From positions 3,968,001 through 4,032,000 of the forward strand of contig NZ_CP046564.1 in the NCBI RefSeq assembly GCF_009818105.1: a DNA stretch of 64,000 nt, given 5' to 3'. The notes beneath the pieces are model-generated. The model searched no databases. It was not told where the DNA came from and worked only from the letters and a program-made list of their open reading frames with translations. This document shows positions 1-64,000 of the stretch, piece by piece. Position 1 is the stretch's first letter. Each line of letters starts with the position of its first letter. The stretch is from Bacillus sp. N1-1. Its GTDB lineage: Bacteria > Bacillota > Bacilli > Bacillales > Guptibacillaceae. Position numbers and translations under genes: made by a program.

Positions 1-2579
1 AATGTTCTCTGCTCATCATCAGCATTCACAAACACGTAGTACGTGCCGGTTTTATCTGTTGAAACGTTTTTATACCCAATTGTTAAGTCGGTCTCTTTCA
101 TTTCAGGCGCATCGACTAGTTGAACATTTGCATCGACTAACTCTTTTGTACCAAGTCGAAAAGCGTCTGTTGATTTTCTTAAGTCGATTAACCCACTCGT
201 ATAAGTCATTGTTTCCTTCTGAATGCCTTCTTCCGTTACCGCACTCCAGTCAAACATATTAATGGCGTCAGTGGAATCATAAGAATCGTGAATAAAATAT
301 GGGTGCTCGAACGGCTCACCGTTCTCATCTACCATATACGTTTCTTTTGCTTCTGGCTTCCCTTCGCCTTTCCACTGCTTTGTTCGACCGTATTCCTGCC
401 CGGCATGTAGGAAAGATACACCCTGACTCGTCATAATCATCGCATTCCCAAGACGGATCCGCTCCTGAATTTCTTCCTCATGATCAGCCGGGTCTTTCTT
501 AATCGACTGCGCAATAACATCATGAAGCGTTAAGTTATCGTGCGCTGCAATATATTGGACCACGTCACCAGGATCATCAGCTACAAAATTCCCCGGCTGT
601 CCTTTAATGTTATTAAAAATTGTCTCGATATCGCGGGCACCATCGGTTAAGAAACGGGGTTCGCCTTCACTTCCGAAACCTGATTTTAACTCGTTACGAA
701 TTTCATCTGAAAAGACGCTCGCGCTATCCGTATGGTCCATCCAATCCTGATCAGCTGGCATCACTTCATCTTCATCGTTTCCATCCCCAACGAACGTTCT
801 CCATCCTTCGCCAAGCATAATTAAATTCGGATTCAGCTTTTTCGCTTCATCATAAGCGATTTGAACACTTTCAGCATCAAGGTCGCCCATCAAATCAAAG
901 CGAAACCCATCCACTTTAAATTCATCTACCCAGTACGTGATCGAATTGATCATCATTTTTCTCGTCATTTCATGCGTTGTGCCAAGTTTCCCTCCGCCAT
1001 AGCCGGTTTTCGGATTGCCTTCTTCATCCATGAAATGATAATAGCCAGGCATCAAATCTTCAAAAATGCTAACGAGCGCCGTGTGGTTATAAACAACATC
1101 AAGCACCACACCCATATCACGCTTATGAATTTCATCGATAAGCGCTTTTAACTCAGCGATGCGCGCTTCTGGATCCTCTGGACGCTCGGAATACATGCCT
1201 GATGGAGAGAAATAACTATGCGGGTCATAACCCCAGTTATAGTTGTTTCCTTCAGAAGAGTACTCAAGTTCTCTCTCGTCGTTTGCAAGCTCATCTCCAA
1301 AGTAGTATTTCATCACTGGAAGCAGCTGAACGTGTGTGACACCAAGATCTTTCAAGTAATCCAGCTTTTCAGCAAAAGAGTTAAATGTCCCAAACTGGGC
1401 ATCAAGTTCAGATTCAAGATCTGGGTCTGATGTAAAATCTCTCACGTGTGCTTCCCAAATAATCGCATCTTCCCGCTTCTCGAATCCTGGAATCGAAGCA
1501 AAATCAAGCTTTGGACCAATCGTTGCAGGATTCACAATGGCCGCTTTTCCAACGGTATCTTCATCATCGTCTGTGGAAGCAGCCATTGATTTCGCATAAG
1601 GGTCAAGCCCAATCGTTGTCTCACCATAAACATCGATCTCGAACTGATAATAGTAGCCTGTTAAATCGTCGACACCAGTGTTCGACTGATCAAGCTTAAC
1701 CTCCCAAACACCTTTCTCGCCCTTCGTCATCGCGATATCTTGTTTTATTAACTTCGACTGATCGTCTTTGTCATAAAGAAGCACAGAAACAGAACTTGCT
1801 GGTGGTGACCAGAATTTCATCGTTGCCTCACCGTTATCATGAAGCGTCACGCCAAGATCATTTCCATCATAGACAAACTCGTCATCTACCAGTTGCCAAT
1901 CAACTAGAGCCTGCCGTTCTTTTTCGTTGTAAACGACTTTGTAAGCTTTTGTTAGATCTAGTTCGCGACCCATAGTGAGAACAAACTTCTGCCCCTCACT
2001 TTCAAGCTTTTCAATTTCAACACTTTCTCCATTTCCGTCCAATACTTTCAAATCGTCAACCGAAAGACTCTCAGGCTTTCGATTTAGCAATCCAGTAATC
2101 TCGTTTTTCTGTGTAATCGTCGCGCTTGAAATTTGAGTGCTCAATTCAGGTTCTTCTAAATAAACTTCTTCCTGTCCTTGAACTAACCAAAATTCTCTCT
2201 CACCAGAAGTGGGGAAAGTGCGATCATCAGATGTATCTTTTTGATCACCTTTATGTACGATAAAATTCAACCCGTTGGTAATCTCACTAACAGGAACATC
2301 AACGTACATGCCATAGCTTGTTTCCTGTACAAAAGCAACAGGGTCTCCCCAATCTACGGTATAATCAATAGCTGGATTGTCATCATCCGCATTCCATAAA
2401 TGCAGTCCCCATCCTTCATAGTTATCATCGGCTCGCTGGTAATGCACACGAATATGATCTTCAGGTATGGCTGTCTCATCTGATACAGATGTCTCTGCTT
2501 TCGAGTACTGCGGCGTAGCAAATATACCTAAGACCATTAACACAACAGTGAACAATTTCATTAATCGACTTGCATTCAA
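1..2579 (-). CDS. pulA: Type I pullulanase, secreted, 3' end beyond window
   Basis: Extracellular debranching enzyme that hydrolyses alpha-1,6 bonds of pullulan and starch. I translated it on the minus strand; about 859 residues are present and the C-terminus lies outside. TTG start at 2579 with GGAGGAG 7 nt upstream. A signal peptide (about residues 1-28) is followed by a CBM41/PUD-type starch-binding domain (HYQRADDNYEGWGLHLW), an N-terminal GH13 accessory domain, then the catalytic barrel. Visible motifs: YNWGYDP near residue 446 (hallmark of type I pullulanase), DVVYNHT near 493, GFRFDLMG with the nucleophile Asp near 560, GEGW with the acid/base Glu near 590, and AHDN near 678. Two cre-like sites lie upstream, so carbon catabolite control is likely. 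It stands alone, transcribed leftward. The family call is secure; a downstream Met (MKLFTV) is a less likely start. Confidence 0.95.
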   Translation of the reverse strand, partial: MNASRLMKLFTVVLMVLGIFATPQYSKAETSVSDETAIPEDHIRVHYQRADDNYEGWGLHLWNADDDNPAIDYTVDWGDPVAFVQETSYGMYVDVPVSEITNGLNFIVHKGDQKDTSDDRTFPTSGEREFWLVQGQEEVYLEEPELSTQISSATITQKNEITGLLNRKPESLSVDDLKVLDGNGESVEIEKLESEGQKFVLTMGRELDLTKAYKVVYNEKERQALVDWQLVDDEFVYDGNDLGVTLHDNGEATMKFWSPPASSVSVLLYDKDDQSKLIKQDIAMTKGEKGVWEVKLDQSNTGVDDLTGYYYQFEIDVYGETTIGLDPYAKSMAASTDDDEDTVGKAAIVNPATIGPKLDFASIPGFEKREDAIIWEAHVRDFTSDPDLESELDAQFGTFNSFAEKLDYLKDLGVTHVQLLPVMKYYFGDELANDERELEYSSEGNNYNWGYDPHSYFSPSGMYSERPEDPEARIAELKALIDEIHKRDMGVVLDVVYNHTALVSIFEDLMPGYYHFMDEEGNPKTGYGGGKLGTTHEMTRKMMINSITYWVDEFKVDGFRFDLMGDLDAESVQIAYDEAKKLNPNLIMLGEGWRTFVGDGNDEDEVMPADQDWMDHTDSASVFSDEIRNELKSGFGSEGEPRFLTDGARDIETIFNNIKGQPGNFVADDPGDVVQYIAAHDNLTLHDVIAQSIKKDPADHEEEIQERIRLGNAMIMTSQGVSFLHAGQEYGRTKQWKGEGKPEAKETYMVDENGEPFEHPYFIHDSYDSTDAINMFDWSAVTEEGIQKETMTYTSGLIDLRKSTDAFRLGTKELVDANVQLVDAPEMKETDLTIGYKNVSTDKTGTYYVFVNADDEQRT

Positions 2580-2625
2580 CAAAAATCTCCTCCTCTGGAT
2601 TAAAAAATCGTCTACTAGCTAAGTA

Positions 2626-2641
2626 GTGAAACCGTTTGCAC
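2626..2641 (-). promoter_or_regulatory. cre-like CcpA operator upstream of pullulanase
   Basis: The sequence GTGAAACCGTTTGCAC fits the CcpA consensus WTGNAANCGNWNNCA apart from the first base. It lies 47-62 nt upstream of the pullulanase start codon. A second palindromic match follows at 2668-2683. Inference: glucose repression of the pullulanase. Confidence 0.6.
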
Positions 2642-2667
2642 AAAAGACTAAAAAAGAGACGGCTTAG

Positions 2668-2683
2668 TTAAAGCGCTTTCTTC
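2668..2683 (-). promoter_or_regulatory. Second cre-like palindrome upstream of pullulanase
   Basis: The core AAAGCGCTTT is the typical centre of a CcpA site, but the outer TG/CA bases are not conserved on one side. Its closeness to the better site at 2626-2641 supports a double operator. Confidence 0.4.
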
Positions 2684-2779
2684 TTTTACCATAACACAAT
2701 ATTTTCATTTTTTTCATTTCATTTCCGATTTTAAAATAAATGGTTATTATGTACTAAGCCTCTTCAAATACAATAAAAA

Positions 2780-2808
2780 GATGATTCCGGCTCAATATCG
2801 GAATCATC
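2780..2808 (-). terminator. Rho-independent terminator after CWB2 protein gene
   Basis: The perfect 10-bp inverted repeat GATGATTCCG / CGGAATCATC with a 9-nt loop is followed on the minus strand by CTTTTTATT. It lies 65 nt past the stop codon of the CWB2 protein gene. Confidence 0.75.
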
Positions 2809-2872
2809 TCTAAATAAAAACAAAACTAATCTCGACAAATACTTACAAATACCGGGTGGTGACAGGCACCAA

Positions 2873-4321
2873 TCAATCTACCGAAAGAATATCATCCTCC
2901 ACTCCAGTCCCCACGGCACCCGTACCACCTAAAATAATATAATCAGTCGTTTGCTCTTCTTTAAAGAACTTATAAGTAGAGTCTGGTAGCTGATTTTTCT
3001 TTGTTAGAATCGTAGGTGCACCAAATTTAGCTGCTAGTACAGAGCCAGTCAAAGCATCAGCAAAGCCTTCACCCGTCGCTACAAAGACGCCGTAAGTTGG
3101 TAGCTTCAGCTTCTTCGTTACAGCAATCGATGTTTCATAACGATCATTTCCTTTTATTCTGGTTGGGGAAGGAAGTTGTTTGACAACATTCTCACTGACC
3201 GCATTTGGACCACCAATCACATACGTTTTTGTATAATTCGACATAGCCTTCTTTGTTGCTTCTGATAGCTCATTTTTATCCGTTAGAAAAATCGGGTGAC
3301 CGTACATGGCTGCGTAAGGTGCCATAGATAAAGCATCCGGGAAGTTCCCACCATACGCTATGACAGCTGTTCGATTTGGTAGAAGTGTCTCTGCAATCGC
3401 AGCTGCCGTTTCATAGCGGTTCTCTCCCTGAATTCGATTTACAGTTAACTTCATATCCTTTTTTAGCTCATTTTCTACTGATGACGATATCGCATTCGAT
3501 CCACCAAGAATCGTAACCTTCTTAACGCCGAACTCTTTCATTAAGTTCTTTACTCGCTTATCTAGCTTTGCTTTCGGTGTTAGTAGAATCGGTGCATCCA
3601 TTTGGAAAGCGAGAGGGGCTCCTGCTAAAGCATCTGGAAATGTAGCGCCGGTCGCAAGAACAACGTTATCTGCTCCCTCAGGCCAACCCGCTCTAGCAAT
3701 TTCGATCGCCGTTTCATAACGATCATCACCTGAAATACGTTGAATATATTCCATATTCATAGCAGATAATGCATACATGCTATCCGAACCGCCGCCATTT
3801 AAATCAAGAGCTCCGATGTAATAAGTCCCTTCTGGTATCACATAAAGCTGCCCCTGAACACCGTCGTATACTTCATTCACATCTGGAGTGATCCAGTCCC
3901 CATATCCATCTGCAAGAAGAAAACCGAGGTCAATCCCTGGCTGCGCCGCACCAGAAACAACCAATTCCATCGGATTTTTCACTTCGATTTGATAGACATC
4001 AACATCTTGCCAGTCAAACGTGCCATACACCGTATCATCAAGATTTAATAAGTTCGCTCGATCCAAGGTATCATTTGGTTCATTCTCCCAATAATCCGTT
4101 AGTGTTTTCACTTTATTAGGATCAGTACCAAACTTGTCTTTTACCTGGGATTGAATCTTGTCAAGTTCTTCTCTAGTAAAAGCAGTTCCTTTCTCCTGCT
4201 CCACCTTTTTAATTTCATTTTCCAATCTTTCATGACCATCATTTGCTGCATAACCTTTGATAGGTACCGAAAGTCCACTAAGTAATAAAGCAACTAACAA
4301 ATAAACAATCGCTTTCCTCAT
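2873..4321 (-). CDS. Secreted cell-wall-binding repeat 2 (CWB2) protein
   Basis: A 482-residue exported surface protein of unknown substrate. ATG start at 4321, chosen because GGGGGA sits 7 nt upstream; an upstream in-frame ATG at 4345 has no such site. Signal peptide about residues 1-26 (MRKAIVYLLVALLLSG...YAA). Residues about 75-190 form a PPC-like beta domain (ENEPNDTLDRAN, GTFDWQDVDVYQI). The C-terminal part carries three CWB2 repeats that open with RISGDDRYETA, RIQGENRYETA and RIKGNDRYETS, each with a VIGG/ILGG motif. CWB2 triplets bind anionic wall polymers in Clostridia and Bacillus. Monocistronic, with its own terminator. Function beyond wall attachment cannot be read from the sequence. 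Confidence 0.9.
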   Translation of the reverse strand: MRKAIVYLLVALLLSGLSVPIKGYAANDGHERLENEIKKVEQEKGTAFTREELDKIQSQVKDKFGTDPNKVKTLTDYWENEPNDTLDRANLLNLDDTVYGTFDWQDVDVYQIEVKNPMELVVSGAAQPGIDLGFLLADGYGDWITPDVNEVYDGVQGQLYVIPEGTYYIGALDLNGGGSDSMYALSAMNMEYIQRISGDDRYETAIEIARAGWPEGADNVVLATGATFPDALAGAPLAFQMDAPILLTPKAKLDKRVKNLMKEFGVKKVTILGGSNAISSSVENELKKDMKLTVNRIQGENRYETAAAIAETLLPNRTAVIAYGGNFPDALSMAPYAAMYGHPIFLTDKNELSEATKKAMSNYTKTYVIGGPNAVSENVVKQLPSPTRIKGNDRYETSIAVTKKLKLPTYGVFVATGEGFADALTGSVLAAKFGAPTILTKKNQLPDSTYKFFKEEQTTDYIILGGTGAVGTGVEDDILSVD

Positions 4322-4477
4322 GCATACATCCCCCATTTTTCCCAAATTGTGTCATATCACCTCTCTATTATATAGGTACTAGGAACCAGAAACCATGAGA
4401 GGTTCTGTCGAAGATTAAGAAATATTACGAAGGAAAAGTTGAACATTATGTCTACCTATGTCATTTTCAAGCGTCTA

Positions 4478-4520
4478 AAAAAAAGAGTTTGAACCAAAAT
4501 AAAAATGATTCGAACTCTCA
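4478..4520 (-). terminator. Terminator hairpin after HGSNAT-like gene
   Basis: GAGTTTGAA pairs with TTCGAACTC (one G-T pair) around a 24-nt loop, with poly-T on the minus-strand side. It lies 40 nt past the stop codon of the upstream acyltransferase-like gene. Confidence 0.55.
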
Positions 4521-4559
4521 TATAAGCGATTCATTTTGCATCTCCTACTCATGCTTTTT

Positions 4560-5684
4560 TTACACTTTCAAATACCATCTTTTTCTATGACAAATAAAAG
4601 CAATAACCGTCCAAAATAGCAAATTAAGCAAAGCATAGGCTAATTGAGGATGCGGAACGAAAGACGCGACACCTTCATAAAGAATACTCGCCAACGGTTC
4701 ATTCACTCCGTCAATTTTCAACGTAAGATGAACCAAGAAAGACGCCAGCATAAATTTACCAAAATAAATCAAAAAGCTATTTCTTCCAAAGGCTTCTAAA
4801 TACCAAACAATTGGCTTCATAAACGTCTCTTTGGCATCTACTTTTCCTTTATCAAAAATAAGATATAAGATTGATAACATGGTAGAAGTTAGACCAGCAG
4901 CAAGCATCGCAAAAGCCGGCGTCCATAACCTCTTATTGTATGGAAGAAATTGATGCCAAACTAAAGATAAGGCGATGACGAGCAACCCAATTGCTAACAG
5001 TTCTTTCCACACTCCGGTTTCTTTTCTTGAAATGATTAATTTTCCAATGGCGAAACCAAATAGAACATTCGATAACGCTGAAAAACTCGTTACTAACCCT
5101 TCAGGATCATACCCCCGCTCACCTTGATGATACATATGATTTTCTCCAAACAAGGCGCTATCAATAATACCAGATGGATTACAGTCTGGCTGCGGTAACT
5201 GATCTTCACACGATTGTCCTATTGTAAGAAGACCGCCACCATAAATCGATGAAACCAACAAAGCAATCAACATGAATTTAAGTGGAGACTTCACAAAATA
5301 TGTAATGGTAACTGTTACGATCCCCAAAAACGCAAACATCTGTAAAACACCAGTCCATCTTAATGTAGCAAAATCAAGGCTCCACGTGACAACCATTGTA
5401 AAAATAATGCCATATACAATGAGACGAACTGTTCGCTTTAGGATCTTCTCCCACTTCACTCCCCGCTGATATGCAATGGCCATACTTGCACCAAAAATCG
5501 TGATAAAAGTAGGAAGAATCACATCAATAATCGTCACCCCATACCATTCAGCATGACGAAGACTTTCATACTCAATACTACCTGCTGGGATTGTACTTAA
5601 AAAAACGGATAAAACAACAATAATCCCTCTCAACATATCAAGGGAATAGACTCTTTTCTTTTTCATTTGCTGAGCTTTAGGCAT
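4560..5684 (-). CDS. HGSNAT-like (DUF5009/DUF1624) membrane acyltransferase
   Basis: A 374-residue polytopic membrane protein with about ten hydrophobic segments. The N-terminus KKRVYSLDMLRGIIVVLSVFL is the start signature of the heparan-alpha-glucosaminide N-acetyltransferase-like family (DUF1624/DUF5009), in which an SLD-x-LRG motif precedes the first helix. Bacterial members are thought to acylate cell-surface glycans, but the substrate is unknown here. An unusual Cys-rich loop (QSCEDQLPQPDCN) near residue 160 probably faces outside. Monocistronic, convergent with nothing nearby and divergent from the PIG-L gene. Start ATG at 5684; a second Met at residue 7 is possible. Confidence 0.75.
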   Translation of the reverse strand: MPKAQQMKKKRVYSLDMLRGIIVVLSVFLSTIPAGSIEYESLRHAEWYGVTIIDVILPTFITIFGASMAIAYQRGVKWEKILKRTVRLIVYGIIFTMVVTWSLDFATLRWTGVLQMFAFLGIVTVTITYFVKSPLKFMLIALLVSSIYGGGLLTIGQSCEDQLPQPDCNPSGIIDSALFGENHMYHQGERGYDPEGLVTSFSALSNVLFGFAIGKLIISRKETGVWKELLAIGLLVIALSLVWHQFLPYNKRLWTPAFAMLAAGLTSTMLSILYLIFDKGKVDAKETFMKPIVWYLEAFGRNSFLIYFGKFMLASFLVHLTLKIDGVNEPLASILYEGVASFVPHPQLAYALLNLLFWTVIAFICHRKRWYLKV

Positions 5685-5794
5685 ACCAGATTCCTTTCAC
5701 ACACATTCTTATTTCTCCTACTATGAAAGTATACACTAGCCCAAAAAACTTTGATAGAATTGAAAAGTGACAATTTTCCAGTTCGGGGGTTCAG

Positions 5795-6535
5795 ATGAGA
5801 GTTATTTTCCTGTCTTTACTATTATTATGTATCACTATTAGTCCGCTTAGTGGGTGCAGTGTCATGGAAGCAGAGCCAGAAACTTCTGTGTTTTATGCCC
5901 CTCACGCCGACGATGAAGTCTTAAGTCTTGGCCCATCGATCCTTGGACAACTTGATAAAGGAAACAAAGTAGCTGTTGTCTTGCTATCACATGGTGAAGC
6001 CAGTCAATCATTGAAAACGATTAATACCTTGTTATCCGAGATGAAACACCCTCCTCTTACAGCAGAAGAATTTGGCGACTCACGAGTAAAAGAGTTCAGA
6101 AAATCGGTTAAAGAATTAGAAGTTGAAAGTAAGAATGTATATGTTTATGATCTTCCTGATGGTGAAGTAAAAAAAGAAGATGTGATCAGGGTTATGAAAG
6201 AAATGAATAAGCGCTACCCATCAGCAAGCCACCATACCTTATCCTATGAGGATCCTCACCGCGATCACTCCGCTTCAGGTTTAGCATTAAAGGAACTAGT
6301 AGAAAAAGGAACCATTGATTCGGCCCGTTACTACCTTCCTATTCAAGAGTTTAAGAATTTGGAATATGATAATACATATCCTGTTCCAGAAAATCGAACG
6401 GACGAATACGATAATAGTTTAAACGCTTATCGTATATGGGAACCGGAGAAAGGGTTTTATAGTATTGGCTACCATTCTGTGAAATCTTATTTTGAAAAGG
6501 CTGAAATGTATAGTGAAAGTCGTTGGCATAAATAA
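5795..6535 (+). CDS. PIG-L family deacetylase, lipoprotein
   Basis: A 246-residue exported LmbE/PIG-L-type zinc N-deacetylase. The N-terminal signal ends in a lipobox (LSGC, Cys near residue 21), so it is probably anchored outside the membrane. The zinc and catalytic motif PHADDE (residues about 37-42) and the second motif EDPHRDHSASG (about 153-163) are both present, matching the family's (P/A)HPDDE and HxDH signatures. Family members remove N-acetyl groups from GlcNAc-type sugars. The substrate is not evident. It is divergent from the HGSNAT-like acetyltransferase gene, and a joint role in acetylation and deacetylation of surface glycans is possible but only inferred. Confidence 0.88.
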   Translation: MRVIFLSLLLLCITISPLSGCSVMEAEPETSVFYAPHADDEVLSLGPSILGQLDKGNKVAVVLLSHGEASQSLKTINTLLSEMKHPPLTAEEFGDSRVKEFRKSVKELEVESKNVYVYDLPDGEVKKEDVIRVMKEMNKRYPSASHHTLSYEDPHRDHSASGLALKELVEKGTIDSARYYLPIQEFKNLEYDNTYPVPENRTDEYDNSLNAYRIWEPEKGFYSIGYHSVKSYFEKAEMYSESRWHK

Positions 6536-6775
6536 AGCACATAAGTTTTCCATGAATTTAAGCATTTACCTTAACAATTGGATTTCATTCATTCTACGAA
6601 AACGCTCTTTAACCTTTCAGAGAATTTTTTTCACACTCAATGATAGCGATTACAATAATAGGATTAAAGTCAATGAAAATTTTAGAAGAAGCCATCCTTT
6701 CTCACAAATGATGTCTTTCCATCAATAAAGAAATTGATGACGTCCTTCAATTAATAGCGTCTCTCCTTACATAAG

Positions 6776-6828
6776 AAAAGGAAGCGGTTCACTTAAACAA
6801 ACGTTTGATTAAGTGAACTGCTTCCTCT
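6776..6828. terminator. Long bidirectional hairpin terminator with palindromic loop
   Basis: The arms around GGAAGCGGTTCACTTAA and TTAAGTGAACTGCTTCC pair, and the loop contains the palindrome CAAACGTTTG. It lies between two convergent genes (PIG-L deacetylase and RpiR regulator). The rest of the 340-bp gap 6536-6872 shows no gene. The inner 20-mer at 6793-6812 recurs at 38030 and 58080. Confidence 0.65.
6793..6812 (-). repeat. 20-bp palindromic repeat, copy 1
   Basis: TTAATCAAACGTTTGTTTAA on the minus strand; the same 20-mer occurs at 38030-38049 and 58080-58099. All three are intergenic. Confidence 0.7.
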
Positions 6829-6872
6829 TAATGATTGTATTTTTTGAGATCATAAAAAGATTCAATAACAAG

Positions 6873-7589
6873 TCACCGCGAACCTCCCCCACTAATCCTC
6901 GCAATCACTTCTTCAATAAAAATAAAAAACACCGTTCTCGTTTTTTCAAACGGAAGCAAACTGCTATCCTGATTAAACTTCGATAAATAAAAAATATAAT
7001 CGGCCATCGAGTTTAACGTGTTCACATACTCCTCTAATACCAGCATGATCGTTGCACCATTCTTTTTGGTTTCAGTAAACAAATTTTCAAAAGAAGAAAA
7101 TTTCCCTGTCACAGATAGAACGATCAGGAGCGTATCTTCATCAGCCAGGCGACTCGCAAAGTCCTCGCTTTGTGCCACCGTTACATTTTTATCGGAGGAA
7201 ATAGTTAGCTTATACCCAAAATACTCTGCACTAATAAAAGACGGACCCAAACCGTAGATAATAATCTTCTTATACTTTTGGAAAACCGAAACAAAATCAT
7301 CAACGAGGGCAGGATCAAAGTTTTCTAGAAACTGCCTTAAGCGCTCGATTTCACTTGATTTCGTTTTCTTTTCCATATGAATCTGCTGGCCGCTAAAATA
7401 GAGCTTATACTGCTTAAAGTTATCAAAGCCTAATTTCCGAACGAGCTTCGATACTTTTGACGGAGAGACGTCACAGAGCTCGGCGGCATCGATAATTTTT
7501 AACTTATCATCTGTGGCGACAACATCCGCTAACTTGCTGTGTACCTGTTCTTCTAATTTTGTTAGATGATTCGTATCTAATTTAATCAT
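6873..7589 (-). CDS. MurR/RpiR family transcriptional regulator
   Basis: A 238-residue sugar-phosphate-sensing repressor or activator. The start at 7589 (MIKLDTNHL) is preferred because GGAAG lies just upstream; the frame stays open for 35 more codons without a ribosome site. The N-terminal HTH_6 domain (about residues 10-80, with IDAAELCDVSPSKVSKLVRKLGF as the helix-turn-helix) is followed by a SIS phosphosugar-binding domain (about 100-230, IIIYGLGPSF and LLIVLSVTGK). It ends the operon of SDR, FAD oxidase and FGGY kinase, 152 nt after the kinase, and probably controls it through the 22-bp palindrome at 11566-11587. The effector is presumably the phosphorylated product of the kinase. Confidence 0.88.
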   Translation of the reverse strand: MIKLDTNHLTKLEEQVHSKLADVVATDDKLKIIDAAELCDVSPSKVSKLVRKLGFDNFKQYKLYFSGQQIHMEKKTKSSEIERLRQFLENFDPALVDDFVSVFQKYKKIIIYGLGPSFISAEYFGYKLTISSDKNVTVAQSEDFASRLADEDTLLIVLSVTGKFSSFENLFTETKKNGATIMLVLEEYVNTLNSMADYIFYLSKFNQDSSLLPFEKTRTVFFIFIEEVIARISGGGSR

Positions 7590-7741
7590 AACTCTTCCAT
7601 TCCTTTCACATTGCTCCTTGACTCGCGCAGCGAAAACAAGCAACCGCCATTTCCTATTCGAAAATAACGATTGCTCTTCTCTTGAACTGATCATGTCACA
7701 ATGATCAATAGGTCTACCATAACATGATTCCCAAAGAATGC

Positions 7742-9175
7742 TTACTTAAAAATCGGATAAGAAAGCTTCAATATTTCATCCGTATGCTTTCTAACATTTT
7801 TCACAACAGTTTCATTCACCTTGTTATAAAAATCATGATGATCAGAGATCGGTTTGAACGTTTTTTCTGTTTTCACCATTTGCTCAATCGCTTCAGAAAA
7901 ATCATCGTAGACACCTAAGTATTTAGAAGCACTTATCGCCGCTCCTAAACAAGCACTACTGCTCCCCTTCCGTCGATGCACCGGTAAGCCAAACAAATCG
8001 GCTATGATTTGCATGATCACATCGCTCTTCGAACCGCCGCCAATAACGACAACCTCATTCAATTGCACATCAACTTCTTCTAACATTTCATCAATGTTGT
8101 TTTTAATATTGAAGGCAATCGCTTCTAGTATCGAGCGATAAATATGGTATCTTGAATGGCGCTGATCAAAGCCAATCATTATTCCTTTTCGATATGGTTT
8201 ATCCGGTGATGCTAACCAATCCAAAATCGTGATCAAGCCATCACTACCAACGGGAACTTCTTCCGCCTTACGATTCAGAAACTCTTCCTCTGAAACTCCT
8301 AATCTAGATGCTTCCGTTACAAGCTCTTCGCCAATTAGTTTCTTAAACCAGCTAACCGTCCACAATCCCCGCCGAATCCCATTTGATTCATAAACATATT
8401 TGAATGGAATCGATGCAAACGTAGGAAAAAAGTTTTTCGCATCTTCGTAATAGTTATCTCTCAATAACATCGAAGATATAAAGGTTCCGAGTGAAATCAT
8501 GATTGAACTTTCGTTTTGAATCCCTGAGCCGAGCACTTCCACCGCTTTATCATTTGACGTTGCGACAACTGGAATGCCTTCACTGAAACCAAACTCCTCC
8601 GCAAGCTCACCACGAATCGAACCAAGCTTTTCACCAGGCTTCACAAGGTTAAATAACATCTCTCTCCGCAGACCGTTTTCCTGAATCACATCATCATCGT
8701 TTGACCAATCCAACGTTTCGCGATCAACTGGCCAAAACACTTCACAATTTCCAGCTGTGTCGTTGTATTCTCCCGTTAACCGAAGTCCTAAGTAACCAGA
8801 AGTAGTCGTTACATACTGCACGCGATCGTCTTCGTGCTCATACGGTTTTGATAATCGAGCATCCATCCAGCTAATGGCTGGATGGGCTAGATTACCGTCT
8901 TCATTTAATAAAACGCGGCAGCAGCGGATTGTACATAAGCCGATCGCTTCAATTTCGCTCGGATCACCTTTGAAATTTTCTAAACAATTTTTCACACCGT
9001 GATAAACGCTATCCCATAAGTCATCATCCGGATGAATGACGACGCCTGGTTCAGGGGTTAAGGTTTCCCTTAACGCCTGTGAACCGTAGGCGACTTCATT
9101 CCCTTCCAGGTCAAAGATCACCACTTTTGTACTTTGTGATCCGTTATCAATCCCCATGATGTATCGATTTGCCAT
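7742..9175 (-). CDS. FGGY-family carbohydrate kinase
   Basis: A 477-residue ATP-dependent kinase of the FGGY family (xylulokinase, gluconokinase, erythritol kinase and relatives). Phosphate-loop motif MGIDNGSQSTKVVIFD is at residues 7-22; the FGGY_N domain spans about 5-250 and FGGY_C about 260-450, with the adenosine motif VVIGGGSKSDVIMQIIADLFGLPV. Full family length, good ribosome site (GGGAGG) at 9178-9185. It lies 10 nt after the FAD oxidase, so it is co-transcribed and probably translationally linked. It presumably phosphorylates a keto-sugar or polyol made by the SDR or oxidase. The exact substrate cannot be deduced. Confidence 0.9.
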   Translation of the reverse strand: MANRYIMGIDNGSQSTKVVIFDLEGNEVAYGSQALRETLTPEPGVVIHPDDDLWDSVYHGVKNCLENFKGDPSEIEAIGLCTIRCCRVLLNEDGNLAHPAISWMDARLSKPYEHEDDRVQYVTTTSGYLGLRLTGEYNDTAGNCEVFWPVDRETLDWSNDDDVIQENGLRREMLFNLVKPGEKLGSIRGELAEEFGFSEGIPVVATSNDKAVEVLGSGIQNESSIMISLGTFISSMLLRDNYYEDAKNFFPTFASIPFKYVYESNGIRRGLWTVSWFKKLIGEELVTEASRLGVSEEEFLNRKAEEVPVGSDGLITILDWLASPDKPYRKGIMIGFDQRHSRYHIYRSILEAIAFNIKNNIDEMLEEVDVQLNEVVVIGGGSKSDVIMQIIADLFGLPVHRRKGSSSACLGAAISASKYLGVYDDFSEAIEQMVKTEKTFKPISDHHDFYNKVNETVVKNVRKHTDEILKLSYPIFK

Positions 9176-9185
9176 GCTTTCCCTC

Positions 9186-10661
9186 CTAGCCTCTAATATA
9201 CTTTTTCACTTCGCTCGGTTGAGGGAAAATCGTTCCGTGGTTCATGATTCCTTTTGGATCAAACGCTTCTTTAAGTTTTTCTAACATATAGTACGCAGAG
9301 CCGTGCTCTTCTTTTGTCCATTCAGAACGGTACTTCCCAATACCATGGTGGTGACACATGGAGCCGCCAAGCTTCAACGTTTCTTCAATAATAATTTGGT
9401 GAATTGGGTGGTGATAAATGCGCATTTCATCTTCTGGTGCACAGTTAATCGTATAGTTGTAAACGAAATACATATTTGTTCCATTTAAGTAGCTGTGAGA
9501 TGAATGACCACCAAGCATTGTGAGCTCGTCTGCACGATCAAATTCATTTTTAATACGTTCAATAACGTTGTTATAAAGCTTCGGAATGGTTTCCCAATCA
9601 GCCGACACTTCTGTTGTAAAGCCATCATGAGTATTGTGATCGACCATATCCTGAATTTCACGCTCGATGCGGCTTTCATCCCAGTTCAAGTTGTTAAACC
9701 ATGATTCGATTTGCGAAGAATCAACCTTCTCAACAATACCGGACTGAAACTTTTCAACCGCTTCTTCAATACCAGCGTTTGTTGCTTCTACAATCCCTTT
9801 AGGGCCTTCTGCCATGAAAATCAACACGCACTTATTTTTATAAAAATGCTCAAAATGCTGTCTTGCATCTTCTTCAGAATACACGCGTGCAACAGAAGGT
9901 CGATAGCCGTTCACCATTACTTCACGTAGCACTTTAATTCCTGTTTCTACATCTTTAATCAAGTAGCCGTGGAACGCATTGTTCTCCGGATTGTGTTTAA
10001 AAATCTTCACCGTTACTTCAGTGATATAACAAAGTGCGCCTTCATTCCCAATCGCAATGTGGCGAATATCCGGGCCACCAGAACGTCTCGGAACGTTTTT
10101 GATTTTTGAAACTTGTCCTTCAGGGAAAACACACTCAAGACCAACAACCATATCTTCAATCGCACCGTATAAAGTAGAAAGCTGACCAATACTTCTTGTT
10201 GAAACAAGGCCACCAAATTGCGCGACTGGCTTGGACTGTGGAGAGTGACCCGTTGTATACCCTAACTTACGAAGTTCATCTTCAAGCGTTTGAAGCTTTA
10301 CGCCAGACTGAACGGTTGCCTGCATGTTGTACGTATCCATTTTAATAATTTCATTCATCTTAGATCCGTCGATAACAATGGTCGTTTCTTTCCAGTTCTC
10401 AAGACCACCCTCAGTACCAGTCTTTCCACTTCTCGGGATCACGTTAATGTTATTTTCATTACAGAACATAAGAAGTGTTTTCACTTCTTCCGTGGAATGC
10501 GGGAAAACAATCGCAAGTGGTGCTGGAACATCAAGTACATTTTTCGTTTTCGCGTACTTTTTGTAGCGATCCGCCGATGCATCGTAAAGCGCCTCTTCAT
10601 TTGTAACGATTTGATCCTCAGATAGTAGAGATTTCAACTCTTCTAATAGGTTTTTCATCAT
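9186..10661 (-). CDS. FAD-linked oxidase (GlcD/AGPS-like)
   Basis: A 491-residue flavoprotein of the FAD_binding_4 / FAD-oxidase_C class. The FAD-binding domain spans about residues 45-230 (PLAIVFPHSTEEVKTLL, RSGKTGTEGG, GHSPQSKPVAQFGGLVST); the C-terminal half contains the conserved HHHGIGKYRSEW and FDPKGIMNHG motifs. The HH-G-GK region resembles alkyldihydroxyacetone-phosphate synthase and glycolate/D-lactate dehydrogenases. It probably oxidises a hydroxy acid or polyol. No membrane segment, so cytosolic. It lies between the SDR and FGGY kinase in a four-gene operon. Substrate unknown. Confidence 0.87.
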   Translation of the reverse strand: MMKNLLEELKSLLSEDQIVTNEEALYDASADRYKKYAKTKNVLDVPAPLAIVFPHSTEEVKTLLMFCNENNINVIPRSGKTGTEGGLENWKETTIVIDGSKMNEIIKMDTYNMQATVQSGVKLQTLEDELRKLGYTTGHSPQSKPVAQFGGLVSTRSIGQLSTLYGAIEDMVVGLECVFPEGQVSKIKNVPRRSGGPDIRHIAIGNEGALCYITEVTVKIFKHNPENNAFHGYLIKDVETGIKVLREVMVNGYRPSVARVYSEEDARQHFEHFYKNKCVLIFMAEGPKGIVEATNAGIEEAVEKFQSGIVEKVDSSQIESWFNNLNWDESRIEREIQDMVDHNTHDGFTTEVSADWETIPKLYNNVIERIKNEFDRADELTMLGGHSSHSYLNGTNMYFVYNYTINCAPEDEMRIYHHPIHQIIIEETLKLGGSMCHHHGIGKYRSEWTKEEHGSAYYMLEKLKEAFDPKGIMNHGTIFPQPSEVKKYIRG

Positions 10662-10697
10662 TCATTCTCCTTTTTCGATATCATATTTTTATAGAAT

Positions 10698-11507
10698 TTA
10701 TCGTACGAGATAGCCGCCGTCGACATTCAGTAGTGTACCGTTAACATAGTTAGACGCGTCAGATGCTAGGAAAACAACCGCCCCCATCAGGTCCTGGATG
10801 TTCCCCCATCGATTCGCCGGAATGTGATCGAGTACGCGCCGGTTGCTTTCAAGATTTTCTCTCGTACTTCTCGTTACGTCAGTTGCAAAATATCCTGGTG
10901 CTATGCCATTAACCTGGATGTTATATTGAGCGAGTTCATCGCAATACGCTTTCGTGAAACCGGCTAGCCCATGCTTTGTAGCTGCATAGGCTGGCGACCA
11001 CTGGCCACCGAGATATGAAAATAAGGAGCAAGTGTTGATAATTTTCCCACTTCGCTGTGGGATCATATACTTAGCTACTTCATGAGACAGCTCAAAAGGC
11101 GCATTCAAGTTAACTGACACCATTTTATCCCAATGTAATCTTGTAAACTTCGTAACGTCTGGTTCGTTTATGTTAATCCCAGCATTATTTACGAGAATAT
11201 CGATTTTACCAAATATGCTTACGCATTCATCTACAATCGCTTTACAAAAACCGTCTTCTGTCAGATTGCCAACCATTAAATGATAGTGAACGCCCTCCGC
11301 TTCAATCAGCTTCCTCGTCTGATCATCGTCTTCTGTCATACTAACGGCAAAGATATTTGCCCCAGCCTTCGCAAGCGCAAGCGCAAACCCCTGACCAATT
11401 CCTGAATTACCACCAGTAATAATGGCTACTTTTCCCTTCAAACTAAAAAAGTTCATATTAAAATCCGTAATGTCATTTATTTCGGGGTTCATCCTCAACC
11501 TTGCCAC
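10698..11507 (-). CDS. SDR-family oxidoreductase
   Basis: A 269-residue classical short-chain dehydrogenase. NAD(P)-binding TGGNSGIGQG lies near residues 32-41, the NNAGIN structural motif follows, then the catalytic Ser (NTCSLFS) and YAATK (Tyr-x-x-x-Lys). The C-terminus (YVNGTLLNVDGGY) is typical of gluconate-5-dehydrogenase or 3-oxoacyl-reductase-like members. First gene of the RpiR-controlled operon; probably interconverts a polyol and a ketose or keto-acid. The start is uncertain: GTG 11507, TTG 11498 and ATG 11492 are all in frame behind GGTGG-type sites. Confidence 0.88.
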   Translation of the reverse strand: MARLRMNPEINDITDFNMNFFSLKGKVAIITGGNSGIGQGFALALAKAGANIFAVSMTEDDDQTRKLIEAEGVHYHLMVGNLTEDGFCKAIVDECVSIFGKIDILVNNAGININEPDVTKFTRLHWDKMVSVNLNAPFELSHEVAKYMIPQRSGKIINTCSLFSYLGGQWSPAYAATKHGLAGFTKAYCDELAQYNIQVNGIAPGYFATDVTRSTRENLESNRRVLDHIPANRWGNIQDLMGAVVFLASDASNYVNGTLLNVDGGYLVR

Positions 11508-11565
11508 CTTTCAGAATGGTTTAACTAGGTTTATTCTAATCTTTCAGAAAATAAAAGGCAAGGAT

Positions 11566-11587
11566 TATTAGAGAAATTTCTCTAATA
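11566..11587. promoter_or_regulatory. Perfect 22-bp palindrome, putative RpiR operator
   Basis: TATTAGAGAAA followed directly by its exact reverse complement. It is centred about 70 nt upstream of the SDR start codon, at the head of the operon that ends with an RpiR-type regulator. The GAAATTTC core is the kind of site used by RpiR-family proteins. The role is inferred. Confidence 0.55.
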
Positions 11588-11681
11588 TTAATAATATATG
11601 ATTTAATATAAGAAAATTTTCCTTTAAATCATTTGAAAATGCTAAGCTAGCTTCCTTTACAAAACTCCTTTTTTATAATTA

Positions 11682-11721
11682 AAAAAGCAACTACTCTATT
11701 AAATAAAGTAGTTGCTTTCAG
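11682..11721 (-). terminator. Terminator after M14 carboxypeptidase gene
   Basis: AAAGCAACTAC and GTAGTTGCTTT form an 11-bp stem with a 13-nt loop; the minus-strand side ends in TTTTTT. It lies 33 nt past the stop of the M14 gene. Confidence 0.75.
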
Positions 11722-11753
11722 TTAATATCTTTTAGCGGAGTATCGCTTCTCCC

Positions 11754-12806
11754 TTACTCCCCATCATAATTACTATCAGGAAGCGTATCCCAGAAAGACG
11801 TATCCGCTGAATCAATCGAATTATCCGCAAGCGCATTAAGACTTGCCTTCATCGCCGTTACGGCCTGTTGGATTAGGTAACCATTGCTCTTCTGCCCGAG
11901 AACATAGTCCTCACGATAATGATCGGCCATGCCGCGCATTTCAAAAAGAAGCGTTGCAATACCATACTCCATCGCTAGTCCGTTGCGACTAATCGTCGGT
12001 GCACTTCCACCTGGATATTTCGAAAGCAGTCCATATCCTTTGGCTTCTACCGCGTTATATACGACAGCACCAAGTTCCTTCGACTGTTCCACGACTTCCG
12101 GATCGACAGTCTCATTTGTTGGATACAAAATCGATCCCGACACCAATTCGCCAGTGTCACCGAGTGTTGTTTGAGTCCCTTGATGATGCAGGTCAATCAT
12201 ATAATCCGGAGAATATTTTTGTAGCACATTTTCATGAAGCGCCTTCGTTTCAGGCTGTTCGCGATCGACATGGTCACGATTAAGATCAACTTCGTTGGCG
12301 TTATAGCGCGTATGCGTACCAGAAACATAGTCTTCTAATGAAAAATTCACATCACCTTCTGCCCCGTCGACATTTAGTCGTGGCGCGATCAACACATTCA
12401 CGTTATCAAGGATGTTTTGCACGTCTTTTCCGTTCGATGATAAATACTTAATCACCTCAAGCGCGCCTTCGGTTGTTAACGTTTCATTCCCATGCTGCTG
12501 CGTTAGGAATAGAATCGTTGGGTTATCTGGATTCATGTTGCCAAACTTCGCAAGGTAAAGATCCCTTCCTTTAACAGACTGACCGTATACCTCAAGCTCC
12601 AGCGCTTCAGAACGCTGCTCAATTTTTTCTAAAAAGCTCACCATCTCTTCATATGAATGCAGACGCTCATTCTTGATCGTTTCATTGCCACCATAGTTTG
12701 GCCCATTCGCTCCATTCGCTCCAGCTAGCGCGGTATTTCCTGTTAAAAAGGATCCAGACACTAGCATCGTTCCTGCCACTGTTAACGTTAGAATTTGTTT
12801 TTTCAC
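11754..12806 (-). CDS. Secreted M14 zinc carboxypeptidase (paralog 1)
   Basis: A 350-residue exported metallocarboxypeptidase. AGGAGG lies 6 nt before the GTG at 12806 and only 3 nt before an ATG at 12809, so GTG is the more likely start. Signal peptide about residues 1-30. The mature domain shows the zinc ligands HGNE and DLHHQGT, the substrate-binding NRDHVD, and the general-base Glu in LLFEMRG. The family cleaves C-terminal residues from peptides. It lies 62 nt downstream of a second M14 gene on the same strand and is most similar to the third paralog at 60155-61189 (shared THTRYNAN-type, DLNRDHV, FLTQQHGNE and GQKSNGYL stretches). Confidence 0.9.
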   Translation of the reverse strand: MKKQILTLTVAGTMLVSGSFLTGNTALAGANGANGPNYGGNETIKNERLHSYEEMVSFLEKIEQRSEALELEVYGQSVKGRDLYLAKFGNMNPDNPTILFLTQQHGNETLTTEGALEVIKYLSSNGKDVQNILDNVNVLIAPRLNVDGAEGDVNFSLEDYVSGTHTRYNANEVDLNRDHVDREQPETKALHENVLQKYSPDYMIDLHHQGTQTTLGDTGELVSGSILYPTNETVDPEVVEQSKELGAVVYNAVEAKGYGLLSKYPGGSAPTISRNGLAMEYGIATLLFEMRGMADHYREDYVLGQKSNGYLIQQAVTAMKASLNALADNSIDSADTSFWDTLPDSNYDGE

Positions 12807-12868
12807 CATTATCCTCCTAAAAATCACAATCGCTATTTTTGTTTCCGCTTACATTTCGTCACAATCTC

Positions 12869-14056
12869 CTACCGTTCTGTTAATGGAATCTCATCATACG
12901 CTTCAGGATTAATCTCATAAACATCTCCGCTCGTCACGCCATCAATAATCCCATAAAGCCCAATTTCAACGGCCTTAATCAGTCTACCTTTTTCCTTCTG
13001 ACCGTAGCTTTGCGTTTGTCCCGTCACTTCAAATAGCACCGTGCCGCTTCCATTAAGAGCGAATGAACCAAGTGCCGTTCCTGGTAAATCCAAACCTTGC
13101 GGATAGAGCGTAATATTATCAAATGGTGAATCGCCTCGCTCCTGTAGGGCGTTATAAACCGAAACATTTAATTGCTTTGAGAAATCACCATCGTATGTAT
13201 CGGCATACTCACGATATTTCGCGCCCTCTTCACTGTCTGGATCTGGAACAAAATCTCCTGAAATCGAGAGCGTCACTTTATCATCCGTTCCCTCAACGAA
13301 ATATTCTCCTTGATGATGCAAGTCAACAAACACATCGACTTTACCAAACTCACTCGTTAGCCCTTTATACACATCACGAACGGTTTGCGCTTCAGGTGTA
13401 ATGTACCAGCCAGGATTCGAAGAGTTACTTGGAAAATCTTCCGGTTGTGGTACATAATCAAGATCCGGATTAAAGTCCCGATTCACATCAAAACCTGGAT
13501 TTGATGCATAGTCCCAATATTGATTTGTATACGTGTAGTAGTTCCATGATGGGGACGCACTAGCGAGCTGAGGAAAATCATTTACGACCTCACTCCACGA
13601 CATGTCATTGCCACGACGATTTAACTCTGTCGCATCCGGATTCACCATTGGCATCGCGACAATGGTTACTTCCTCACGTATTTTTTTAGCTTCTGGCGAA
13701 TTCGAGCCAAGCTGCTGCAGTAAATTCAATAGTGCTGCCGTACCCGTCTTTTCGTTTCCATGAATCTCACTTTGGACGAAAATGACTTTGTCTCCTGAAC
13801 CAACCGTTGCTGTATAAATTTCACGGCCTAGATTCGAATAACCAGCCACTTCCACATTCACCTGTCCCTGGCTGCTCCGATCAATTTGCTGAAGCTTTTT
13901 GCTGAGCTCCGCATGACTAATAAAACCAGAGATTGCGTATTCCTGACTTTGCGCTTGAACAGGTTTGTCGTTCGGCGCTGCCATTGTAGAACTAGCAAAG
14001 ACGGATGAAAGTAAAAGCGTGCTACATAAGACGGTTAACTTCTTTTTTCGACTCAT
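12869..14056 (-). CDS. Secreted M14 zinc carboxypeptidase (paralog 2)
   Basis: A 395-residue exported M14 peptidase, divergent in sequence from its neighbour. Start ATG 14056, behind GAGGAGG; 29 extra upstream codons have no ribosome site. Signal peptide about residues 1-26 (LCSTLLLSSVFASSTMA). Zinc motifs SEIHGNEKTGT and DLHHQGE, the substrate-binding NRDFNPDLD and the catalytic Glu in VLFEVTGQ are visible. A long insertion with aromatic and Asn-rich sequence (WNYYTYTNQYWDYASNP) precedes NRDF. Probably nutritional proteolysis together with paralog 1, with which it may be co-transcribed. Confidence 0.9.
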   Translation of the reverse strand: MSRKKKLTVLCSTLLLSSVFASSTMAAPNDKPVQAQSQEYAISGFISHAELSKKLQQIDRSSQGQVNVEVAGYSNLGREIYTATVGSGDKVIFVQSEIHGNEKTGTAALLNLLQQLGSNSPEAKKIREEVTIVAMPMVNPDATELNRRGNDMSWSEVVNDFPQLASASPSWNYYTYTNQYWDYASNPGFDVNRDFNPDLDYVPQPEDFPSNSSNPGWYITPEAQTVRDVYKGLTSEFGKVDVFVDLHHQGEYFVEGTDDKVTLSISGDFVPDPDSEEGAKYREYADTYDGDFSKQLNVSVYNALQERGDSPFDNITLYPQGLDLPGTALGSFALNGSGTVLFEVTGQTQSYGQKEKGRLIKAVEIGLYGIIDGVTSGDVYEINPEAYDEIPLTER

Positions 14057-14579
14057 TTCATTCCTCCTCGATTTTAATAGACTGTACAAAGTAGTCATTC
14101 TCTTTCCGCTACCTGAAGCCCTGTTGATTGCCCGTAAAACCAATCGTTTGAACTAAGGTAGTTTTACGAAATAGTTCCTTTTACATAGGAAAAAGGCATC
14201 CAGATCTAAAGTGAAAAAGGACGTTAGATGGAGATCAGAGATTCTACTCTACAAACTTTTGATTCTAAAAACCTAATAAGTTCTATTAAAAATGTCGATA
14301 TAAAGAGTATAAAAGAAGGAAGATCCTGTCTGATATGGTATCCTGGTAAAATATTCATATTAAGATTCTAAATGGAGATCGATAAAAAAGAGAAGTAGCA
14401 ATTCAGATGCTACAACAAATGGATACAAGCTAAGAGAATATTTTCCGATGGTCGTTTTCATCAGTCAATTTCTTGCTTGTCCATTTTAATAAGATCAAAG
14501 AAATTCACTAATAGAGAGCGCGGTGAATTTCAAACAACATTCTGGTAGAGGTAAGGGCGTTTGAAAGGGGAAAGTCTTG
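14057..14579. other. Gene-free divergent intergenic region
   Basis: About 520 bp between the leftward M14 genes and the rightward histidine kinase. It is AT-rich and presumably holds both promoters. I see no convincing ORF, RNA, operator or hairpin in it. Confidence 0.5.
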
Positions 14580-16163
14580 ATGAAATTTGACGCATATATA
14601 CAAAAATCAAAAGAGAATTGTGCCAACATATACGGTTTGAAACCAGAGGAGATTCCTTTTTTAAAGGTTTCCCTTGCACCAGAACAACTCGAGGCTCGAA
14701 AACGTCAATTTGAACCGATTCGAATCATCATCCAACAATTTATGCAAAAAATATTAACCTACACTTCAGAAACACCTATCCTTGTCGTTGCGACCGACGG
14801 AGAAGGATACGTCCTCGATCTACATGGAGATCAAATAATACATGAGATGGTGGAAATGTTAGGTATCACGAAAGGAGTTCGCTTTGCTGAAAAGGATGTT
14901 GGAACAAATTCTGTTTCGCTTGCACTAACATACGGAGAACCGTTTCAATTAATTGGAAACGATCATTACCATCACTGCCTTGAAGGGATCGCGTGTTTTT
15001 CAGCTCCATTTTCGTATGGAGAGGCAGGCACCGTCTCTCTTATGACGACAAAAGAATATGCAACTCCCTTTTATCTCGGATTATTGTCTTCAACAGTCGA
15101 TGCCATTGAAAGAGAGATAAAAGTTCAGCTTCAAAATGAACGCTTTCACCTTATGAATCAAGTCTTAATGAATGCTACTCCACTTGGCATTGTTATGACG
15201 AATCAATTCGGAGAAATTCGAGAAATGAATGAAAGCGCCGAAAGAATCACCGGGTGGCTCGAGACAGAATTAATATCTAAAAACATTGAGATCATTCCAG
15301 AATTAAAATCATTCATTCGACAAGTCCTTCATGACAAAAGGAAATTGGAAAATATAGAAGTGATCTTTTCACAAGGTGAAATAGCTTGCCTGTTAGATGT
15401 AATGCCTCTCTTTGACCGGTTTGATCAATTTATCGGCGTTTTCGCGCAGTTTCGAGATATGCAATCGTATTACGACCTTCAAAAACGGGTCGTTCAGTCC
15501 GAGAAACTATCAGCCATTGGAAAATTAGGGGCAGGATTTGCTCATGAAATTCGTAACCCATTAACCTCCATTATCGGATTGACGCAGCTAATGGATGAAC
15601 TGCCAGACGAGAAACAGCGAGAACATCGCAAAATCATTAAGTCAGAGCTTGAACGCATGCGTCATCTCGTCGACCAATTTGTAATGCTAGGAAAAGTACA
15701 GGTAAGTCAAAAAAATCCAGAAAACCTACAGCGTATCATACAAGATACGGTATGCCTGATGAAGAGCTATGCCCGTGAAAACCAAGTAACACTTCATCTT
15801 CAGTCCGCTAGCTCGAATCCTATCCTTTCGATCGATGGCTCTCAAATCAAACAAGTTCTTATCAACTTTATCAAGAATGCGATTGAAGCCCAGCCAGATG
15901 GTGGGTACGTTCGGATTTCATTATATCCGAACACTTCGTCTATGACAGTAAAGATCATAGACGCTGGGCCCGGCATGTCACCACAAATGCTGGATCAACT
16001 AGGTTCGCCTTTTATTAGTACAAAAGAAGATGGACTCGGAATGGGACTGGCGATTAGCCTTGATCTTATTAAAGCCCATCATGGAACATATACGATTCAC
16101 TCAACAGAAGGTGAGGGAACAACGGTAGAGTTTACACTTCCTCTGTATAATGCAGAAGGATGA
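14580..16163 (+). CDS. Orphan GAF-PAS sensor histidine kinase
   Basis: A 527-residue cytosolic kinase. ATG at 14580 is taken; an in-frame TTG directly before it at 14577 is equally well spaced from AAAGGGG. Residues about 55-190 resemble the sensor region of AcoR-type sigma-54 activators (KDVGTNSVSLAL, HYHHCLEGIACFSAPF). A PAS domain follows (about 195-300), then HisKA with the phospho-acceptor in AHEIRNPLTS, and HATPase_c with NFIKNAIEA, DAGPGM and GLGMGLAIS. No transmembrane segment is visible, so it senses a cytosolic signal. NtrB/KinE-like. No response regulator is adjacent; a sporulation-type phosphorelay target is possible but unproven. Confidence 0.88.
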   Translation: MKFDAYIQKSKENCANIYGLKPEEIPFLKVSLAPEQLEARKRQFEPIRIIIQQFMQKILTYTSETPILVVATDGEGYVLDLHGDQIIHEMVEMLGITKGVRFAEKDVGTNSVSLALTYGEPFQLIGNDHYHHCLEGIACFSAPFSYGEAGTVSLMTTKEYATPFYLGLLSSTVDAIEREIKVQLQNERFHLMNQVLMNATPLGIVMTNQFGEIREMNESAERITGWLETELISKNIEIIPELKSFIRQVLHDKRKLENIEVIFSQGEIACLLDVMPLFDRFDQFIGVFAQFRDMQSYYDLQKRVVQSEKLSAIGKLGAGFAHEIRNPLTSIIGLTQLMDELPDEKQREHRKIIKSELERMRHLVDQFVMLGKVQVSQKNPENLQRIIQDTVCLMKSYARENQVTLHLQSASSNPILSIDGSQIKQVLINFIKNAIEAQPDGGYVRISLYPNTSSMTVKIIDAGPGMSPQMLDQLGSPFISTKEDGLGMGLAISLDLIKAHHGTYTIHSTEGEGTTVEFTLPLYNAEG

Positions 16164-16186
16164 TGCTACCTATCTTTCATAAAGCG

Positions 16187-16218
16187 AAAACCAGGTGGGC
16201 TAGCTTACCTGGTTTTTT
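16187..16218 (+). terminator. Terminator after histidine kinase
   Basis: AAAACCAGGT and ACCTGGTTTT form a 10-bp stem followed by TT, 24 nt past the stop codon. Confidence 0.75.
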
Positions 16219-16287
16219 AAGTTTTAATCAAGATGCCGTAAAAGAGATGATTATCCAATTGACCTCCTGAATACAATAGAATAAACC

Positions 16288-16311
16288 ATTATTATCATTA
16301 TTGATAATAAT
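16288..16311. promoter_or_regulatory. 10-4-10 inverted repeat, putative operator
   Basis: ATTATTATCA, 4-nt spacer, TGATAATAAT, a perfect repeat only 18 nt upstream of the start codon of the winged-helix regulator. The position suits autoregulation of the regulator-protease pair. Confidence 0.5.
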
Positions 16312-16329
16312 AGCAATAAAGGAGAGCTT

Positions 16330-16878
16330 ATGAGTCAATCCAAAGCAGACATCATTTTGCATCCAGTCCGAATGAAGATCATCCAATACCTCGCAAAAGG
16401 CGATGCAACCGGCTATGAAATCGTAACAGGTTTGCCTCAAATTCCACAGGCAACGCTCTATCGTCACCTGAATATCTTAAATAAGGAACACATTATAGCC
16501 GTTATTGATGAAAAGCAAATTCGAGGAGCAGTGGAAAAGACGTATTCGCTTCAAAAAGATGGCGCCCGAATTAACGCTGGTGATTTTAAAAATATGAGTG
16601 AAGAAGAGCAAATGCAGTTGTTAACCACCCTCTACTTTGACTTACTAAACAAAACCGAAGATTACATTAAAAGTGAGAATACGATCGAAAAAGATCCTTT
16701 TGGTTTTAATCGGGTCGAACTCCATTTGACGGAAGACGAGTTCCACAACATGCGAAACGATCTCATTGGAGTCTATAAGAAATACAATGATCGGAAAACG
16801 ACCAGGGAAAAGCGAACCATCCATATGACTCAGATTTTCCTGCCGGAACCCGGTGAAAAGTGGAACGAAGGAGAGTGA
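16330..16878 (+). CDS. Winged-helix (ArsR-like) transcriptional regulator
   Basis: A 182-residue regulator with an N-terminal winged helix-turn-helix of the HTH_20 type (about residues 5-85; ILHPVRMKIIQYLAKG, TLYRHLNILNKEHII) and an acidic helical C-terminal region of unknown ligand. No Cys-rich metal site is visible. Ribosome site AGGAGAG at 16319-16325. The CPBP protease gene starts 8 nt after its stop, so the two form an operon; a perfect inverted repeat sits in its leader. It probably controls its own operon. The ligand is unknown. Confidence 0.8.
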   Translation: MSQSKADIILHPVRMKIIQYLAKGDATGYEIVTGLPQIPQATLYRHLNILNKEHIIAVIDEKQIRGAVEKTYSLQKDGARINAGDFKNMSEEEQMQLLTTLYFDLLNKTEDYIKSENTIEKDPFGFNRVELHLTEDEFHNMRNDLIGVYKKYNDRKTTREKRTIHMTQIFLPEPGEKWNEGE

Positions 16879-16885
16879 ATGTAGG

Positions 16886-17605
16886 ATGAAAAAAATCTTA
16901 CCACTAAGTGCACTGTTAGCCATTCTTGGCGCAATTGGCGGATACTTTGTTGCGCAAGGTTTGGATCTCGGCGGGAGCCTGGAAATCCCTGATGAAAGCA
17001 TGCTCACCCTAGCTCTAACCATTCAAGCAGGAATCATCACTTTCGTCCTCAGTCTGATCGGCTTGCTGCTACAAAAAAAGACTCCCTTTCAGCTAAGCGA
17101 TAAAACGAAGGCACGCAGAGGCGCAGGTCTTGCGGTTTTATTTGGACTTCTTACAGGATTTATCATTATCGCAGGTGATGCCTCCCTTTTTTCAAAATTT
17201 CTTCCGGAGTTAGAAACGAATCCGCCAGCTTTTTCGTTATCAGGCTTACTCGGGGGCGTTTTTTATGGAGGTGTTGTGGAAGAAGTCATGATGCGCTTAT
17301 TCGGCATGACGCTAATCATTTTTCTCATTAGCAAAATCCGAAAAGGGAAAAACCCATCGAATCCATCCTATTGGATCGCTATTATTCTAACAAGCCTCCT
17401 CTTTGCAGTCGGTCATCTACCAGCAAATGCATTAATCTTTGGAAAGTTAAGCTTTATTGTTACAACAAGAGCGCTCATCCTAAACGGCATTGGTGGCATG
17501 TTTTTCGGGTATCTTTATTGGAAATATGGCTTCTGGTTTAGCTTACTCTCCCATATGGTTGCGCATATTGGGATGCAGGTGATTTTTATACCGATGTTTT
17601 ATTAG
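16886..17605 (+). CDS. CPBP family intramembrane metalloprotease
   Basis: A 239-residue polytopic membrane protein. Start ATG 16886 (MKKILPLSA), preceded by AAGGAGAG; the frame is open further upstream but overlaps the regulator. The CAAX-protease/bacteriocin-processing signature is present: VVEEVMMRLF (Glu-Glu-x-x-x-Arg) near residues 131-140 and the second motif AVGHLPAN near 173-180. Such proteins cleave prenylated or membrane peptides, and some give self-immunity to bacteriocins. Operon partner of the winged-helix regulator. A link to the bacteriocin cluster 9 kb away is not supported by linkage. Confidence 0.85.
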   Translation: MKKILPLSALLAILGAIGGYFVAQGLDLGGSLEIPDESMLTLALTIQAGIITFVLSLIGLLLQKKTPFQLSDKTKARRGAGLAVLFGLLTGFIIIAGDASLFSKFLPELETNPPAFSLSGLLGGVFYGGVVEEVMMRLFGMTLIIFLISKIRKGKNPSNPSYWIAIILTSLLFAVGHLPANALIFGKLSFIVTTRALILNGIGGMFFGYLYWKYGFWFSLLSHMVAHIGMQVIFIPMFY

Positions 17606-17644
17606 GAAGACTACCAACATGTCACAAACGTACTAAAAAGGAAA

Positions 17645-17688
17645 AACCAGGTAACCTAATCAATAAACAGGTTACCTGGTTTTTTGAG
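17645..17688. terminator. Bidirectional terminator
   Basis: AAAAACCAGGTAACCT and AGGTTACCTGGTTTTT form a long stem with poly-A/poly-T flanks between convergent genes. Confidence 0.8.
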
Positions 17689-17708
17689 CATTTTTTGACC
17701 CTCATTTT

Positions 17709-19343
17709 TTAAAACGCCCCTGATCCTCCTCCCCCACCGCCAGCACCTGTTCCACCGCCACCTCCGCTTGAACCAGCTGCTGATGCGGCAGTATGCTGGT
17801 CTGCTTTCTCAAACCCTGATTGGAACGTTTCAGCTAGAAGAAGGTAGATCATCCATTCATTACTTTGCGAGGAGGAAGCAAAGCTAGCGGACATTTTTCG
17901 CTTTCCTGCTCCGATTTGGTAGAGCAGAGCTGGAACTTGCTCATCTTCATCCCACGTTTTCCATTGATCGCTCAACTTAAGTGGTGTCAATGTTTCCATA
18001 ATTCTTCTTCCCTTTTCATTTAACGGGCGATACGCAATGGCAAAGATGAGAAAGAAGATGAAAAGTAAAACGACTGAAAGCATCCAGAAAAAGAGACCAT
18101 GGTAAGCCAACAAAAAGATACTTGTGAAGGATACGAGTGCAGCTATACTTGAAATCCAGCGGGTCTTCCGTGCTTTTTCAGTTAAATCATACTGCTTGAC
18201 TTCTCTCCTTACCGCTTCCTTCCATGCTGAAAAGCTTGTTTGGTATTTTTCATGGTTCTTCTTCTCTTTCACATAGCTTTCCAGATCATTAACATGGAAA
18301 GTGGTATCGTCTGCTATTTCATCAAACAACCATTCAATTAATCTCGTTTCATGCTTAAAATCTGTATCCCTACTCAGGAGTTCAAACTCTTCATCTGAAA
18401 TCTTCTTGATGTTCCCTTTTCGAACGAGTTCAAGCAACGAAGCGATAATCGCTGATGCTTTAAGATTTCCTCCTGTAAATAAAAGAGTCGCAGGTAGGCT
18501 CATTTCCGTGTCAGGAAAGCGTCCATTTCCGCTAAGCTGCCGTTCAATTTCAATTCCTGTCAATCTCTTTCTTCTGATGGCTTGAACGATCAATCCAACT
18601 GCAATTAGAAGCAATCCACCAACAATCACAGGTGCATATCCACCCCACTGCTCTTTCGCTTCCATTTTTGCCGCTACTTCTGCGTCCATTTTCTCTTTTT
18701 CCGCAAGAATGTTATCGAGCATCGGCTTTTCGGCTGTCAGAGGTGCTTCTGAAAAATGAGAGGCATCATAGGCAACGCGAATATCTCCTTTTTCCTCACT
18801 CGATACTTCTCCCAGGTTGAAAACGACCGTCCCCTCATCAATTGTTTCGACAGTGTCATAGGCTTCATCATATCCATATGCTGCTTTCACATCAGTAGGT
18901 TTGGGAGGGACAACCGTGATTCGCATATTTTCGTAAGTTGCTTCATTGCTATCATCGAAAAAAGGATAATAAAACTGGGCGACGTCTTCAAACCGTTCTA
19001 CTCCTTGATTGACGGTGTAGGTGATGTCGACCGTTACTGTTTCATCTGACCCTCCTCGGTAAATTTTGTACAGGTTCCCCTCCTTCTTCACTTTAAGATT
19101 CTCCCCATTTTCAGAAGCTTGGAAGTTATGAATTGTCGTATTCTCTTTCAGGATAAGTGTCCTTGTAATGCCGTTAAACTCTCCTTCAAATTCGTACGTG
19201 TGGGTTTCTTTCACATCAACCTGACCGTCCTTGTGCAATTGGGCATTGATATCAGTCGATTCAATCGAAAACTCCACAGCCCATACATGCGTTGGTATGA
19301 ACAAAATAAGAAGTAAGACACATAAACTTAGCACCTTTTTCAT
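17709..19343 (-). CDS. DUF2207 (YciQ-like) membrane protein
   Basis: A 544-residue membrane protein of unknown function. Signal peptide about 1-23 (LCVLLLILFIPTHVWA), an extracytoplasmic DUF2207 beta domain (about 25-200), a transmembrane helix near 236-256 (APVIVGGLLLIAVGLIVQAI), a cytosolic region, two more helices near 400-445, and a low-complexity C-terminus made almost only of Gly and Ser ending in SGAF. That Gly-rich tail is normal for the family. Monocistronic; ends at a shared terminator. Confidence 0.85.
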   Translation of the reverse strand: MKKVLSLCVLLLILFIPTHVWAVEFSIESTDINAQLHKDGQVDVKETHTYEFEGEFNGITRTLILKENTTIHNFQASENGENLKVKKEGNLYKIYRGGSDETVTVDITYTVNQGVERFEDVAQFYYPFFDDSNEATYENMRITVVPPKPTDVKAAYGYDEAYDTVETIDEGTVVFNLGEVSSEEKGDIRVAYDASHFSEAPLTAEKPMLDNILAEKEKMDAEVAAKMEAKEQWGGYAPVIVGGLLLIAVGLIVQAIRRKRLTGIEIERQLSGNGRFPDTEMSLPATLLFTGGNLKASAIIASLLELVRKGNIKKISDEEFELLSRDTDFKHETRLIEWLFDEIADDTTFHVNDLESYVKEKKNHEKYQTSFSAWKEAVRREVKQYDLTEKARKTRWISSIAALVSFTSIFLLAYHGLFFWMLSVVLLFIFFLIFAIAYRPLNEKGRRIMETLTPLKLSDQWKTWDEDEQVPALLYQIGAGKRKMSASFASSSQSNEWMIYLLLAETFQSGFEKADQHTAASAAGSSGGGGGTGAGGGGGGSGAF

Positions 19344-19472
19344 AGGATCAACCTTCTTTCGAGTACATTTACAATTTTATATACGATTAAAAAAGGGAAA
19401 AGTTACAAGTGAATGACTTGCGGACATAAAATCTGTTTTAACGTTAAACAAATTATTGTCACAATAACTTTA

Positions 19473-19488
19473 ATGCAAACGGTTGCGT
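19473..19488. promoter_or_regulatory. LacI/CcpA-type operator, distal to MFS gene
   Basis: ATGCAAACGGTTGCGT is an imperfect palindrome with the central CG typical of LacI-family sites. It lies about 270 nt upstream of the MFS transporter gene. Confidence 0.45.
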
Positions 19489-19683
19489 AAACGTTATCAG
19501 CTGGTATATACTATTCAAGGAAAACGCTTTATCAGTTTAACGAAGTATCCCTTTAGTACTTCACTTGAAAATTCATAGTTTTGGAGCGCGATCATTGCCA
19601 GTAAAGCAATCCTATTATTAAACATGTCGATCAGAAGCTGTTCGCAACTACCAGCGAGTGCAGCATTTATTTTTTTATTTATG

Positions 19684-19697
19684 TGCAAGCGATTGCA
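19684..19697. promoter_or_regulatory. LacI/CcpA-type operator, proximal to MFS gene
   Basis: TGCAAGCGATTGCA, a near-perfect palindrome with central CG, lies 58-71 nt upstream of the MFS start codon. With the distal site it could form a repression loop. The gap 19344-19754 holds no convincing gene. Confidence 0.55.
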
Positions 19698-19754
19698 TTG
19701 TTTTCGAATTTTCATAGCTTATTAACTTCAAAATCTATCCATACATAGGAGGAA

Positions 19755-21116
19755 ATGATGTTACAAGAACAAGTTGTCACAACCAGCGAAAAACGATATC
19801 AAAAAGAATTACCCGCTCTCCCTCTCACGACAATCTGGTTAATTAGTTTCGGTTTTTTAGGTGTACAGATGGCCTTCTCATTGCAAAGTGCAAACATGGG
19901 ACGAATTTTCCAAACCCTTGGTGCAGATCCTCATAATCTTGGATTGTTCTTTATCTTACCACCACTCGCAGGACTAATCGTCCAACCTTTAGTTGGTTAT
20001 TTCTCAGACCGGACCTGGATCCCAGGGCTTGGTCGACGTATTCCTTATCTACTCGTTGGTGCTGTTGTTGCTGTCATTGTGATGTGTCTATTGCCCAATT
20101 CAGGTAGCTTTGGATTTACTGCAGTGACAGCCATGACGTTTGGAGCGATTGCCATTTTGTTTATGGATGTCTCATCAAACATGGCGATGCAGCCTTTTAA
20201 AATGATGGTTGGGGATATGGTAAACAAAGAGCAAAAAGGGTTTGCCTATTCGATCCAAAGCTTTCTATCAAATAGTGGTGCTGTATTGGCTAGCATTTTT
20301 CCTTTTGCGTTAACACTTATAGGTGTATCAAATAGTGCACCAAAAGGAGTTATCCCACAATCGGTCGTCATTTCTTTTTATGTCGGCGCAGGTGTTTTAA
20401 TCATTTGTAGTCTCGTTACCGTATTGAAAGTAAAAGAGTATACACCAGATGAGTTTGCCGTTTATCACGGCATTTCAAAAGAATCGACGAAAGAAAAAGT
20501 AAACATTTTTAAATTACTTGGAAGCGCTCCAAAAGTATTTTGGACCGTTACCCTCGTTCAATTATTTTGCTGGATGGGTTTTCAATACTTATGGACGTAT
20601 GGCACAGGCGCCATTGCGTTAAACGTTTGGAATACGAGTGACCCTTCAAGTGCGGCTTATCAAGATGCCGGAAACTGGTTTGGGATTTTAACAGCGGTTC
20701 AGTCGATTGGAGCAGTACTCTGGTCTCTTGCCTTATCCCGAATTCCAAATAACTCACGGAAATTCTACTACTCGATTAGCTTATTGCTAGGTGGAATCGG
20801 GTTTGGTTCTGTCTTCTTCGTTCACAATCAGTGGGCACTCGTTATTTCCTTTACGTTAATCGGAATTGCATGGGCAGCGATGATGACCTTCCCATTCACG
20901 ATCCTAACGAACGCGCTGAAAGGCAAAAACATGGGTACATACCTTGGGCTGTTTAACGGTAGTATTTGTTTGCCACAAATTATCGCATCATGCTTAAGCT
21001 TTGTACTCTTCCCATTGATCGGGTCTTCTATGCCGTTTATGATCTTGCTTTCGGGTGTGTTCCTTGTCGTTGGGGCGTTGTCTGTACCTGTTATTAAGGA
21101 GACGTATGCGAAGTAA
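19755..21116 (+). CDS. MFS sugar transporter (SLC45/maltose-permease-like)
   Basis: A 453-residue major facilitator protein with about 12 hydrophobic segments. PLVGYFSDRTWIPGLGRRIPYLLVG is the loop 2-3 signature of the SLC45/sucrose-maltose transporter branch of the GPH-like MFS (long D-R-x-x-P-x-G-R-R-x-P motif). The second half carries LFNGSICLPQIIAS, also typical. It probably imports a disaccharide such as maltose in symport with a cation. ATG or TTG start next to AGGAGG. Two LacI-type operators upstream suggest sugar induction, matching the pullulanase and glucosidase in this window. Confidence 0.82.
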   Translation: MMLQEQVVTTSEKRYQKELPALPLTTIWLISFGFLGVQMAFSLQSANMGRIFQTLGADPHNLGLFFILPPLAGLIVQPLVGYFSDRTWIPGLGRRIPYLLVGAVVAVIVMCLLPNSGSFGFTAVTAMTFGAIAILFMDVSSNMAMQPFKMMVGDMVNKEQKGFAYSIQSFLSNSGAVLASIFPFALTLIGVSNSAPKGVIPQSVVISFYVGAGVLIICSLVTVLKVKEYTPDEFAVYHGISKESTKEKVNIFKLLGSAPKVFWTVTLVQLFCWMGFQYLWTYGTGAIALNVWNTSDPSSAAYQDAGNWFGILTAVQSIGAVLWSLALSRIPNNSRKFYYSISLLLGGIGFGSVFFVHNQWALVISFTLIGIAWAAMMTFPFTILTNALKGKNMGTYLGLFNGSICLPQIIASCLSFVLFPLIGSSMPFMILLSGVFLVVGALSVPVIKETYAK

Positions 21117-21171
21117 GAGAACGGAACTTAGAACTAGCAAGACGAAGTAGTCAATTTTCATTCCTAAACAT

Positions 21172-21204
21172 AAAGACACACCAGAACGCTTCTGGTGTGT
21201 CTTT
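21172..21204 (+). terminator. Terminator after MFS gene
   Basis: AAAGACACACCAGAA and TTCTGGTGTGTCTTT form a perfect 15-bp stem with a 3-nt loop. Confidence 0.85.
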
Positions 21205-21372
21205 AATTATGATTACAATACTTAAAAGCTATTGCTGTAATAAACGGTGCGCTGCTGCCTAGTTTAGCGTGGACAATCCATTCTATACATAAAGAACAAT
21301 AAAAACTTAAACACTTTTCAAAATTATGGTACTTTAATCATATTACAGTTTTTATAGTAAGGAGGGAACATT

Positions 21373-21705
21373 CTGTCTATTTATAGTCAAATGTTGAAAG
21401 GTCTACTGGAAGGAAGTATCCTTTCGTTAATTTCCAAAAAGGATACTTATGGATACGAATTGCTTGAAAAGCTAAGAGAAGGGGGATTTCTTCATGTAAG
21501 CGACGGCACTATTTATCCATTACTTTTAAGGTTAGAAAAAGAAAAACTAATAGAAAGCTATACTCGTCCTTTCGAAACAGGGCCTAGAAGAAAGTATTAT
21601 TTCATTACCGAAGAAGGTTTACTAGCTTTAAAAGAAATACAGGATTATTGGAAAGACTTGAAAAAATCCGTGAATTTGTTTATGGAAAATGAAGAGGTGA
21701 AATGA
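21373..21705 (+). CDS. PadR family regulator, probable CTG start
   Basis: A small winged-helix repressor (110 residues from CTG, 104 from the ATG at 21391). PadR homologs normally begin with M-S-I-x-S-Q-M-L-K-G, and that sequence is encoded here from a CTG at 21373, which sits 6 nt after AAGGAGGG; the ATG at 21391 has no ribosome site of its own. The helix-turn-helix spans about residues 10-90 (KKDTYGYELLEKL, DGTIYPLLLRLEKEKLI). It is coupled by ATGA-type overlap with the HAAS-domain gene and probably represses the downstream MacAB-like exporter. Confidence 0.85.
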   Translation: MSIYSQMLKGLLEGSILSLISKKDTYGYELLEKLREGGFLHVSDGTIYPLLLRLEKEKLIESYTRPFETGPRRKYYFITEEGLLALKEIQDYWKDLKKSVNLFMENEEVK

Positions 21706-22211
21706 TGAATAGTATTCAAAGGCACAAGTTTACATTATCAAAAAATAATCGAGATAAATATAACGAGTTTTGTTTATTTGTAAATAGTAGCAATATCGAT
21801 ACAGAAGCCAAAAATAAATTAAAAGATGAAATTTTAGACCATCTCATTGAAGGTGAAAAACACGGCAAAACATTTGATGATTTATTTAGTGAAAATCCTA
21901 GAGAATACTCACAACAACTAATAGACATGCTACCTAAAGCAACTTTTAAAACAAAAGTGCGTTTCTTCTTAAGCGTTATCTTTATATCAATTATTATTAA
22001 TATACCTATCCTGTTTTTCAGCGATTCAGCTTCGGAATTTTTATTCACTCTAGTATCCTTCCCATTATTGGCAGGGGTTTTGTCACTGCTTTGTTTCCGC
22101 ATATTTAAAGTTACGGTTTTCAAGAATTCTTTTAAATATATAATTGCCATTATCTTAGTGATTCAATTAATATCGATCGTCTATGTTTATTTCAAAAATG
22201 CTATCATATAA
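21702..22211 (+). CDS. HAAS-domain membrane protein (PadR partner)
   Basis: A 169-residue protein whose start overlaps the padR stop. The N-terminal cytosolic HAAS-like helical domain (about 10-85; KNKLKDEILDHLIEGEKHGKTFDDLF) precedes three hydrophobic segments (about 90-110, 112-135, 142-165). Proteins of this build (DUF1129/DUF1700 type) usually accompany PadR regulators and membrane-stress operons. Their molecular role is not settled; they may sequester the regulator or sense the membrane. Start ATG at 21702 or 21705. Confidence 0.75.
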   Translation: MMNSIQRHKFTLSKNNRDKYNEFCLFVNSSNIDTEAKNKLKDEILDHLIEGEKHGKTFDDLFSENPREYSQQLIDMLPKATFKTKVRFFLSVIFISIIINIPILFFSDSASEFLFTLVSFPLLAGVLSLLCFRIFKVTVFKNSFKYIIAIILVIQLISIVYVYFKNAII

Positions 22212-22291
22212 GAGTTTGCAAAGATTTTACCCAGTTAATCACGAAACCCCTCCTCTTATGTAAATCCTATAGTAAATTCCATTCTTATTTT

Positions 22292-22308
22292 TATATGATA
22301 CTCATATA
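22292..22308. promoter_or_regulatory. Putative PadR operator before MacAB-like operon
   Basis: TATATGA, TAC spacer, TCATATA: a perfect 7-3-7 inverted repeat 30 nt upstream of the adaptor gene start, in the promoter region. PadR proteins bind AT-rich repeats of this sort. Confidence 0.5.
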
Positions 22309-22338
22309 AGGCTTGTATAACAAAGGTGGGATTTACAT

Positions 22339-23463
22339 ATGAAAAAGAAGATAATTTTAGGTAGTGTTACTGTCGGAATTCTCAGTTTGGTTCTAATTAA
22401 CCTATTTATTTTTCAAGGCGATCAAGAGACAACTGTAAAAGCTGAAGAAGAAACATATATCGTAGAGGAAAAACGTTTAACCGATGTTATTAACGTCGGT
22501 GGTGAGGTAAAGCCAAAAAATCAGGAAACTTATTATATTGACACATCTATAGGGAGTTTAAAGGAGTTATTGGTTGATGACGGTGAGGAAATCGAAATTG
22601 GAAGTCCTTTGTATTCTTATGAAAACCCTAAATTATTAGATCAGTTGGAACGAGCTGAGTTATCAAAAAGTCGTGCTCTTATTCAATTAGAACAATTAAA
22701 CAGTCAGGAAGATAAATTAAATGAAGGTTCTAATGATGATGAAGGAGAATTTACTCCCAACGCAATAGGTGTAGATAAAGAATCGATCAAATTTGATCGA
22801 AGATTAGCAAATTTAGACTACAAAGAAGCAGAATTAGAAATTTCATCTTTACATAAAGAAATTAATGAACTGACTATCCATAGCAAAATGAAAGGCATCG
22901 TTAAAATAGTTGGGAATGACCTCTCACTTGGGTCTCCAAATAGCACTGTCCCCCTTGTAACTGTTGTGTCTGAAGGAGAGTATTTGGTTTATGGTAAACT
23001 TCCCGAATATGATTCTCCATTAGTTAACCCTGGAATGAAAGTTAAAATTAAAGCAAAGGCAGTGCCTGATAAAGTCTATGAGGGTGAAATTGTAAGTGTT
23101 TCTTCCTTACCTGATAATTTATCAGAAGGTGAAGATTCTTCTGGTAACAAGGAGTCCATGTACACCTATAAAGCAAAGTTTAAAACCTCTCCAAAAGAAA
23201 TGAAATCTGGATACTCTGTAAATATTGAAGTTCAGATAGACCGAAAAGATAAACAACCTATTATCCCTATAGAAAGCATTGGAACAGATGAAAAGGGAGA
23301 ATATATCTTCTTGAAAAAAAGTGAAGAAAATATAGAAAAGACCTATATTGAAGCCGGCGTCATTAATGAAGGATATAGGGAAGTATTAAATGGACTTAAA
23401 GTTGGAGATGAAATCCTTGCTTCAGTTGAAGAGTCTGATTTAGAAAGTGACAAGAGCAAATGA
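22339..23463 (+). CDS. Efflux adaptor subunit (HlyD/MacA-like)
   Basis: A 374-residue membrane-anchored adaptor with one N-terminal helix (about residues 5-25), a short beta-barrel start (VEEKRLTDVINVGGEVKP), a coiled-coil segment (about 100-190, with an acidic Gly-Ser-Asn linker) and a C-terminal barrel region. This is the Gram-positive YknX/MacA type that stabilises a MacB-like permease. The ATPase start overlaps its stop by 4 nt. Ribosome site AGGTGGG. Probable substrate class: peptides or antibiotics. Confidence 0.85.
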   Translation: MKKKIILGSVTVGILSLVLINLFIFQGDQETTVKAEEETYIVEEKRLTDVINVGGEVKPKNQETYYIDTSIGSLKELLVDDGEEIEIGSPLYSYENPKLLDQLERAELSKSRALIQLEQLNSQEDKLNEGSNDDEGEFTPNAIGVDKESIKFDRRLANLDYKEAELEISSLHKEINELTIHSKMKGIVKIVGNDLSLGSPNSTVPLVTVVSEGEYLVYGKLPEYDSPLVNPGMKVKIKAKAVPDKVYEGEIVSVSSLPDNLSEGEDSSGNKESMYTYKAKFKTSPKEMKSGYSVNIEVQIDRKDKQPIIPIESIGTDEKGEYIFLKKSEENIEKTYIEAGVINEGYREVLNGLKVGDEILASVEESDLESDKSK

Positions 23464-24155
23464 TTAAATTGGAGAGTGTAAATAAAACCTATAAAGTCGG
23501 AAATGTGGACGTCCCCATTCTAAAAGACATAGATTTATCCATTGATAAAGGGGAATACGCTTCAATAATGGGGCCTTCTGGTTCCGGAAAGTCCACTTTA
23601 ATGAATATTATCGGGATCTTAGATCGTCCAACTCGAGGTCACTATATATTTAATGAAGAAAATATAAAAAACAAAAATCCAAAAACACTAGCTAGTTTGC
23701 GAAATCAATCAATTGGATTCGTGTTCCAAAGCTTTCATTTGCTACCCAGAATAACAGCAGTCGAAAATGTTGAGCTGCCATTAATCTATGGTGGTTATAA
23801 AAGAAGTGATAGAAGAGAAAAAGCAATTTATGCTCTAGAAAAAGTAGGGTTAGTTGATCATATGAAGCAATATCCTAATCAACTTTCAGGAGGGCAAAAA
23901 CAAAGAGTTGCCATTGCTCGTGCAATTATTAATGAACCTTTATTAATATTGGCAGACGAGCCAACGGGTGCTTTAGATACAAAGACTGGCGAAAAAATAA
24001 TGGAGATATTCACCCAATTTAATAAAGAAGGTCACACAGTTGTATTAGTTACTCATGAATTAGAAATAGCTCACTGCGCAAACCGGATAATAAATATTAG
24101 AGATGGGAAAATAGCAGAAGATCGGAGGCTATCTTACGATGAATTTTTGGGATAG
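23460..24155 (+). CDS. ABC transporter ATPase (MacB/LolD class)
   Basis: A 231-residue nucleotide-binding subunit. Walker [10 protein letters not shown] near residues 37-45, Q-loop [10 protein letters not shown], signature LSGGQKQR, Walker [11 protein letters not shown] and the D-loop/H-loop (LVTHE) are intact. The ADEPTGALD motif is characteristic of the MacB/LolD/FtsE group. It overlaps the adaptor gene at its start and the permease gene by 17 nt at its end, so the three are translationally coupled. Confidence 0.93.
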
Positions 24156-25329
24156 TTTCAAGATCTCTCTAAATGCAATTGCTGGTCACAAGATGCGTTC
24201 TATACTAACTATGCTAGGGATTGTCATTGGCGTGAGTTCTATTATTATAATTGTATCTATCGGTCAGAGTGGTGAGAAAGCTTTAAAATCTAACTTAGCT
24301 GGTTCAGACAACAACACGATTGATATGATGTTCACTTATGATGATGAAAATAAAAACTATAGTAATGAAGCTCTCACCTATACTACGCGTGACATAGAAA
24401 ATCTCCAATCAATTCCTGAAATAGAAAAAGTAGTACCTAAAAATACGGAGTACACTACTATTTCTGGTTCCAAGCAGTCCAAAACTGTTGAAATGATTGG
24501 TATTACATCACAATACTACTTTTTAGAAAACTTGGAAGTTAATGAAGGAAGAGAGATATCTTCATTTGAAATGAGTAATTCTAGAAGAGTCGCTTTATTA
24601 AATGAAAAGACCGCAAAATCTTTATTTAATTTAACAAGCCCTGTTAATCAGTATATAGAAGTAAACGGAATATCTGTTAAAATAATTGGCGTTTATCAAG
24701 AAGACATTCCTGTAGAACTTCAAACCGAAAAAGTATTAATACCACTACAAGCCTGGCCACTTATATTTAATACAGAAGAAATCACCTCACTCACGATCGT
24801 AGCGGACAAGATAGAGAACATGCAAGCAGCTGGTGAAAAAGCAGTTTCAATGATGAACAACACTAAAGAAGTGAGTGAGGAAGGTACTTTTGAAGTACTC
24901 AACATGAAAGAAATCCAAGACGGTATTGCCTCCATCACTAAGATCATGACTGGAATTGTCGGCGCTATAGCTAGCATCTCACTATTTGTTGGTGGAATAG
25001 GTGTTATGAATATAATGCTAGTATCAGTTACTGAACGAACGAAAGAAATAGGGATTAGAAAAGCTTTAGGAGCCTCACGAGGAAAAATACTTTTACAATT
25101 CTTAATTGAGTCAGCCTTTTTAACGTTCATTGGCGGTGTCATTGGAATTGTTATTGGCTACTGTGGCTCTTACCTATTTTCACTATTTTCTGATTGGCCC
25201 TTTACTGTTTCAATCCCAATCATAGCGATAGGTTGCTTATTCTCTATGGCAATAGGGGTAGTTTTTGGCATTATGCCCGCCAACAAAGCCGCAAAACTAG
25301 AACCTATTGATGCCTTAAGATATGAGTAA
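24139..25329 (+). CDS. MacB/FtsX-type ABC permease
   Basis: A 396-residue permease with the family's four-helix layout: one N-terminal helix (AIAGHKMRSILTMLGIVIGVSSIIIIVSI region), a large extracellular MacB-PCD domain (about 50-260), and three C-terminal helices with TERTKEIGIRKALGASRGKIL and the PANKAAKLEPIDALRYE end motif. The motifs place it with YknZ/MacB-like exporters of antimicrobial peptides or toxins. Last gene of the PadR-linked operon. Confidence 0.92.
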   Translation: MNFWDSFKISLNAIAGHKMRSILTMLGIVIGVSSIIIIVSIGQSGEKALKSNLAGSDNNTIDMMFTYDDENKNYSNEALTYTTRDIENLQSIPEIEKVVPKNTEYTTISGSKQSKTVEMIGITSQYYFLENLEVNEGREISSFEMSNSRRVALLNEKTAKSLFNLTSPVNQYIEVNGISVKIIGVYQEDIPVELQTEKVLIPLQAWPLIFNTEEITSLTIVADKIENMQAAGEKAVSMMNNTKEVSEEGTFEVLNMKEIQDGIASITKIMTGIVGAIASISLFVGGIGVMNIMLVSVTERTKEIGIRKALGASRGKILLQFLIESAFLTFIGGVIGIVIGYCGSYLFSLFSDWPFTVSIPIIAIGCLFSMAIGVVFGIMPANKAAKLEPIDALRYE

Positions 25330-25460
25330 GAAACTCATCTTACATTCAAAAAATGATAACCACCTGGCTACTAATTGATTTACTTCAGAAGTGCAGAATG
25401 TAAAACCGCATAGCGATTCGCAGTAAACTTCACATGCTATATCACATATGAAATCACACT

Positions 25461-25496
25461 AAAAGAGCTTGGAGATGCTATTTCAAGCTCTTTTTC
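25461..25496 (+). terminator. Terminator after MacAB-like operon
   Basis: AAAGAGCTTG and CAAGCTCTTT form a 10-bp stem with a 12-nt loop, followed by TTT. Confidence 0.75.
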
Positions 25497-26014
25497 CTTC
25501 GTTTTTCTGTTAAAGCTCCTCGTTTCTTGAAAGCTGATTTCGAGACACTTTCCTTTGCTTATTTAAAAAGCATGTATATGCATTAATTTAATAGAAACCT
25601 TTAAGTTTTAAAATAATAGATAACATACTCCAGAACACAGCTTGTTTAACCTTTTACTTTCCTCAATTAAGATCTTGATTACTGAGCAACGTCGGAAATG
25701 AGCTGCTACATCTTAATTTCTGTCGCTCCAGCGTTGATTATAGTCCTAGTATTGGAGATATACAATTTTCTCCGCAGCCCCTTTTCGCCTGGCGAGATAT
25801 TCATCGTTTTGTGCGCTTTAATTCACTTTGATGGTCCGTTCAATGATATTCTCCAAGCCACTGTACACGACGCTGGTATGGTGAAAATACTTCTGTGAGA
25901 AAGGCAATGTGTCGATCATAAAGTTCCTTTAAACAATCGTATTTAGTATCGAGCGAGACTACGCACCATTTTTATACAGGCTTATATTTTATAACATCTG
26001 CACTACCAAATAAA

Positions 26015-26043
26015 AAACAATCAATAATTTATTGATTGTTTTG
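26015..26043 (-). terminator. Terminator of the circular bacteriocin operon
   Basis: AAAACAATCAAT and ATTGATTGTTTT form a 12-bp stem directly after the stop codon of the DUF95 gene, with a T-rich tail on the minus strand. Confidence 0.75.
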
Positions 26044-26044
26044 T

Positions 26045-26566
26045 TCATATCGATTTTGGTGTAATAAACCCTTCTATAAACGAGGCTAAGAATAAGAGAA
26101 GAACAATCGATCCGACTATATAAGAAAGTCTTTTCCAACTCTTTTTTTCTGTATAAAACTTCAGTCCATATAACCCCAAATAGCCGGCTAAAATAAGTGC
26201 TGGTATTTCAAACAAACCATGAGGTACTACTGCTAGAAATAATTCCGTCACACCCATACCACTTAAGTAATTTCCAGCTAATACTCCTCCCAACCAAAGC
26301 CCATTAAGAAATAAAATAGGTACAGTAGGAATCCCGAATAGCAAAATACCGGAAACTAATAATAAAACCACTTTTAAATTTTGAATAAAGAAAAATAGAG
26401 AACCTTCAAATCCTTCTCTCTTATCATAATAATTTTCAGAGTTCATCCCTAGTACAGCTGTTTCAGTATTAACTGAGAGTATTAAAGTGATTCCAAGGAT
26501 CATACCTCCAACAAAAAGAATAATCGAAAACAATAATAATGACTTGTCTTTTAGTAATATATTCAT
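26045..26566 (-). CDS. DUF95/SpoIIM-like membrane protein of bacteriocin cluster
   Basis: A 173-residue membrane protein with about five hydrophobic segments. ATG 26566 is chosen because AGGTGG lies 5 nt upstream. The central motif PHGLFEIPALILAGYLG is the signature of the DUF95/stage II sporulation protein M superfamily. A DUF95 protein is a constant member of circular bacteriocin clusters (AS-48, circularin A, carnocyclin), where it is needed for maturation, secretion or immunity. It lies directly after the four structural genes on the same strand, supporting the cluster call. Confidence 0.85.
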   Translation of the reverse strand: MNILLKDKSLLLFSIILFVGGMILGITLILSVNTETAVLGMNSENYYDKREGFEGSLFFFIQNLKVVLLLVSGILLFGIPTVPILFLNGLWLGGVLAGNYLSGMGVTELFLAVVPHGLFEIPALILAGYLGLYGLKFYTEKKSWKRLSYIVGSIVLLLFLASFIEGFITPKSI

Positions 26567-26641
26567 ATCAACCACCTAAAGGTTTGATTTTTTCCATGAT
26601 TAATGGTATATATAGTAAATATATGTATTAGTTATACTTAA

Positions 26642-26668
26642 AGAGCAACGAGGATGAGTCGTTACTCT
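26642..26668 (-). repeat. Hairpin after bacteriocin copy 4
   Basis: AGAGCAACGA and TCGTTACTCT pair with one mismatch around a GAGGATGAG-type loop. The same loop occurs in the hairpins between copies. Confidence 0.6.
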
Positions 26669-26685
26669 AAAAGATTGATTAGATA

Positions 26686-26889
26686 TTAGTAAGCTACTGC
26701 GGTCTTCTTAGCTCCTTTTTTCAGCAATGATTGTGCTGTAAGGATAAGAGCTGAAGTTAAACCAAAGCTTGCAAACAAGGAAATTAAAGCCAGTACCGTT
26801 GATCCTGCTTCGATCGCGGATACAATTACATTAGCCCAGTACTGGGAAATACCTAGTGCGCCGGCAATGAATGCAAAAATGAATTCCAT
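26686..26889 (-). CDS. Circular bacteriocin precursor, copy 4 (variant)
   Basis: A 67-residue precursor, last of four tandem copies. It differs from the other three by Gln for Glu in LGIS-E-YWAN and Gln for Arg in LTA-R-SLL. By alignment with circularin A (leader MFL, core VAGALG) and uberolysin (leader of six residues, core LAGYTG), I infer a leader MEFIFAF and a 60-residue core from Ile8 to Tyr67, joined head to tail. The core is hydrophobic with a basic patch LLKKGAKK, typical of pore-forming class I circular bacteriocins. Ribosome site GGAGGAAG. Confidence 0.85.
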   Translation of the reverse strand: MEFIFAFIAGALGISQYWANVIVSAIEAGSTVLALISLFASFGLTSALILTAQSLLKKGAKKTAVAY

Positions 26890-26915
26890 GTTTTCTTCCT
26901 CCTTTCTTGGGGAAA

Positions 26916-26949
26916 TGTTCTTGTAACGAGATGAGTCGTTACAAGAACA
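26916..26949 (-). repeat. Hairpin between bacteriocin copies 3 and 4
   Basis: TGTTCTTGTAACGA and TCGTTACAAGAACA form a perfect 14-bp stem with a 6-nt loop, without a T-run on the minus strand. It could attenuate transcription or protect the upstream mRNA. Confidence 0.7.
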
Positions 26950-26965
26950 ATTAACTAATTAAGTA

Positions 26966-27169
26966 TTAGTAAGCTACTGCTGTCTTTTTAGCTCCTTTTT
27001 TAAGCAATGATCTTGCTGTCAGGATAAGAGCTGAAGTTAAACCAAAGCTTGCAAACAGGGAAATTAGTGCCAGTACCGTTGATCCTGCTTCGATCGCGGA
27101 TACGATGACGTTAGCCCAGTACTCGGAGATACCTAGTGCGCCAGCAATAAATGCAAAAATGAATTCCAT
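26966..27169 (-). CDS. Circular bacteriocin precursor, copy 3
   Basis: A 67-residue precursor encoding the same protein as copies 1 and 2 (Glu form). Short leader, inferred 60-residue core beginning IAGALGIS and ending KKTAVAY. Own ribosome site GGAGGAAG 6 nt before the ATG. Silent nucleotide differences from copies 1 and 2 show that it is a separate tandem duplicate and not an assembly repeat. Expected to be made as a leader peptide, exported and cyclised. Confidence 0.87.
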   Translation of the reverse strand: MEFIFAFIAGALGISEYWANVIVSAIEAGSTVLALISLFASFGLTSALILTARSLLKKGAKKTAVAY

Positions 27170-27200
27170 GTTTTCTTCCTCCTTTCTTGGGGAATTGTAT

Positions 27201-27225
27201 TTATAACGAGGATGAGTCGTTATAA
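27201..27225 (-). repeat. Hairpin between bacteriocin copies 2 and 3
   Basis: TTATAACGA and TCGTTATAA form a perfect 9-bp stem with a 7-nt GGATGAG loop, at the same place as the hairpin between copies 3 and 4 but with compensating base changes in the stem. Confidence 0.65.
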
Positions 27226-27243
27226 GAACGAACTACTTAAGTA

Positions 27244-27447
27244 TTAGTAAGCTACAGCCGTCTTCTTAGCTCCTTTTTTAAGCAATGATCTTGCCGTCAG
27301 GATAAGAGCTGAAGTTAAACCAAAGCTTGCGAACAGGGAAATTAGTGCTAGTACCGTTGATCCTGCTTCGATCGCGGATACGATGACGTTAGCCCAGTAC
27401 TCGGAGATACCTAGTGCGCCAGCAATGAATGCAAAAATGAATTCCAT
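27244..27447 (-). CDS. Circular bacteriocin precursor, copy 2
   Basis: A 67-residue precursor, protein identical to copies 1 and 3. Amphipathic hydrophobic helices (ANVIVSAIEAGSTVLALISLFASFGL) and a cationic C-terminal helix (SLLKKGAKK). Ends in aromatic Tyr, which with the aliphatic first residue of the core fits the circularisation junction of circularin A (Val-Tyr) and amylocyclicin (Leu-Trp). Ribosome site GGAGGAAG. Confidence 0.87.
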   Translation of the reverse strand: MEFIFAFIAGALGISEYWANVIVSAIEAGSTVLALISLFASFGLTSALILTARSLLKKGAKKTAVAY

Positions 27448-27523
27448 GTTTTCTTCCTCCCTTCTTTATTTTCTATTACAGGGTTGAGTGATCACACTAA
27501 TAAAATCATGTTTGTAACGAGCA

Positions 27524-27727
27524 TTAGTAAGCTACAGCCGTTTTCTTAGCTCCTTTTTTAAGCAATGATCTTGCTGTCAGGATAAGCGCTGAAGTTAAAC
27601 CAAAACTTGCGAACAGGGAAATTAGTGCCAGTACCGTTGATCCTGCTTCGATCGCGGATACGATGACGTTAGCCCAGTACTCAGAGATACCTAGTGCGCC
27701 AGCAATGAATGCAAAAATGAATTCCAT
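27524..27727 (-). CDS. Circular bacteriocin precursor, copy 1
   Basis: A 67-residue precursor, first of four copies in transcription order and 43 nt after the Yip1-like gene. ATG 27727 lies behind GAGGAGGTG; three extra in-frame codons upstream overlap that site and are not counted. Protein identical to copies 2 and 3. The gap to copy 2 lacks the hairpin seen between the later copies, so copies 2-4 and their spacers probably arose by amplification of a gene-plus-hairpin unit. Confidence 0.87.
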   Translation of the reverse strand: MEFIFAFIAGALGISEYWANVIVSAIEAGSTVLALISLFASFGLTSALILTARSLLKKGAKKTAVAY

Positions 27728-27770
27728 CTTTTTCACCTCCTCTCAATGGCAGTATATTTATATTGCTTGC

Positions 27771-28463
27771 TTATCCCAATAACGCTGGAATAATTGAAGC
27801 AATGATAGTGAAACCAATCCAAGTCAGTGCAATAACACTTATACTTTTTTTGGTGGACACTTGGACACATACCCCTACTCCTAAACCAATTAGCAAAATA
27901 CTCCAGATATTAAAAACTTCAATACTATTAAATAAATTTGTTAAAAAGAGCGAGTCAACAAAATTCTGAACGGTAAACCCTAAACTTGTTATTGGAGTTG
28001 TGACTGTACCCTGATCTATGAAAAGGAGATTAATGAATTTCCCGATGAGTATAGGTACTTGAGCAATTAATACGATATGGAACAGACCCTTAAAAGTTAA
28101 TCGTATTTTACATAAGTGAAGTATTAATTTGTAAAGTGCTGTTGTTATTAATAAACTAAACAACAATTGAATGACAGAGAAAATACTCGTTCCAATATAC
28201 AAAATTAAATATGTACTTTCATTTTGCAATTCTGGAGATAACAATGATATCACTTCGTTAGATTTCACTAAGTCTTTTGCTAAGAAGAAGGATATGATTC
28301 CATACAACACTAAGATGATGTAGGCATTCATCCCTATTTTACGATCTATCCTCAGACTAGAAAAAAAATTAGTAGGTTGAATAAATACATCTAAAAGACT
28401 AGAAGGCTTGTAGGAAGCCTTTCTTCTTTCAGGAGCTTCTGCTACTTTTTGTGCAACACTCAT
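27771..28463 (-). CDS. Yip1-family membrane protein of bacteriocin operon
   Basis: A 230-residue protein with a soluble N-terminus (PSSLLDVFIQPTNFFSSLR) and five hydrophobic segments (about 48-63, 85-112, 128-150, 180-200, 207-228). The layout and the N-terminal P-x-x-F-F motif match the bacterial YIP1 family. It opens the operon carrying the bacteriocin genes, with AAGGAGG before the ATG. Yip1-like proteins occur in several bacteriocin clusters; a role in maturation, export or self-protection is inferred only. Confidence 0.7.
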   Translation of the reverse strand: MSVAQKVAEAPERRKASYKPSSLLDVFIQPTNFFSSLRIDRKIGMNAYIILVLYGIISFFLAKDLVKSNEVISLLSPELQNESTYLILYIGTSIFSVIQLLFSLLITTALYKLILHLCKIRLTFKGLFHIVLIAQVPILIGKFINLLFIDQGTVTTPITSLGFTVQNFVDSLFLTNLFNSIEVFNIWSILLIGLGVGVCVQVSTKKSISVIALTWIGFTIIASIIPALLG

Positions 28464-28605
28464 TTTTTAATCCTCCTTGTGTATTTCGAATATGAGTTCA
28501 TAATACTATAAAAAAGGGATATTTAAACATTAATTACCTATTGTGACTATTTTTGCTCTTTTTGGGGGTAATAATTGAACTATCTTATAAATGAAATCAA
28601 TAAAA

Positions 28606-28640
28606 AAGAGCAGCACTTCAGGTAAAAGTGCTGCTCTCTT
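28606..28640 (-). terminator. Terminator between ABC exporter genes and bacteriocin operon
   Basis: AGAGCAGCACTT and AAGTGCTGCTCT form a perfect 12-bp stem; the minus-strand side continues in TTTTTT. It separates the permease-ATPase-58-residue unit from the Yip1/bacteriocin unit, which therefore needs its own promoter in 28464-28600. Confidence 0.85.
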
Positions 28641-28662
28641 TACGATAAATTCAATGGATCAT

Positions 28663-28839
28663 TTATTTCTTGTTGGCGTTTTTAATATATCCGAAAGTTG
28701 TAATAGATAAAATCCCGATCAAAATAATTCCAATAATGAACGAATCTGTCAAATTCCCCTGGTACATTGAAAAAACGAGTGGGGGGATTGCAAAGAGAAA
28801 AAATATAACAGAAGATGTAATAAAAAGTTTTTTACTCAT
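28663..28839 (-). CDS. 58-residue two-helix peptide, candidate immunity protein
   Basis: A small gene starting directly after the ATPase stop (TAA then ATG) and ending in KNANKK. It has two hydrophobic segments (about residues 5-24 and 31-50) and a basic tail. Small cationic two-helix peptides of 50 or so residues encoded beside the ABC genes provide immunity in circular bacteriocin clusters such as circularin A (CirE) and AS-48 (As-48D1). The position and shape fit that role, but the sequence itself gives no family match that I recognise. Confidence 0.7.
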   Translation of the reverse strand: MSKKLFITSSVIFFLFAIPPLVFSMYQGNLTDSFIIGIILIGILSITTFGYIKNANKK

Positions 28840-29553
28840 TTAGTTTACTCCTTCACTCAAAGTTCTTATAAAATAATCTTCAAGACTATTATCTTTATTT
28901 GTAACAGCTGCAACGTCAATATTGGATTGTAAAACTTCACCATTATTGATGAATATCAAACTTTCGCAGAAATTTTGAGCAACCTCCAGTTGGTGAGTAG
29001 ACAATAATATGGAATTACCTTCATTAACATAATTCCTTAGTATTGTTTTTGTTTTCTTCATATTAATAGGATCAATACCTGAAATGAATTCATCTAATAA
29101 TAGTAACTTAGGGTTATTTAACAATGTAGTTAATAACGTTAGTTTTTTCTTGTTGCCTAACGATAAATTCTTTATTTTTTTCCCAACTTCGTTTTGCAAA
29201 TCAAAATACTTCACTTTTTCTCCAATAATGGCTTTATTAACTCGAATTTTAAATAGTTCTGCCGTAAAACGAATGTATTCTTCCCCTGTTAACTCATCAT
29301 ATAGAAAAGGATAATCAGGAATAAACATAACATCTTTTTTGGACTTATCGATTGGTTTCCCCAGAAATTGAACCTCTCCTGAATCAATATCCATTAGACC
29401 TGATGCAATTTTTAAAGAAGTCGTTTTTCCAGCACCGTTTTGTCCTAAGAACGCTATAATCTTGCCAGTGGGAATGTTGAACGTCATATCTTTCAATATC
29501 TTTTTATTCCCGATTGTTTTTGAAACTTGATTAAAGGATAATAACGGTTCCAT
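28840..29553 (-). CDS. ABC transporter ATPase of bacteriocin cluster
   Basis: A 237-residue ATP-binding subunit. Walker A GQNGAGKTT near residues 37-45, a YDELTGEEY Q-loop region, signature LSLGNKKK (degenerate form of LSGGQ, common in drug/bacteriocin exporters of the EcsA/BcrA group), Walker B LLLLDEF and H-loop STHQ. It is 12 nt after the 593-residue permease gene and probably drives it. In circular bacteriocin systems such an ATPase supports secretion and immunity. Confidence 0.9.
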   Translation of the reverse strand: MEPLLSFNQVSKTIGNKKILKDMTFNIPTGKIIAFLGQNGAGKTTSLKIASGLMDIDSGEVQFLGKPIDKSKKDVMFIPDYPFLYDELTGEEYIRFTAELFKIRVNKAIIGEKVKYFDLQNEVGKKIKNLSLGNKKKLTLLTTLLNNPKLLLLDEFISGIDPINMKKTKTILRNYVNEGNSILLSTHQLEVAQNFCESLIFINNGEVLQSNIDVAAVTNKDNSLEDYFIRTLSEGVN

Positions 29554-29565
29554 AAATCAACCTCC

Positions 29566-31347
29566 TTACAAAGATAGTTGCTCAATTTTTGATAGTTTTC
29601 TCAACTTATTCCGTGCAAATAACATAAAGAATATTAGTGAAAAGAATAAAAGGATAGCTTCTCCCCATTGAATTGCCAATAAAGTGGAAAGATTTATATA
29701 GTCTGTTAAGTAAAATGCTGTAGGAATCATACAAGCTGGAATAAATACCCCAACGATTAAATATCTAACAATTCCCTGTATTGAATTTTGATCAGGATAG
29801 TCTTCCAATTGTTCAATATTAATGTAGTTAAAATGTGGACTAATAATTGATGGCAAAAATAACAAAGCTGATAAGAACAAGAAGGAGAAACAGTGAATAA
29901 CGACAATGACTGCAGCTTCTACTAACTTTATTTTGGAGAATATGATCAGTGTTAGATCTGCCACTATTAATAAAGGATAGGTATAGATAATAAATAATAA
30001 ATATTTATATTTGAATACTTCCCATACCGTTTTTCCAGCTAATAAATGAATAATGACGTTTTTCCCTTCACTATCGACTGAAAAAAACCCTGTTAGTTCA
30101 CTATAGATTGAAGCAATATGAAAATAGACAAAGAAGAATAAATAAAAAGATAAAATAAAATAATAGATTTTCTCTCCAGGATTCAAACCTGTCATAAAAC
30201 TCACCATTAAACCGAGTTGAAACCAAAAAAGAAAGGATCCAGTTAATACAGGGAACCGATATAAGAAATAGTCTCCTCTTAACAGATGCTTTACCTGCAT
30301 GCGAGTATAATTTGACTTCCCAAAAATTTTAGATGGAATTAGTTTTTCAATGATAGTAAAGGGATAGAAATTCTCTGATCGGTTTTTGGATTTTAATTGC
30401 GTAATAGTAAACATGAAAGCAAATAAAACAATACAAGCTAAAACCAACATGACCCCATCGAAAATGCGAACTTCATCAAATAATAATGATGCCAAAAAAT
30501 TATGAGGGAAAATTGGGTATTTAAAAATGACGGTTAACGGAGTGAGCAAGTCTTTGACCACTTCGGCTCCCTGGCTAAGCCAGTCGTTATACTTCGCTAC
30601 ATCAACATCATTCGACGTAAGTGGAAAAGACTTGATCCAGGGAGTTAATATTTTTCCTCCAAAAAAAGCTAGCGTCACTATCACCATTCTTATCAATAGA
30701 TTAAAGAACAAACGGAAGTAAAAATGAAGTCTGGTTCTTTGAGAACTCAAGTAATGATAATGCAGAACTGAAGTGACTAAACCAATACTAATAAATAAAA
30801 ACAGAGTCAAAATGACAATACCCACTACTCCGACCATATTCATATCTGTTAACAATGAAAGAGCTATAATAATCGGCACATAACTGAAAACGTAATCTTT
30901 AACATCCCACACAATAGCCTCTAAGTATAAAAATAGTCTAGCAGTTTGAGACTTTACTTTCGCATGAATCTCCAACCATTCGTGATCCATTGAATGTAAT
31001 TGCCATTTAGAAGAACTAATTCCCGAAAGTACCGAAAATAGGAAAATTATAAAAAACAACAATGACCACAAGACTTCAATATGTGTGTTTAAGTAAGAAA
31101 TTGCCTGGCTTAAAGTAGTTAAAATAATACTATTTGAAGAAGTATTATCAAGAAGGTATTGATTGAATACAGTTGCCTTTAATAAGAAATAGGTTCCAAA
31201 CAATATCATGAAAAAGTTAACTATACTTAGTAAAAGTGCTGCTATCCAAAACCATTTTCCACCGGGGATTTTTTTAAAAAAGGTTATATAGTTCCATTGC
31301 GCTTTCCATCTGATCATTAGTTTCCATTTAATCCATGAAATGACCAT
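29566..31347 (-). CDS. Large ABC exporter membrane subunit
   Basis: A 593-residue membrane protein with about 14 hydrophobic segments, starting with a basic amphipathic stretch (WIKWKLMIRWKAQW). I recognise no precise family; the size and layout fit EcsB-like or ABC-2-type exporter subunits. First gene of the permease, ATPase, 58-residue peptide unit, transcribed away from agrC. Probable role: export of, or immunity to, the circular bacteriocin. Start ATG 31347 behind GGGCGGTG, a weak site. Confidence 0.8.
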   Translation of the reverse strand: MVISWIKWKLMIRWKAQWNYITFFKKIPGGKWFWIAALLLSIVNFFMILFGTYFLLKATVFNQYLLDNTSSNSIILTTLSQAISYLNTHIEVLWSLLFFIIFLFSVLSGISSSKWQLHSMDHEWLEIHAKVKSQTARLFLYLEAIVWDVKDYVFSYVPIIIALSLLTDMNMVGVVGIVILTLFLFISIGLVTSVLHYHYLSSQRTRLHFYFRLFFNLLIRMVIVTLAFFGGKILTPWIKSFPLTSNDVDVAKYNDWLSQGAEVVKDLLTPLTVIFKYPIFPHNFLASLLFDEVRIFDGVMLVLACIVLFAFMFTITQLKSKNRSENFYPFTIIEKLIPSKIFGKSNYTRMQVKHLLRGDYFLYRFPVLTGSFLFWFQLGLMVSFMTGLNPGEKIYYFILSFYLFFFVYFHIASIYSELTGFFSVDSEGKNVIIHLLAGKTVWEVFKYKYLLFIIYTYPLLIVADLTLIIFSKIKLVEAAVIVVIHCFSFLFLSALLFLPSIISPHFNYINIEQLEDYPDQNSIQGIVRYLIVGVFIPACMIPTAFYLTDYINLSTLLAIQWGEAILLFFSLIFFMLFARNKLRKLSKIEQLSL

Positions 31348-31603
31348 TTCACACCGCCCTCTATCTTGTAATGCAATATATACGAGTATAAAAGTTGATT
31401 AAACCTTACTCTATGTAAACTTAAATCAAAGATACCATTATATCTAGGGTCTAGAAGTATTAAGGCCATTTTCATGTAAATTAAGGGGCTTTTACGTCAT
31501 AAATGGAGAATACAAAAAAAGCGATTCCAAGCTACTGTTGGATAATTTTTGAATACGTGTTATCTTTGTATCATAAAATAGGTAGGAAAATAGGAGTACG
31601 GAT

Positions 31604-32923
31604 ATGGATTATTTTTTCAAGATCTTTGGGATTTTTATGGAGTTTTTCGCTATTTTATTTTTCTGTACAGCTTTCTTAAGTATTGATATTAAAAAAATAT
31701 ATAGAAATGAATTTCTGGCTATATGGTTTCTGGGAAGTATAGGGGTTTTTTTGTTCCAAACTTTTATCACAGTACCTCCATACATAAATTTCAGTATATC
31801 TTTGGGTATTTTGCTTTTACTTATTTCAACCCTTATGAAAGTAAGATTGTTAATATCTCTCGCTATAGTCGTTCTTAGTTCGTGTCTATTTATCTTCTTC
31901 GAGTTTGTGTCACTTTCTATTCTCGATAATTTTTTTGACGTCTATTTAATTTTAGAGCAGACTTCCCTAGCCCGTGTTTTAATTTCTTTGCCACATATAT
32001 GTGCACTGGTATTAATCTCCATGCTTTTTTATGTGTTCAGAATATCTTTTATTCCATGGAAGATCATTCACTCTGAAAAACTAGATAAGCATAATAAAAA
32101 ACACTTTCATAAATATATTACTTTCTTGTTCATTAATTTAGCTTTCATCATTATTATGGTTTTCACAGTTTCATATAGTGAATTTTATTTAGGAATTGAA
32201 AGCAAAGGAGCATTTTTCGTCATCATTTTGTGCACTACGTATCTACTGTTTTTTTCTCAGCAACTATTAAAAGAAGAAACAAAACGCTTAGAGCAACATC
32301 TCGACGAACAATATCAAGAGGATGTCACCAAATATTTCCGACTTATAAAATCTCAACGACACGATTTTGTACACCATTTAAACACTCTCTATGGCCTTAT
32401 ACTCCAGGACAATACACAAGCAACTAGAGAATACATTTCCGAATTAATTGAGGATGTCAGAACCACAAATGAATCACTCCCTTTATCTCATCCTGCGATG
32501 TCAGCTTTGTTGTTAACTTTAAAACAAAAAGCTTCTATGAGGGGAATTGACATGGCCATTATTATTAACTCTCCCTTCGAATCGTTGCCTTGCCGCGTTT
32601 CAGAAATAAGCAGAGTTATTGGAAATCTAATTGATAATGCTATTGAGGAACTAACTCCACTTCCTCAAGAAGAAAAATGGATTGAAGTCATATTAGATGC
32701 AGATGGAACAGATTACACCATCTTAATATCGAATTGCGGAGAAATTGAAGAAAGTATCTCTCAAAGTATTTTTGATTATAATTTTACGACAAAAGAGGGA
32801 GATCACCAAGGACTAGGTTTACCTGAAACAAAAAGGATTGTAGAAAGCTATAACGGTTTAATCTATCTTGAAATAGATGAGGGATATACTAGTTTTATTG
32901 TGTCTCTCCCAATAGCTACTTAA
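31604..32923 (+). CDS. agrC: AgrC-like sensor histidine kinase
   Basis: A 439-residue peptide-pheromone receptor kinase. Six to seven N-terminal hydrophobic segments (about residues 1-220) form the sensor; the cytosolic part has the AgrC-type phosphorylation motif SQRHDFVHHLNTLYGLI near residue 260 and a GHKL ATPase with NLIDNAIEE and GLGLPETKRIVE. The HPK10-type H-box with no classical HisKA is diagnostic of AgrC/CitA-like quorum kinases. AGGAG lies upstream. It is divergent from the bacteriocin exporter genes and 19 nt before agrA. Confidence 0.88.
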   Translation: MDYFFKIFGIFMEFFAILFFCTAFLSIDIKKIYRNEFLAIWFLGSIGVFLFQTFITVPPYINFSISLGILLLLISTLMKVRLLISLAIVVLSSCLFIFFEFVSLSILDNFFDVYLILEQTSLARVLISLPHICALVLISMLFYVFRISFIPWKIIHSEKLDKHNKKHFHKYITFLFINLAFIIIMVFTVSYSEFYLGIESKGAFFVIILCTTYLLFFSQQLLKEETKRLEQHLDEQYQEDVTKYFRLIKSQRHDFVHHLNTLYGLILQDNTQATREYISELIEDVRTTNESLPLSHPAMSALLLTLKQKASMRGIDMAIIINSPFESLPCRVSEISRVIGNLIDNAIEELTPLPQEEKWIEVILDADGTDYTILISNCGEIEESISQSIFDYNFTTKEGDHQGLGLPETKRIVESYNGLIYLEIDEGYTSFIVSLPIAT

Positions 32924-32942
32924 TGATGAAGGAGGAAGTAAA

Positions 32943-33692
32943 TTGAATAAGTTTAACGTATTGATCGTAGATGATGAACCGAATTGTAATTACATACTTA
33001 AAAGTCACTTAAACAACTACACAGATATAGAAAACATTTATGAATTTACAGATAGCAGAGCTGCTTTAAACTACTTAGAAGAAAATCCAGTTGATTTAGT
33101 CTTTTTAGACATTGACATGCCTAATATGAACGGGCTCACGTTAACGAAAGAGTTAAAAAACAAGTCTCCTGAGATTTCAGTGGTTTTTGTTACTGGGCAT
33201 ACAGATTATGCATTATATGGATATGAGCTGTATCCTTTAGACTTCTTAATAAAGCCTATTAACCCTTTACGCTTAGAACAATGCTTAACACATTTCAGAA
33301 AAATACACACTAATCCAAAAGTAAGTGGTTCTGTAGAAAGAAATACATCTGGAAAAAAAATCAGCGTTCGAAGTTCAGGTTCTATTTGCTTTATCAATGT
33401 TAAGGATATAAATTTCATCGAAAAAAGAATTCGAAAATGTGTGATCAATACGGGGGATAATAAAGAAATTGAATGCAATCACACCTTGAGTGAACTTGAA
33501 AAAATGCTTGGCAGGCATGGTTTCATTCGCCCTCATCAATCGTTTTTGATACCTTTAGATAAAATTAGTGAAATAAAACCTGATGAATTTATGAAATCCT
33601 ATGTAATTGAGATCGAAAATGTTAAAGACGAAATTAGAGTAAGTAAAAATCGTTATAAAGAATTGAAGGAAATCATTTTAGAAACGCTATAA
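32943..33692 (+). CDS. agrA: AgrA-like LytTR response regulator
   Basis: A 249-residue regulator with a receiver domain (about 4-122; acidic DDE near residues 10-12, phospho-Asp in VFLDIDMPNMNG, Lys in FLIKPINP) and a C-terminal LytTR DNA-binding domain (about 140-245; INVKDINFIEKRIRKC, RPHQSFLI). TTG start behind AAGGAGG. It presumably activates the bacteriocin and agr promoters upon phosphorylation by AgrC. LytTR proteins bind paired direct repeats; I could not identify such repeats with confidence. Confidence 0.9.
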   Translation: MNKFNVLIVDDEPNCNYILKSHLNNYTDIENIYEFTDSRAALNYLEENPVDLVFLDIDMPNMNGLTLTKELKNKSPEISVVFVTGHTDYALYGYELYPLDFLIKPINPLRLEQCLTHFRKIHTNPKVSGSVERNTSGKKISVRSSGSICFINVKDINFIEKRIRKCVINTGDNKEIECNHTLSELEKMLGRHGFIRPHQSFLIPLDKISEIKPDEFMKSYVIEIENVKDEIRVSKNRYKELKEIILETL

Positions 33693-33860
33693 TTATACTC
33701 TTAAATAATAAACTTCAATTTCTTAAATAGGTCGAAATTATGTATAAGTGATCCGTATTGTTGTCTAAGTATGTAATATTTTAACTTTTTATACCATTTA
33801 AATACAAAATTAACTAGAGATTTATGCTACTATATACCTGAGATTAAACAGGAGGTTGGT

Positions 33861-34475
33861 ATGAGTGCTTTTAGTCCTAAATTAATAGCCACCAAATTTT
33901 CAGAAAGAGCAATTCTATTTGGTAATATTGATCCACGTGAGAAAGATCGAATTCGCTATGGTTTGGAATGGGGTATATCTGGCTTTTATCAAATTGCTCT
34001 TACTCTATTGATAGGATATTCGGTTGGAATATTTATGGAAACTCTTTTAGTTTTAACTACAATCTCATCTTTAAGACTTTTTGCAGGTGGAGCTCATTTT
34101 TCTAACTTTAACTATTGTTTAATAGCTAGTGTAAGCTTGATTATTGGAATTGCATTCTCAGGCCCTTTTCTACTTCATATTTTTTCTAATGTAAATACGC
34201 TCTTACTTATTACATATCCAATTTTGCTGGCTTTTCTTTGGAACTATGCTCCAGTTCTATTTAAAAAACGTAATAAAAAATCCAATCGTGAAATTCAACA
34301 AGCAAAACACATCTCAATCACCATATCAGCTGCTTTTATGTTGCTAAGTTTTTGCTTACCCGATATATACGCTTTAGCGATATATACTTCTTTATTTTTC
34401 CAGGTCTGCACTATTACCCCTTTTGGCATTAAAATAATTCATTTTATCGATTCTAAATTAACGAAAAGGAGATAG
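33861..34475 (+). CDS. agrB: AgrB-like pheromone-processing membrane protease
   Basis: A 204-residue membrane cysteine endopeptidase with about five helices. The catalytic pair is visible: His in LRLFAGGAHF and Cys in NFNYCLIAS, seven residues apart as in staphylococcal AgrB (R-x-x-x-G-G-x-H...C). AgrB cleaves the C-terminus of AgrD and forms the thiolactone. AGGAGG precedes the ATG. The AgrD gene follows after 4 nt. The 168-bp gap after agrA suggests a separate promoter. Confidence 0.92.
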   Translation: MSAFSPKLIATKFSERAILFGNIDPREKDRIRYGLEWGISGFYQIALTLLIGYSVGIFMETLLVLTTISSLRLFAGGAHFSNFNYCLIASVSLIIGIAFSGPFLLHIFSNVNTLLLITYPILLAFLWNYAPVLFKKRNKKSNREIQQAKHISITISAAFMLLSFCLPDIYALAIYTSLFFQVCTITPFGIKIIHFIDSKLTKRR

Positions 34476-34479
34476 GATC

Positions 34480-34605
34480 ATGTTTAAAATTAAAAGTAGC
34501 TTTTATGCTTCAGTAGCCACACTAGGACTAGTTTTAGCAAACATCACTGCAGGAACAACTTGCTTTTTGGGGTTATACGAACCTGACCTTCCAGATGAGG
34601 ATTAA
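34480..34605 (+). CDS. agrD: AgrD-like autoinducing peptide precursor (41 residues)
   Basis: A small gene 4 nt after agrB with AAAAGGAGAT as ribosome site. The precursor has an N-terminal amphipathic helix (FKIKSSFYASVATLGLVLA), a core with a single Cys (ITAGTTCFLGL) and an acidic tail YEPDLPDED. The order Cys-four residues-YEP matches Listeria AgrD (CFMFV-YEP), so I infer a five-member thiolactone ring C-F-L-G-L with an N-terminal tail of unknown length. The C-terminal acidic Pro-rich recognition region is shorter than in Staphylococcus. Confidence 0.88.
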   Translation: MFKIKSSFYASVATLGLVLANITAGTTCFLGLYEPDLPDED

Positions 34606-34623
34606 GCTAATTGCCTTAAATAC

Positions 34624-34672
34624 TTAATATAAAATCCTGATTCCTTTTAGGGGAATCAGGATTTTATATTAA
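34624..34672 (+). terminator. Strong terminator of agr locus
   Basis: Perfect inverted repeat of 21 bp (34624-34644 with 34652-34672) around a 7-nt loop; core ATCCTGATTCC / GGAATCAGGAT. The gap 34673-34821 shows no gene. Confidence 0.85.
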
Positions 34673-34821
34673 AGTTTAGTTCTATTGTGTTAATTAATCT
34701 TAAGGTAAAGTAATACGAGAGCGTTAGAAGTCTCAGTAAACTAGCTTCTTCATTTAGTTTTCAAACTCTGTAAGGATTCATATAATTTAATGGCATTACG
34801 AGAATCCTCTCTGTAATTCCC

Positions 34822-35553
34822 CTATCCCAACCGCGCCAACCGCTCATAAACCTCACGCAAATTCGTAAACCCCATCTCCTGAATTTGCTTCAAATAATGA
34901 CACCAAAGCTCTGCTGTCATCTTTGCGTCTCCAAGGGCATGATGGCGATCTTTTACCTCAACCCCACAATTCGTACAGCACTCTTCTAATTGAAACCCTT
35001 TTAGCTCTGGATCAGCAATTCTGATCAAAAAAGAAGTATCTACAATCCGATGGTCGAAGTTGGCACGCATTAAACTCCACGTGGCATGCTGCATGAAGGC
35101 CTGTTCATGTTTTGCGTGATGCGCCACTAACGTGTGCCCTTTTATAAATTTATAAAATTGAGCCAACACTTCTGAGAGGGGTGGAGCGTCCTCCAAATCT
35201 TCCGCATTAATTCCGGTCAGTTCTGTCACCTCTTCAGAAGGGGCTGTATTAGATTGAACTAGGGAATAAAATGTTTCCTGTTCAATCGTTTCACCAGTAA
35301 CTTTTATTGCTCCAATTGATAGAATTGCATCTCCTTTATTCGGATAAAAACCGGTTGTTTCCAAATCAAACACGACCACTCGTAATCGATTCAAAGGCAC
35401 TTCCAACGTGTTCTTCATTTTAATTTCTTTCTGCATTTGCCTCAGCATGGAAATATGGTGAGGGTTGGATTGGTCTTGAATCGAGGCGTACATGCTCGTA
35501 TTCACTTTGCCAGAAAGCTGCTTTAAATATTGAACCATTTGATTCATCTTCAT
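34822..35553 (-). CDS. DEDDh 3'-5' exonuclease domain protein
   Basis: A 243-residue DnaQ-like exonuclease. After about 55 N-terminal residues comes the ExoI motif VVFDLETTGFYP (Asp, Glu), ExoII near LVAHHAKHEQAF and ExoIII with HHALGDAKMTAEL (His and Asp), so all four DEDDh metal ligands are present. It probably degrades ssDNA or RNA ends. The start overlaps the DUF294 gene stop by 4 nt and the operon begins with the ammonium transporter. The same trio is known from other Bacillaceae, but why an exonuclease should be nitrogen-linked is unclear. Confidence 0.88.
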   Translation of the reverse strand: MKMNQMVQYLKQLSGKVNTSMYASIQDQSNPHHISMLRQMQKEIKMKNTLEVPLNRLRVVVFDLETTGFYPNKGDAILSIGAIKVTGETIEQETFYSLVQSNTAPSEEVTELTGINAEDLEDAPPLSEVLAQFYKFIKGHTLVAHHAKHEQAFMQHATWSLMRANFDHRIVDTSFLIRIADPELKGFQLEECCTNCGVEVKDRHHALGDAKMTAELWCHYLKQIQEMGFTNLREVYERLARLG

Positions 35554-36560
35554 TTAGAAACACCCTTTTCGAAGTACTTTGTGGTGTCGTTGTAAAGCTC
35601 AATGCCTTGTTTCATCATATCCTTTAGCTCTTTCTTCTGTTCTTTAGAAAGGGCATCAATCTTCACATAATGAACGGCTTCATAATTTTCTTTTCCTCCA
35701 TACGTAAGCCGGAACTGTAAAAGTTTCCCGAATTCCTCTTCATAATGCTTACGAGCTGAGCGACCAATCGTATTGTCTGATAAAGCACCAAGCCTCGATA
35801 ACGTAGACGTGTTCATTACTCTCTCCTTCAACGCAAGAAGCCTTACTGCATTGACATAAGGGAATAAAGCCGTCTGTTTTAAATTGATCTCTCCCATGTG
35901 CGAACCGTGCGTTTCTACAAGAATTTGGCCAAATACACCGATTCCCTTTTGCAAGCGCATCGTGTTTTTTAACATTCTTTTTAATAAGTATGGCGACTCT
36001 TCGATTTTCAGGTGAATCAATTCTTTTAACTCTTCAATAAACGGATCATGTCCTACCAACACTCTCGCATCAATAAAAATCAATAAGTGACGGATCGCTT
36101 CAAAACTTTCTTCCTCTATCCAATTTTCCAGCTGCATTTTCCACTCTTCAACAGATTTACACCACAGTGGATTGGACGCCATCACATTCCCATCACAGTA
36201 TTCATATCCAACCGCATGCAGGCCATCCGAAATTTCTTTTCCAAGCTTAAGAAAATAATTCTGCGCCTCATCGCTCGTCATCTCATAAACAATCCCATGA
36301 TCCTGATCACTCCATAACGATTGTTCAAACCGCCCGCCACTTCCCATTAAAAAAAATGAAAAAGGAGAGGGAGGTGGCCCCCACTCTTTTTTCACTTTCT
36401 CGATTGCAAGATGAACGACTTGAGTCATCAGCTGATCATGGAATTGATTCAGTTCAATATGGTCTGTAGCCACATGCTTGATTTGTTGTTCTCTCATGTT
36501 TCTTAGATCTTCATACTTGTCGAAACCATCTTCCATACTGACAGCCCCTTTGCTTCTCAA
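35550..36560 (-). CDS. DUF294 nucleotidyltransferase-like protein
   Basis: A 336-residue protein with a GlnD-like nucleotidyltransferase fold. The motif FFLMGSGGRFEQSLWSDQDHGIVYE near residue 70 carries the GS-x-x-R and Asp-x-Asp-type metal residues; a DUF294_C domain follows (about 200-330). Members are putative uridylyl- or adenylyl-transferases of unknown target. Here it sits directly after amtB in place of the usual GlnK gene, so regulation of the transporter or nitrogen signalling by nucleotidylation is a reasonable guess. Confidence 0.82.
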   Translation of the reverse strand: MRSKGAVSMEDGFDKYEDLRNMREQQIKHVATDHIELNQFHDQLMTQVVHLAIEKVKKEWGPPPSPFSFFLMGSGGRFEQSLWSDQDHGIVYEMTSDEAQNYFLKLGKEISDGLHAVGYEYCDGNVMASNPLWCKSVEEWKMQLENWIEEESFEAIRHLLIFIDARVLVGHDPFIEELKELIHLKIEESPYLLKRMLKNTMRLQKGIGVFGQILVETHGSHMGEINLKQTALFPYVNAVRLLALKERVMNTSTLSRLGALSDNTIGRSARKHYEEEFGKLLQFRLTYGGKENYEAVHYVKIDALSKEQKKELKDMMKQGIELYNDTTKYFEKGVSK

Positions 36561-37847
36561 TTAACCGGATATTGAGCTTTTTCCACCTTGTTGTCCTGAC
36601 TGTTCGTTCGTATGCAAGAACTCTGGATAGCCATAGCTACCGTGCTCACTGAGATCAAGACCAATAATTTCTTCTTCTTCTGTAACACGTAAACCGTTAA
36701 GCACTTTCTTAATGATAACGAGAAGAATAAACGAGACAACAAAGGCATAGGCACCACTTGCCCCAACACCAAGCGCTTGAACGCCTAGCTGACCGAAACC
36801 GCCACCGTAGAAAAGTCCTGGTTGACCAACTGTTGCGAGTTCTGGTGTTGCAAACAACCCGGTTGATAACGTTCCCCAAACCCCTGCTACACCGTGAACA
36901 GATAGAGCAAAAATCGGATCGTCGACTTTCCTTTTTTCGAAAAATCTCATGCTGTAGAATACGATAAACCCAGCAACTAAACCAATTACAACCGCTCCCC
37001 ACGTGTCGACAAAAGCACAAGAAGCTGTAATCGCAACTAATCCTGCTAACGCACCGTTCAGCATCGTTGGCACATCCGCTTTTCCAGTTACCGCCCACGC
37101 CACAACCAATGCGGCTACGGCTCCAGCACCTGCTGCTAAGTTTGTATTCATGGCAACAAATCCAAAGAATGCAGCGTCAGCGGATAACGTACTACCTCCA
37201 TTAAATCCGAACCAACCGACCCATAAAACGAGCACACCAAGTGCCGTAAATACTTGGTTATGTCCGGCAATGTTGTTAGGAGAACCATCTTTGTTGTATT
37301 TTCCAATTCGTGGTTTTAAAAGAATCGTTGCTGCGAAAGCGCCCATTGCACCTGTTAAGTGAACAACCGTTGAACCAGCAAAGTCCTGCTTCCCGTGCTC
37401 AGCTAACCAGCCGCCGCCCCAAATCCAGTGAGCAATTACTGGATAAACGAGAACTGAAAATAAAACCGCAAACAGAATATAAGCTGTTAGCTTCGCGCGT
37501 TCGGCAAAGCCTCCAAATGCAATCGTTAAGGATATCCCTGCGAACGCTAGTTGGAATAAGAAGAAAACTGGCGCCGAAAGCCCTAATCCCTCTATTTCAT
37601 AACCTGAATAGAAAAAGTCCGTTAAACCAAAGAACGCATTTCCTTCACCGAAAATCAACCCATATCCAACTGCCCAAAACACCAACGAGGCAATCCCAAA
37701 CGTGAAGATCGTCTTACCAGCAATATGGCCAGCATTTTTCATTCGCGTTGATCCTGCTTCAAGTAAAATGAAGCCACCTAGCATCAAAATAACAAGTACT
37801 GCTGAAACCATCACCCATAGACTATTCATCAGAAACATCGAATCCAT
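36561..37847 (-). CDS. amtB: Ammonium transporter
   Basis: A 428-residue Amt/NrgA-type channel with about 11 helices. Family signatures are visible: LLEAGSTRMKNAGHIAGK near the N-terminus, DFAGSTVVHLTGAMGAFAA with the pore region, and VHGVAGVWGTLSTGLF with the twin-His pore residue. Cytosolic tail about 45 residues, rich in Gly, Ser and Gln. ATG start behind AAAGGGGAAG. A perfect GlnR/TnrA box lies 48-64 nt upstream. First gene of the operon with DUF294 and the exonuclease. Confidence 0.95.
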   Translation of the reverse strand: MDSMFLMNSLWVMVSAVLVILMLGGFILLEAGSTRMKNAGHIAGKTIFTFGIASLVFWAVGYGLIFGEGNAFFGLTDFFYSGYEIEGLGLSAPVFFLFQLAFAGISLTIAFGGFAERAKLTAYILFAVLFSVLVYPVIAHWIWGGGWLAEHGKQDFAGSTVVHLTGAMGAFAATILLKPRIGKYNKDGSPNNIAGHNQVFTALGVLVLWVGWFGFNGGSTLSADAAFFGFVAMNTNLAAGAGAVAALVVAWAVTGKADVPTMLNGALAGLVAITASCAFVDTWGAVVIGLVAGFIVFYSMRFFEKRKVDDPIFALSVHGVAGVWGTLSTGLFATPELATVGQPGLFYGGGFGQLGVQALGVGASGAYAFVVSFILLVIIKKVLNGLRVTEEEEIIGLDLSEHGSYGYPEFLHTNEQSGQQGGKSSISG

Positions 37848-37894
37848 TCCAACTTCCCCTTTCTTTTTCAGAACCCCAAAGACTTTTTTGAAAA

Positions 37895-37911
37895 TGTTAA
37901 TTTATCTGACA
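37895..37911. promoter_or_regulatory. GlnR/TnrA box upstream of amtB
   Basis: TGTTAATTTATCTGACA fits the consensus TGTNAN7TNACA exactly. It lies just after a TATAAT-like hexamer on the minus strand, so it may act near the transcription start. The box supports nitrogen control of the operon. Confidence 0.75.
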
Positions 37912-38029
37912 TTTATTATTATAAGTATTTTTGCATGAACAAAAATTGTCTTCAACAATCATGTTACATTATCTCTCTGACTATATATGATGAGTAGTCA
38001 GAAATGAGAAGGAAGTGTTTCTTATTAGC

Positions 38030-38049
38030 TTAATCAAACGTTTGTTTAA
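38030..38049 (+). repeat. 20-bp palindromic repeat, copy 2
   Basis: TTAATCAAACGTTTGTTTAA, identical to the copies at 6793 and 58080; lies between amtB and the amidohydrolase terminator. Confidence 0.7.
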
Positions 38050-38080
38050 GAATGATCTGGAGCTGTCAGACAATAAATAA

Positions 38081-38117
38081 ACCCAGTTAAACGAATAAAA
38101 TGTTCGTTTAACTGGGT
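38081..38117 (-). terminator. Terminator after amidohydrolase gene
   Basis: ACCCAGTTAAACGAA and TTCGTTTAACTGGGT form a perfect 15-bp stem with a 7-nt loop, followed on the minus strand by TTTATTTATT. It lies 38 nt past the amidohydrolase stop codon. Confidence 0.75.
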
Positions 38118-38154
38118 ATTCATTAGCTTTATCTCGAAATGCACTTTACATCGA

Positions 38155-39765
38155 TTACGCAAACTCTCCCTGCTGACTCATCACCTTTTCCCCTTTCACC
38201 CACGTTTCAAGAACTTCAATCTCCTTTAATTGTTCAGGCTGTACTTCTCCTGGGTGAGCAGATAAGAGAACAAAATCAGCCGTATGGCCTTCTTCAAGTT
38301 TGCCCTTCGTCTTTTCCTGAAACTCTAGTTCTGCTCCTGTCGCGGTATACGCATGGTAAATTTCGTCAACCGAAAGGCGCTCATCTGGAATCCATCCCCC
38401 TTCCGGCTTCCCGTCCTCATCCTGCCGTGTAACAGCTGCATAAATGTGCATAAGCGGTGACAGAGGGCCAATTGGGCAATCGGAGCTACCAGTAAACGGA
38501 ATGCCCATCTTGCTTACTGTTTTCCATGGATTGCAATACTTTTCTTGTTCGTTCCCTACCCAATCAGCCGTTTGATCATATTCATTCATCATAAAGCCCG
38601 GCTGAATTTCAAGATAAGGTTTGATTTTCTTTAATCGCTCCAATAAGTCCGGTGCAAGAATTTGGGCATGGATAATCCGATGGCGCATTTTACCTGCCCC
38701 TACCTTTTCAATGGCATTGATCGCCTGTTCAACCGTTCGGTCTCCAATCGCATGCATCGTCACCTGCATGTTGTTGTCATCTGCCGTCTTCACCATTTCA
38801 TCAAGCTCTTCCTGCGAATAAATTAACGTCCCACTTGTTTCTGGCTGATCATGATAAGCCTGTCTTAACGCTGCCGTATGCAGGCGCTGAGTCCCATCTA
38901 GAAAAATTTTAAAAGCGCCCATTCGAACACGATCGGAGCCGTCGCCCGTTCGTCGGTCATAGTGATTCAAATACTGCTTCATGTTATCAAGATTATAAAC
39001 GTAATGATGAAGATGAACCTGAACAGGTAGCTTGCCTTCTTTTTCAAGCTTTCGATAGCTGTTCCATACGCGATCAAACGCCCCGGTATAATTTAAATCA
39101 TCCGTATGGATTGAGGTAATACCGTGCTTAAGTAAATGAGGTACAGCATCATGAATCGCTTCATACACCTCGTCTTCCGTTTTTTGTCTAAAGTGAAATT
39201 TAATAAAATGAACAGCAGAGTCCTTAAATCGACCTGTCCATTTTCCACTTTCATCTTTTTCGATAAATGTGTCATGATTCTTCTCAAGATCATCGTGTTC
39301 CTTAATAATCTCTAGGGCGACATCATTCACGATGCATTCATGGCCATCGTCATGAAGAAAAAACATTGGCTTGTCATATTCCAATTCATCAAGGTCCTGA
39401 GCGGTTAAGAGATGATCGATATCGGTAAACTGACTATCAATTAATCCCCTGCCAATCACCCACTCGTTTTCTTCCATTTCCTCTTCTGTGTACCGATCTC
39501 GTACAATTCCTTTCATCTCTTCCCACGTCGTCACTTCTCGTAGATCCAGTTCTTTCTTCATTAAACCGTAACGAAGCAAATGCAAGTGCGTATCATTAAA
39601 AGAAGGCGCTATGATTTTTCCATTTCCATCTACAATATCGTTGTCATCACCTTTATACGTTCCGTCTCCAACATAAGAAATTTTCCCGTCATCAATCATA
39701 AGATGTCCTTTTTCAATGGTTTCGTTTCCAGGTTGATAGATTTTCACATTGTTAATGACAGACAT
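38155..39765 (-). CDS. YtcJ-like metal-dependent amidohydrolase
   Basis: A 536-residue Amidohydro_3 family enzyme. Metal and catalytic motifs: NDTHLHLLRYG near residues 58-68, the HAIGDRTVEQAI region near 333, and GSSDCPIGPLSP near 425. The N- and C-terminal beta-sandwich parts (VINNVKIYQPG, GHTADFVLLSAHP) frame a TIM barrel. Relatives hydrolyse N-formyl or aryl amides, but the substrate cannot be deduced. Cytosolic, monocistronic; ATG behind AAGGAGTG. Confidence 0.88.
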   Translation of the reverse strand: MSVINNVKIYQPGNETIEKGHLMIDDGKISYVGDGTYKGDDNDIVDGNGKIIAPSFNDTHLHLLRYGLMKKELDLREVTTWEEMKGIVRDRYTEEEMEENEWVIGRGLIDSQFTDIDHLLTAQDLDELEYDKPMFFLHDDGHECIVNDVALEIIKEHDDLEKNHDTFIEKDESGKWTGRFKDSAVHFIKFHFRQKTEDEVYEAIHDAVPHLLKHGITSIHTDDLNYTGAFDRVWNSYRKLEKEGKLPVQVHLHHYVYNLDNMKQYLNHYDRRTGDGSDRVRMGAFKIFLDGTQRLHTAALRQAYHDQPETSGTLIYSQEELDEMVKTADDNNMQVTMHAIGDRTVEQAINAIEKVGAGKMRHRIIHAQILAPDLLERLKKIKPYLEIQPGFMMNEYDQTADWVGNEQEKYCNPWKTVSKMGIPFTGSSDCPIGPLSPLMHIYAAVTRQDEDGKPEGGWIPDERLSVDEIYHAYTATGAELEFQEKTKGKLEEGHTADFVLLSAHPGEVQPEQLKEIEVLETWVKGEKVMSQQGEFA

Positions 39766-39853
39766 TCTTTCACTCCTTGTTGTTTTGGAATTCTATTAAT
39801 TATCTACCCCTTGCTAGAGAAATTATTCGCTGAGATTCGTGGGGGGATTCGGG

Positions 39854-40023
39854 GGGACGGTTCTCATGATTCTATCTTAAAATAAAAATAATAACCATAA
39901 GAGTATAAATTACAAAGATGGTGCTTATAATTCCATATAAAAAAGCAGGAGAACTAATTCATTTTATGATCTAGTTCCCCTGCTTCTCTTTATTGTCAAC
40001 GAATGAATCAGGAGAACCGTCCC
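39854..40023. repeat. Paired REP element with internal hairpin, copy 1 (170 bp)
   Basis: It opens with GGGACGGTTCTCATGATTC and closes with the inverted form GAATCAGGAGAACCGTCCC (40005-40023). Between them lies the hairpin AGCAGGAGAACTA / TAGTTCCCCTGCT (39943-39988) with A/T flanks. Same architecture and size as elements at 41099, 43806, 59978 and 61416. Confidence 0.75.
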
Positions 40024-40132
40024 ACTTGATTCATAAGATGCGTGAATAATGTTTAACCTCTTTTAGAAACGGATACCAGGAAAGTAGCAAATGTAAAATT
40101 ATTCTAAATATTAATTGTGAGGAGTGAAAGAA

Positions 40133-40522
40133 TTGGAACATGTAAAAGCATTGCTTATAAAAGGAGTAGCAACAATTGTCCTGCTTTTTCTAGTATTGGG
40201 AATTGGCTATGACGTATCCATTATCGGAGTATTAGGTTTAAGTATTTTGCTCGGCGCATTGTCTTATGTGGCAGGAGATTTATTTATCCTCCCCAAGTAC
40301 GGAAATCTCATGGCAACTTTCGGAGATTTTGTATTAACTTTTCTAGTTGTGTGGGCAGGCTTACAGCTAATCTCATTTGCCGGATCCGCAGTAATAGCTT
40401 CTCTCATTTCCGCCGCATTTATAGCCGTAGCTGAGTATGGTTTTCATCTTTATTTATCCACTCATGTTCTTCCTGCGAATAACCGCATACGGACGAAGAT
40501 GGAAGGAGTCGAGAAATCCTAA
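40133..40522 (+). CDS. DUF2512 family membrane protein
   Basis: A 129-residue YndM-like protein with four hydrophobic segments (about 6-24, 28-48, 58-80, 84-108). TTG 40133 is the likely start: GAGGAG ends 8 nt upstream, whereas the GTG at 40124 overlaps that site. DUF2512 proteins are small Bacillus membrane proteins, often expressed in sporulation; the function is unknown. Monocistronic, followed by a terminator at 40585-40638. Confidence 0.8.
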   Translation: MEHVKALLIKGVATIVLLFLVLGIGYDVSIIGVLGLSILLGALSYVAGDLFILPKYGNLMATFGDFVLTFLVVWAGLQLISFAGSAVIASLISAAFIAVAEYGFHLYLSTHVLPANNRIRTKMEGVEKS

Positions 40523-40584
40523 AGGCATGTAGCTCTCATGACAACCTGTACGGTTAGACGCCGCTGGGTAGAAATGAAACAAGG

Positions 40585-40638
40585 AAAAAGCCAATCCATC
40601 AGAGCATGATTTCATCGAACTCTGTTGATTGGCTTTTT
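40585..40638 (+). terminator. Terminator after DUF2512 gene
   Basis: AAAAAGCCAATC pairs with GATTGGCTTTTT, with an inner CAGAG/CTCTG pairing. Confidence 0.75.
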
Positions 40639-40711
40639 AACACTAATTTTACTTCACCGCTACCTGCATTATCTTTTTTAAATAGGTTATTGAGCTAAAC
40701 CTCTAATCAAA

Positions 40712-40746
40712 AAAGAAGCACGGCTGGATGTCAGCCGTGCTTCTTT
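40712..40746 (-). terminator. Terminator after yjzC-like pseudogene
   Basis: AAAGAAGCACGGCTG and CAGCCGTGCTTCTTT form a perfect 15-bp stem with a 5-nt loop, 20 nt past the stop codon. Confidence 0.8.
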
Positions 40747-40766
40747 CCTATTTCTTTCATTCTCGT

Positions 40767-40951
40767 TTACGATACTTTTAACCAGTGGGCTGCTTCGTTA
40801 CTTGAAGGAGAAGGTGGGAACTGTTCTCCTTGCTCTACTTTGATTTCTGAATTGTCACTTCCGGAAGAGCTGCCGTTGACAAGACTATCTACTTTGTAAG
40901 TACCGTTTTCTTCTGCTTTTCACCAGTTTTGTAAGTCTTTTTATTAGCCAT
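40767..40951 (-). pseudogene. yjzC-like small protein, frameshifted
   Basis: ATG 40951 behind TTGGAGG starts MANKKTYKTGE, then the frame runs into a stop. Shifting the frame after GGT GAA AA restores a good match to the YjzC family (ENGTYKVDSLVNG, VEQGEQFPPSP, HWLKVS) with a stop at 40767-40769. The total of 185 nt is one short of a whole number of codons, so a single base is missing in an A-rich run (about 40915-40925). Either a true pseudogene or a sequencing error. Confidence 0.7.
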
Positions 40952-41098
40952 CTTAATCAACCTCCAAAAATGAATTTAGAAAGACTTCAACTTTCTATAG
41001 TAAGCATGTTGCCGAAATTTATCACTCCTAAACGAAAAAGATAGAAAATGGTAAAAATGTATCCCTGCTAATACTAAAAGCGTGCTCAATGAATCGTC

Positions 41099-41259
41099 GG
41101 GACGGTTCTACTGATTCACTTGATTACACATAACATAACCCCAGGAGGCTAATGATTAGAATCCTGGGGTTTCTTTAAATCTTTAAATGAAGTCATGATA
41201 AAAGAGTGTTCTTTATCTAAAGTTAATTAAACTTCGAAATGAATCATGAGAATTGTCCC
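41099..41259. repeat. Paired REP element with internal hairpin, copy 2 (161 bp)
   Basis: Starts GGGACGGTTCTACTGATTC, ends GAATCATGAGAATTGTCCC, with the terminator-like hairpin CCCCAGGAGG...CCTGGGG (41139-41168) inside. Nearly identical to copies at 43806-43966 and 59978-60137. Confidence 0.85.
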
Positions 41260-41427
41260 GCCAATTCTATAAAGTCCTTTTCCTACAAAACTTGTTTGAT
41301 GCTTCCCTTCTTCAGTGATCTGGGAACTGGCCCCAGATTCACTAAACTTTCTACAATTACTGAAGCGTTACTGTATCGTTTCTATGCTAACACCGTGATT
41401 TCCCTTGGGGCGGAAATACTGTCTCCT
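41260..41427. repeat. Second repeat family, copy adjoining paired REP element
   Basis: AT-rich stretch containing TTTCTACAATTACTGAAGCG and ending in a TTGGGGCGG run. It matches 43967-44134 almost base for base and is a diverged relative of 59789-59940 and 47593-47730. Confidence 0.7.
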
Positions 41428-41443
41428 CAATTATTACAAACTC

Positions 41444-41818
41444 TTACTCATAATTTGTAGTAGTTATAAAATCAAAAGCTCCAGCTGAAGTAATTTCATT
41501 GTTATATTCAAAATTATATATAAGAATTACTGCATTATAAGATTTCCTCAAATTTATATTTCCCCTGAGTTTCGGAACAATAATTTCTTCATATGAACAC
41601 CCATTTAACAAAGTAGAGATATCACTACTGCTTTTTTTATAGCTTACTTTTTCTATGGTATCCTCAACTGTTTCATCCATATCAATATTAAAGTCAATAA
41701 AAAACTGGGAAGGGACGGATTCACCATCCTCATCATAAGTTAAATCCACATAATCTCCTACTGAGTGATTTTCTTCAATATTACCTAACCAAACTGAAAC
41801 CCATCCCTGATTTCCCAT
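41444..41818 (-). CDS. Imm22-like immunity protein, full length
   Basis: A 124-residue protein. The N-terminus WVSVWLGNIEENHSVGDYVDLTYDEDG is the signature of the immunity 22 family, which protects against polymorphic toxins. Acidic, no membrane segment, so cytosolic. ATG 41818 behind AGGAGG (AGAAGGAGGATAAT). No toxin gene lies upstream of it now, so it is an orphan. A second copy at 46819-47112 is 92% or so similar over the shared part but truncated. Confidence 0.8.
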   Translation of the reverse strand: MGNQGWVSVWLGNIEENHSVGDYVDLTYDEDGESVPSQFFIDFNIDMDETVEDTIEKVSYKKSSSDISTLLNGCSYEEIIVPKLRGNINLRKSYNAVILIYNFEYNNEITSAGAFDFITTTNYE

Positions 41819-42151
41819 TATATTATCCTCCTTCTCCTAGTTTAATCTAAGACCTTTTGGTAAAGCCATAACCCCACCTTCAAGCCTGTAATTAGCCTGT
41901 GGGACCTGGAACCTGTCCCTTTGTCCCCCGATTTGAAGGGTTCTACTAGTATATTTGAAAATTTAAAACACCAGGTGACCAATTTAATAGTTTGGTTCAC
42001 CTGGTGTTTTATACATTTTCACTTGTCTCAAACAGTCCCCAAAAGTTCTAAAAAGTCATTTTCCTACAATCCTTGTTGGATGTTTTCCTCCCTCAGTGGG
42101 ACTAGGAACTACCCTCTAGTTCCCCTAATTATATCTTACTACCTTTTCACA
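41819..42151. other. Repeat debris between immunity genes
   Basis: Holds a hairpin (next entry), the fragment GGACCTGGAACCTGTCCCTTTGTCCC near 41899-41924 (also at 59920-59940) and a degenerate second-family repeat near 42055-42125. No gene is visible. Confidence 0.5.
41965..42010 (-). terminator. Terminator-like hairpin with CAGGTGAACC motif
   Basis: AAAACACCAGGTGACC and GGTTCACCTGGTGTTTT pair almost fully. The CAGGTGA/TCACCTG arms recur in hairpins at 16187, 17645, 56737, 58167 and 61501. Confidence 0.7.
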
Positions 42152-42601
42152 TCAAAAGTCTTCTTCCCAAACTTCTTTTGCATCCAATAACCTTTGTAAT
42201 AAAAATTCATAAAAATTTTCTGCAGTGTTAAAGTCATCTAGTCCTCCTTGCTTATTCCAAGCTACCACCGGGCATTCATTGTTCTCCATCTTGCTTGTAT
42301 CTAAGCAATAAGCAAATTCATCTACATCCTCAATAACTACTAAATTATCATTCAATCCTAAATCTCTATAACTTTCTGTTTCAATAACCACAGTAGAAAT
42401 ATTAGACTTGGCTACCCCCAAAATATCTATACCATATAAACCACCGGAACCATAATCATTTAAGAACCACTTATAACTTTCTGGAAATTTTAATTTTAGA
42501 CTATCTTGAACATTTTCAATTTGTTTAATATCTATTCCTCCAGTAAAATCATCTGGTTCAGCATTGCTATTAATAAAATTAATTAATTTATCTCTATTCA
42601 T
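42152..42601 (-). CDS. SUKH (SMI1/KNR4) immunity protein, YobK-like
   Basis: A 149-residue cytosolic protein with the SUKH fold: QIENVQDSLKLKFPESYKWFLNDYGSGGLYGIDILGV at residues about 27-63 is the typical SMI1/KNR4 start, and the C-terminal NTAENFYEFLLQRL is also usual. B. subtilis YobK, the immunity protein of LXG nuclease YobL, belongs here. It follows an LHH-nuclease fragment by 15 nt, which matches the YobL-YobK pairing. ATG behind GGGAGGAAT. Confidence 0.88.
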   Translation of the reverse strand: MNRDKLINFINSNAEPDDFTGGIDIKQIENVQDSLKLKFPESYKWFLNDYGSGGLYGIDILGVAKSNISTVVIETESYRDLGLNDNLVVIEDVDEFAYCLDTSKMENNECPVVAWNKQGGLDDFNTAENFYEFLLQRLLDAKEVWEEDF

Positions 42602-42616
42602 TCAATATTCCTCCCT

Positions 42617-42942
42617 CTATAATTCACCTAAATCTATTTCTTTAGCTCTCCATCTCCAATTTTTCAATCTAAAGTTGCTGTATTGTTTTTTCAAAACAGG
42701 ATCATTTCTAAAACTACCCCCATTTTCCACTAAACCATGCAATATTCTATCGTATTCTTTATGCTACTAGGAAGCTCCACCATTGCCCCAGGCTCTCTTT
42801 GGATTAGGTGATGAAGTTCTATTTTAGTCCCATCTTTCCAAATGGGAGGTCTTCCCCTTTTCATTAATTGAAGGTTTGTCTTGCCAGTTTTAGGATCGAC
42901 TCTCTCGTAATCAATATCTATTTTGATTTTTAATCTTTTCAA
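42617..42942 (-). pseudogene. LHH-nuclease toxin C-terminal fragment, frameshifted
   Basis: Residues KTGKTNLQLMKRGRPPIWKDGTKIELHHLIQREPGAM match the C-terminal LHH (HNH/EndoVII-like) nuclease of YobL-type LXG toxins. The frame breaks after LPSSIK; one base missing in the A-run near 42754 would restore EYDRILHGLVENGGSFRND...LGEL with a stop at 42617-42619. The N-terminal LXG region is absent. At its 5' end the piece joins directly to the start of a different immunity gene (42924-42945), so it is a recombination leftover. SUKH gene 42152 is its likely cognate. Confidence 0.75.
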
Positions 42943-43024
42943 TTTCAGCCAGTAAGTCTAACAACTTATCTTCACCTCTATTTTTTGGGGGGATATACAA
43001 TACCTCTGGCAATGGCCATTTAAT
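42924..43024 (-). repeat. Partial duplicate of toxin-end / immunity-start junction
   Basis: About 100 bp closely resembles 48139-48242: the last codons of the HNH toxin (GIVYP..KK), the AGAGGTGA ribosome site and the first 13 or so codons of the SUKH immunity gene (LLDLLAEIEKIKNQ). It then fuses to the LHH toxin fragment. Confidence 0.75.
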
Positions 43025-43108
43025 AGAGACAAGGGGACAGGTATTATTAGTGGAAGATCAATCGAGAGATGAATCTGAAAAACCGTCCCCACGATTCCAG
43101 GAATTAGC

Positions 43109-43127
43109 GGGACGAGCCTACTGATTT
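43109..43127 (+). repeat. Degenerate REP half-site
   Basis: GGGACGAGCCTACTGATTT, a diverged copy of the GGGACGGTTCTCATGATTC repeat; an inverted degenerate partner (AACCGTCCC) lies at 43081-43089. Confidence 0.5.
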
Positions 43128-43141
43128 TTGTATAAAACATA

Positions 43142-43187
43142 AAAACCAGTTGAGCGAAGCATTAGTAAGATGCGCTCAACTGGTTTT
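43142..43187 (-). terminator. Terminator after DUF6985-like gene
   Basis: AAAACCAGTTGAGCG and CGCTCAACTGGTTTT form a 15-bp stem with poly-A/T flanks, 50 nt past the stop codon. Confidence 0.75.
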
Positions 43188-43237
43188 CATTAACGCTTTT
43201 TATTCTTAAAATCGGTATTTTTTAAAAACAGAAATGT

Positions 43238-43705
43238 TTATATTGCGACATCTTGATAACCAACTTCTGATACTTTCTCATTTAACAAGCGAAGTCCTAG
43301 TCCGTTTTCTGTATCCCAGGTGCAATTAAATAAAACCCCAATATGCCGTTCCTCAAAAATATCTTCATATGGAACAACAATTCCATCTAAACTTATCATT
43401 TCGAGTATTTGATCAGTTGTCTCAGCTACTGGATAATTTTCATTTAATTCAGTATCAAAGCCTAATTCATTCCGTTTTTGTGTGTAATAAGTTAAAATAG
43501 AATTCAATAAATCCTGTTGTAAATCGCTCCAATTTTTCATTACTGATTGGTATGCTATATATTGACCTTCATCAAACTGACCATCTTCCTCACCATCTAT
43601 CATTAAATCTATTTCGATTTCATTTCCGAAGAATTCTATAGTCATTACTCTTGACCATCCAAATTCATACTCAAGTTCACCAAAAATTGCATCTTTTATA
43701 ATCAT
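43238..43705 (-). CDS. Putative immunity protein (DUF6985-like)
   Basis: A 155-residue acidic cytosolic protein. The N-terminus DAIFGELEYEFGWSRVMTIEFFGNEIEIDLMIDGEEDG resembles the DUF6985/DUF2004-type proteins found after LXG toxins; I am not certain of the family. Its ATG overlaps (ATGA) the stop codon of a 30-codon toxin tail, the coupling typical of toxin-immunity pairs. Because only the tail of that toxin is left, this is probably an orphan immunity gene. Confidence 0.7.
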   Translation of the reverse strand: MIIKDAIFGELEYEFGWSRVMTIEFFGNEIEIDLMIDGEEDGQFDEGQYIAYQSVMKNWSDLQQDLLNSILTYYTQKRNELGFDTELNENYPVAETTDQILEMISLDGIVVPYEDIFEERHIGVLFNCTWDTENGLGLRLLNEKVSEVGYQDVAI

Positions 43706-43794
43706 TCAAAAATCTTCTCCCTTTGTTTATTGGCAAAGCCTCCATGCCCAAAAGCTCCTGCATTTATCTCACCAACACCACCGAGGTGTCCAAA
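43702..43794 (-). pseudogene. Toxin C-terminal tail, 30 codons
   Basis: Open frame FGHLGGVGEINAGAFGHGG... ending with KQREKIFE and a TGA that overlaps the next start codon. An in-frame stop lies directly upstream at 43795-43797, where the dispersed repeat begins, so the rest of the toxin gene has been lost. A shorter trace of the same tail is at 59941-59975. Confidence 0.6.
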
Positions 43795-43805
43795 TTAGAA
43801 TCAAC

Positions 43806-43966
43806 TTGACGGTTCTACTGATTCACTTGATTACACATAACATAACCCCAGGAGGCTAATGATTAGAATCCTGGGGTTTCTTTAAATCTTTAAATGAAGT
43901 CATGATAAAAGAGTGTTCTTTATCTAAAGTTAATTAAACTTCGAAATGAATCATGAGAATTGTCCC
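43806..43966. repeat. Paired REP element with internal hairpin, copy 3 (161 bp)
   Basis: Nearly identical to 41099-41259, but the first bases are CTTGACGG instead of GGGACGG. Ends with GAATCATGAGAATTGTCCC. Confidence 0.85.
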
Positions 43967-44134
43967 GCCAATTCTATAAAGTCCTTTTCCTACAAAACTT
44001 GTTTGATGTTTCCCTTCTTCAATGGATCTGGGAACTGTCCCCAGATCCACTGAACTTTCTACAATTACTGAAGCGTTACTGTATCGTTTCTTGCTAACAC
44101 CGTGATTTCCCTTGGGGCGGAAATACTGTCTCCT
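43967..44134. repeat. Second repeat family, copy before IS21
   Basis: Matches 41260-41427. Together, 41102-41427 and 43808-44134 form a direct repeat of about 326 bp with only a few differences. Confidence 0.75.
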
Positions 44135-44281
44135 TGTCCAATGTAAACGCTAAACTAGAGTTAACAGTTTTCATCAGATAAGATTAAACAGGTTTCCACA
44201 AATAAGAATCAACAGTTACTGGTCAATCTAGTAACACTTTCAATATACTTAAAGCAGTTTATTGAAGGTGAGGACACAGGA

Positions 44282-45823
44282 GTGGAAAGATATATGATTT
44301 ATCACGAGATTCATCAATTGAAAAAAGAAGGTTTCACTAATAGTGCAATTTCTAGGAAATTAGGGGTATCAAGAAACACAGTCATCGAGTATTTAGGATT
44401 GTCAGTAGACGAGTTTATGGCATTCGTTCATTCCTTACAGACTAGAGAAAAGAAACTTGATCCCTATCGGGATCACATTCTAACCTGGTTAAATGAACAC
44501 AATGATTTGAGTAGTGCACAAATTCATGATTGGCTTCAGGAGAAACTAAACGTTAAGCATGTTTCAGAGGGCACCGTGAGGAATTATGTAAAGGAAATTA
44601 GAGAGCTTTATCACATTCCTAAGCAGGTATCTACCAGAACATTTGGAGCGATACCAGAGCTGCCGATGGGTAAACAAATGCAAGCGGACTTTGGAGAAAT
44701 GAGAGTTCCTAGTACAAATGGGGATTCAGTAAAGCTCTACTTTGTAGGCTTTGTGCTTTCACACTCTAGATTCAAATACGTTGAATGGTTGAACCGTCCT
44801 TTTCGAACAGAAGACCTAATACATATGCAAGAAAATGCTTTTCAGCATTTTGGGGGCATAACAGAAGAGATTGTTTATGATCAGGATCGTTTACTAGCTG
44901 TTAGTGAAAATGCAGGAGATATCATCTTCACAGCTGCTTTTACAAAGTATCACCAAACAAGAAAATTCAAAGTATACCTCTGTAGGAAAGCCGATCCTCA
45001 ATCAAAAGGAAAAGTAGAGCAGTTAGTTAAATACGTAAAACATAACTTTGCCAAGAATCGTACATTTGATAATCTTTTAGACTGGCAATCTTCTTGTATG
45101 AAGTGGCTTGAAAGAACCGGAAATTATAAGAAACATCATAATACGAAAAAAAGACCAGTTGAAGTGCACGCCCTGGAAAAGCCGCATCTTCAAAAGGTCT
45201 CTGGTACCTACATTTTCAAAAATGTATCTACAGATATTATAACAAGAAAGGTACACAAGGACAATGTCATTCGTTATGAGGGAAACCGTTATAGCGTACC
45301 GTTAGGTACTTTCAGAAATGACCATCATAACCATGTGTATCTACAAGTTGAAGCACCCTATTTAATCATTCGAGAAGAAAGAAACGGTCAATTGATTGCG
45401 AAGCATACGATCTCTTCTGAAAAAGGATTAGTCATTACGAGTCCTGAACATCGTGAACGCAATCGAACAAAACGTGATCTTCTCATTCAACAACTATATC
45501 AGAATCTACCTAACGAGGATCTGGTTACATGGCTAGTAAAGGAATTACAAGAACAGTATCCACGCCATCTAACAGATCAATTAAAGGTTGTATTAGATAT
45601 CTCCAAGCGTTATCCAGACTCAATCGAAGAAGCCATCATAAAGATGAAAAAACTACAGATGAAAAGTTCTCATGAGCTTAGGGACATTGCGGTCTCACTT
45701 GAAGTTGAAAAGAAGAAACAAGTTAAACTTATAGGGACCGAAAATGAAAAGTACAAAAGTTTAGCTGCGCCTGAACGACATGAAGACATCTATCTTCATG
45801 TCTTACAAGGGGGGCTTAAGTAA
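44282..45823 (+). CDS. istA: IS21 transposase IstA
   Basis: A 513-residue DDE transposase. N-terminal HTH (about 8-50; EGFTNSAISRKLGVSRNTVIEYLG), a second HTH region, then the rve catalytic core with Asp in MQADFGEMRV (near 140), Asp in EIVYDQDRLL and Glu in DPQSKGKVEQLVKYV (near 246). C-terminal Mu-type barrel and a tail. GTG start at 44282 after AGGTGAGG and AGGA; an in-frame ATG lies at 44294. Its stop overlaps the istB start (TAATG). Confidence 0.93.
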   Translation: MERYMIYHEIHQLKKEGFTNSAISRKLGVSRNTVIEYLGLSVDEFMAFVHSLQTREKKLDPYRDHILTWLNEHNDLSSAQIHDWLQEKLNVKHVSEGTVRNYVKEIRELYHIPKQVSTRTFGAIPELPMGKQMQADFGEMRVPSTNGDSVKLYFVGFVLSHSRFKYVEWLNRPFRTEDLIHMQENAFQHFGGITEEIVYDQDRLLAVSENAGDIIFTAAFTKYHQTRKFKVYLCRKADPQSKGKVEQLVKYVKHNFAKNRTFDNLLDWQSSCMKWLERTGNYKKHHNTKKRPVEVHALEKPHLQKVSGTYIFKNVSTDIITRKVHKDNVIRYEGNRYSVPLGTFRNDHHNHVYLQVEAPYLIIREERNGQLIAKHTISSEKGLVITSPEHRERNRTKRDLLIQQLYQNLPNEDLVTWLVKELQEQYPRHLTDQLKVVLDISKRYPDSIEEAIIKMKKLQMKSSHELRDIAVSLEVEKKKQVKLIGTENEKYKSLAAPERHEDIYLHVLQGGLK

Positions 45824-46596
45824 TGAGTGAATTATACGAGTCATTACAAGAAAAGTGCAGAGCCTTACGACTCGCAGAAACGGCCAAAGAGCTGCCACGC
45901 TTTTTAAGAGAAGCAGAGGCGAAAAGCTGGACTTACCATGAGCTTATCTATGAGATCCTGACATATGAAACCCAGTGTAGAGAACGTAAAAACAGTGAGA
46001 AATTGATGAAATGGGCTGAGTTTCCTGAATACCTCACTTTTGATCAATTTCGCCTTGAAGAACAGTCAGCAATTGGTGAAAAACAGCTTAATGTACTAAA
46101 AGAATTATCCTGGATTGAGGAATGTTTCACGCTGATTATGATGGGTCCTACAGGAGCTGGCAAAACACACCTCTCAACAGCACTCGGTATCCACGCCATT
46201 GAGCGTGGATACCAGGTATCGTTTGTATCAATGGAGCGATTAATTTATGTATTAAAGTCTAAAGAATATATCAGCAAATCAAAAACCAGATATAAGCGCA
46301 TTATGAATTCAGAATTAATTATTATCGATGATGTCATGTATATGGCTTATGAGCCTCAGGATGCCCATTTATTCTTTCAATTTATCTACGAAATGTATGA
46401 TAAAGCAGCGTTTATTCTTACATCAAATAAAGGGCCTAACGAATGGGGAAAGTTTTTAGGAGACACTACACTCACAACAGCGATATTAGATCGTTTACTT
46501 CACCGAAGTGAAATTCTGACATTTAGTGAAAAACAACACAGCATACGTATGAAATACCGAAAGGTATTGTTCGAAAGCCAAGGTGTTGATTCTTAA
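45823..46596 (+). CDS. istB: IS21 helper ATPase IstB
   Basis: A 257-residue AAA+ protein, related to DnaC. Walker A GPTGAGKTHLSTALG near residues 107-121, Walker B LIIIDDVMY near 166 and the sensor region LTSNKGPNEW are present. IstB directs IstA to the target. Start overlaps the istA stop, as is normal for the family. Confidence 0.94.
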   Translation: MSELYESLQEKCRALRLAETAKELPRFLREAEAKSWTYHELIYEILTYETQCRERKNSEKLMKWAEFPEYLTFDQFRLEEQSAIGEKQLNVLKELSWIEECFTLIMMGPTGAGKTHLSTALGIHAIERGYQVSFVSMERLIYVLKSKEYISKSKTRYKRIMNSELIIIDDVMYMAYEPQDAHLFFQFIYEMYDKAAFILTSNKGPNEWGKFLGDTTLTTAILDRLLHRSEILTFSEKQHSIRMKYRKVLFESQGVDS

Positions 46597-46818
46597 TTAT
46601 CGGAAACTGTTAGATCTTATTTACTGAAAACTGTTGATTTTTAGTTGACGGTTACATCCAACCAATCGCAAATCTACTTAAAGTGAAGCATGAAGTCATC
46701 GTGATTCCATTCGTCAACATTTATTACAAATATTCTTACTCATAATTTGTAGTAGTTATAAAATCAAAAGCTCCAGCTGAAGTAATTTCATTGTTATATT
46801 CAAAATTATATATGAGAA

Positions 46819-47112
46819 TTATTGCATTATATATAATTTTCCCAAATTTAAATTTCCCATGAGTTTCGGCATAATAATTTCTTCATATGAACACCCATTT
46901 AACAAAGTAGAGATATCACTACTGCTTTTTTTATAGCTTACTTTTTCTATAGTATTCTCATCTGTTTCATCCATATCAATATTAAAGTCAATAAAAAACT
47001 GGGAGGGAACGGATTCACCATCCTCATCATAAGTTAAATCCACATAATTTCCTACGGAGTGATTTTCTTCAATATTACCTAACCAAACTGAAACCCATCC
47101 CTGATTTTCCAT
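46819..47112 (-). pseudogene. Imm22-like gene, truncated duplicate
   Basis: The first 85 or so residues match the gene at 41444-41818 with few changes. Near 46835 two extra bases shift the frame, so the protein ends LYIMQ at 97 residues instead of continuing YNAVILIYNFEY... to 124. The lost end is still readable in another frame down to 46741. It belongs to the segmental duplicate that IS21 interrupted. Confidence 0.75.
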
Positions 47113-47592
47113 TATATTCTCCTCCTAGTTTAATCGAAGACATTTTGGTAAAGTCATAACCCCACCTTCAAGTCTGTAATTAGCCCAATTATTAAGTCGT
47201 CTAACAAATGTATTATAATCGTTGGAAGTAGCTATTAGCCCTTGAAACTAAGTGCCATTGCTATACGTTTCTCGTCACTAACTACTTCCCTCTTCCCAAC
47301 ACTAAAATGAACCGTTTCCCTATTAGAGGCAGTGGGACAGGTACCTTATCCCTGAAAAAATCTAAAAAAACAACACTTCATGTATAGAAGCATTACTGTA
47401 CATAATTATATTAAAACCGCGATTCACGGTGAGACGGGAAACCTGTCCCTATGTCCTCTGTTATTTTTTTTATCTTTATTCGTTCTTAAGAAGATAAAAG
47501 ATTCACCCGTCGCATAATGAGTCTTCTAGTTCATTTTAAAATACAAAAAACAGTTGAACTATACTTTACATTAGTTCAACTGGTTCTTTTTT
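47113..47592. other. Repeat-rich intergenic region
   Basis: Holds the rest of the segmental duplicate (to about 47185), a diverged second-family repeat near 47330-47455 (GGGACAGGTACC ... ACCTGTCCCTATGTCC) and a hairpin AACAGTTGAAC / GTTCAACTGG at 47550-47586. No gene is visible. Confidence 0.5.
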
Positions 47593-47730
47593 GGAACAGT
47601 GGGACAGGTACCTTGTTCCAGCAAATATTTAATTAAACAGACATGATCTGATCATAAACTTTCTACTATGACGAAAGATATCTCTATCGTTTCTATACTA
47701 TCCCTCTAGTACGTAGAATCTGTCCCTTTT
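47593..47730. repeat. Second repeat family, copy 3
   Basis: Begins with the palindromic GGAACAGTGGGACAGG...TTGTTCC block, continues with CAAATATTTAAT and ends AATCTGTCCCTTTT. It parallels 59789-59940 over its whole length. Confidence 0.65.
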
Positions 47731-47748
47731 TCTCTCCACATACTCTCC

Positions 47749-48180
47749 TTATAATACACTTTTCAAAGCTTCGGTTATCATTTCTTCAAAACTACTATAT
47801 TCTTCTACTATATCTCCACTGGGTTTATCTAGCTCCAGAAATGTGTGTTTATCTATATCTAAACAATACCACGAAATATTTGAATCACCGAAAAATAAAT
47901 AATTACCTTCCCAATCATTTTCTTGCCAAATTTCATTCGCTCCAATAAAACCGTTATTTTTGTCGTACTGATTGGTATTATAGATAACCAAACCATTAAA
48001 CTCTAAACCGTTTACTTTTTTCAAAAAATTCTCATATTCATTTATCTCTGGATTTATAATTGAGTTGCTTGAAATCCATTCTTTTATTTCTTTGATATTT
48101 TCATCGTTAGTCGATGACATTATTGACTTTCCATCTTGATTTTTAATCTTTTCAATTTCATCTATTAAGTCTAAAAGCAT
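47749..48180 (-). CDS. SUKH (SMI1/KNR4) immunity protein, YrhA-like
   Basis: A 143-residue cytosolic protein. Start ATG 48180 (MLLDLIDEIEKIKNQ), since GAGGTG lies 5-10 nt upstream; the open frame extends 12 codons further without such a site. Features NPEINEYENFLKKVNGLEFNGLVIYN and WEGNYLFFGDSNISWYCLDI match SUKH-type (SMI1/KNR4) immunity proteins of the YrhA group. It lies 10 nt after the HNH toxin stop and is the probable antidote. Confidence 0.85.
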   Translation of the reverse strand: MLLDLIDEIEKIKNQDGKSIMSSTNDENIKEIKEWISSNSIINPEINEYENFLKKVNGLEFNGLVIYNTNQYDKNNGFIGANEIWQENDWEGNYLFFGDSNISWYCLDIDKHTFLELDKPSGDIVEEYSSFEEMITEALKSVL

Positions 48181-48190
48181 TATTTCACCT

Positions 48191-48676
48191 CTATTTTTTT
48201 GTTGTGGGGTATACAATACCTTCTGGCAATGGCCATTTAATAATAACTGAATCTCCTACTTTTAAACCTTTTGTTAAATTCTTTTGTGAATTTGTAAGAA
48301 CTTTATGATGTGGGTCGTTTTCAATTAGTATTAAATTGCTAAAATCATTATTTCCTCCATCGTCTAAAGGTAGTTTATGATGAACCTGGTACCCATCAGG
48401 CACAAGTCCATTTTGCAAATTGTTAATATCTGTCTTGGTTAAACCTGCTTCAGATAATTGTTTCATTTTCTTTTCGTCTCGTACTAAATCTTGTAAAAAG
48501 TTTTTTCTGACAGAACTATTAAATTTATTTCTTAATTGCTTGAACTCTTCTCGATTACGTTTAGTATAAGTTATTTCCTTTTCAATTATATTCTTTAGTA
48601 AAACTTCTTTTCCTTTTAATATCCCAACGTGTTCAGTCTCCTCAACATTAGTACTTCCAATCCTTTTTCTATTACT
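48191..48676 (-). pseudogene. HNH nuclease toxin domain, out of frame with LXG part
   Basis: C-terminal toxin module of the LXG protein. Residues HFSNRKRIGSTNVEETEHVG lead into the nuclease VPDGYQVHHKLPLDDGGNNDFSNLILIENDPHHKVLT, an HNH/EndoVII fold with the metal-binding His residues intact. It continues the upstream protein only if one base is removed from the A5 run at 48677-48681 (T5 on the coding strand). Ends KWPLPEG...TTKK. Either a disabled toxin, slippage-controlled expression, or a sequencing error. Confidence 0.75.
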
Positions 48677-50000
48677 AAAAATGCAACGTTTCCTTAGCAT
48701 TCTTCCCCATATCTCCCACATTAGTAACATCACCAAACCCTGCAAAAGCATAATCCGTCCGTAACGGAACCTTATAATCAAGAACCTTCCGCACAATCTC
48801 TTTCATATCCAATCGCGTATTAACCAGTGGACCCTGCGCCACTTTTTGATAAGTCTCTTTCATGACTTTCTTTGTAACGTCCGGATGAACCGTATGTTTA
48901 ATACTGTTCATCTTAACCGTGCCGCTTTTAGGAACACTCACCTTCGCTCCAGCAACCATCGAAGCCAGCCCAAAACTACTCAACCAATGCTCTTTTGAAA
49001 AATTATCTTCAGGATTCACCGCACCTTTCACCAGATCCGCTCCACCACTCGTCAAGTAGTTCACAAAATCATACGGTGAATCCATAGCTTTATCAGATCG
49101 TTCGTCCATTGCACTAACAGCACCTCTTACACCATCGAACAATCCGGAGGTGAGGAAGTTACCAAAGTCGTAAAGAGAATCCATTTTCTTTTCGCCACGC
49201 TCTTGGTAGCCAGCCCAGAAATCAGTACCAATTTCTTTAAAGCTATTAACCGATTCAATAAAAGGATTCTCATTTTCCTCCACAGCCGATTCAACTTCCT
49301 GAGAGGTTTGCTCTTTCTTCACGCTAGCCGCTCCCGCTTGGCTCGCAGCAATCGCCGAGTAAATATCACTCGAATGAAAAGAGGACGCATCGTAATAGAT
49401 TGAGGAAACTTGATTCCCCTGAGTTGAGGCATTCATTAGTTCACTGAACAGAACGGTTAGAACTTGTTCATCACTTTCCAACATCGTGTATTTACTCGTT
49501 AACTCTTCATCAAATTGTTCAACGCTCTGGATCGTCTTTTCTCGTTTCACCTTTGCTTCATCAAGTTGTTGATCGACTTCATTTCGCGAGAAAACTTGTA
49601 ATGGCTGAATGTCGCTGATGCGATCGAGAATCCGATGCAGATCTTCCTGCTGCTCTGCAATCATTTCTCTCGCTCTACTTTCGCTATTCGATAGCTCATC
49701 TTCTAAAAAAGGAAGCTCAACGGTTTCGCTTTCAAGATTTCTTGACGCCGCCCCTTCTGGAACCCCATTATAAAAAACGATATTTCGATCAACGAGCTGA
49801 AGCCATAGACTTAACACATCAAGTTGAGCCTGATAAAAGCCTTTGATTGCATCAGCACCCTTACCTTTAAGTGCTTCATCAAGTTCAACGATACTTTGAA
49901 AAGCCTTTTGAAGGGTGATCAATTGTTCTCGTAGCGTCTCATATTCCCTTTTTCTTGTCGACATCGTATCTAATAAGGTTGAAGCTTCATAGACTTTCAC
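48675..50000 (-). CDS. LXG-domain type VII secretion effector (N-terminal part)
   Basis: A 441-residue open frame. The first 200 or so residues form the helical LXG domain (YEASTLLDTMSTRKREYETLREQL, LKGKGADAIKGFYQAQL with the LxG motif) that targets toxins to the type VII secretion system. A linker follows, then the pre-toxin region FGLASMVAGAKVSVPKSG, TRLDMKEIVRKVLDYKVPL. The frame stops at 48675 just where the toxin domain should continue. GTG start; ribosome site GAAGGGG is distant. Gene order YwqH-like, YwqI-like, LXG, immunity equals that of B. subtilis ywqHIJK. Confidence 0.85.
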   Translation of the reverse strand: MKVYEASTLLDTMSTRKREYETLREQLITLQKAFQSIVELDEALKGKGADAIKGFYQAQLDVLSLWLQLVDRNIVFYNGVPEGAASRNLESETVELPFLEDELSNSESRAREMIAEQQEDLHRILDRISDIQPLQVFSRNEVDQQLDEAKVKREKTIQSVEQFDEELTSKYTMLESDEQVLTVLFSELMNASTQGNQVSSIYYDASSFHSSDIYSAIAASQAGAASVKKEQTSQEVESAVEENENPFIESVNSFKEIGTDFWAGYQERGEKKMDSLYDFGNFLTSGLFDGVRGAVSAMDERSDKAMDSPYDFVNYLTSGGADLVKGAVNPEDNFSKEHWLSSFGLASMVAGAKVSVPKSGTVKMNSIKHTVHPDVTKKVMKETYQKVAQGPLVNTRLDMKEIVRKVLDYKVPLRTDYAFAGFGDVTNVGDMGKNAKETLHF

Positions 50001-50020
50001 TTATAACGACTACCCCTTCT

Positions 50021-50317
50021 TTAAGATCTTGTGATCGCTTCATCCTGCTCTTTAAGTGAATCCACATTGGCTTTCGTATCCTCTAGGTTTTTTTGTACAA
50101 CTGTTATATAATCCTTCAATAAACGTTGGAGGTTTTGTTCACGATTGATCCAGGCATCTGTAAAGTTCATTTTGTTACGGCCAAGTTGACCTGTTGAAGG
50201 TTCTGGTAACGTTAGATGTTGAACGGCATTTTTCGCTTCTTCCAATTTCGTGATCACTTCTGAATAATTAAGTTTAATCTCCGTAGAAGATCCTCCGCCT
50301 GAAACGGCTTTATACAT
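50021..50317 (-). CDS. YwqI-like (DUF5344) T7SS accessory protein
   Basis: A 98-residue helical protein of the WXG100-like superfamily, DUF5344/SACOL2603 type, with residues EIKLNYSEVITKLEEAKNAVQHL and an ANVDSLKEQDEAITRS tail. Such proteins pair with the LXG domain and chaperone the toxin to the EssC machine. It overlaps the preceding gene (TGATG) and lies 20 nt before the toxin start. Confidence 0.82.
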   Translation of the reverse strand: MYKAVSGGGSSTEIKLNYSEVITKLEEAKNAVQHLTLPEPSTGQLGRNKMNFTDAWINREQNLQRLLKDYITVVQKNLEDTKANVDSLKEQDEAITRS

Positions 50318-50745
50318 CAGAAAATCCTCCCTTTTATATTATTGATTTTCGCTGTTACGTCCTCTGCATAATCTTCACCTTTATGTAACAAAGATTCTGC
50401 TTCATGTGCGAGACTCCCTAGAAAGCTAAAGTGGCTTTGCTGGGCTTCAAGAGAATGAATACGTGAATCGATAACCCTTTGGTACAAATCGTACTGTTCA
50501 TTCCCTATCTGAACCATGGATTGATAGGAAGCCTCTCGATTAGCATCATATTTATCAGAAAGTGGGCCTGCCCATTGATCTGATAAATCAGGTCGTCGCA
50601 AATTCCGAATTTCCCCGAGTAACAAATTTTGATCACGATTAATTTCAGATTTAGCTTCTCGTAGCCTGCGCAATTGATCAGCTATTTCACTTGCTTTTCC
50701 ATTTATCAGTCCTTGAAGACTACTTAACTCACCATAAATCCCCAT
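50317..50745 (-). CDS. YwqH-like (DUF5082) T7SS accessory protein
   Basis: A 142-residue helical, coiled-coil protein (about residues 5-60 and 75-110) of the DUF5082 family; DLSDQWAGPLSDKYDANREASY contains a W-x-G-like turn. First gene of the toxin operon. It probably forms a complex with the DUF5344 protein and the LXG domain. ATG behind GAGGTGAAG. Confidence 0.82.
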   Translation of the reverse strand: MGIYGELSSLQGLINGKASEIADQLRRLREAKSEINRDQNLLLGEIRNLRRPDLSDQWAGPLSDKYDANREASYQSMVQIGNEQYDLYQRVIDSRIHSLEAQQSHFSFLGSLAHEAESLLHKGEDYAEDVTAKINNIKGRIF

Positions 50746-51118
50746 GACTTCACCTCAATTACCTCATATGAAAACGATACTCCAAGATCTATCTTACCAT
50801 TTACCCAATTCAATTTATTTCCAATCTTTATTTTCTAAATAAAATGAGTATAAAGTCTGAATACTACTTTCAAAAAAATCGCACTTAAACAAATTGCGAG
50901 TTACTCCTAAGTAAGAATGGGTTTCTATTTCATTTTTGAATCTTATTGGTAGATCTCCGTTACGCTCCTCTTAATAATACGAATTGTAGAACCGGCACTC
51001 ATTTTAAATTCAATAATTACTTGAATTTTCAGATAAAATAGTATTACAATGATGGAGAACATACTAACCGGTCGGTTTTTCAGAAATTTAGTATCTCATT
51101 ATTAAAGGAGGGGATTAG
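50746..51118. other. Divergent promoter region with TetR-like half operator
   Basis: About 370 bp between the toxin operon and the carboxylase operon. AACCGGTCGGTT at 51066-51077 resembles the ACCGACCGGTCGGT sites of TetR regulators, though it is only partly palindromic. Nothing else was recognised. Confidence 0.35.
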
Positions 51119-52672
51119 ATGTCATGGCAAAAAGAAGTTGATGAATTACGAAAAAGAGAACAATTGGCGAAAGCATTAGGTGGAGAAGAGCGAATTGCAA
51201 AGCATCACTCACAAGGGAAATACACAGTCAGAGAACGCATTGATCGCTTATTAGATGCAGGTAGCTTTCATGAATTAGGGACTTTAGCTGGTAAAGCTAC
51301 ATACAAAGATGGGCAACTATCTGATTTTAGGCCTGGTAACTTCTTGTTTGGAACAGGTAGAATAAACGGTCAAAAGGTTGTTATCGGTGCAGACGACTTC
51401 ACTGTACGGGGGGGTGCTGCTGATGGAGCCATACTTGGAAAACAGGAGTATTCCGAAAAAATGGCGCATGAATTACAGCTTCCACTCATTCGACTTGTAG
51501 ATGGAACGGGCGGTGGAGGAAGCGTAAAGATGCTTGATGATACCGGTTATCCTTATGTGCCCGTAAATCCAGCCTGGGATTATGTTGTGAAAAATATGGC
51601 TACAATTCCGGTTGTCGCTGCTTGTCTTGGTTCTGTAGCGGGGTTAGGTGCAGCAAGAGTAGCTGCCTCGCACTTCTCAGTAATGGTAGAAGAAACGTCT
51701 CAGTTGTTTGTAGCTGGCCCACCAATTGTAAAGCCGGGACTTGGAGAAGATGTTACGAAAGAAGAACTTGGAGGTGTACAAGTTCATAAGTCAAGTGGGG
51801 CAATTGATAACATTGCTTCCTCTGAGGAAGATGCATTCCAACAGATTAAAAAATTCCTTAATTATCTTCCGCCAAATGTATGGAAATTACCTCCTGTTAA
51901 TGAAACGTTCGATGATGCAAATCGAAAAGAAGAAGCATTGTTATCTGTAATCCCAAGAAATCGAAAAAAACCTTATAAGATAAGAGAAATTCTCCCTATG
52001 GTATTTGATCATGACTCCATCTTTGAAATTGGTCGCTTCTTTGGAGGTGGAACAGTAACAGGGCTTGCTAGATTAAACGGTTATCCTGTTGGGTTTCTAG
52101 CCTCTGATCCATTTATTGGAGGTGGTGCCTTAACAGCAGAAAGCTGTGAAAAAATTGAACGCTTTGTCGATCTGTGCCAAACATTTCATCTACCAATCGT
52201 TAATCTAGTAGATCAACCTGGAATGTCGATTGGCCTTCACTCAGAAAAGAAAGGAACAATACGCAAAGGTGTTCGAGTCATTTCCGCCATTTATCAAACA
52301 AACGTCCCTATGATTGAAATTATTCTTAGAAGAGTCTTTGGTGTAGGCGGTGCAGGGATGACGAATGGGCATGGTCTAAACAAACGATATGCATGGCCTT
52401 CTGGTGACTGGGGTTCTCTGCCAATAGAAGGTGGGATACAAGTTGCGTACCGTCGCGAGCTTTCTGAAAGCAATAACCCAAAAGCCTTAATGGATAGCTT
52501 ACTAGAGAAAATGGAAAGCATGCGATCTCCTTTTCTCACAGCGGAAGCATTTGGAATAGAAGAAATTATTGACCCGCGTGACACACGTCCCCTGTTATGT
52601 GAGTGGGTAGAAGATGCGTACGAGTTATTACCACAACAGATTGGATACTCTTTTCACTCAATGAGGCCATAG
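51119..52672 (+). CDS. Acyl-CoA carboxylase, carboxyltransferase subunit
   Basis: A 517-residue carboxyltransferase of the PccB/MmdA type. N-terminal and C-terminal crotonase-like halves are present (RIDRLLDAGSFHELGTLAG, DGTGGGGSVKMLDDTG; VDQPGMSIGLHSEKKG, VFGVGGAGMTNG). It transfers carboxyl from biotin to an acyl-CoA, or the reverse. No biotin carboxylase or carrier gene is adjacent, so partners must be elsewhere. AAGGAGGGG ribosome site. First gene of a five-gene set with an acyl-CoA ligase and a sodium symporter. Confidence 0.9.
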   Translation: MSWQKEVDELRKREQLAKALGGEERIAKHHSQGKYTVRERIDRLLDAGSFHELGTLAGKATYKDGQLSDFRPGNFLFGTGRINGQKVVIGADDFTVRGGAADGAILGKQEYSEKMAHELQLPLIRLVDGTGGGGSVKMLDDTGYPYVPVNPAWDYVVKNMATIPVVAACLGSVAGLGAARVAASHFSVMVEETSQLFVAGPPIVKPGLGEDVTKEELGGVQVHKSSGAIDNIASSEEDAFQQIKKFLNYLPPNVWKLPPVNETFDDANRKEEALLSVIPRNRKKPYKIREILPMVFDHDSIFEIGRFFGGGTVTGLARLNGYPVGFLASDPFIGGGALTAESCEKIERFVDLCQTFHLPIVNLVDQPGMSIGLHSEKKGTIRKGVRVISAIYQTNVPMIEIILRRVFGVGGAGMTNGHGLNKRYAWPSGDWGSLPIEGGIQVAYRRELSESNNPKALMDSLLEKMESMRSPFLTAEAFGIEEIIDPRDTRPLLCEWVEDAYELLPQQIGYSFHSMRP

Positions 52673-52709
52673 TTATACACCGTTCAATAATATAGTTTGG
52701 GGTGAGAAT

Positions 52710-54443
52710 ATGATTAGAACAACAGATCACTTCTCAAGCACGCTTCATACTGATCAAGAAATCGTGACAAGGCAACTCGAACGCTGGGCAGACGAGATTG
52801 GTGACAACATGTATTTTTACTATGGAGAGAACGACAAAAGCTACTCATATAAAAAATTCAATGAAATGACTAACTCGATTGCACACTATTTGACTTCCTC
52901 TGGAATTAAAAAAGGTGATCGAATATCGGTTTTTCTAAAAAATCCGTTTGTTACAACACTTGCTATGTTTGGCATTTGGAAGGCTGGCGCCATATATTGC
53001 CCGATAAACTTCAACTATAAAGGAAAGCTTCTGACCTATCAGCTTAACGACACTGAGCCAGAACTCCTAATTACTGAAAAAAGAATGCTGCCTATTATCA
53101 ACGAAATTAATCAAAAAGTAACCATTCCTTCACTCATTGTTCATTCTCCAAAAAAGCAAGACCACGATTACAATAGCGAGGTTAGTGATTATTTATTTGA
53201 ATACCCTGCAAAAGAAATACCTTTCGATGACCTTCTTGAAGGTAATACAGAAAATGTCATGATTCCTGTTCATTACTCTGACACCGCGAATATCATTTAC
53301 ACTTCTGGAACCACAGGTCCTGCAAAAGGTGTCGTACAGTCCTATCGCTGGATGAATGCCTACACACATACCTTTAGACTCTTTAATAATCAACACGATA
53401 TTGTTTATAATGATTTGCCACTCTATCATGTTGGGGGTGCATTTGCGCTTGTAGCACGAGCAGCTTTCGTAGGTTGTAAGGTTGCCGTCTGGGATAAATT
53501 TAGTCCTAATGATTTTTGGAAGCGTATACATCTTTCCTCAGCTTCTAATGCAATCTTATTAGATGTCATGATTCCCTGGTTAATGAAGGCACATGAAAAA
53601 CCGGATGATTACAAAAACCCGTTAAACAAAGTCTACATGCAGCCTCTCCCAGATTATCATCATAAAGTTGCTAAACGTTTTGGGTTTGATTTCGTTTTTG
53701 CGGGCTATGGCCAAACCGAATCTGGCAATGGTTTTGTTTCAATAATTGAAGAATTGGGAGAAGGTAAAGGAACACCTCATAACCTTTACAAGGGTTATAC
53801 CCACAAGCAGATAAAAGAAATTGCAAATGACGTAAAGATTACAATAAGACAAGGTTCAACAAAACTTAGAAAAGGACATATGGGTGCCTCCTCCCCTTTT
53901 ATTCAAGCAGCTATTCTGAATGAGAATGATAAAGAGTGCGCCGCTGGAGAAGTTGGTGAACTTGCTTTTAGAGCTAAATATCCTTCTCTTATCCTGAATG
54001 AGTATTTTAATAAACCCGATGCTACTAAAAAAGCATTTCAAAATGGATGGTTCCACACTGGGGATGCTGCCTATAAAGATGATGAGAGTGATTATTATTT
54101 TGTTGACCGTCTTGGCGATGTGATTAGACACCGTGGTGAAAATATATCTTCCTATCAGATCGAAGATGCCATTAACAGTCATAAGTCTGTCCAAGTATCT
54201 GCCGTCTTCCCTATTCCCGCACTAGAAGGTGATGAGGATGATATCGCCGCCTATATCGTGTTAAAAGCAGATGAAATTGAAACAACTGAATCAATTATTG
54301 AATTCCTTAATAGGGAAATACCAAAGTTTATGCTACCAAATCATGTTCGTTTTATAGAAGACCTCCCACGAACACCCACGAATAAAATTGAAAAATTCAA
54401 ATTGAAAAAATTACTTTTTGAGGAGCTTTCTTGTGATTCGTAG
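52710..54443 (+). CDS. AMP-dependent acyl-CoA synthetase/ligase
   Basis: A 577-residue adenylate-forming ligase. P-loop IIYTSGTTGPAKGVV near residues 197-211, GYGQTES near 333, WFHTGDAAYKDD near 448, RLGDVIRHRGENISSYQIE hinge and the catalytic Lys in PRTPTNKIEKF. The overall pattern is nearest to CaiC-like (crotonobetaine/carnitine) or medium-chain ligases. It activates an organic acid for the carboxyltransferase encoded just upstream. Not membrane-bound. Confidence 0.88.
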   Translation: MIRTTDHFSSTLHTDQEIVTRQLERWADEIGDNMYFYYGENDKSYSYKKFNEMTNSIAHYLTSSGIKKGDRISVFLKNPFVTTLAMFGIWKAGAIYCPINFNYKGKLLTYQLNDTEPELLITEKRMLPIINEINQKVTIPSLIVHSPKKQDHDYNSEVSDYLFEYPAKEIPFDDLLEGNTENVMIPVHYSDTANIIYTSGTTGPAKGVVQSYRWMNAYTHTFRLFNNQHDIVYNDLPLYHVGGAFALVARAAFVGCKVAVWDKFSPNDFWKRIHLSSASNAILLDVMIPWLMKAHEKPDDYKNPLNKVYMQPLPDYHHKVAKRFGFDFVFAGYGQTESGNGFVSIIEELGEGKGTPHNLYKGYTHKQIKEIANDVKITIRQGSTKLRKGHMGASSPFIQAAILNENDKECAAGEVGELAFRAKYPSLILNEYFNKPDATKKAFQNGWFHTGDAAYKDDESDYYFVDRLGDVIRHRGENISSYQIEDAINSHKSVQVSAVFPIPALEGDEDDIAAYIVLKADEIETTESIIEFLNREIPKFMLPNHVRFIEDLPRTPTNKIEKFKLKKLLFEELSCDS

Positions 54444-54514
54444 CAGGCAAAATGGTTCTGTTCTAAACCGCGTTTATTATTTTGAAATTGATAAAAACAA
54501 AGGAGGATATTTGA

Positions 54515-54961
54515 TTGTTATCCCTACTTTATCAAAAATGGGAAGCCTATGCTTCCCTTCCTCAGAGCAAAGCGGAATCTATTGTGAAAGAGATTCTAGA
54601 ACAAGAAAAGACTGTATACCAAAGGACTAAAAAACCTCCTATTTATATGTATGATGCTGAAAAAGAACAGGTTATTTTTAAAACAGATGAGCTGGAAATT
54701 GCCTTGATTTATGTATCTGCAGATCCTCTTACCCGTATGTTCTCAACCATTATAGGAACAAAAAACCATTTTGATGGAATCACTTACTTATCAATCAATT
54801 ATGAACAAAGCGGCCAACTGGCTCTCAAGACTTTTTTAAATCAATTTAACAGGAGAATTTCGCATGAACCCTGGAAAATCACTACCTACCCACGTTTTCA
54901 GTTTGCTTTCCTTTTACAACATATTAATAAAAGAAAATGGTTGAAAGCCATGTGTTCTTAA
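54515..54961 (+). CDS. Uncharacterised 148-residue protein
   Basis: I do not recognise the family. TTG 54515 is the likely start (AGGAGG 8 nt upstream). It is soluble and slightly basic, with an N-terminal helix (LYQKWEAYASLPQSKAESIVKEILEQEK), a central beta-type region and no obvious catalytic motif. Located inside the acid uptake/activation operon, 72 nt after the ligase, so a role linked to CoA ligation or regulation is possible but only by context. Confidence 0.6.
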   Translation: MLSLLYQKWEAYASLPQSKAESIVKEILEQEKTVYQRTKKPPIYMYDAEKEQVIFKTDELEIALIYVSADPLTRMFSTIIGTKNHFDGITYLSINYEQSGQLALKTFLNQFNRRISHEPWKITTYPRFQFAFLLQHINKRKWLKAMCS

Positions 54962-54983
54962 TTAACCAAAAGGAGGAATTCCT

Positions 54984-55226
54984 ATGTCTAATCAATGGTT
55001 TCATTTACCTCGTCGGGATGGCTTGTTTTTACTTGGATTGGTGCTATATACCGTTATTTTCTTCTTACCATGGAGTTATGAAATTAAAATTCTAAATGTA
55101 ACACTGCTTGCCTGGGGTGCGTATTTATTACACATTCTTGCACCTGCTACAGCAATTTGGTTAATCCTTACATCAAGAAGTCAATCGGTTAAAATTAATC
55201 AGTCGAAAAGCTTAAATAACGATTAA
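54984..55226 (+). CDS. Small membrane subunit next to sodium symporter
   Basis: An 80-residue protein with two hydrophobic segments (about 12-30 and 36-62), a charged N-terminus (LPRRDG) and a basic tail. Its size, RDG start and position 18 nt before an SSS symporter fit the small DUF3311/YhdT-like partners of such transporters. Ribosome site AGGAGG. Confidence 0.75.
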   Translation: MSNQWFHLPRRDGLFLLGLVLYTVIFFLPWSYEIKILNVTLLAWGAYLLHILAPATAIWLILTSRSQSVKINQSKSLNND

Positions 55227-55244
55227 GGAAAGGGGGGAAATAAA

Positions 55245-56699
55245 ATGAAAACTGTTGAACTCTCAATAATGATACTTTACCTGGTCTTCCTAGTAGTATT
55301 AGGATTAATTACACAGAAACGAATTCAAACAGGCTCAGGAATAGACGACTATTATGTGGCAGGGCGAAAAATTGGTACAGGGGTGAATTCATTAGCCATG
55401 ATGGCTGCGCTAGGGAGCGGTGGTTCATTCATGGCAGGTCCAGGAACAATCTGGAGCCTCGGCTTTCCTTTCCTGGCATGGATGACAGTGGGTTCCATCG
55501 TGGGTTTCTCTGTCGCTAGTGTACTCGTTGCAAAACCCCTACGCAATTCAAGAAAATTTACTGTTTCAGAATTTCTGGTTGAGCGTTACGGAGGGAGTTT
55601 CTTTAAAATAGCCATTCCTATTGTCATTATTATTGGATCAGCTATGTACTTAATGTCACAAATGACCGCAGGGGGACTCATTGCTTCTTACGTAACTGGC
55701 CTTTCCTATGAATGGGGACTAGTGATTATTGTACTAGTATTTATCTTCTACGTATCTTTAGGTGGAATGTTAGCCGTAACCTGGACAAATATTCTTCAGG
55801 GCGCTTTGATGATTTTTCTGATTGGTTCTATAGTAGTTGGTGGAATACTTAACCTGCCTATTGGTTGGGCAGATTTCTTTTTAGCTACTACAGAGGTTAA
55901 TCCCGGTATTGGAGTAGCAGGTGCTACCCTTCCAATAACCGCATACATTGGAGCATTTTTAACTTGGGCAACGGCTATTTGCGTAACCCCTCACTTAGTC
56001 ATGAGAATATTTACTGCCTCGGATGCTCGATCTGCAAAACTTTCATTAAATATTAGTATGCTAGTATACGGACTACTAATGCTTGGCGCAGTTTTCATTA
56101 TCGTTCCATTTATACCGACTTTGGGCGCATCTGTTCTTGGAGATCAGCCTTCTGATATGTGGATGCTTCTTGTAGCTGACCAGTTTTTCGGGCCAATATT
56201 CATGGGCATTATTACTGCAGGAATATTGGCAGCAGTCATGTCTTCAACCGACGCTCTTTTGCTAGCCGTGAGCAGTGCCTTTGCTTATGATTTGTACAAA
56301 GGCGTTTTCAAGCCCGATGCAAGCCGAAAACAAATCCTAAAAATATCCATGCTATTTACATGGGTAGTGGGGATTGCAGTCATGCTCCTCAGCTTGAATC
56401 CCCCATCATTTCTTATTGTACTTTATACAGCTGCTGTAGGCTTTATGGTTGCATCGATGTTTGCCCCTCTTATATTAGGTATCTGGTGGAAGCGTTCCAC
56501 AAAAACAGGGGCCATTGCAGGGTTGTTAACTGGTGCAATTAGTTTTCTATTCTTATTCTTCTTTCTTGAAATGCCTTATAACTCTGAAATTCTTCTTTCT
56601 CTCCCTTTGTCCTTAACAGCCACCATGATCGTTTCTTATTTAACGAAACATTCTTCATCAGACGTGATTACAAAAATGGAAAGTTACCATCTAGATTAA
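55245..56699 (+). CDS. Sodium:solute symporter (SSS family)
   Basis: A 484-residue transporter with about 13 helices. SSS signatures: DDYYVAGRKIGTGVNSLAMMAALGSGGSF near residues 28-57 and the helix-8 region AAVMSSTDALLLAVSSAFAYDLY with the sodium-binding Ser-Thr pair near 330. Probable importer of a monocarboxylate or amino acid; with the ligase it would supply substrate to the carboxyltransferase. Ribosome site AAGGGGGG. Confidence 0.9.
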   Translation: MKTVELSIMILYLVFLVVLGLITQKRIQTGSGIDDYYVAGRKIGTGVNSLAMMAALGSGGSFMAGPGTIWSLGFPFLAWMTVGSIVGFSVASVLVAKPLRNSRKFTVSEFLVERYGGSFFKIAIPIVIIIGSAMYLMSQMTAGGLIASYVTGLSYEWGLVIIVLVFIFYVSLGGMLAVTWTNILQGALMIFLIGSIVVGGILNLPIGWADFFLATTEVNPGIGVAGATLPITAYIGAFLTWATAICVTPHLVMRIFTASDARSAKLSLNISMLVYGLLMLGAVFIIVPFIPTLGASVLGDQPSDMWMLLVADQFFGPIFMGIITAGILAAVMSSTDALLLAVSSAFAYDLYKGVFKPDASRKQILKISMLFTWVVGIAVMLLSLNPPSFLIVLYTAAVGFMVASMFAPLILGIWWKRSTKTGAIAGLLTGAISFLFLFFFLEMPYNSEILLSLPLSLTATMIVSYLTKHSSSDVITKMESYHLD

Positions 56700-56712
56700 G
56701 GTAACTCTCCAT
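56676..56712 (+). terminator. Hairpin overlapping SSS stop codon
   Basis: ATGGA-AGTTACC and GGTAACT-TCCAT pair with one opposed mismatch; the loop holds the stop codon. T-run is weak. Confidence 0.5.
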
Positions 56713-56736
56713 TGTATTCAACCAAATTCATTATCA

Positions 56737-56799
56737 TAAAAAAACGAGAAAGTCAGGTGAACCTATCATTAAATAGATAGTTCACCTGGTTTTCTTTTT
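56737..56799. terminator. Bidirectional hairpin with CAGGTGAAC arms
   Basis: CAGGTGAACTAT-like arms (TCAGGTGAACCTATC / GATAGTTCACCTGGT) with A-run on the left and T-run on the right; serves both the SSS operon and the RAYT gene. Confidence 0.75.
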
Positions 56800-56812
56800 A
56801 GCGGGAATCAGC

Positions 56813-56831
56813 GGGACGGTTCTCATGATTC
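56813..56831 (+). repeat. REP at 3' end of RAYT gene
   Basis: GGGACGGTTCTCATGATTC. Its last two bases overlap the reverse complement of the RAYT stop codon (56830-56832). Confidence 0.75.
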
Positions 56832-57606
56832 ACGCTCTAAAAATCAAAGTCTGCGAGACACCCAATATCCTCGCCATCTGCCGTTGCGATAACCCCTTTA
56901 TTCGTTTTAGCTTTCTTATAACTGGGTCTCTTTTCTCTTTAGGTAAACTTTTTACCTGTGCGAGTTCCACTTCACCTATGCTCCTCTTAATCAAAACTCT
57001 CGCTTCGTCATCGGTCAATCTCCTTTTTTCATCGTCGCCCTCTCCTAAACAGTGCTCTTCAGTGATAGATTCATTAAACTCTCTAAAGTGTTCAATAGCT
57101 AAGTGACGATCTTGACCAAATAGGTTAAGGACAAAATCACAATCTAACCAGCTCGTTTCTGAACACCCCCGATAATAATGCGCACAGCTACTCCATGGCC
57201 AATCATTTACACCTTTAATCATCCTAGCTTTAAGTGGATTTTGATGAATGTACCGAACCACTGTAAGAAGGTATTTTACCGTCTCAACATTTTCACTTTT
57301 AAAACGATCTTCAAAGAGATGTCCGGTTGTATGATATTTAAAATGATAGTATTGGACGAAACTTATCGCGAGTCGTTTTAATGTGAGAGAGATTTCTTCA
57401 TTTCCTTCCTTTAAAAGAAGATGAATATGATTGTTCATGAGGCACCAGGCATAGCTTTTCATCTCGTACAGAAGGGCGTACTTCTCCAAAGTTTCAAGAA
57501 AGCGAATTCGGTCATCGTCATCATGAAAAATTTCCTGGCGATTGGCTCCTCTAAAAATGACATGATAGATGGATGTTTTGCTTTTTTGTCTTGCTTGACG
57601 TGGCAT
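56830..57606 (-). CDS. REP-associated tyrosine transposase (RAYT)
   Basis: A 258-residue Y1/HUH transposase (TnpA_REP, IS200-like). ATG 57606 with GGGAGGG upstream. The HUH motif is in CLMNNHIHLLLKEG (near 58-71), the catalytic Tyr in SFVQYYHFKYHTTGHLFEDRFKS (near 95), and conserved YIHQNPLKARM and WPWSS follow. The C-terminal part carries an extra helix-turn-helix (IKGLSQRQMARILGVSQTLI). RAYTs bind and mobilise REP palindromes; copies of a probable cognate REP lie at both sides (56813-56831 and inverted 58252-58270). Confidence 0.92.
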   Translation of the reverse strand: MPRQARQKSKTSIYHVIFRGANRQEIFHDDDDRIRFLETLEKYALLYEMKSYAWCLMNNHIHLLLKEGNEEISLTLKRLAISFVQYYHFKYHTTGHLFEDRFKSENVETVKYLLTVVRYIHQNPLKARMIKGVNDWPWSSCAHYYRGCSETSWLDCDFVLNLFGQDRHLAIEHFREFNESITEEHCLGEGDDEKRRLTDDEARVLIKRSIGEVELAQVKSLPKEKRDPVIRKLKRIKGLSQRQMARILGVSQTLIFRA

Positions 57607-58166
57607 GATCACCCTCCCTATTCTTTGTCCAGATACGGGATTTTAAATCATTTTCATAGCATTCCAATAACGGAAACGATTGAATCAGAGTTATGTGGTG
57701 GATGAAATGGTGGGTTAATACAAGAAGCAGCGGGGCGAAAGCTAGTAGATAAATCGGGTAGAGACGGGAGCATAATTTCTATGAAGGGAACTGAAAGATT
57801 TAAAATGCGTTAGGTCGTGGCTGGTTCTTTTAGAAAACGTTGTCAGTGCGAGGGGCGAATAGGAAGTAAAGGAACTTGGATTTGAGTTATCAAGAAGGAA
57901 AAATTCAAATTTCCGGAGATGAAAATAATTGATCCATAAGTCACAATCATCTACTGATTTTTCCGTTCATTTATTTATTATTCTTCTTTCTAGTATAATT
58001 TCCTTTATCCGTAATATAAATTTTACTGTTCTCTCACGTCCTCCCCTCAACAGAAGACAAATTCATCGCTAATTAATATTTAATCAAACGTTTGTTTAAC
58101 CTATCAATTGCTTTAATTTAATAGTTAATATAGACTGCGTGGCTGCAGATTCTTTTACTATAAAAG
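57607..58166. other. Gene-free region upstream of RAYT
   Basis: About 560 bp. The 20-bp palindrome TTAATCAAACGTTTGTTTAA lies at 58080-58099 (third copy). I see no gene or RNA otherwise. Confidence 0.5.
58080..58099 (+). repeat. 20-bp palindromic repeat, copy 3
   Basis: Identical to the sequences at 38030-38049 and, inverted, 6793-6812. Confidence 0.7.
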
Positions 58167-58213
58167 AAAAAACAGGTGAGCGACTCGTTAAGACGAATAG
58201 CTCACCGTTTTTC
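58167..58213 (-). terminator. Terminator-like hairpin with CAGGTGAGC arms
   Basis: AAAACAGGTGAGC and GCTCACCGTTTTT pair, with poly-A and poly-T flanks. Lies after the MetE-like gene on the minus strand. Confidence 0.7.
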
Positions 58214-58251
58214 CTTTGATTCTTATTTCTGATCATTAACTTTAACTTAGC

Positions 58252-58270
58252 GAATCACGAGAACCGTCCC
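58252..58270 (-). repeat. Inverted REP copy downstream of MetE-like gene
   Basis: GAATCACGAGAACCGTCCC, the inverted form of the REP at 56813. The two would enclose the RAYT gene in a 1,458-bp segment. Confidence 0.75.
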
Positions 58271-58305
58271 AACGATGCCCCGCGATGCCCGCGATGCGCG
58301 AGCGA

Positions 58306-59421
58306 TTACTGCCAAACCTCGCGCGAAATCTCCAACACGTGCTGTACCTTTTCCCATTGTTCCTCTTCTGTTAGTAAGTTTCCTTCCTCTGTAGAAGCAA
58401 AGCCACATTGCGGACTTAAACAGAGCTGCTTTAAAGGTACATAGTCTGAAGCTTCTGCAATTCGGGCTTTAACTCTTTCTGCGTCTTCTAATTCACCGGA
58501 TTTTGAAGTGATCAAACCTAGAACAATCGATAGGTCTGAACGATTAACATGACGAAGGGGTTCAAATCCACCAGAACGCTCATCATCAAATTCAAGGAAA
58601 AGTCCGTCTACGTTTAACTCACCGAAAATTGTTTCTGAAATTTTTTCATAACTGCCGGAGGTCATAAAGGTCGATTTAAAATTCCCACGACAAATGTGCA
58701 TAGTAAGAAGAAGGTCGTCTGGTCTTTTTGCTATTGATTCATTGACGGCCTTGGCACATAACTTTGCCATTTTTTCTGAGTCCTTACCTTTCGCTTCAAT
58801 TGATGCTCTTCCTTCTTCAGAAAAGAATGTTGCCCACGAGGTATCATCAATTTGCAGGTAACGACATCCTTCATCATATAGTGCTTGGATGACCTCCTGG
58901 TAAGCCACAACCAGGTCTTCAATCAATGCTTCATCACTTTCATAGACGCCATCCTCGATTCCCGCTCTGAAGAAAAGCATATTCGGACTCGGGATCGTGA
59001 ACTTAGCCACAGTATCTCCTGCCACCTTCTTAAGGAACTTAAAATGCTCGATCATATAATGATCCTTGCATTCAACTTTACCTGTTACTTTAATCCCACG
59101 GGCCTTCGTCTCAACCCCTTCGAATTGAAGACCTTTATCGGTTTGAAAACCTTCAACGCCCTTCAATCCTTCTAGGAAGTCAAAATGCCACCAGCTTCTT
59201 CTAAAATCTCCGTCCGTCACTGCTTCAAGCCCAACCGCTTTCTGCTTTTCGACTAACTTTACGATTTCTTCGTCTTCCACCTGTCGCAATTCCTGCTCCG
59301 AAATTTCCCCTTTTGCTTTTTGTAAGCGTGCCTGCTTCAAACGTTCAGGTCGCAAAAAGCTCCCAACATGATCTCCTTTAAACGGCGCTCTTACGGCTCT
59401 TTCTTCAACTATTTTCGTCAA
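58306..59421 (-). CDS. MetE C-terminal-like methyltransferase (YxjG family)
   Basis: A 371-residue cobalamin-independent methionine synthase-like protein (only the C-terminal barrel of MetE). Start signature FKGDHVGSFLRPERLK, EAVTDGDFRRSWWHFDF, YLQIDDTSWATF and zinc-site elements MHICRGNFKSTF, LSPQCGFASTEEGN are visible. B. subtilis YxjG/YxjH are the counterparts, which act in methionine recycling. TTG start. A SAM riboswitch and terminator precede it, so it is off when SAM is plentiful. Confidence 0.92.
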   Translation of the reverse strand: MTKIVEERAVRAPFKGDHVGSFLRPERLKQARLQKAKGEISEQELRQVEDEEIVKLVEKQKAVGLEAVTDGDFRRSWWHFDFLEGLKGVEGFQTDKGLQFEGVETKARGIKVTGKVECKDHYMIEHFKFLKKVAGDTVAKFTIPSPNMLFFRAGIEDGVYESDEALIEDLVVAYQEVIQALYDEGCRYLQIDDTSWATFFSEEGRASIEAKGKDSEKMAKLCAKAVNESIAKRPDDLLLTMHICRGNFKSTFMTSGSYEKISETIFGELNVDGLFLEFDDERSGGFEPLRHVNRSDLSIVLGLITSKSGELEDAERVKARIAEASDYVPLKQLCLSPQCGFASTEEGNLLTEEEQWEKVQHVLEISREVWQ

Positions 59422-59475
59422 TGTAATCCCTTCTTCCTGTAAAGTTTCATTGTGTTTTACTATGTAGTGATCAAC

Positions 59476-59520
59476 TACACAAATAACCCTCTTCTAAATA
59501 AGAAGAGGGTTATTTGTGTA
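59476..59520 (-). terminator. SAM riboswitch expression-platform terminator
   Basis: CACAAATAACCCTCTTCT and its complement form an 18-bp stem. It lies between the SAM aptamer and the MetE-like gene. Confidence 0.85.
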
Positions 59521-59532
59521 TGACAAACGTCT

Positions 59533-59636
59533 CTTCTTATCTTCAAGTCAATGCTTCTGGAATTAGCACAGTACTTTAAAAGTCTGCTGCTAAGGTTTCA
59601 TCGGGCCAGTCCCTCCACCTTTCTTGATAAGAAAGT
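59533..59636 (-). promoter_or_regulatory. SAM-I (S-box) riboswitch aptamer
   Basis: Read on the minus strand: CTTATCAAGAAAGGTGGAGG, then GACTGGCCCGATGAAACC, CTTAGCAGCAGACTT, GTGCTAATTCC and the closing GAAGATAAGAAG that pairs with the start. These are the conserved blocks of the S-box. Gene and terminator context agree. Confidence 0.95.
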
Positions 59637-59713
59637 CATCTATTAAATTGTTTTGTTAGTTTATTAGTATACATGAGTCGCCTAAGGCAAGCAACGGGGG
59701 AATCGGAATCGCG

Positions 59714-59732
59714 GGGACGGTTCTCCTGATTC
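59714..59732 (+). repeat. REP copy
   Basis: GGGACGGTTCTCCTGATTC, followed by an ACAGGTGAGC half hairpin. Confidence 0.7.
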
Positions 59733-59788
59733 CCTTGCTATAAAATAAAGAACAGACAGGTGAGCTACGCATCAAAATTGAAGACTAT

Positions 59789-59940
59789 GGAACAGGTACC
59801 TGTCCCGGCAAATATTTAATAAAACAACACTGCAGACATAATTTGATCATAAATTTTCTACAATTACAGAAGCATTTCTATATCGTTTCTATACTAATAC
59901 CACAATTCCCTCTGGGACGTCGAACCTGTCCCTTTGTCCC
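59789..59940. repeat. Second repeat family, copy 4
   Basis: Starts GGAACAGGTACCTGTCCC, ends AACCTGTCCCTTTGTCCC; full-length parallel to 47593-47730. Confidence 0.65.
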
Positions 59941-59977
59941 TCACCAACACAACCGAGGTGTCCAAATTAGAATCATC

Positions 59978-60137
59978 TTGACGTTCTACTGATTCACTTG
60001 GTTACACATAACAAAACCCCAGGAGGCTAGTGATTAGGACCCTGGGGTTTCTTTAAATCTTTAAATGAAGTCATGATAAAAGAGTGTTCTTTATCTAAAG
60101 TTAATTAAACTTCGAAATGAATCATGATAACCGTCCC
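59978..60137. repeat. Paired REP element with internal hairpin, copy 4 (160 bp)
   Basis: Same element as 41099 and 43806, preceded by the toxin-tail trace also found before 43806. Left REP has lost one G; right end is GAATCATGATAACCGTCCC. Confidence 0.85.
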
Positions 60138-60154
60138 CGTGATTCCCCGTGATT

Positions 60155-61189
60155 CTAGTAATTATAAATCTGCTCCGGCAAGTTATCATAAACCCCCGGA
60201 TCTGCCTGATCAATAGAGCGATCTGCAATCGCCTCAGCCGTCGTACTCATAGCCAGAAAAGCCTGCTTTGTGAGGTACCCATTTGATTTCTGTCCTAGGA
60301 CATATGGCTCATAATTCCCGTCTGCCATCCCTCTCATTTCAAATAGAATGACGGGAATGTCATATTGGAGAGCCATGGCATTCGAAGCCACGTTCGGATT
60401 TTGGGTTGGCTCATCGTACTTGAATACATGAGACCATCCCTTCGAATCTAGTCCCTGGTAGAGAACAGTCGCTAATTTTTTTGATTGTTCTTTTACTTCT
60501 TGTGTGACCTCAGTACTTTGCGGCGTTAAAAGAGATCCTGATGTTGGCTTTCCATCATACTCTTCTTGCGTACCCTGGTGATGGAAATCGATCATATAAT
60601 CAATATCGTACTTTGAAATGACATTCTCGTGTAAAGCTTTCGTTTCAGGAGCTACTTTATTTACATGATCGCGATTAAGATCAAGTCTATTGGCATTATA
60701 CCTCGTTAAATTGCGCCCACTAGCTAAATAATTCTCAAGTTCAAAATTCACATCCCCCATTGCGCCATCCGCATTGTACATCGGGAGTATCAAAATATTC
60801 ACATTCTCAAGCAGTTCTTGATTAGCCTGACTATTTGAACCAAGTTGACGAATATAATCTAACGCCCCTTCTGTCGTGAGCGCTTCATTCCCGTGCTGCT
60901 GTGTTAGAAATAGAATCGTAGGATTTTCTGGATTCGTTATGTATTTGACTAGATAGATATCGCGATCCTTCGTCGTCTTTCCAATAACCTCAAGATCCAT
61001 GCTCTCTTGTTTTTGATTTTCTTTAACTAGAAAGTTAGACATCTCTTCATATGTCGTCAACATCGCTGTTTGAACCGTTTCTATTCCGTTAACATCCGGA
61101 CCATTTCCTCCCGCAAATGAAGGTACGCCCGCCATGGTAGAGCTTGCAATAACGGCAGAGAGTGTTAATGTGAAAATTTTCTTTTTCAA
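60155..61189 (-). CDS. Secreted M14 zinc carboxypeptidase (paralog 3)
   Basis: A 344-residue exported M14 peptidase. TTG start, AAGGAG 10 nt upstream. Signal peptide about 1-26 (FTLTLSAVIASSTMAGVPSFA). Zinc motifs QQHGNEALT and DFHHQGTQ, substrate-binding LDLNRDHVN, catalytic Glu in ILFEMRGMAD. Close paralog of the protein at 11754-12806 along the whole length (FLTQQHGNE, GALDYI/GALEVI, VLGQKSNGYL), evidence of a gene duplication. Monocistronic. Confidence 0.9.
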   Translation of the reverse strand: MKKKIFTLTLSAVIASSTMAGVPSFAGGNGPDVNGIETVQTAMLTTYEEMSNFLVKENQKQESMDLEVIGKTTKDRDIYLVKYITNPENPTILFLTQQHGNEALTTEGALDYIRQLGSNSQANQELLENVNILILPMYNADGAMGDVNFELENYLASGRNLTRYNANRLDLNRDHVNKVAPETKALHENVISKYDIDYMIDFHHQGTQEEYDGKPTSGSLLTPQSTEVTQEVKEQSKKLATVLYQGLDSKGWSHVFKYDEPTQNPNVASNAMALQYDIPVILFEMRGMADGNYEPYVLGQKSNGYLTKQAFLAMSTTAEAIADRSIDQADPGVYDNLPEQIYNY

Positions 61190-61415
61190 GCTTCTTCAGC
61201 TCCTTTATGATTTGGTAGAACATTCATAAAGTATCCGATTCTAGAGATGTCAGTTATTCCCTGCAGTTCTATGCGAAAAGTGGATAAAAGGCCTATTACT
61301 TAGAAGGTTTAGATTTTATATTCACCAACTAAAGCACTAAGGAATTCTTTTATCATAAAAAACTTATTAACATGGTAGTTTGCTATTTTCTCTCATAAAG
61401 TGCTGAATTGATTAG

Positions 61416-61591
61416 GGGACGGTTCTCATGATGCTTTCTTGAAATAATAGAAAAAACAATTGGAATCCCAATTTTCTGATTCAGTCACTTACAAAACAAA
61501 GAAAAGCAGGTGAACTAAACATTTGATAATTAGTTCTCCTGCTTTTTTATTTAGGGAAACTCATATAATAATTCAATCACGAGAACCATCC
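61416..61591. repeat. Paired REP element with internal hairpin, copy 5 (176 bp)
   Basis: Opens GGGACGGTTCTCATGATGC, closes CAATCACGAGAACCATCC (61574-61591). The hairpin AAAAGCAGGTGAACTA / TTAGTTCTCCTGCTTTT lies at 61501-61547. Confidence 0.75.
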
Positions 61592-61627
61592 ACTGCCCCA
61601 CTGATTCCATATAGTCAGCTAGAGTTC

Positions 61628-61774
61628 TTACCCATGGTAATCCCCAGTTTTCACATTAACATGAACAATTCGATATGCTACTCTAGCCAACTCAGCGTAT
61701 ACTTCTAAAAATCCTTGATTGGTGTATATTTGAAATTCTTCATATCTTATGGTTTCTATGGAATACGCGTAGAT
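61628..61774 (-). pseudogene. Possible remnant of an unidentified gene
   Basis: A 48-codon open stretch between stops reads YAYSIETIRYEEFQ...VHVNVKTGDYHG; it has coding-like composition but no start codon with a ribosome site and no family I recognise. Probably the decayed end of a lost gene. Confidence 0.35.
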
Positions 61775-61829
61775 TTAATTATGCATGTAAGTGAATCATG
61801 AGACCTGCTCCCGTGATTTACGTGAGTCT

Positions 61830-63512
61830 TCAGATCACCAACTCATACACTCTTGCTTCATAGGACCTCAACGTGAATTGATCAATTCCCTCTTCCTCAT
61901 CAACCTCATAATTACTAATCAACAAAGACTTACTTCTATGCTCCAACTCCTCCGGAAGAACAAACTCACACTCCTGATCACTAAAATTAAGAATAACAAG
62001 CAAAATCTCACCTTCATGCCTTCTTGTGTAGGCATAAATTTGGTTATGGTCTTCAAGAATGAGGTCATACTGTCCGTAGACAAGAATCGGATTTTCCTTT
62101 CGAAGACCAATCAATTCCTTATAATAATGGTAAACAGAATCAGGCTCATTTACAGCGGCATTCGCATTGATTTCTTTGTAATTCGGGTTTACTTTGATCC
62201 ATGGATTTCCTGTTGTGAACCCAGCGTTTGGTGAGTCGTTCCACTGCATTGGTGTTCTTGCATTGTCTCGTCCTTTTTTGTAAATTGCCTGCATGATTTT
62301 GTCTGGGTCTTCTTTATCCTGCTCCACTTTTTCTTCGTACATGTTTAACGTCTCGATGTCTTTGTACTCGTCAATGGAATCGAAATGGACGTTGGTCATC
62401 CCAAGTTCTTCTCCTTGATAGATATAAGGTGTTCCCTGAAGCGTATGCAGGAAGGTTGCGAGCATTTTTGCTGACTCTACGCGATAAGTCGTGTCGTCCC
62501 CAAATCGCGAGACCATTCTCGGCTGATCATGGTTGTTTAGATAGAGGCTGTTCCATCCTGCTCCCTCTAGTCCTTTCTGCCATTTTGTGAACGTATCCTT
62601 CAAATCTTTTAGCTTAAGAGGCTGAACGTCCCACTTCCCATCACCTGAATCAAGATCTACATGTTCAAATTGGAAGACCATATTTAGCTCATTGCGGTCA
62701 TCGGCAGTGTAATTTTGCGCTTCGGCTACGCCGACACCAGGCATTTCACCAACCGTCATGACATCATAATGAGAGAGAACCTTCTCATTCATCTCCTTCA
62801 GGTATTCATGAATGCGCGGTCCATTCATGAAATAATCGCCTCCATGGACATAGCGTTTCACATTTGGATTTGGCGCATCTGGAAGCCCAGGGACTTTCGA
62901 GATAAAATTAATCACATCCATGCGGAAGCCATCAATTCCTTTATCAAGCCACCACTTCATCATGTCATACACTTCTTGTCTTAACGCTGGGTTCTCCCAG
63001 TTTAAATCAGGCTGCTTTTTGCTGAATAAATGCAGGTAGTATTCATCTGACGTTTCATCATAATCCCAAGCAGAACCACTAAAAGCGGCTTCCCAGTTAT
63101 TTGGCTCCCTGCCTTCTTTCCCTTTTCTCCAAATGTAATAGTCTCTGTACGGATTGTCTTTTGATTTACGACTTTCTTCAAACCACTTGTGTTCATCAGA
63201 GGAATGATTTACGACGAGATCCATAATAAGCTTCATGCCTCGCGCATGAACTTCATGAAGCATTTCTTCCCAATCGCCCATCGTTCCAAATTCGTCCATG
63301 ATCGCACGGTAGTCACTAATATCATAGCCGTTATCGTCATTAGGTGATTGATAGACTGGAGATAGCCAGATGACATCGACTCCGAGGTCTTTCAAGTAGT
63401 CCAGCTTTTCCGTTATGCCTTTAATGTCACCAACACCATCGCCATTACTATCATTAAAACTTCGAGGATAAATTTGATAAACGACACTTTCTTTCCACCA
63501 TGTTTTCTCCAT
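61830..63512 (-). CDS. malL: Oligo-1,6-glucosidase / alpha-glucosidase (GH13)
   Basis: A 560-residue cytosolic GH13 enzyme. Motifs: WWKESVVYQIYPRSFNDSNGDG at the N-terminus, DLVVNHSS (near 98-105), GFRMDVINFIS with the nucleophile Asp (near 198), VGEMPGV with the acid/base Glu (near 254) and NNHDQPRMVSRFG (near 324). DVINFIS and GEMPG are usual in oligo-1,6-glucosidases of the MalL type. It cleaves isomaltose-like products from starch debranching. It follows a sugar ABC permease gene by 29 nt, so it is part of a maltodextrin operon. Confidence 0.9.
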   Translation of the reverse strand: MEKTWWKESVVYQIYPRSFNDSNGDGVGDIKGITEKLDYLKDLGVDVIWLSPVYQSPNDDNGYDISDYRAIMDEFGTMGDWEEMLHEVHARGMKLIMDLVVNHSSDEHKWFEESRKSKDNPYRDYYIWRKGKEGREPNNWEAAFSGSAWDYDETSDEYYLHLFSKKQPDLNWENPALRQEVYDMMKWWLDKGIDGFRMDVINFISKVPGLPDAPNPNVKRYVHGGDYFMNGPRIHEYLKEMNEKVLSHYDVMTVGEMPGVGVAEAQNYTADDRNELNMVFQFEHVDLDSGDGKWDVQPLKLKDLKDTFTKWQKGLEGAGWNSLYLNNHDQPRMVSRFGDDTTYRVESAKMLATFLHTLQGTPYIYQGEELGMTNVHFDSIDEYKDIETLNMYEEKVEQDKEDPDKIMQAIYKKGRDNARTPMQWNDSPNAGFTTGNPWIKVNPNYKEINANAAVNEPDSVYHYYKELIGLRKENPILVYGQYDLILEDHNQIYAYTRRHEGEILLVILNFSDQECEFVLPEELEHRSKSLLISNYEVDEEEGIDQFTLRSYEARVYELVI

Positions 63513-63541
63513 CTTTCAACACTCCTAACGTTTTATTCTCT

Positions 63542-64000
63542 CTATTTAATCGCGCCTTTCGTTACCCCACTAATCACCCATTTTTGTGCAAAGATGTACA
63601 CTAGAATCATTGGGGCAAGGGCCATGAGGTAAGAAGCAAAGGCAAGATTATAATCTGTACTAAACTGAGATTGGAAAATATATTGCACTAACGGTAACGT
63701 AGCTAGGTCCTGATCACTCAAAATAACGAGTGGAAGCATGAAATCATTCCATGCCCATAGGGTTGTTAAAATACCGACTGTTGCATTCATCGGTGCAAGT
63801 AGTGGGAAAATGACTTTCCAAAAGACTCCCCAGGTGCTCGCTCCGTCCATGATCGCAGCTTCTTCTAGCTCTTTTGGAATCGATTTAATATAGCCAACGT
63901 AGATAAAAACGTTAAATGCGAGTCCGTAGACGACATAGAGCATAATTAAGCCAACAAGATTATCAATTCCCCATGCACTTGTTTGTTTGACGATCGGGAG
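63542..64000 (-). CDS. Sugar ABC transporter permease (MalG-like), 5' end beyond window
   Basis: At least 152 residues; the frame is open to the window edge, starting inside the protein (LPIVKQTSAWGIDNLVGLI). The EAA motif ELEEAAIMDGASTWGVFWKVIFPLL is the ATPase-docking loop of binding-protein-dependent permeases. The C-terminus AQKWVISGVTKGAIK is the standard MalG-type end. It probably imports maltodextrins for the glucosidase downstream. Confidence 0.9.
   Translation of the reverse strand, partial: LPIVKQTSAWGIDNLVGLIMLYVVYGLAFNVFIYVGYIKSIPKELEEAAIMDGASTWGVFWKVIFPLLAPMNATVGILTTLWAWNDFMLPLVILSDQDLATLPLVQYIFQSQFSTDYNLAFASYLMALAPMILVYIFAQKWVISGVTKGAIK

Follow-up and report, generated by a model that had tools for sequence, protein, structure and literature searches.

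Described relatives and the predicted peptide

Flexusin A, a circular bacteriocin of Bacillus flexus R29-2, has been described, on mass-spectrometric evidence, as a circle of 60 residues, with a ring mass of 6098.43 Da measured vs. 6098.29 Da calculated and a linear form of 6116.63 Da that was almost inactive (PMC11943950, available portion). Its precursor comprises 66 residues with the leader MEVVAY, and its gene occurs in three duplicate copies with a similar gene directly upstream. According to the same portion of that paper, no immunity gene could be recognised, and a lepB signal peptidase is proposed to remove the leader. Circular bacteriocin clusters with multiple structural genes were also described in 2020 for strains of the B. 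cereus group (PMC7132975, available portion). A literature search returned no work on bacteriocins in Pseudalkalibacillus.

The locus investigated here lies in a 64,000-nt stretch of DNA from Bacillus sp. N1-1, the whole of which is referred to as the window. We propose, with a probability of about 0.88, that it is a chromosomal locus encoding a circular bacteriocin of the flexusin A type, a model that takes in processing, protection, and agr control. The genes, their identities and conservation, the covariation, and the purifying selection are directly observed, whereas transcription as an operon, the circular form, antibacterial activity, the factors for processing, the role in immunity, and regulation are inferred. 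An earlier note on this DNA had assigned its precursor genes to the circular bacteriocins, and profile searches bore this out. Three copies submitted to TIGR03651 gave E values of 1.3e-9 to 1.8e-9 (37.8–38.3 bits against a cut-off of 30.7), and two copies submitted to PF09221 gave 3.7e-7 to 7.2e-7 (29.8 and 30.7 bits against a gathering score of 23.6). Across the whole genome (one contig, 4.50 Mb), these four precursors were the only matches at E ≤ 0.001. Profile A1 matched two solved circular bacteriocins, NKR-5-3B at E 4e-6 and carnocyclin A only weakly at E 0.03. The cluster also encodes a SpoIIM/DUF95 protein, an ABC transporter, and a putative small membrane immunity protein, as expected for the circularin A/uberolysin family.

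The predicted precursor consists of a 7-residue leader and a 60-residue core, Ile8–Tyr67, with a net charge of +3 and a GRAVY of 1.0. The core is identical to flexusin A at 57 of 60 positions (95%), with differences at positions 17 (S/T), 31 (L/M), and 46 (R/K), the same length, and the same ends; the leader differs, MEFIFAF in the window as opposed to MEVVAY. Given the flexusin A leader MEVVAY (PMC11943950, available portion), both cores begin at the Ile chosen in the earlier note, and the 60-residue boundary coincides with that of a mass-supported relative. The short leader that had been claimed was likewise upheld, at seven residues, its boundary being taken from the flexusin A mass data. 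Average masses calculated for the cyclic core were 6094.15 Da (copies 1–3) and 6065.10 Da (copy 4), and those for the linear core were 6112.16 Da and 6083.12 Da, respectively. Applied to flexusin A, the same calculation gives 6098.20 (6098.43 measured; PMC11943950, available portion), and an exact mass prediction is now available for the window peptide. Linear or leaderless peptides of circular-bacteriocin descent are very improbable here. Such a reading draws on the maturation mechanism of circular bacteriocins, which the available portion of PMC11943950 calls not fully elucidated, but flexusin A, 95% identical, was measured as a ring, and in linear form it had almost no activity (same source).

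A protein search returned five relatives with 78–99% identity across the aligned region; those with names come from Priestia flexa (two entries), Bacillus sp. HMSC76G11, and Peribacillus. In genome G094, precursor copies 2–4 match the flexusin A precursor exactly. Circularin A shares with the window peptide the TIGR03651 profile, AGALG after the first core residue, a short leader, and an aromatic last residue. We know of neither tandem copies nor agr genes for circularin A. It is, however, less than 50% similar to flexusin A (PMC11943950, available portion). As judged from its sequence, the window peptide is an additional flexusin-type circular bacteriocin, of a kind already characterised and with a predicted circular form, and the cluster would extend the flexusin type to a second genus.

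The four-gene precursor array

The precursors form an array of four head-to-tail 204-nt ORFs on the minus strand at 26686–27727 (Table 1), with a repeat unit of 253 nt, a unit-to-unit spacing of 280, 278, and 280 nt, and inter-copy spacers of 74–76 nt. Four tandem genes, three of them encoding one protein and each with its own ribosome site, had been claimed previously; ORF coordinates and translations agree with this, and a ribosome site precedes every ATG by 8 nt (AGGAGG in copies 1, 3, and 4 and GGGAGG in copy 2). A 70-aa version of copy 1, starting at an upstream GTG according to the ORF caller, was set aside in favour of the ATG at 27727, which has AGGAGG 8 nt before it. Matches above the curated cut-offs, together with the same four-gene array between the same flanks in the related genome G009, indicate that the array is not a chance occurrence.

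Table 1. Features of the bacteriocin locus, in window coordinates.
Feature	Position	Strand	Remarks
PadR regulator and DUF1129 membrane protein	21391..22211	+	present in 4/4 clusters compared
HlyD-like/MacB-type ATPase/FtsX permease accessory transporter	22339..25329	+	
SpoIIM/DUF95-type membrane protein, presumed maturation/secretion factor	26045..26575	-	PF01944, E 9e-28
RNA hairpin after copy 4, before spoIIM	26642..26668	-	z -4.4; counterpart in both Priestia-type clusters
Precursor copy 4	26686..26889	-	67 codons; variant E16Q/R53Q
RNA hairpin, spacer after copy 3	26920..26945	-	z -5.4 (folded region)
Precursor copy 3	26966..27169	-	67 codons; protein identical to copy 1
RNA hairpin AACGA-loop-UCGUU, spacer after copy 2	27200..27226	-	z -2.2 (folded region)
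Precursor copy 2	27244..27447	-	67 codons; protein identical to copy 1
Precursor copy 1 (first in putative operon)	27524..27727	-	67 codons; leader MEFIFAF, core IAGALG...AVAY
Yip1-domain (YknW-like) membrane protein	27771..28463	-	PF04893 over cut-off; NF052650 below
Terminator-like hairpin at boundary between presumed protection genes and YIP1-precursor unit	28603..28641	-	
58-aa lysine-rich protein, presumed immunity protein	28663..28839	-	two hydrophobic stretches by eye
ABC transporter ATPase	28840..29553	-	PF00005
593-aa hydrophobic protein, presumed ABC permease partner	29566..31347	-	no family match
AgrC-like GHKL sensor kinase	31604..32923	+	PF14501
AgrA-like LytTR response regulator	32943..33692	+	PF00072 and PF04397
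AgrB	33861..34475	+	PF04647, E 6e-28, 97.9 bits vs. cut-off 23
AgrD, predicted ring CFLGL then YEPDLP	34480..34605	+	TIGR04223, 27.1 bits vs. 19

Copies 1–3 are under purifying selection. Among them, 11 sites vary in 201 nt, and all 11 are third-position and synonymous; with a probability of 0.266 that a random change is synonymous, this outcome has a chance probability of ~5e-7 if sites are independent. Adding copies 1–3 of G009 gave 15 variable sites, again all third-position (15/15), and further adding copy 4 of the window and of G009 gave 28, of which 4 were first-, 1 second-, and 23 third-position. Because every difference among copies 1–3 is synonymous, dosage is favoured over diversification: the extra copies have been kept identical in protein while their DNA drifted, and four copies, three with one product, would increase the amount of precursor.

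Same-position cores differed between the window and G009 by 5, 6, 3, and 5 nt (copies 1–4), and each of window copies 1–3 differed by 6–9 nt from the other two of positions 1–3 in G009. Spacers matched position by position between the two genomes, and no decayed copy was seen. The same-position differences and position-specific spacers suggest that the array predates the split between the window and G009. At the larger scale, copies differed by 36–46 nt across the two genera, by 3–21 nt within the probable Pseudalkalibacillus pair (window and G009), and by 0–26 nt among copies 2–4 of the two Priestia-type clusters (0–11 within one cluster, 21–26 between), ranges that omit Priestia-type copy 1, which is 70–77 nt from all other copies and 41 nt apart between the two clusters. 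Neighbouring copies are thus more alike than are same-position copies across genera, a pattern consistent with either gene conversion or independent expansion, between which 180 nt are too few to choose.

These data bear on whether the array is a functionally neutral tandem duplication in which a single copy would suffice, which we regard as unlikely. Tandem arrays arise easily by recombination, and the cores of copies 1–3 are only 6, 8, and 6 nt apart in 180 (15–20 nt for copy 4 vs. them), but the fully synonymous divergence, the apparent age of an array free of decayed copies, and the recurrence of four-gene arrays on P. megaterium plasmid NZ_CP059459.1 and in G094 all argue against neutrality. 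Slightly less doubtful, yet still improbable, is that the copies widen the activity spectrum through a mix of slightly different rings, as the available portion of PMC7132975 proposes for multi-gene clusters. The E16Q and R53Q changes of copy 4 would fit such a mix, as would the first copy in the P. megaterium and G094 clusters, which is only 50–55% identical to the window's copies. Three of the four products are identical, however, both in the window and in G094, and most of the array therefore cannot diversify the product. In the plasmid and G094 clusters, copy 1 (L039:10740-10940 on the plasmid and L042:12165-12365 in G094) starts with GTG.

Increased dosage, the reading preferred here, had been called unusual for its fourfold extent, and this holds as a rate. 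TIGR03651 exceeded its cut-off in 23 of 397 genomes of the order, with tandem copies in four of the 23 (four each in the window's genome, G009, and G094, and two in G133), a count from a profile that misses divergent relatives such as the two tandem precursor-like genes of G396. Three further genomes (G116, G307, and G382) had several matches, on different contigs or ~31 kb apart. In a sample of the phylum, 7/398 genomes passed the same cut-off, and only the window's genome (G000) had more than one copy. As a novelty the claim did not stand, given the clusters described in 2020 (PMC7132975, available portion) and the flexusin A copies; the four-gene array is uncommon yet known. The available text of an in-silico survey (PMC8534725) does not use 'copies', 'tandem' or 'duplicat'. 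Compared by cluster layout alone, the clusters in the available portion of PMC7132975 (Fig. 5) resemble the window in having several precursor genes (two or three there) and one presumed immunity gene, but they have an independent putative promoter per copy, whereas the promoter scan here gave no minus-strand hit in the three inter-copy spacers.

Other arrangements were observed among the wider relatives. In G133 (L043:9421-10262), two tandem, near-identical precursors of at least 95 aa with a long leader occur with a different membrane gene set. G396 (L104:11753-12236) has a tandem pair of distinct precursor-like genes, of 70 and 74 aa, between YIP1 and SpoIIM; they had no TIGR03651 or Pfam match, were reached by tblastn with the window copies at E 5e-5 to 1e-3, and possibly represent an unrecognised circular-bacteriocin subfamily. 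A single 61-aa precursor-like gene lies between YIP1 and SpoIIM in G116 (L103:9136-9321), assigned by place and size, with no Pfam match and no tblastn match to the window copies.

Hairpins also accompany the array. The loop-side stem half AACGA/UCGUU occurs after copies 2, 3, and 4 and is absent after copy 1 (z +0.3). The hairpin after the last copy was present in 4/4 clusters compared, and those after copies 2 and 3 were found only in the window and G009. In an alignment of eight hairpin sequences (five distinct), 98% of cells pair, a percentage favoured by construction because the stem was chosen from the same sequences, and 5 of the 10 stem pairs were changed on both sides. None of 500 shuffles reached the covariation score, and slid controls gave a maximum of 0.29 vs. 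0.56; the count of both-side-changed pairs was reached in 13/500 shuffles and the number of pair types in 25/500. Terminator function was considered for the precursor hairpins and rejected, as the terminator scan lists none of them; a role in stability or processing is therefore more likely than one in termination. The hairpins would probably protect the precursor segments of the transcript or separate them from the downstream spoIIM part. Rfam gave no family match in 19000–37000, and no tRNA was found in the window.

Partner genes and the agr module

On the minus strand, the order is the 593-aa gene, the ABC ATPase, the 58-aa gene, the terminator-like hairpin, YIP1, the four precursors, and SpoIIM. 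The plus strand carries the GHKL kinase, LytTR regulator, AgrB, and AgrD genes and, beyond SpoIIM, PadR, DUF1129, and the HlyD/MacB/FtsX set. The clusters compared with the window were those of G009 (L041), the P. megaterium plasmid (L039), and G094 (L042). All three share the precursors, YIP1, 58-aa, ABC, 593-aa, SpoIIM, GHKL, LytTR, AgrB, AgrD, and PadR genes. Both G009 and the P. megaterium plasmid gave matches to the HlyD/MacB/FtsX set; in the G094 stretch, only a 38% identical ATPase near its end matches the set. The flexusin A-type cluster of G094 has the same partner genes and the same gene order from LytTR to SpoIIM, and the window cluster, like that of flexusin A, combines three identical copies with a similar gene. 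The G094 cluster differs in that the odd copy is copy 1 rather than copy 4, the spacers are 32–39 nt without such hairpins (in the window, two of three carry hairpins), and AgrBD lies beside PadR instead of LytTR.

According to the proposed model, the four precursors would probably be transcribed in a YIP1-precursors-spoIIM unit. The 7-residue leader would then be removed and Ile8 joined to Tyr67 by the YIP1- and SpoIIM-type membrane proteins and the ABC transporter; the resulting 60-residue ring, cationic and hydrophobic, would damage the membranes of Gram-positive competitors. The 593-aa protein, the ABC ATPase, and the 58-aa protein, the last with no TIGR/Pfam family match over cut-off, may form a self-protection module. 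Natural loci in which only these three presumed protection genes, the sensor, and the regulator are kept point to a candidate immunity module, a function unrecognised in the available portion of the flexusin A paper (PMC11943950). A promoter scan gave fewer sites than shuffled sequence (30 found, 42 expected) and hence lends the operon model no support, nor do single hits carry weight; nine terminator-like sites were found in 25300–35000 vs. 4.7 expected in shuffles. Between the terminator and the YIP1 start (28464–28602), a CCCC run and AATGTTTA recur in five upstream regions, a possible regulator site.

At high density, the cluster would probably be turned on by the neighbouring agr-type circuit, made up of an AgrB/AgrD signal, a GHKL sensor, and a LytTR regulator. 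The residues CFLGLYEP are identical in AgrD of the window, G009, the P. megaterium plasmid, and G094, whereas between genera AgrB is 39–41% identical and AgrD 47–52% identical over its matched 30–33 residues. The ring is presumably a Cys plus four residues, cut before YEP, by analogy with staphylococcal AgrD. In agr systems the signal region is usually the variable part, so the identity of the CFLGL ring across genera is unexpected. In its AgrB and AgrD profiles, GHKL kinase, and LytTR regulator, the module resembles the agr system of staphylococci and Listeria; it differs in adjoining a circular bacteriocin cluster and in this cross-genus ring identity. AgrBD lies directly downstream of the kinase/regulator pair in the window and G009 and beside PadR in the P. 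megaterium plasmid and G094. The plasmid AgrD gene is absent from the gene table and was located by tblastn. An AgrD protein search gave one near-identical copy only, and plasmid searches gave only the P. megaterium AgrD and AgrB. A direct-repeat search of promoter regions for LytTR binding sites gave only scattered, unconserved repeats, so the regulatory link between agr and the cluster rests on gene neighbourhood. AgrB (PF04647) was not found in the wider relatives G396 and G116, which have precursor-like genes, and agr control is therefore not general. Full-text literature, in which subscription journals are mostly uncovered, returned no report linking circular bacteriocins and agrD.

Loci without precursor genes and the chromosomal site

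Of the 397 genomes of the order, 13 had matches to the 593-aa protein, and the surroundings were read for 11 of them (all except G141 and G251). Precursors or precursor-like genes lie beside the gene in 5 of the 11 (G000, G009, G094, G116, and G396). Five others (G006, G225, G308, G301, and G359) have the 593-aa/ABC/58-aa unit with no precursor, SpoIIM, or intact YIP1 in the stretch read, although G006 still carries a YIP1 fragment that matches 109 residues. The G143 match lies on a contig of 6.7 kb that also carries SpoIIM and ABC relatives, and it was assigned to neither group. The GHKL-LytTR pair is kept in 3/5 of the precursor-less loci (G006, G225, and G308). The diverse precursor profile A3 found nothing in these five genomes at E ≤ 0.1; it recovered G000, G094, G396, and G116, plus one weak extra match in G116 (E 0.02), a recovery that is not an independent control because all four contributed rows. 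PF04647 detected AgrB in two of nine genomes, G000 and G094, and in none of the five precursor-less genomes, G396, or G116. The assemblies of G225 and G308 are drafts of 260 and 40 contigs, respectively, and in G225 the contig breaks off just past the 58-aa gene, so absence in these two rests on genome-wide searches.

The partial locus of G006 is on P. hwajinpoensis plasmid NZ_CP156675.1. Compared with the window, dN/dS was 0.06–0.08 for the kinase, regulator, ATPase, and 58-aa genes and 0.17 for the 593-aa gene, with no stops in any of the five. These values span both lineages and so give no date for the loss of production genes. The distribution suggests a protective function for the 593-aa/ABC/58-aa unit, which some strains may keep with the receptor as resistant listeners. 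That the GHKL/LytTR pair senses the bacteriocin directly, rather than an agr signal, and so induces protection seems rather unlikely. G006, G225, and G308 do keep the pair with the presumed protection genes and have no AgrB by PF04647, but AgrB and AgrD genes are present in 4/4 flexusin-type clusters compared. Control by an agr circuit, the reading we prefer, can be carried further: flexusin-type bacteriocins may be run by a signal shared across genera, on which receptor-plus-protection non-producers would eavesdrop and arm in advance, a tentative proposal to which we give somewhat less than even odds. If true, non-producers that lost or never had the production genes would hear producers. The receptor-plus-protection loci open agr control and listening across species to experimental test in a circular bacteriocin system. 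Beyond a known kind of peptide, the less expected findings are the neighbouring agr system and these loci in relatives.

The cluster occupies ~13.7 kb between its flanking genes and has a GC content of 0.33 vs. 0.40 in the rest of the window. The genes flanking the slot (21117–34821) encode an MFS transporter and a DnaQ-like protein, both named by eye, and the G009 cluster lies between the same flanking genes. In three sister genomes (G005, G011, and G013), the slot is empty, with flank matches 211–239 bp apart. Five others (G002, G004, G007, G008, and G010) have flank matches 8–27 kb apart and other DNA in the slot; among the four whose ORFs were read, G007 has, by eye, polysaccharide-type genes and G002, G004, and G010 have mixed content. 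No close DnaQ-like match was found in G001, G003, G006, and G012. The slot between the MFS and DnaQ-like genes is thus variable, and the same cluster type is plasmid-borne in P. megaterium, as is the partial locus in P. hwajinpoensis.
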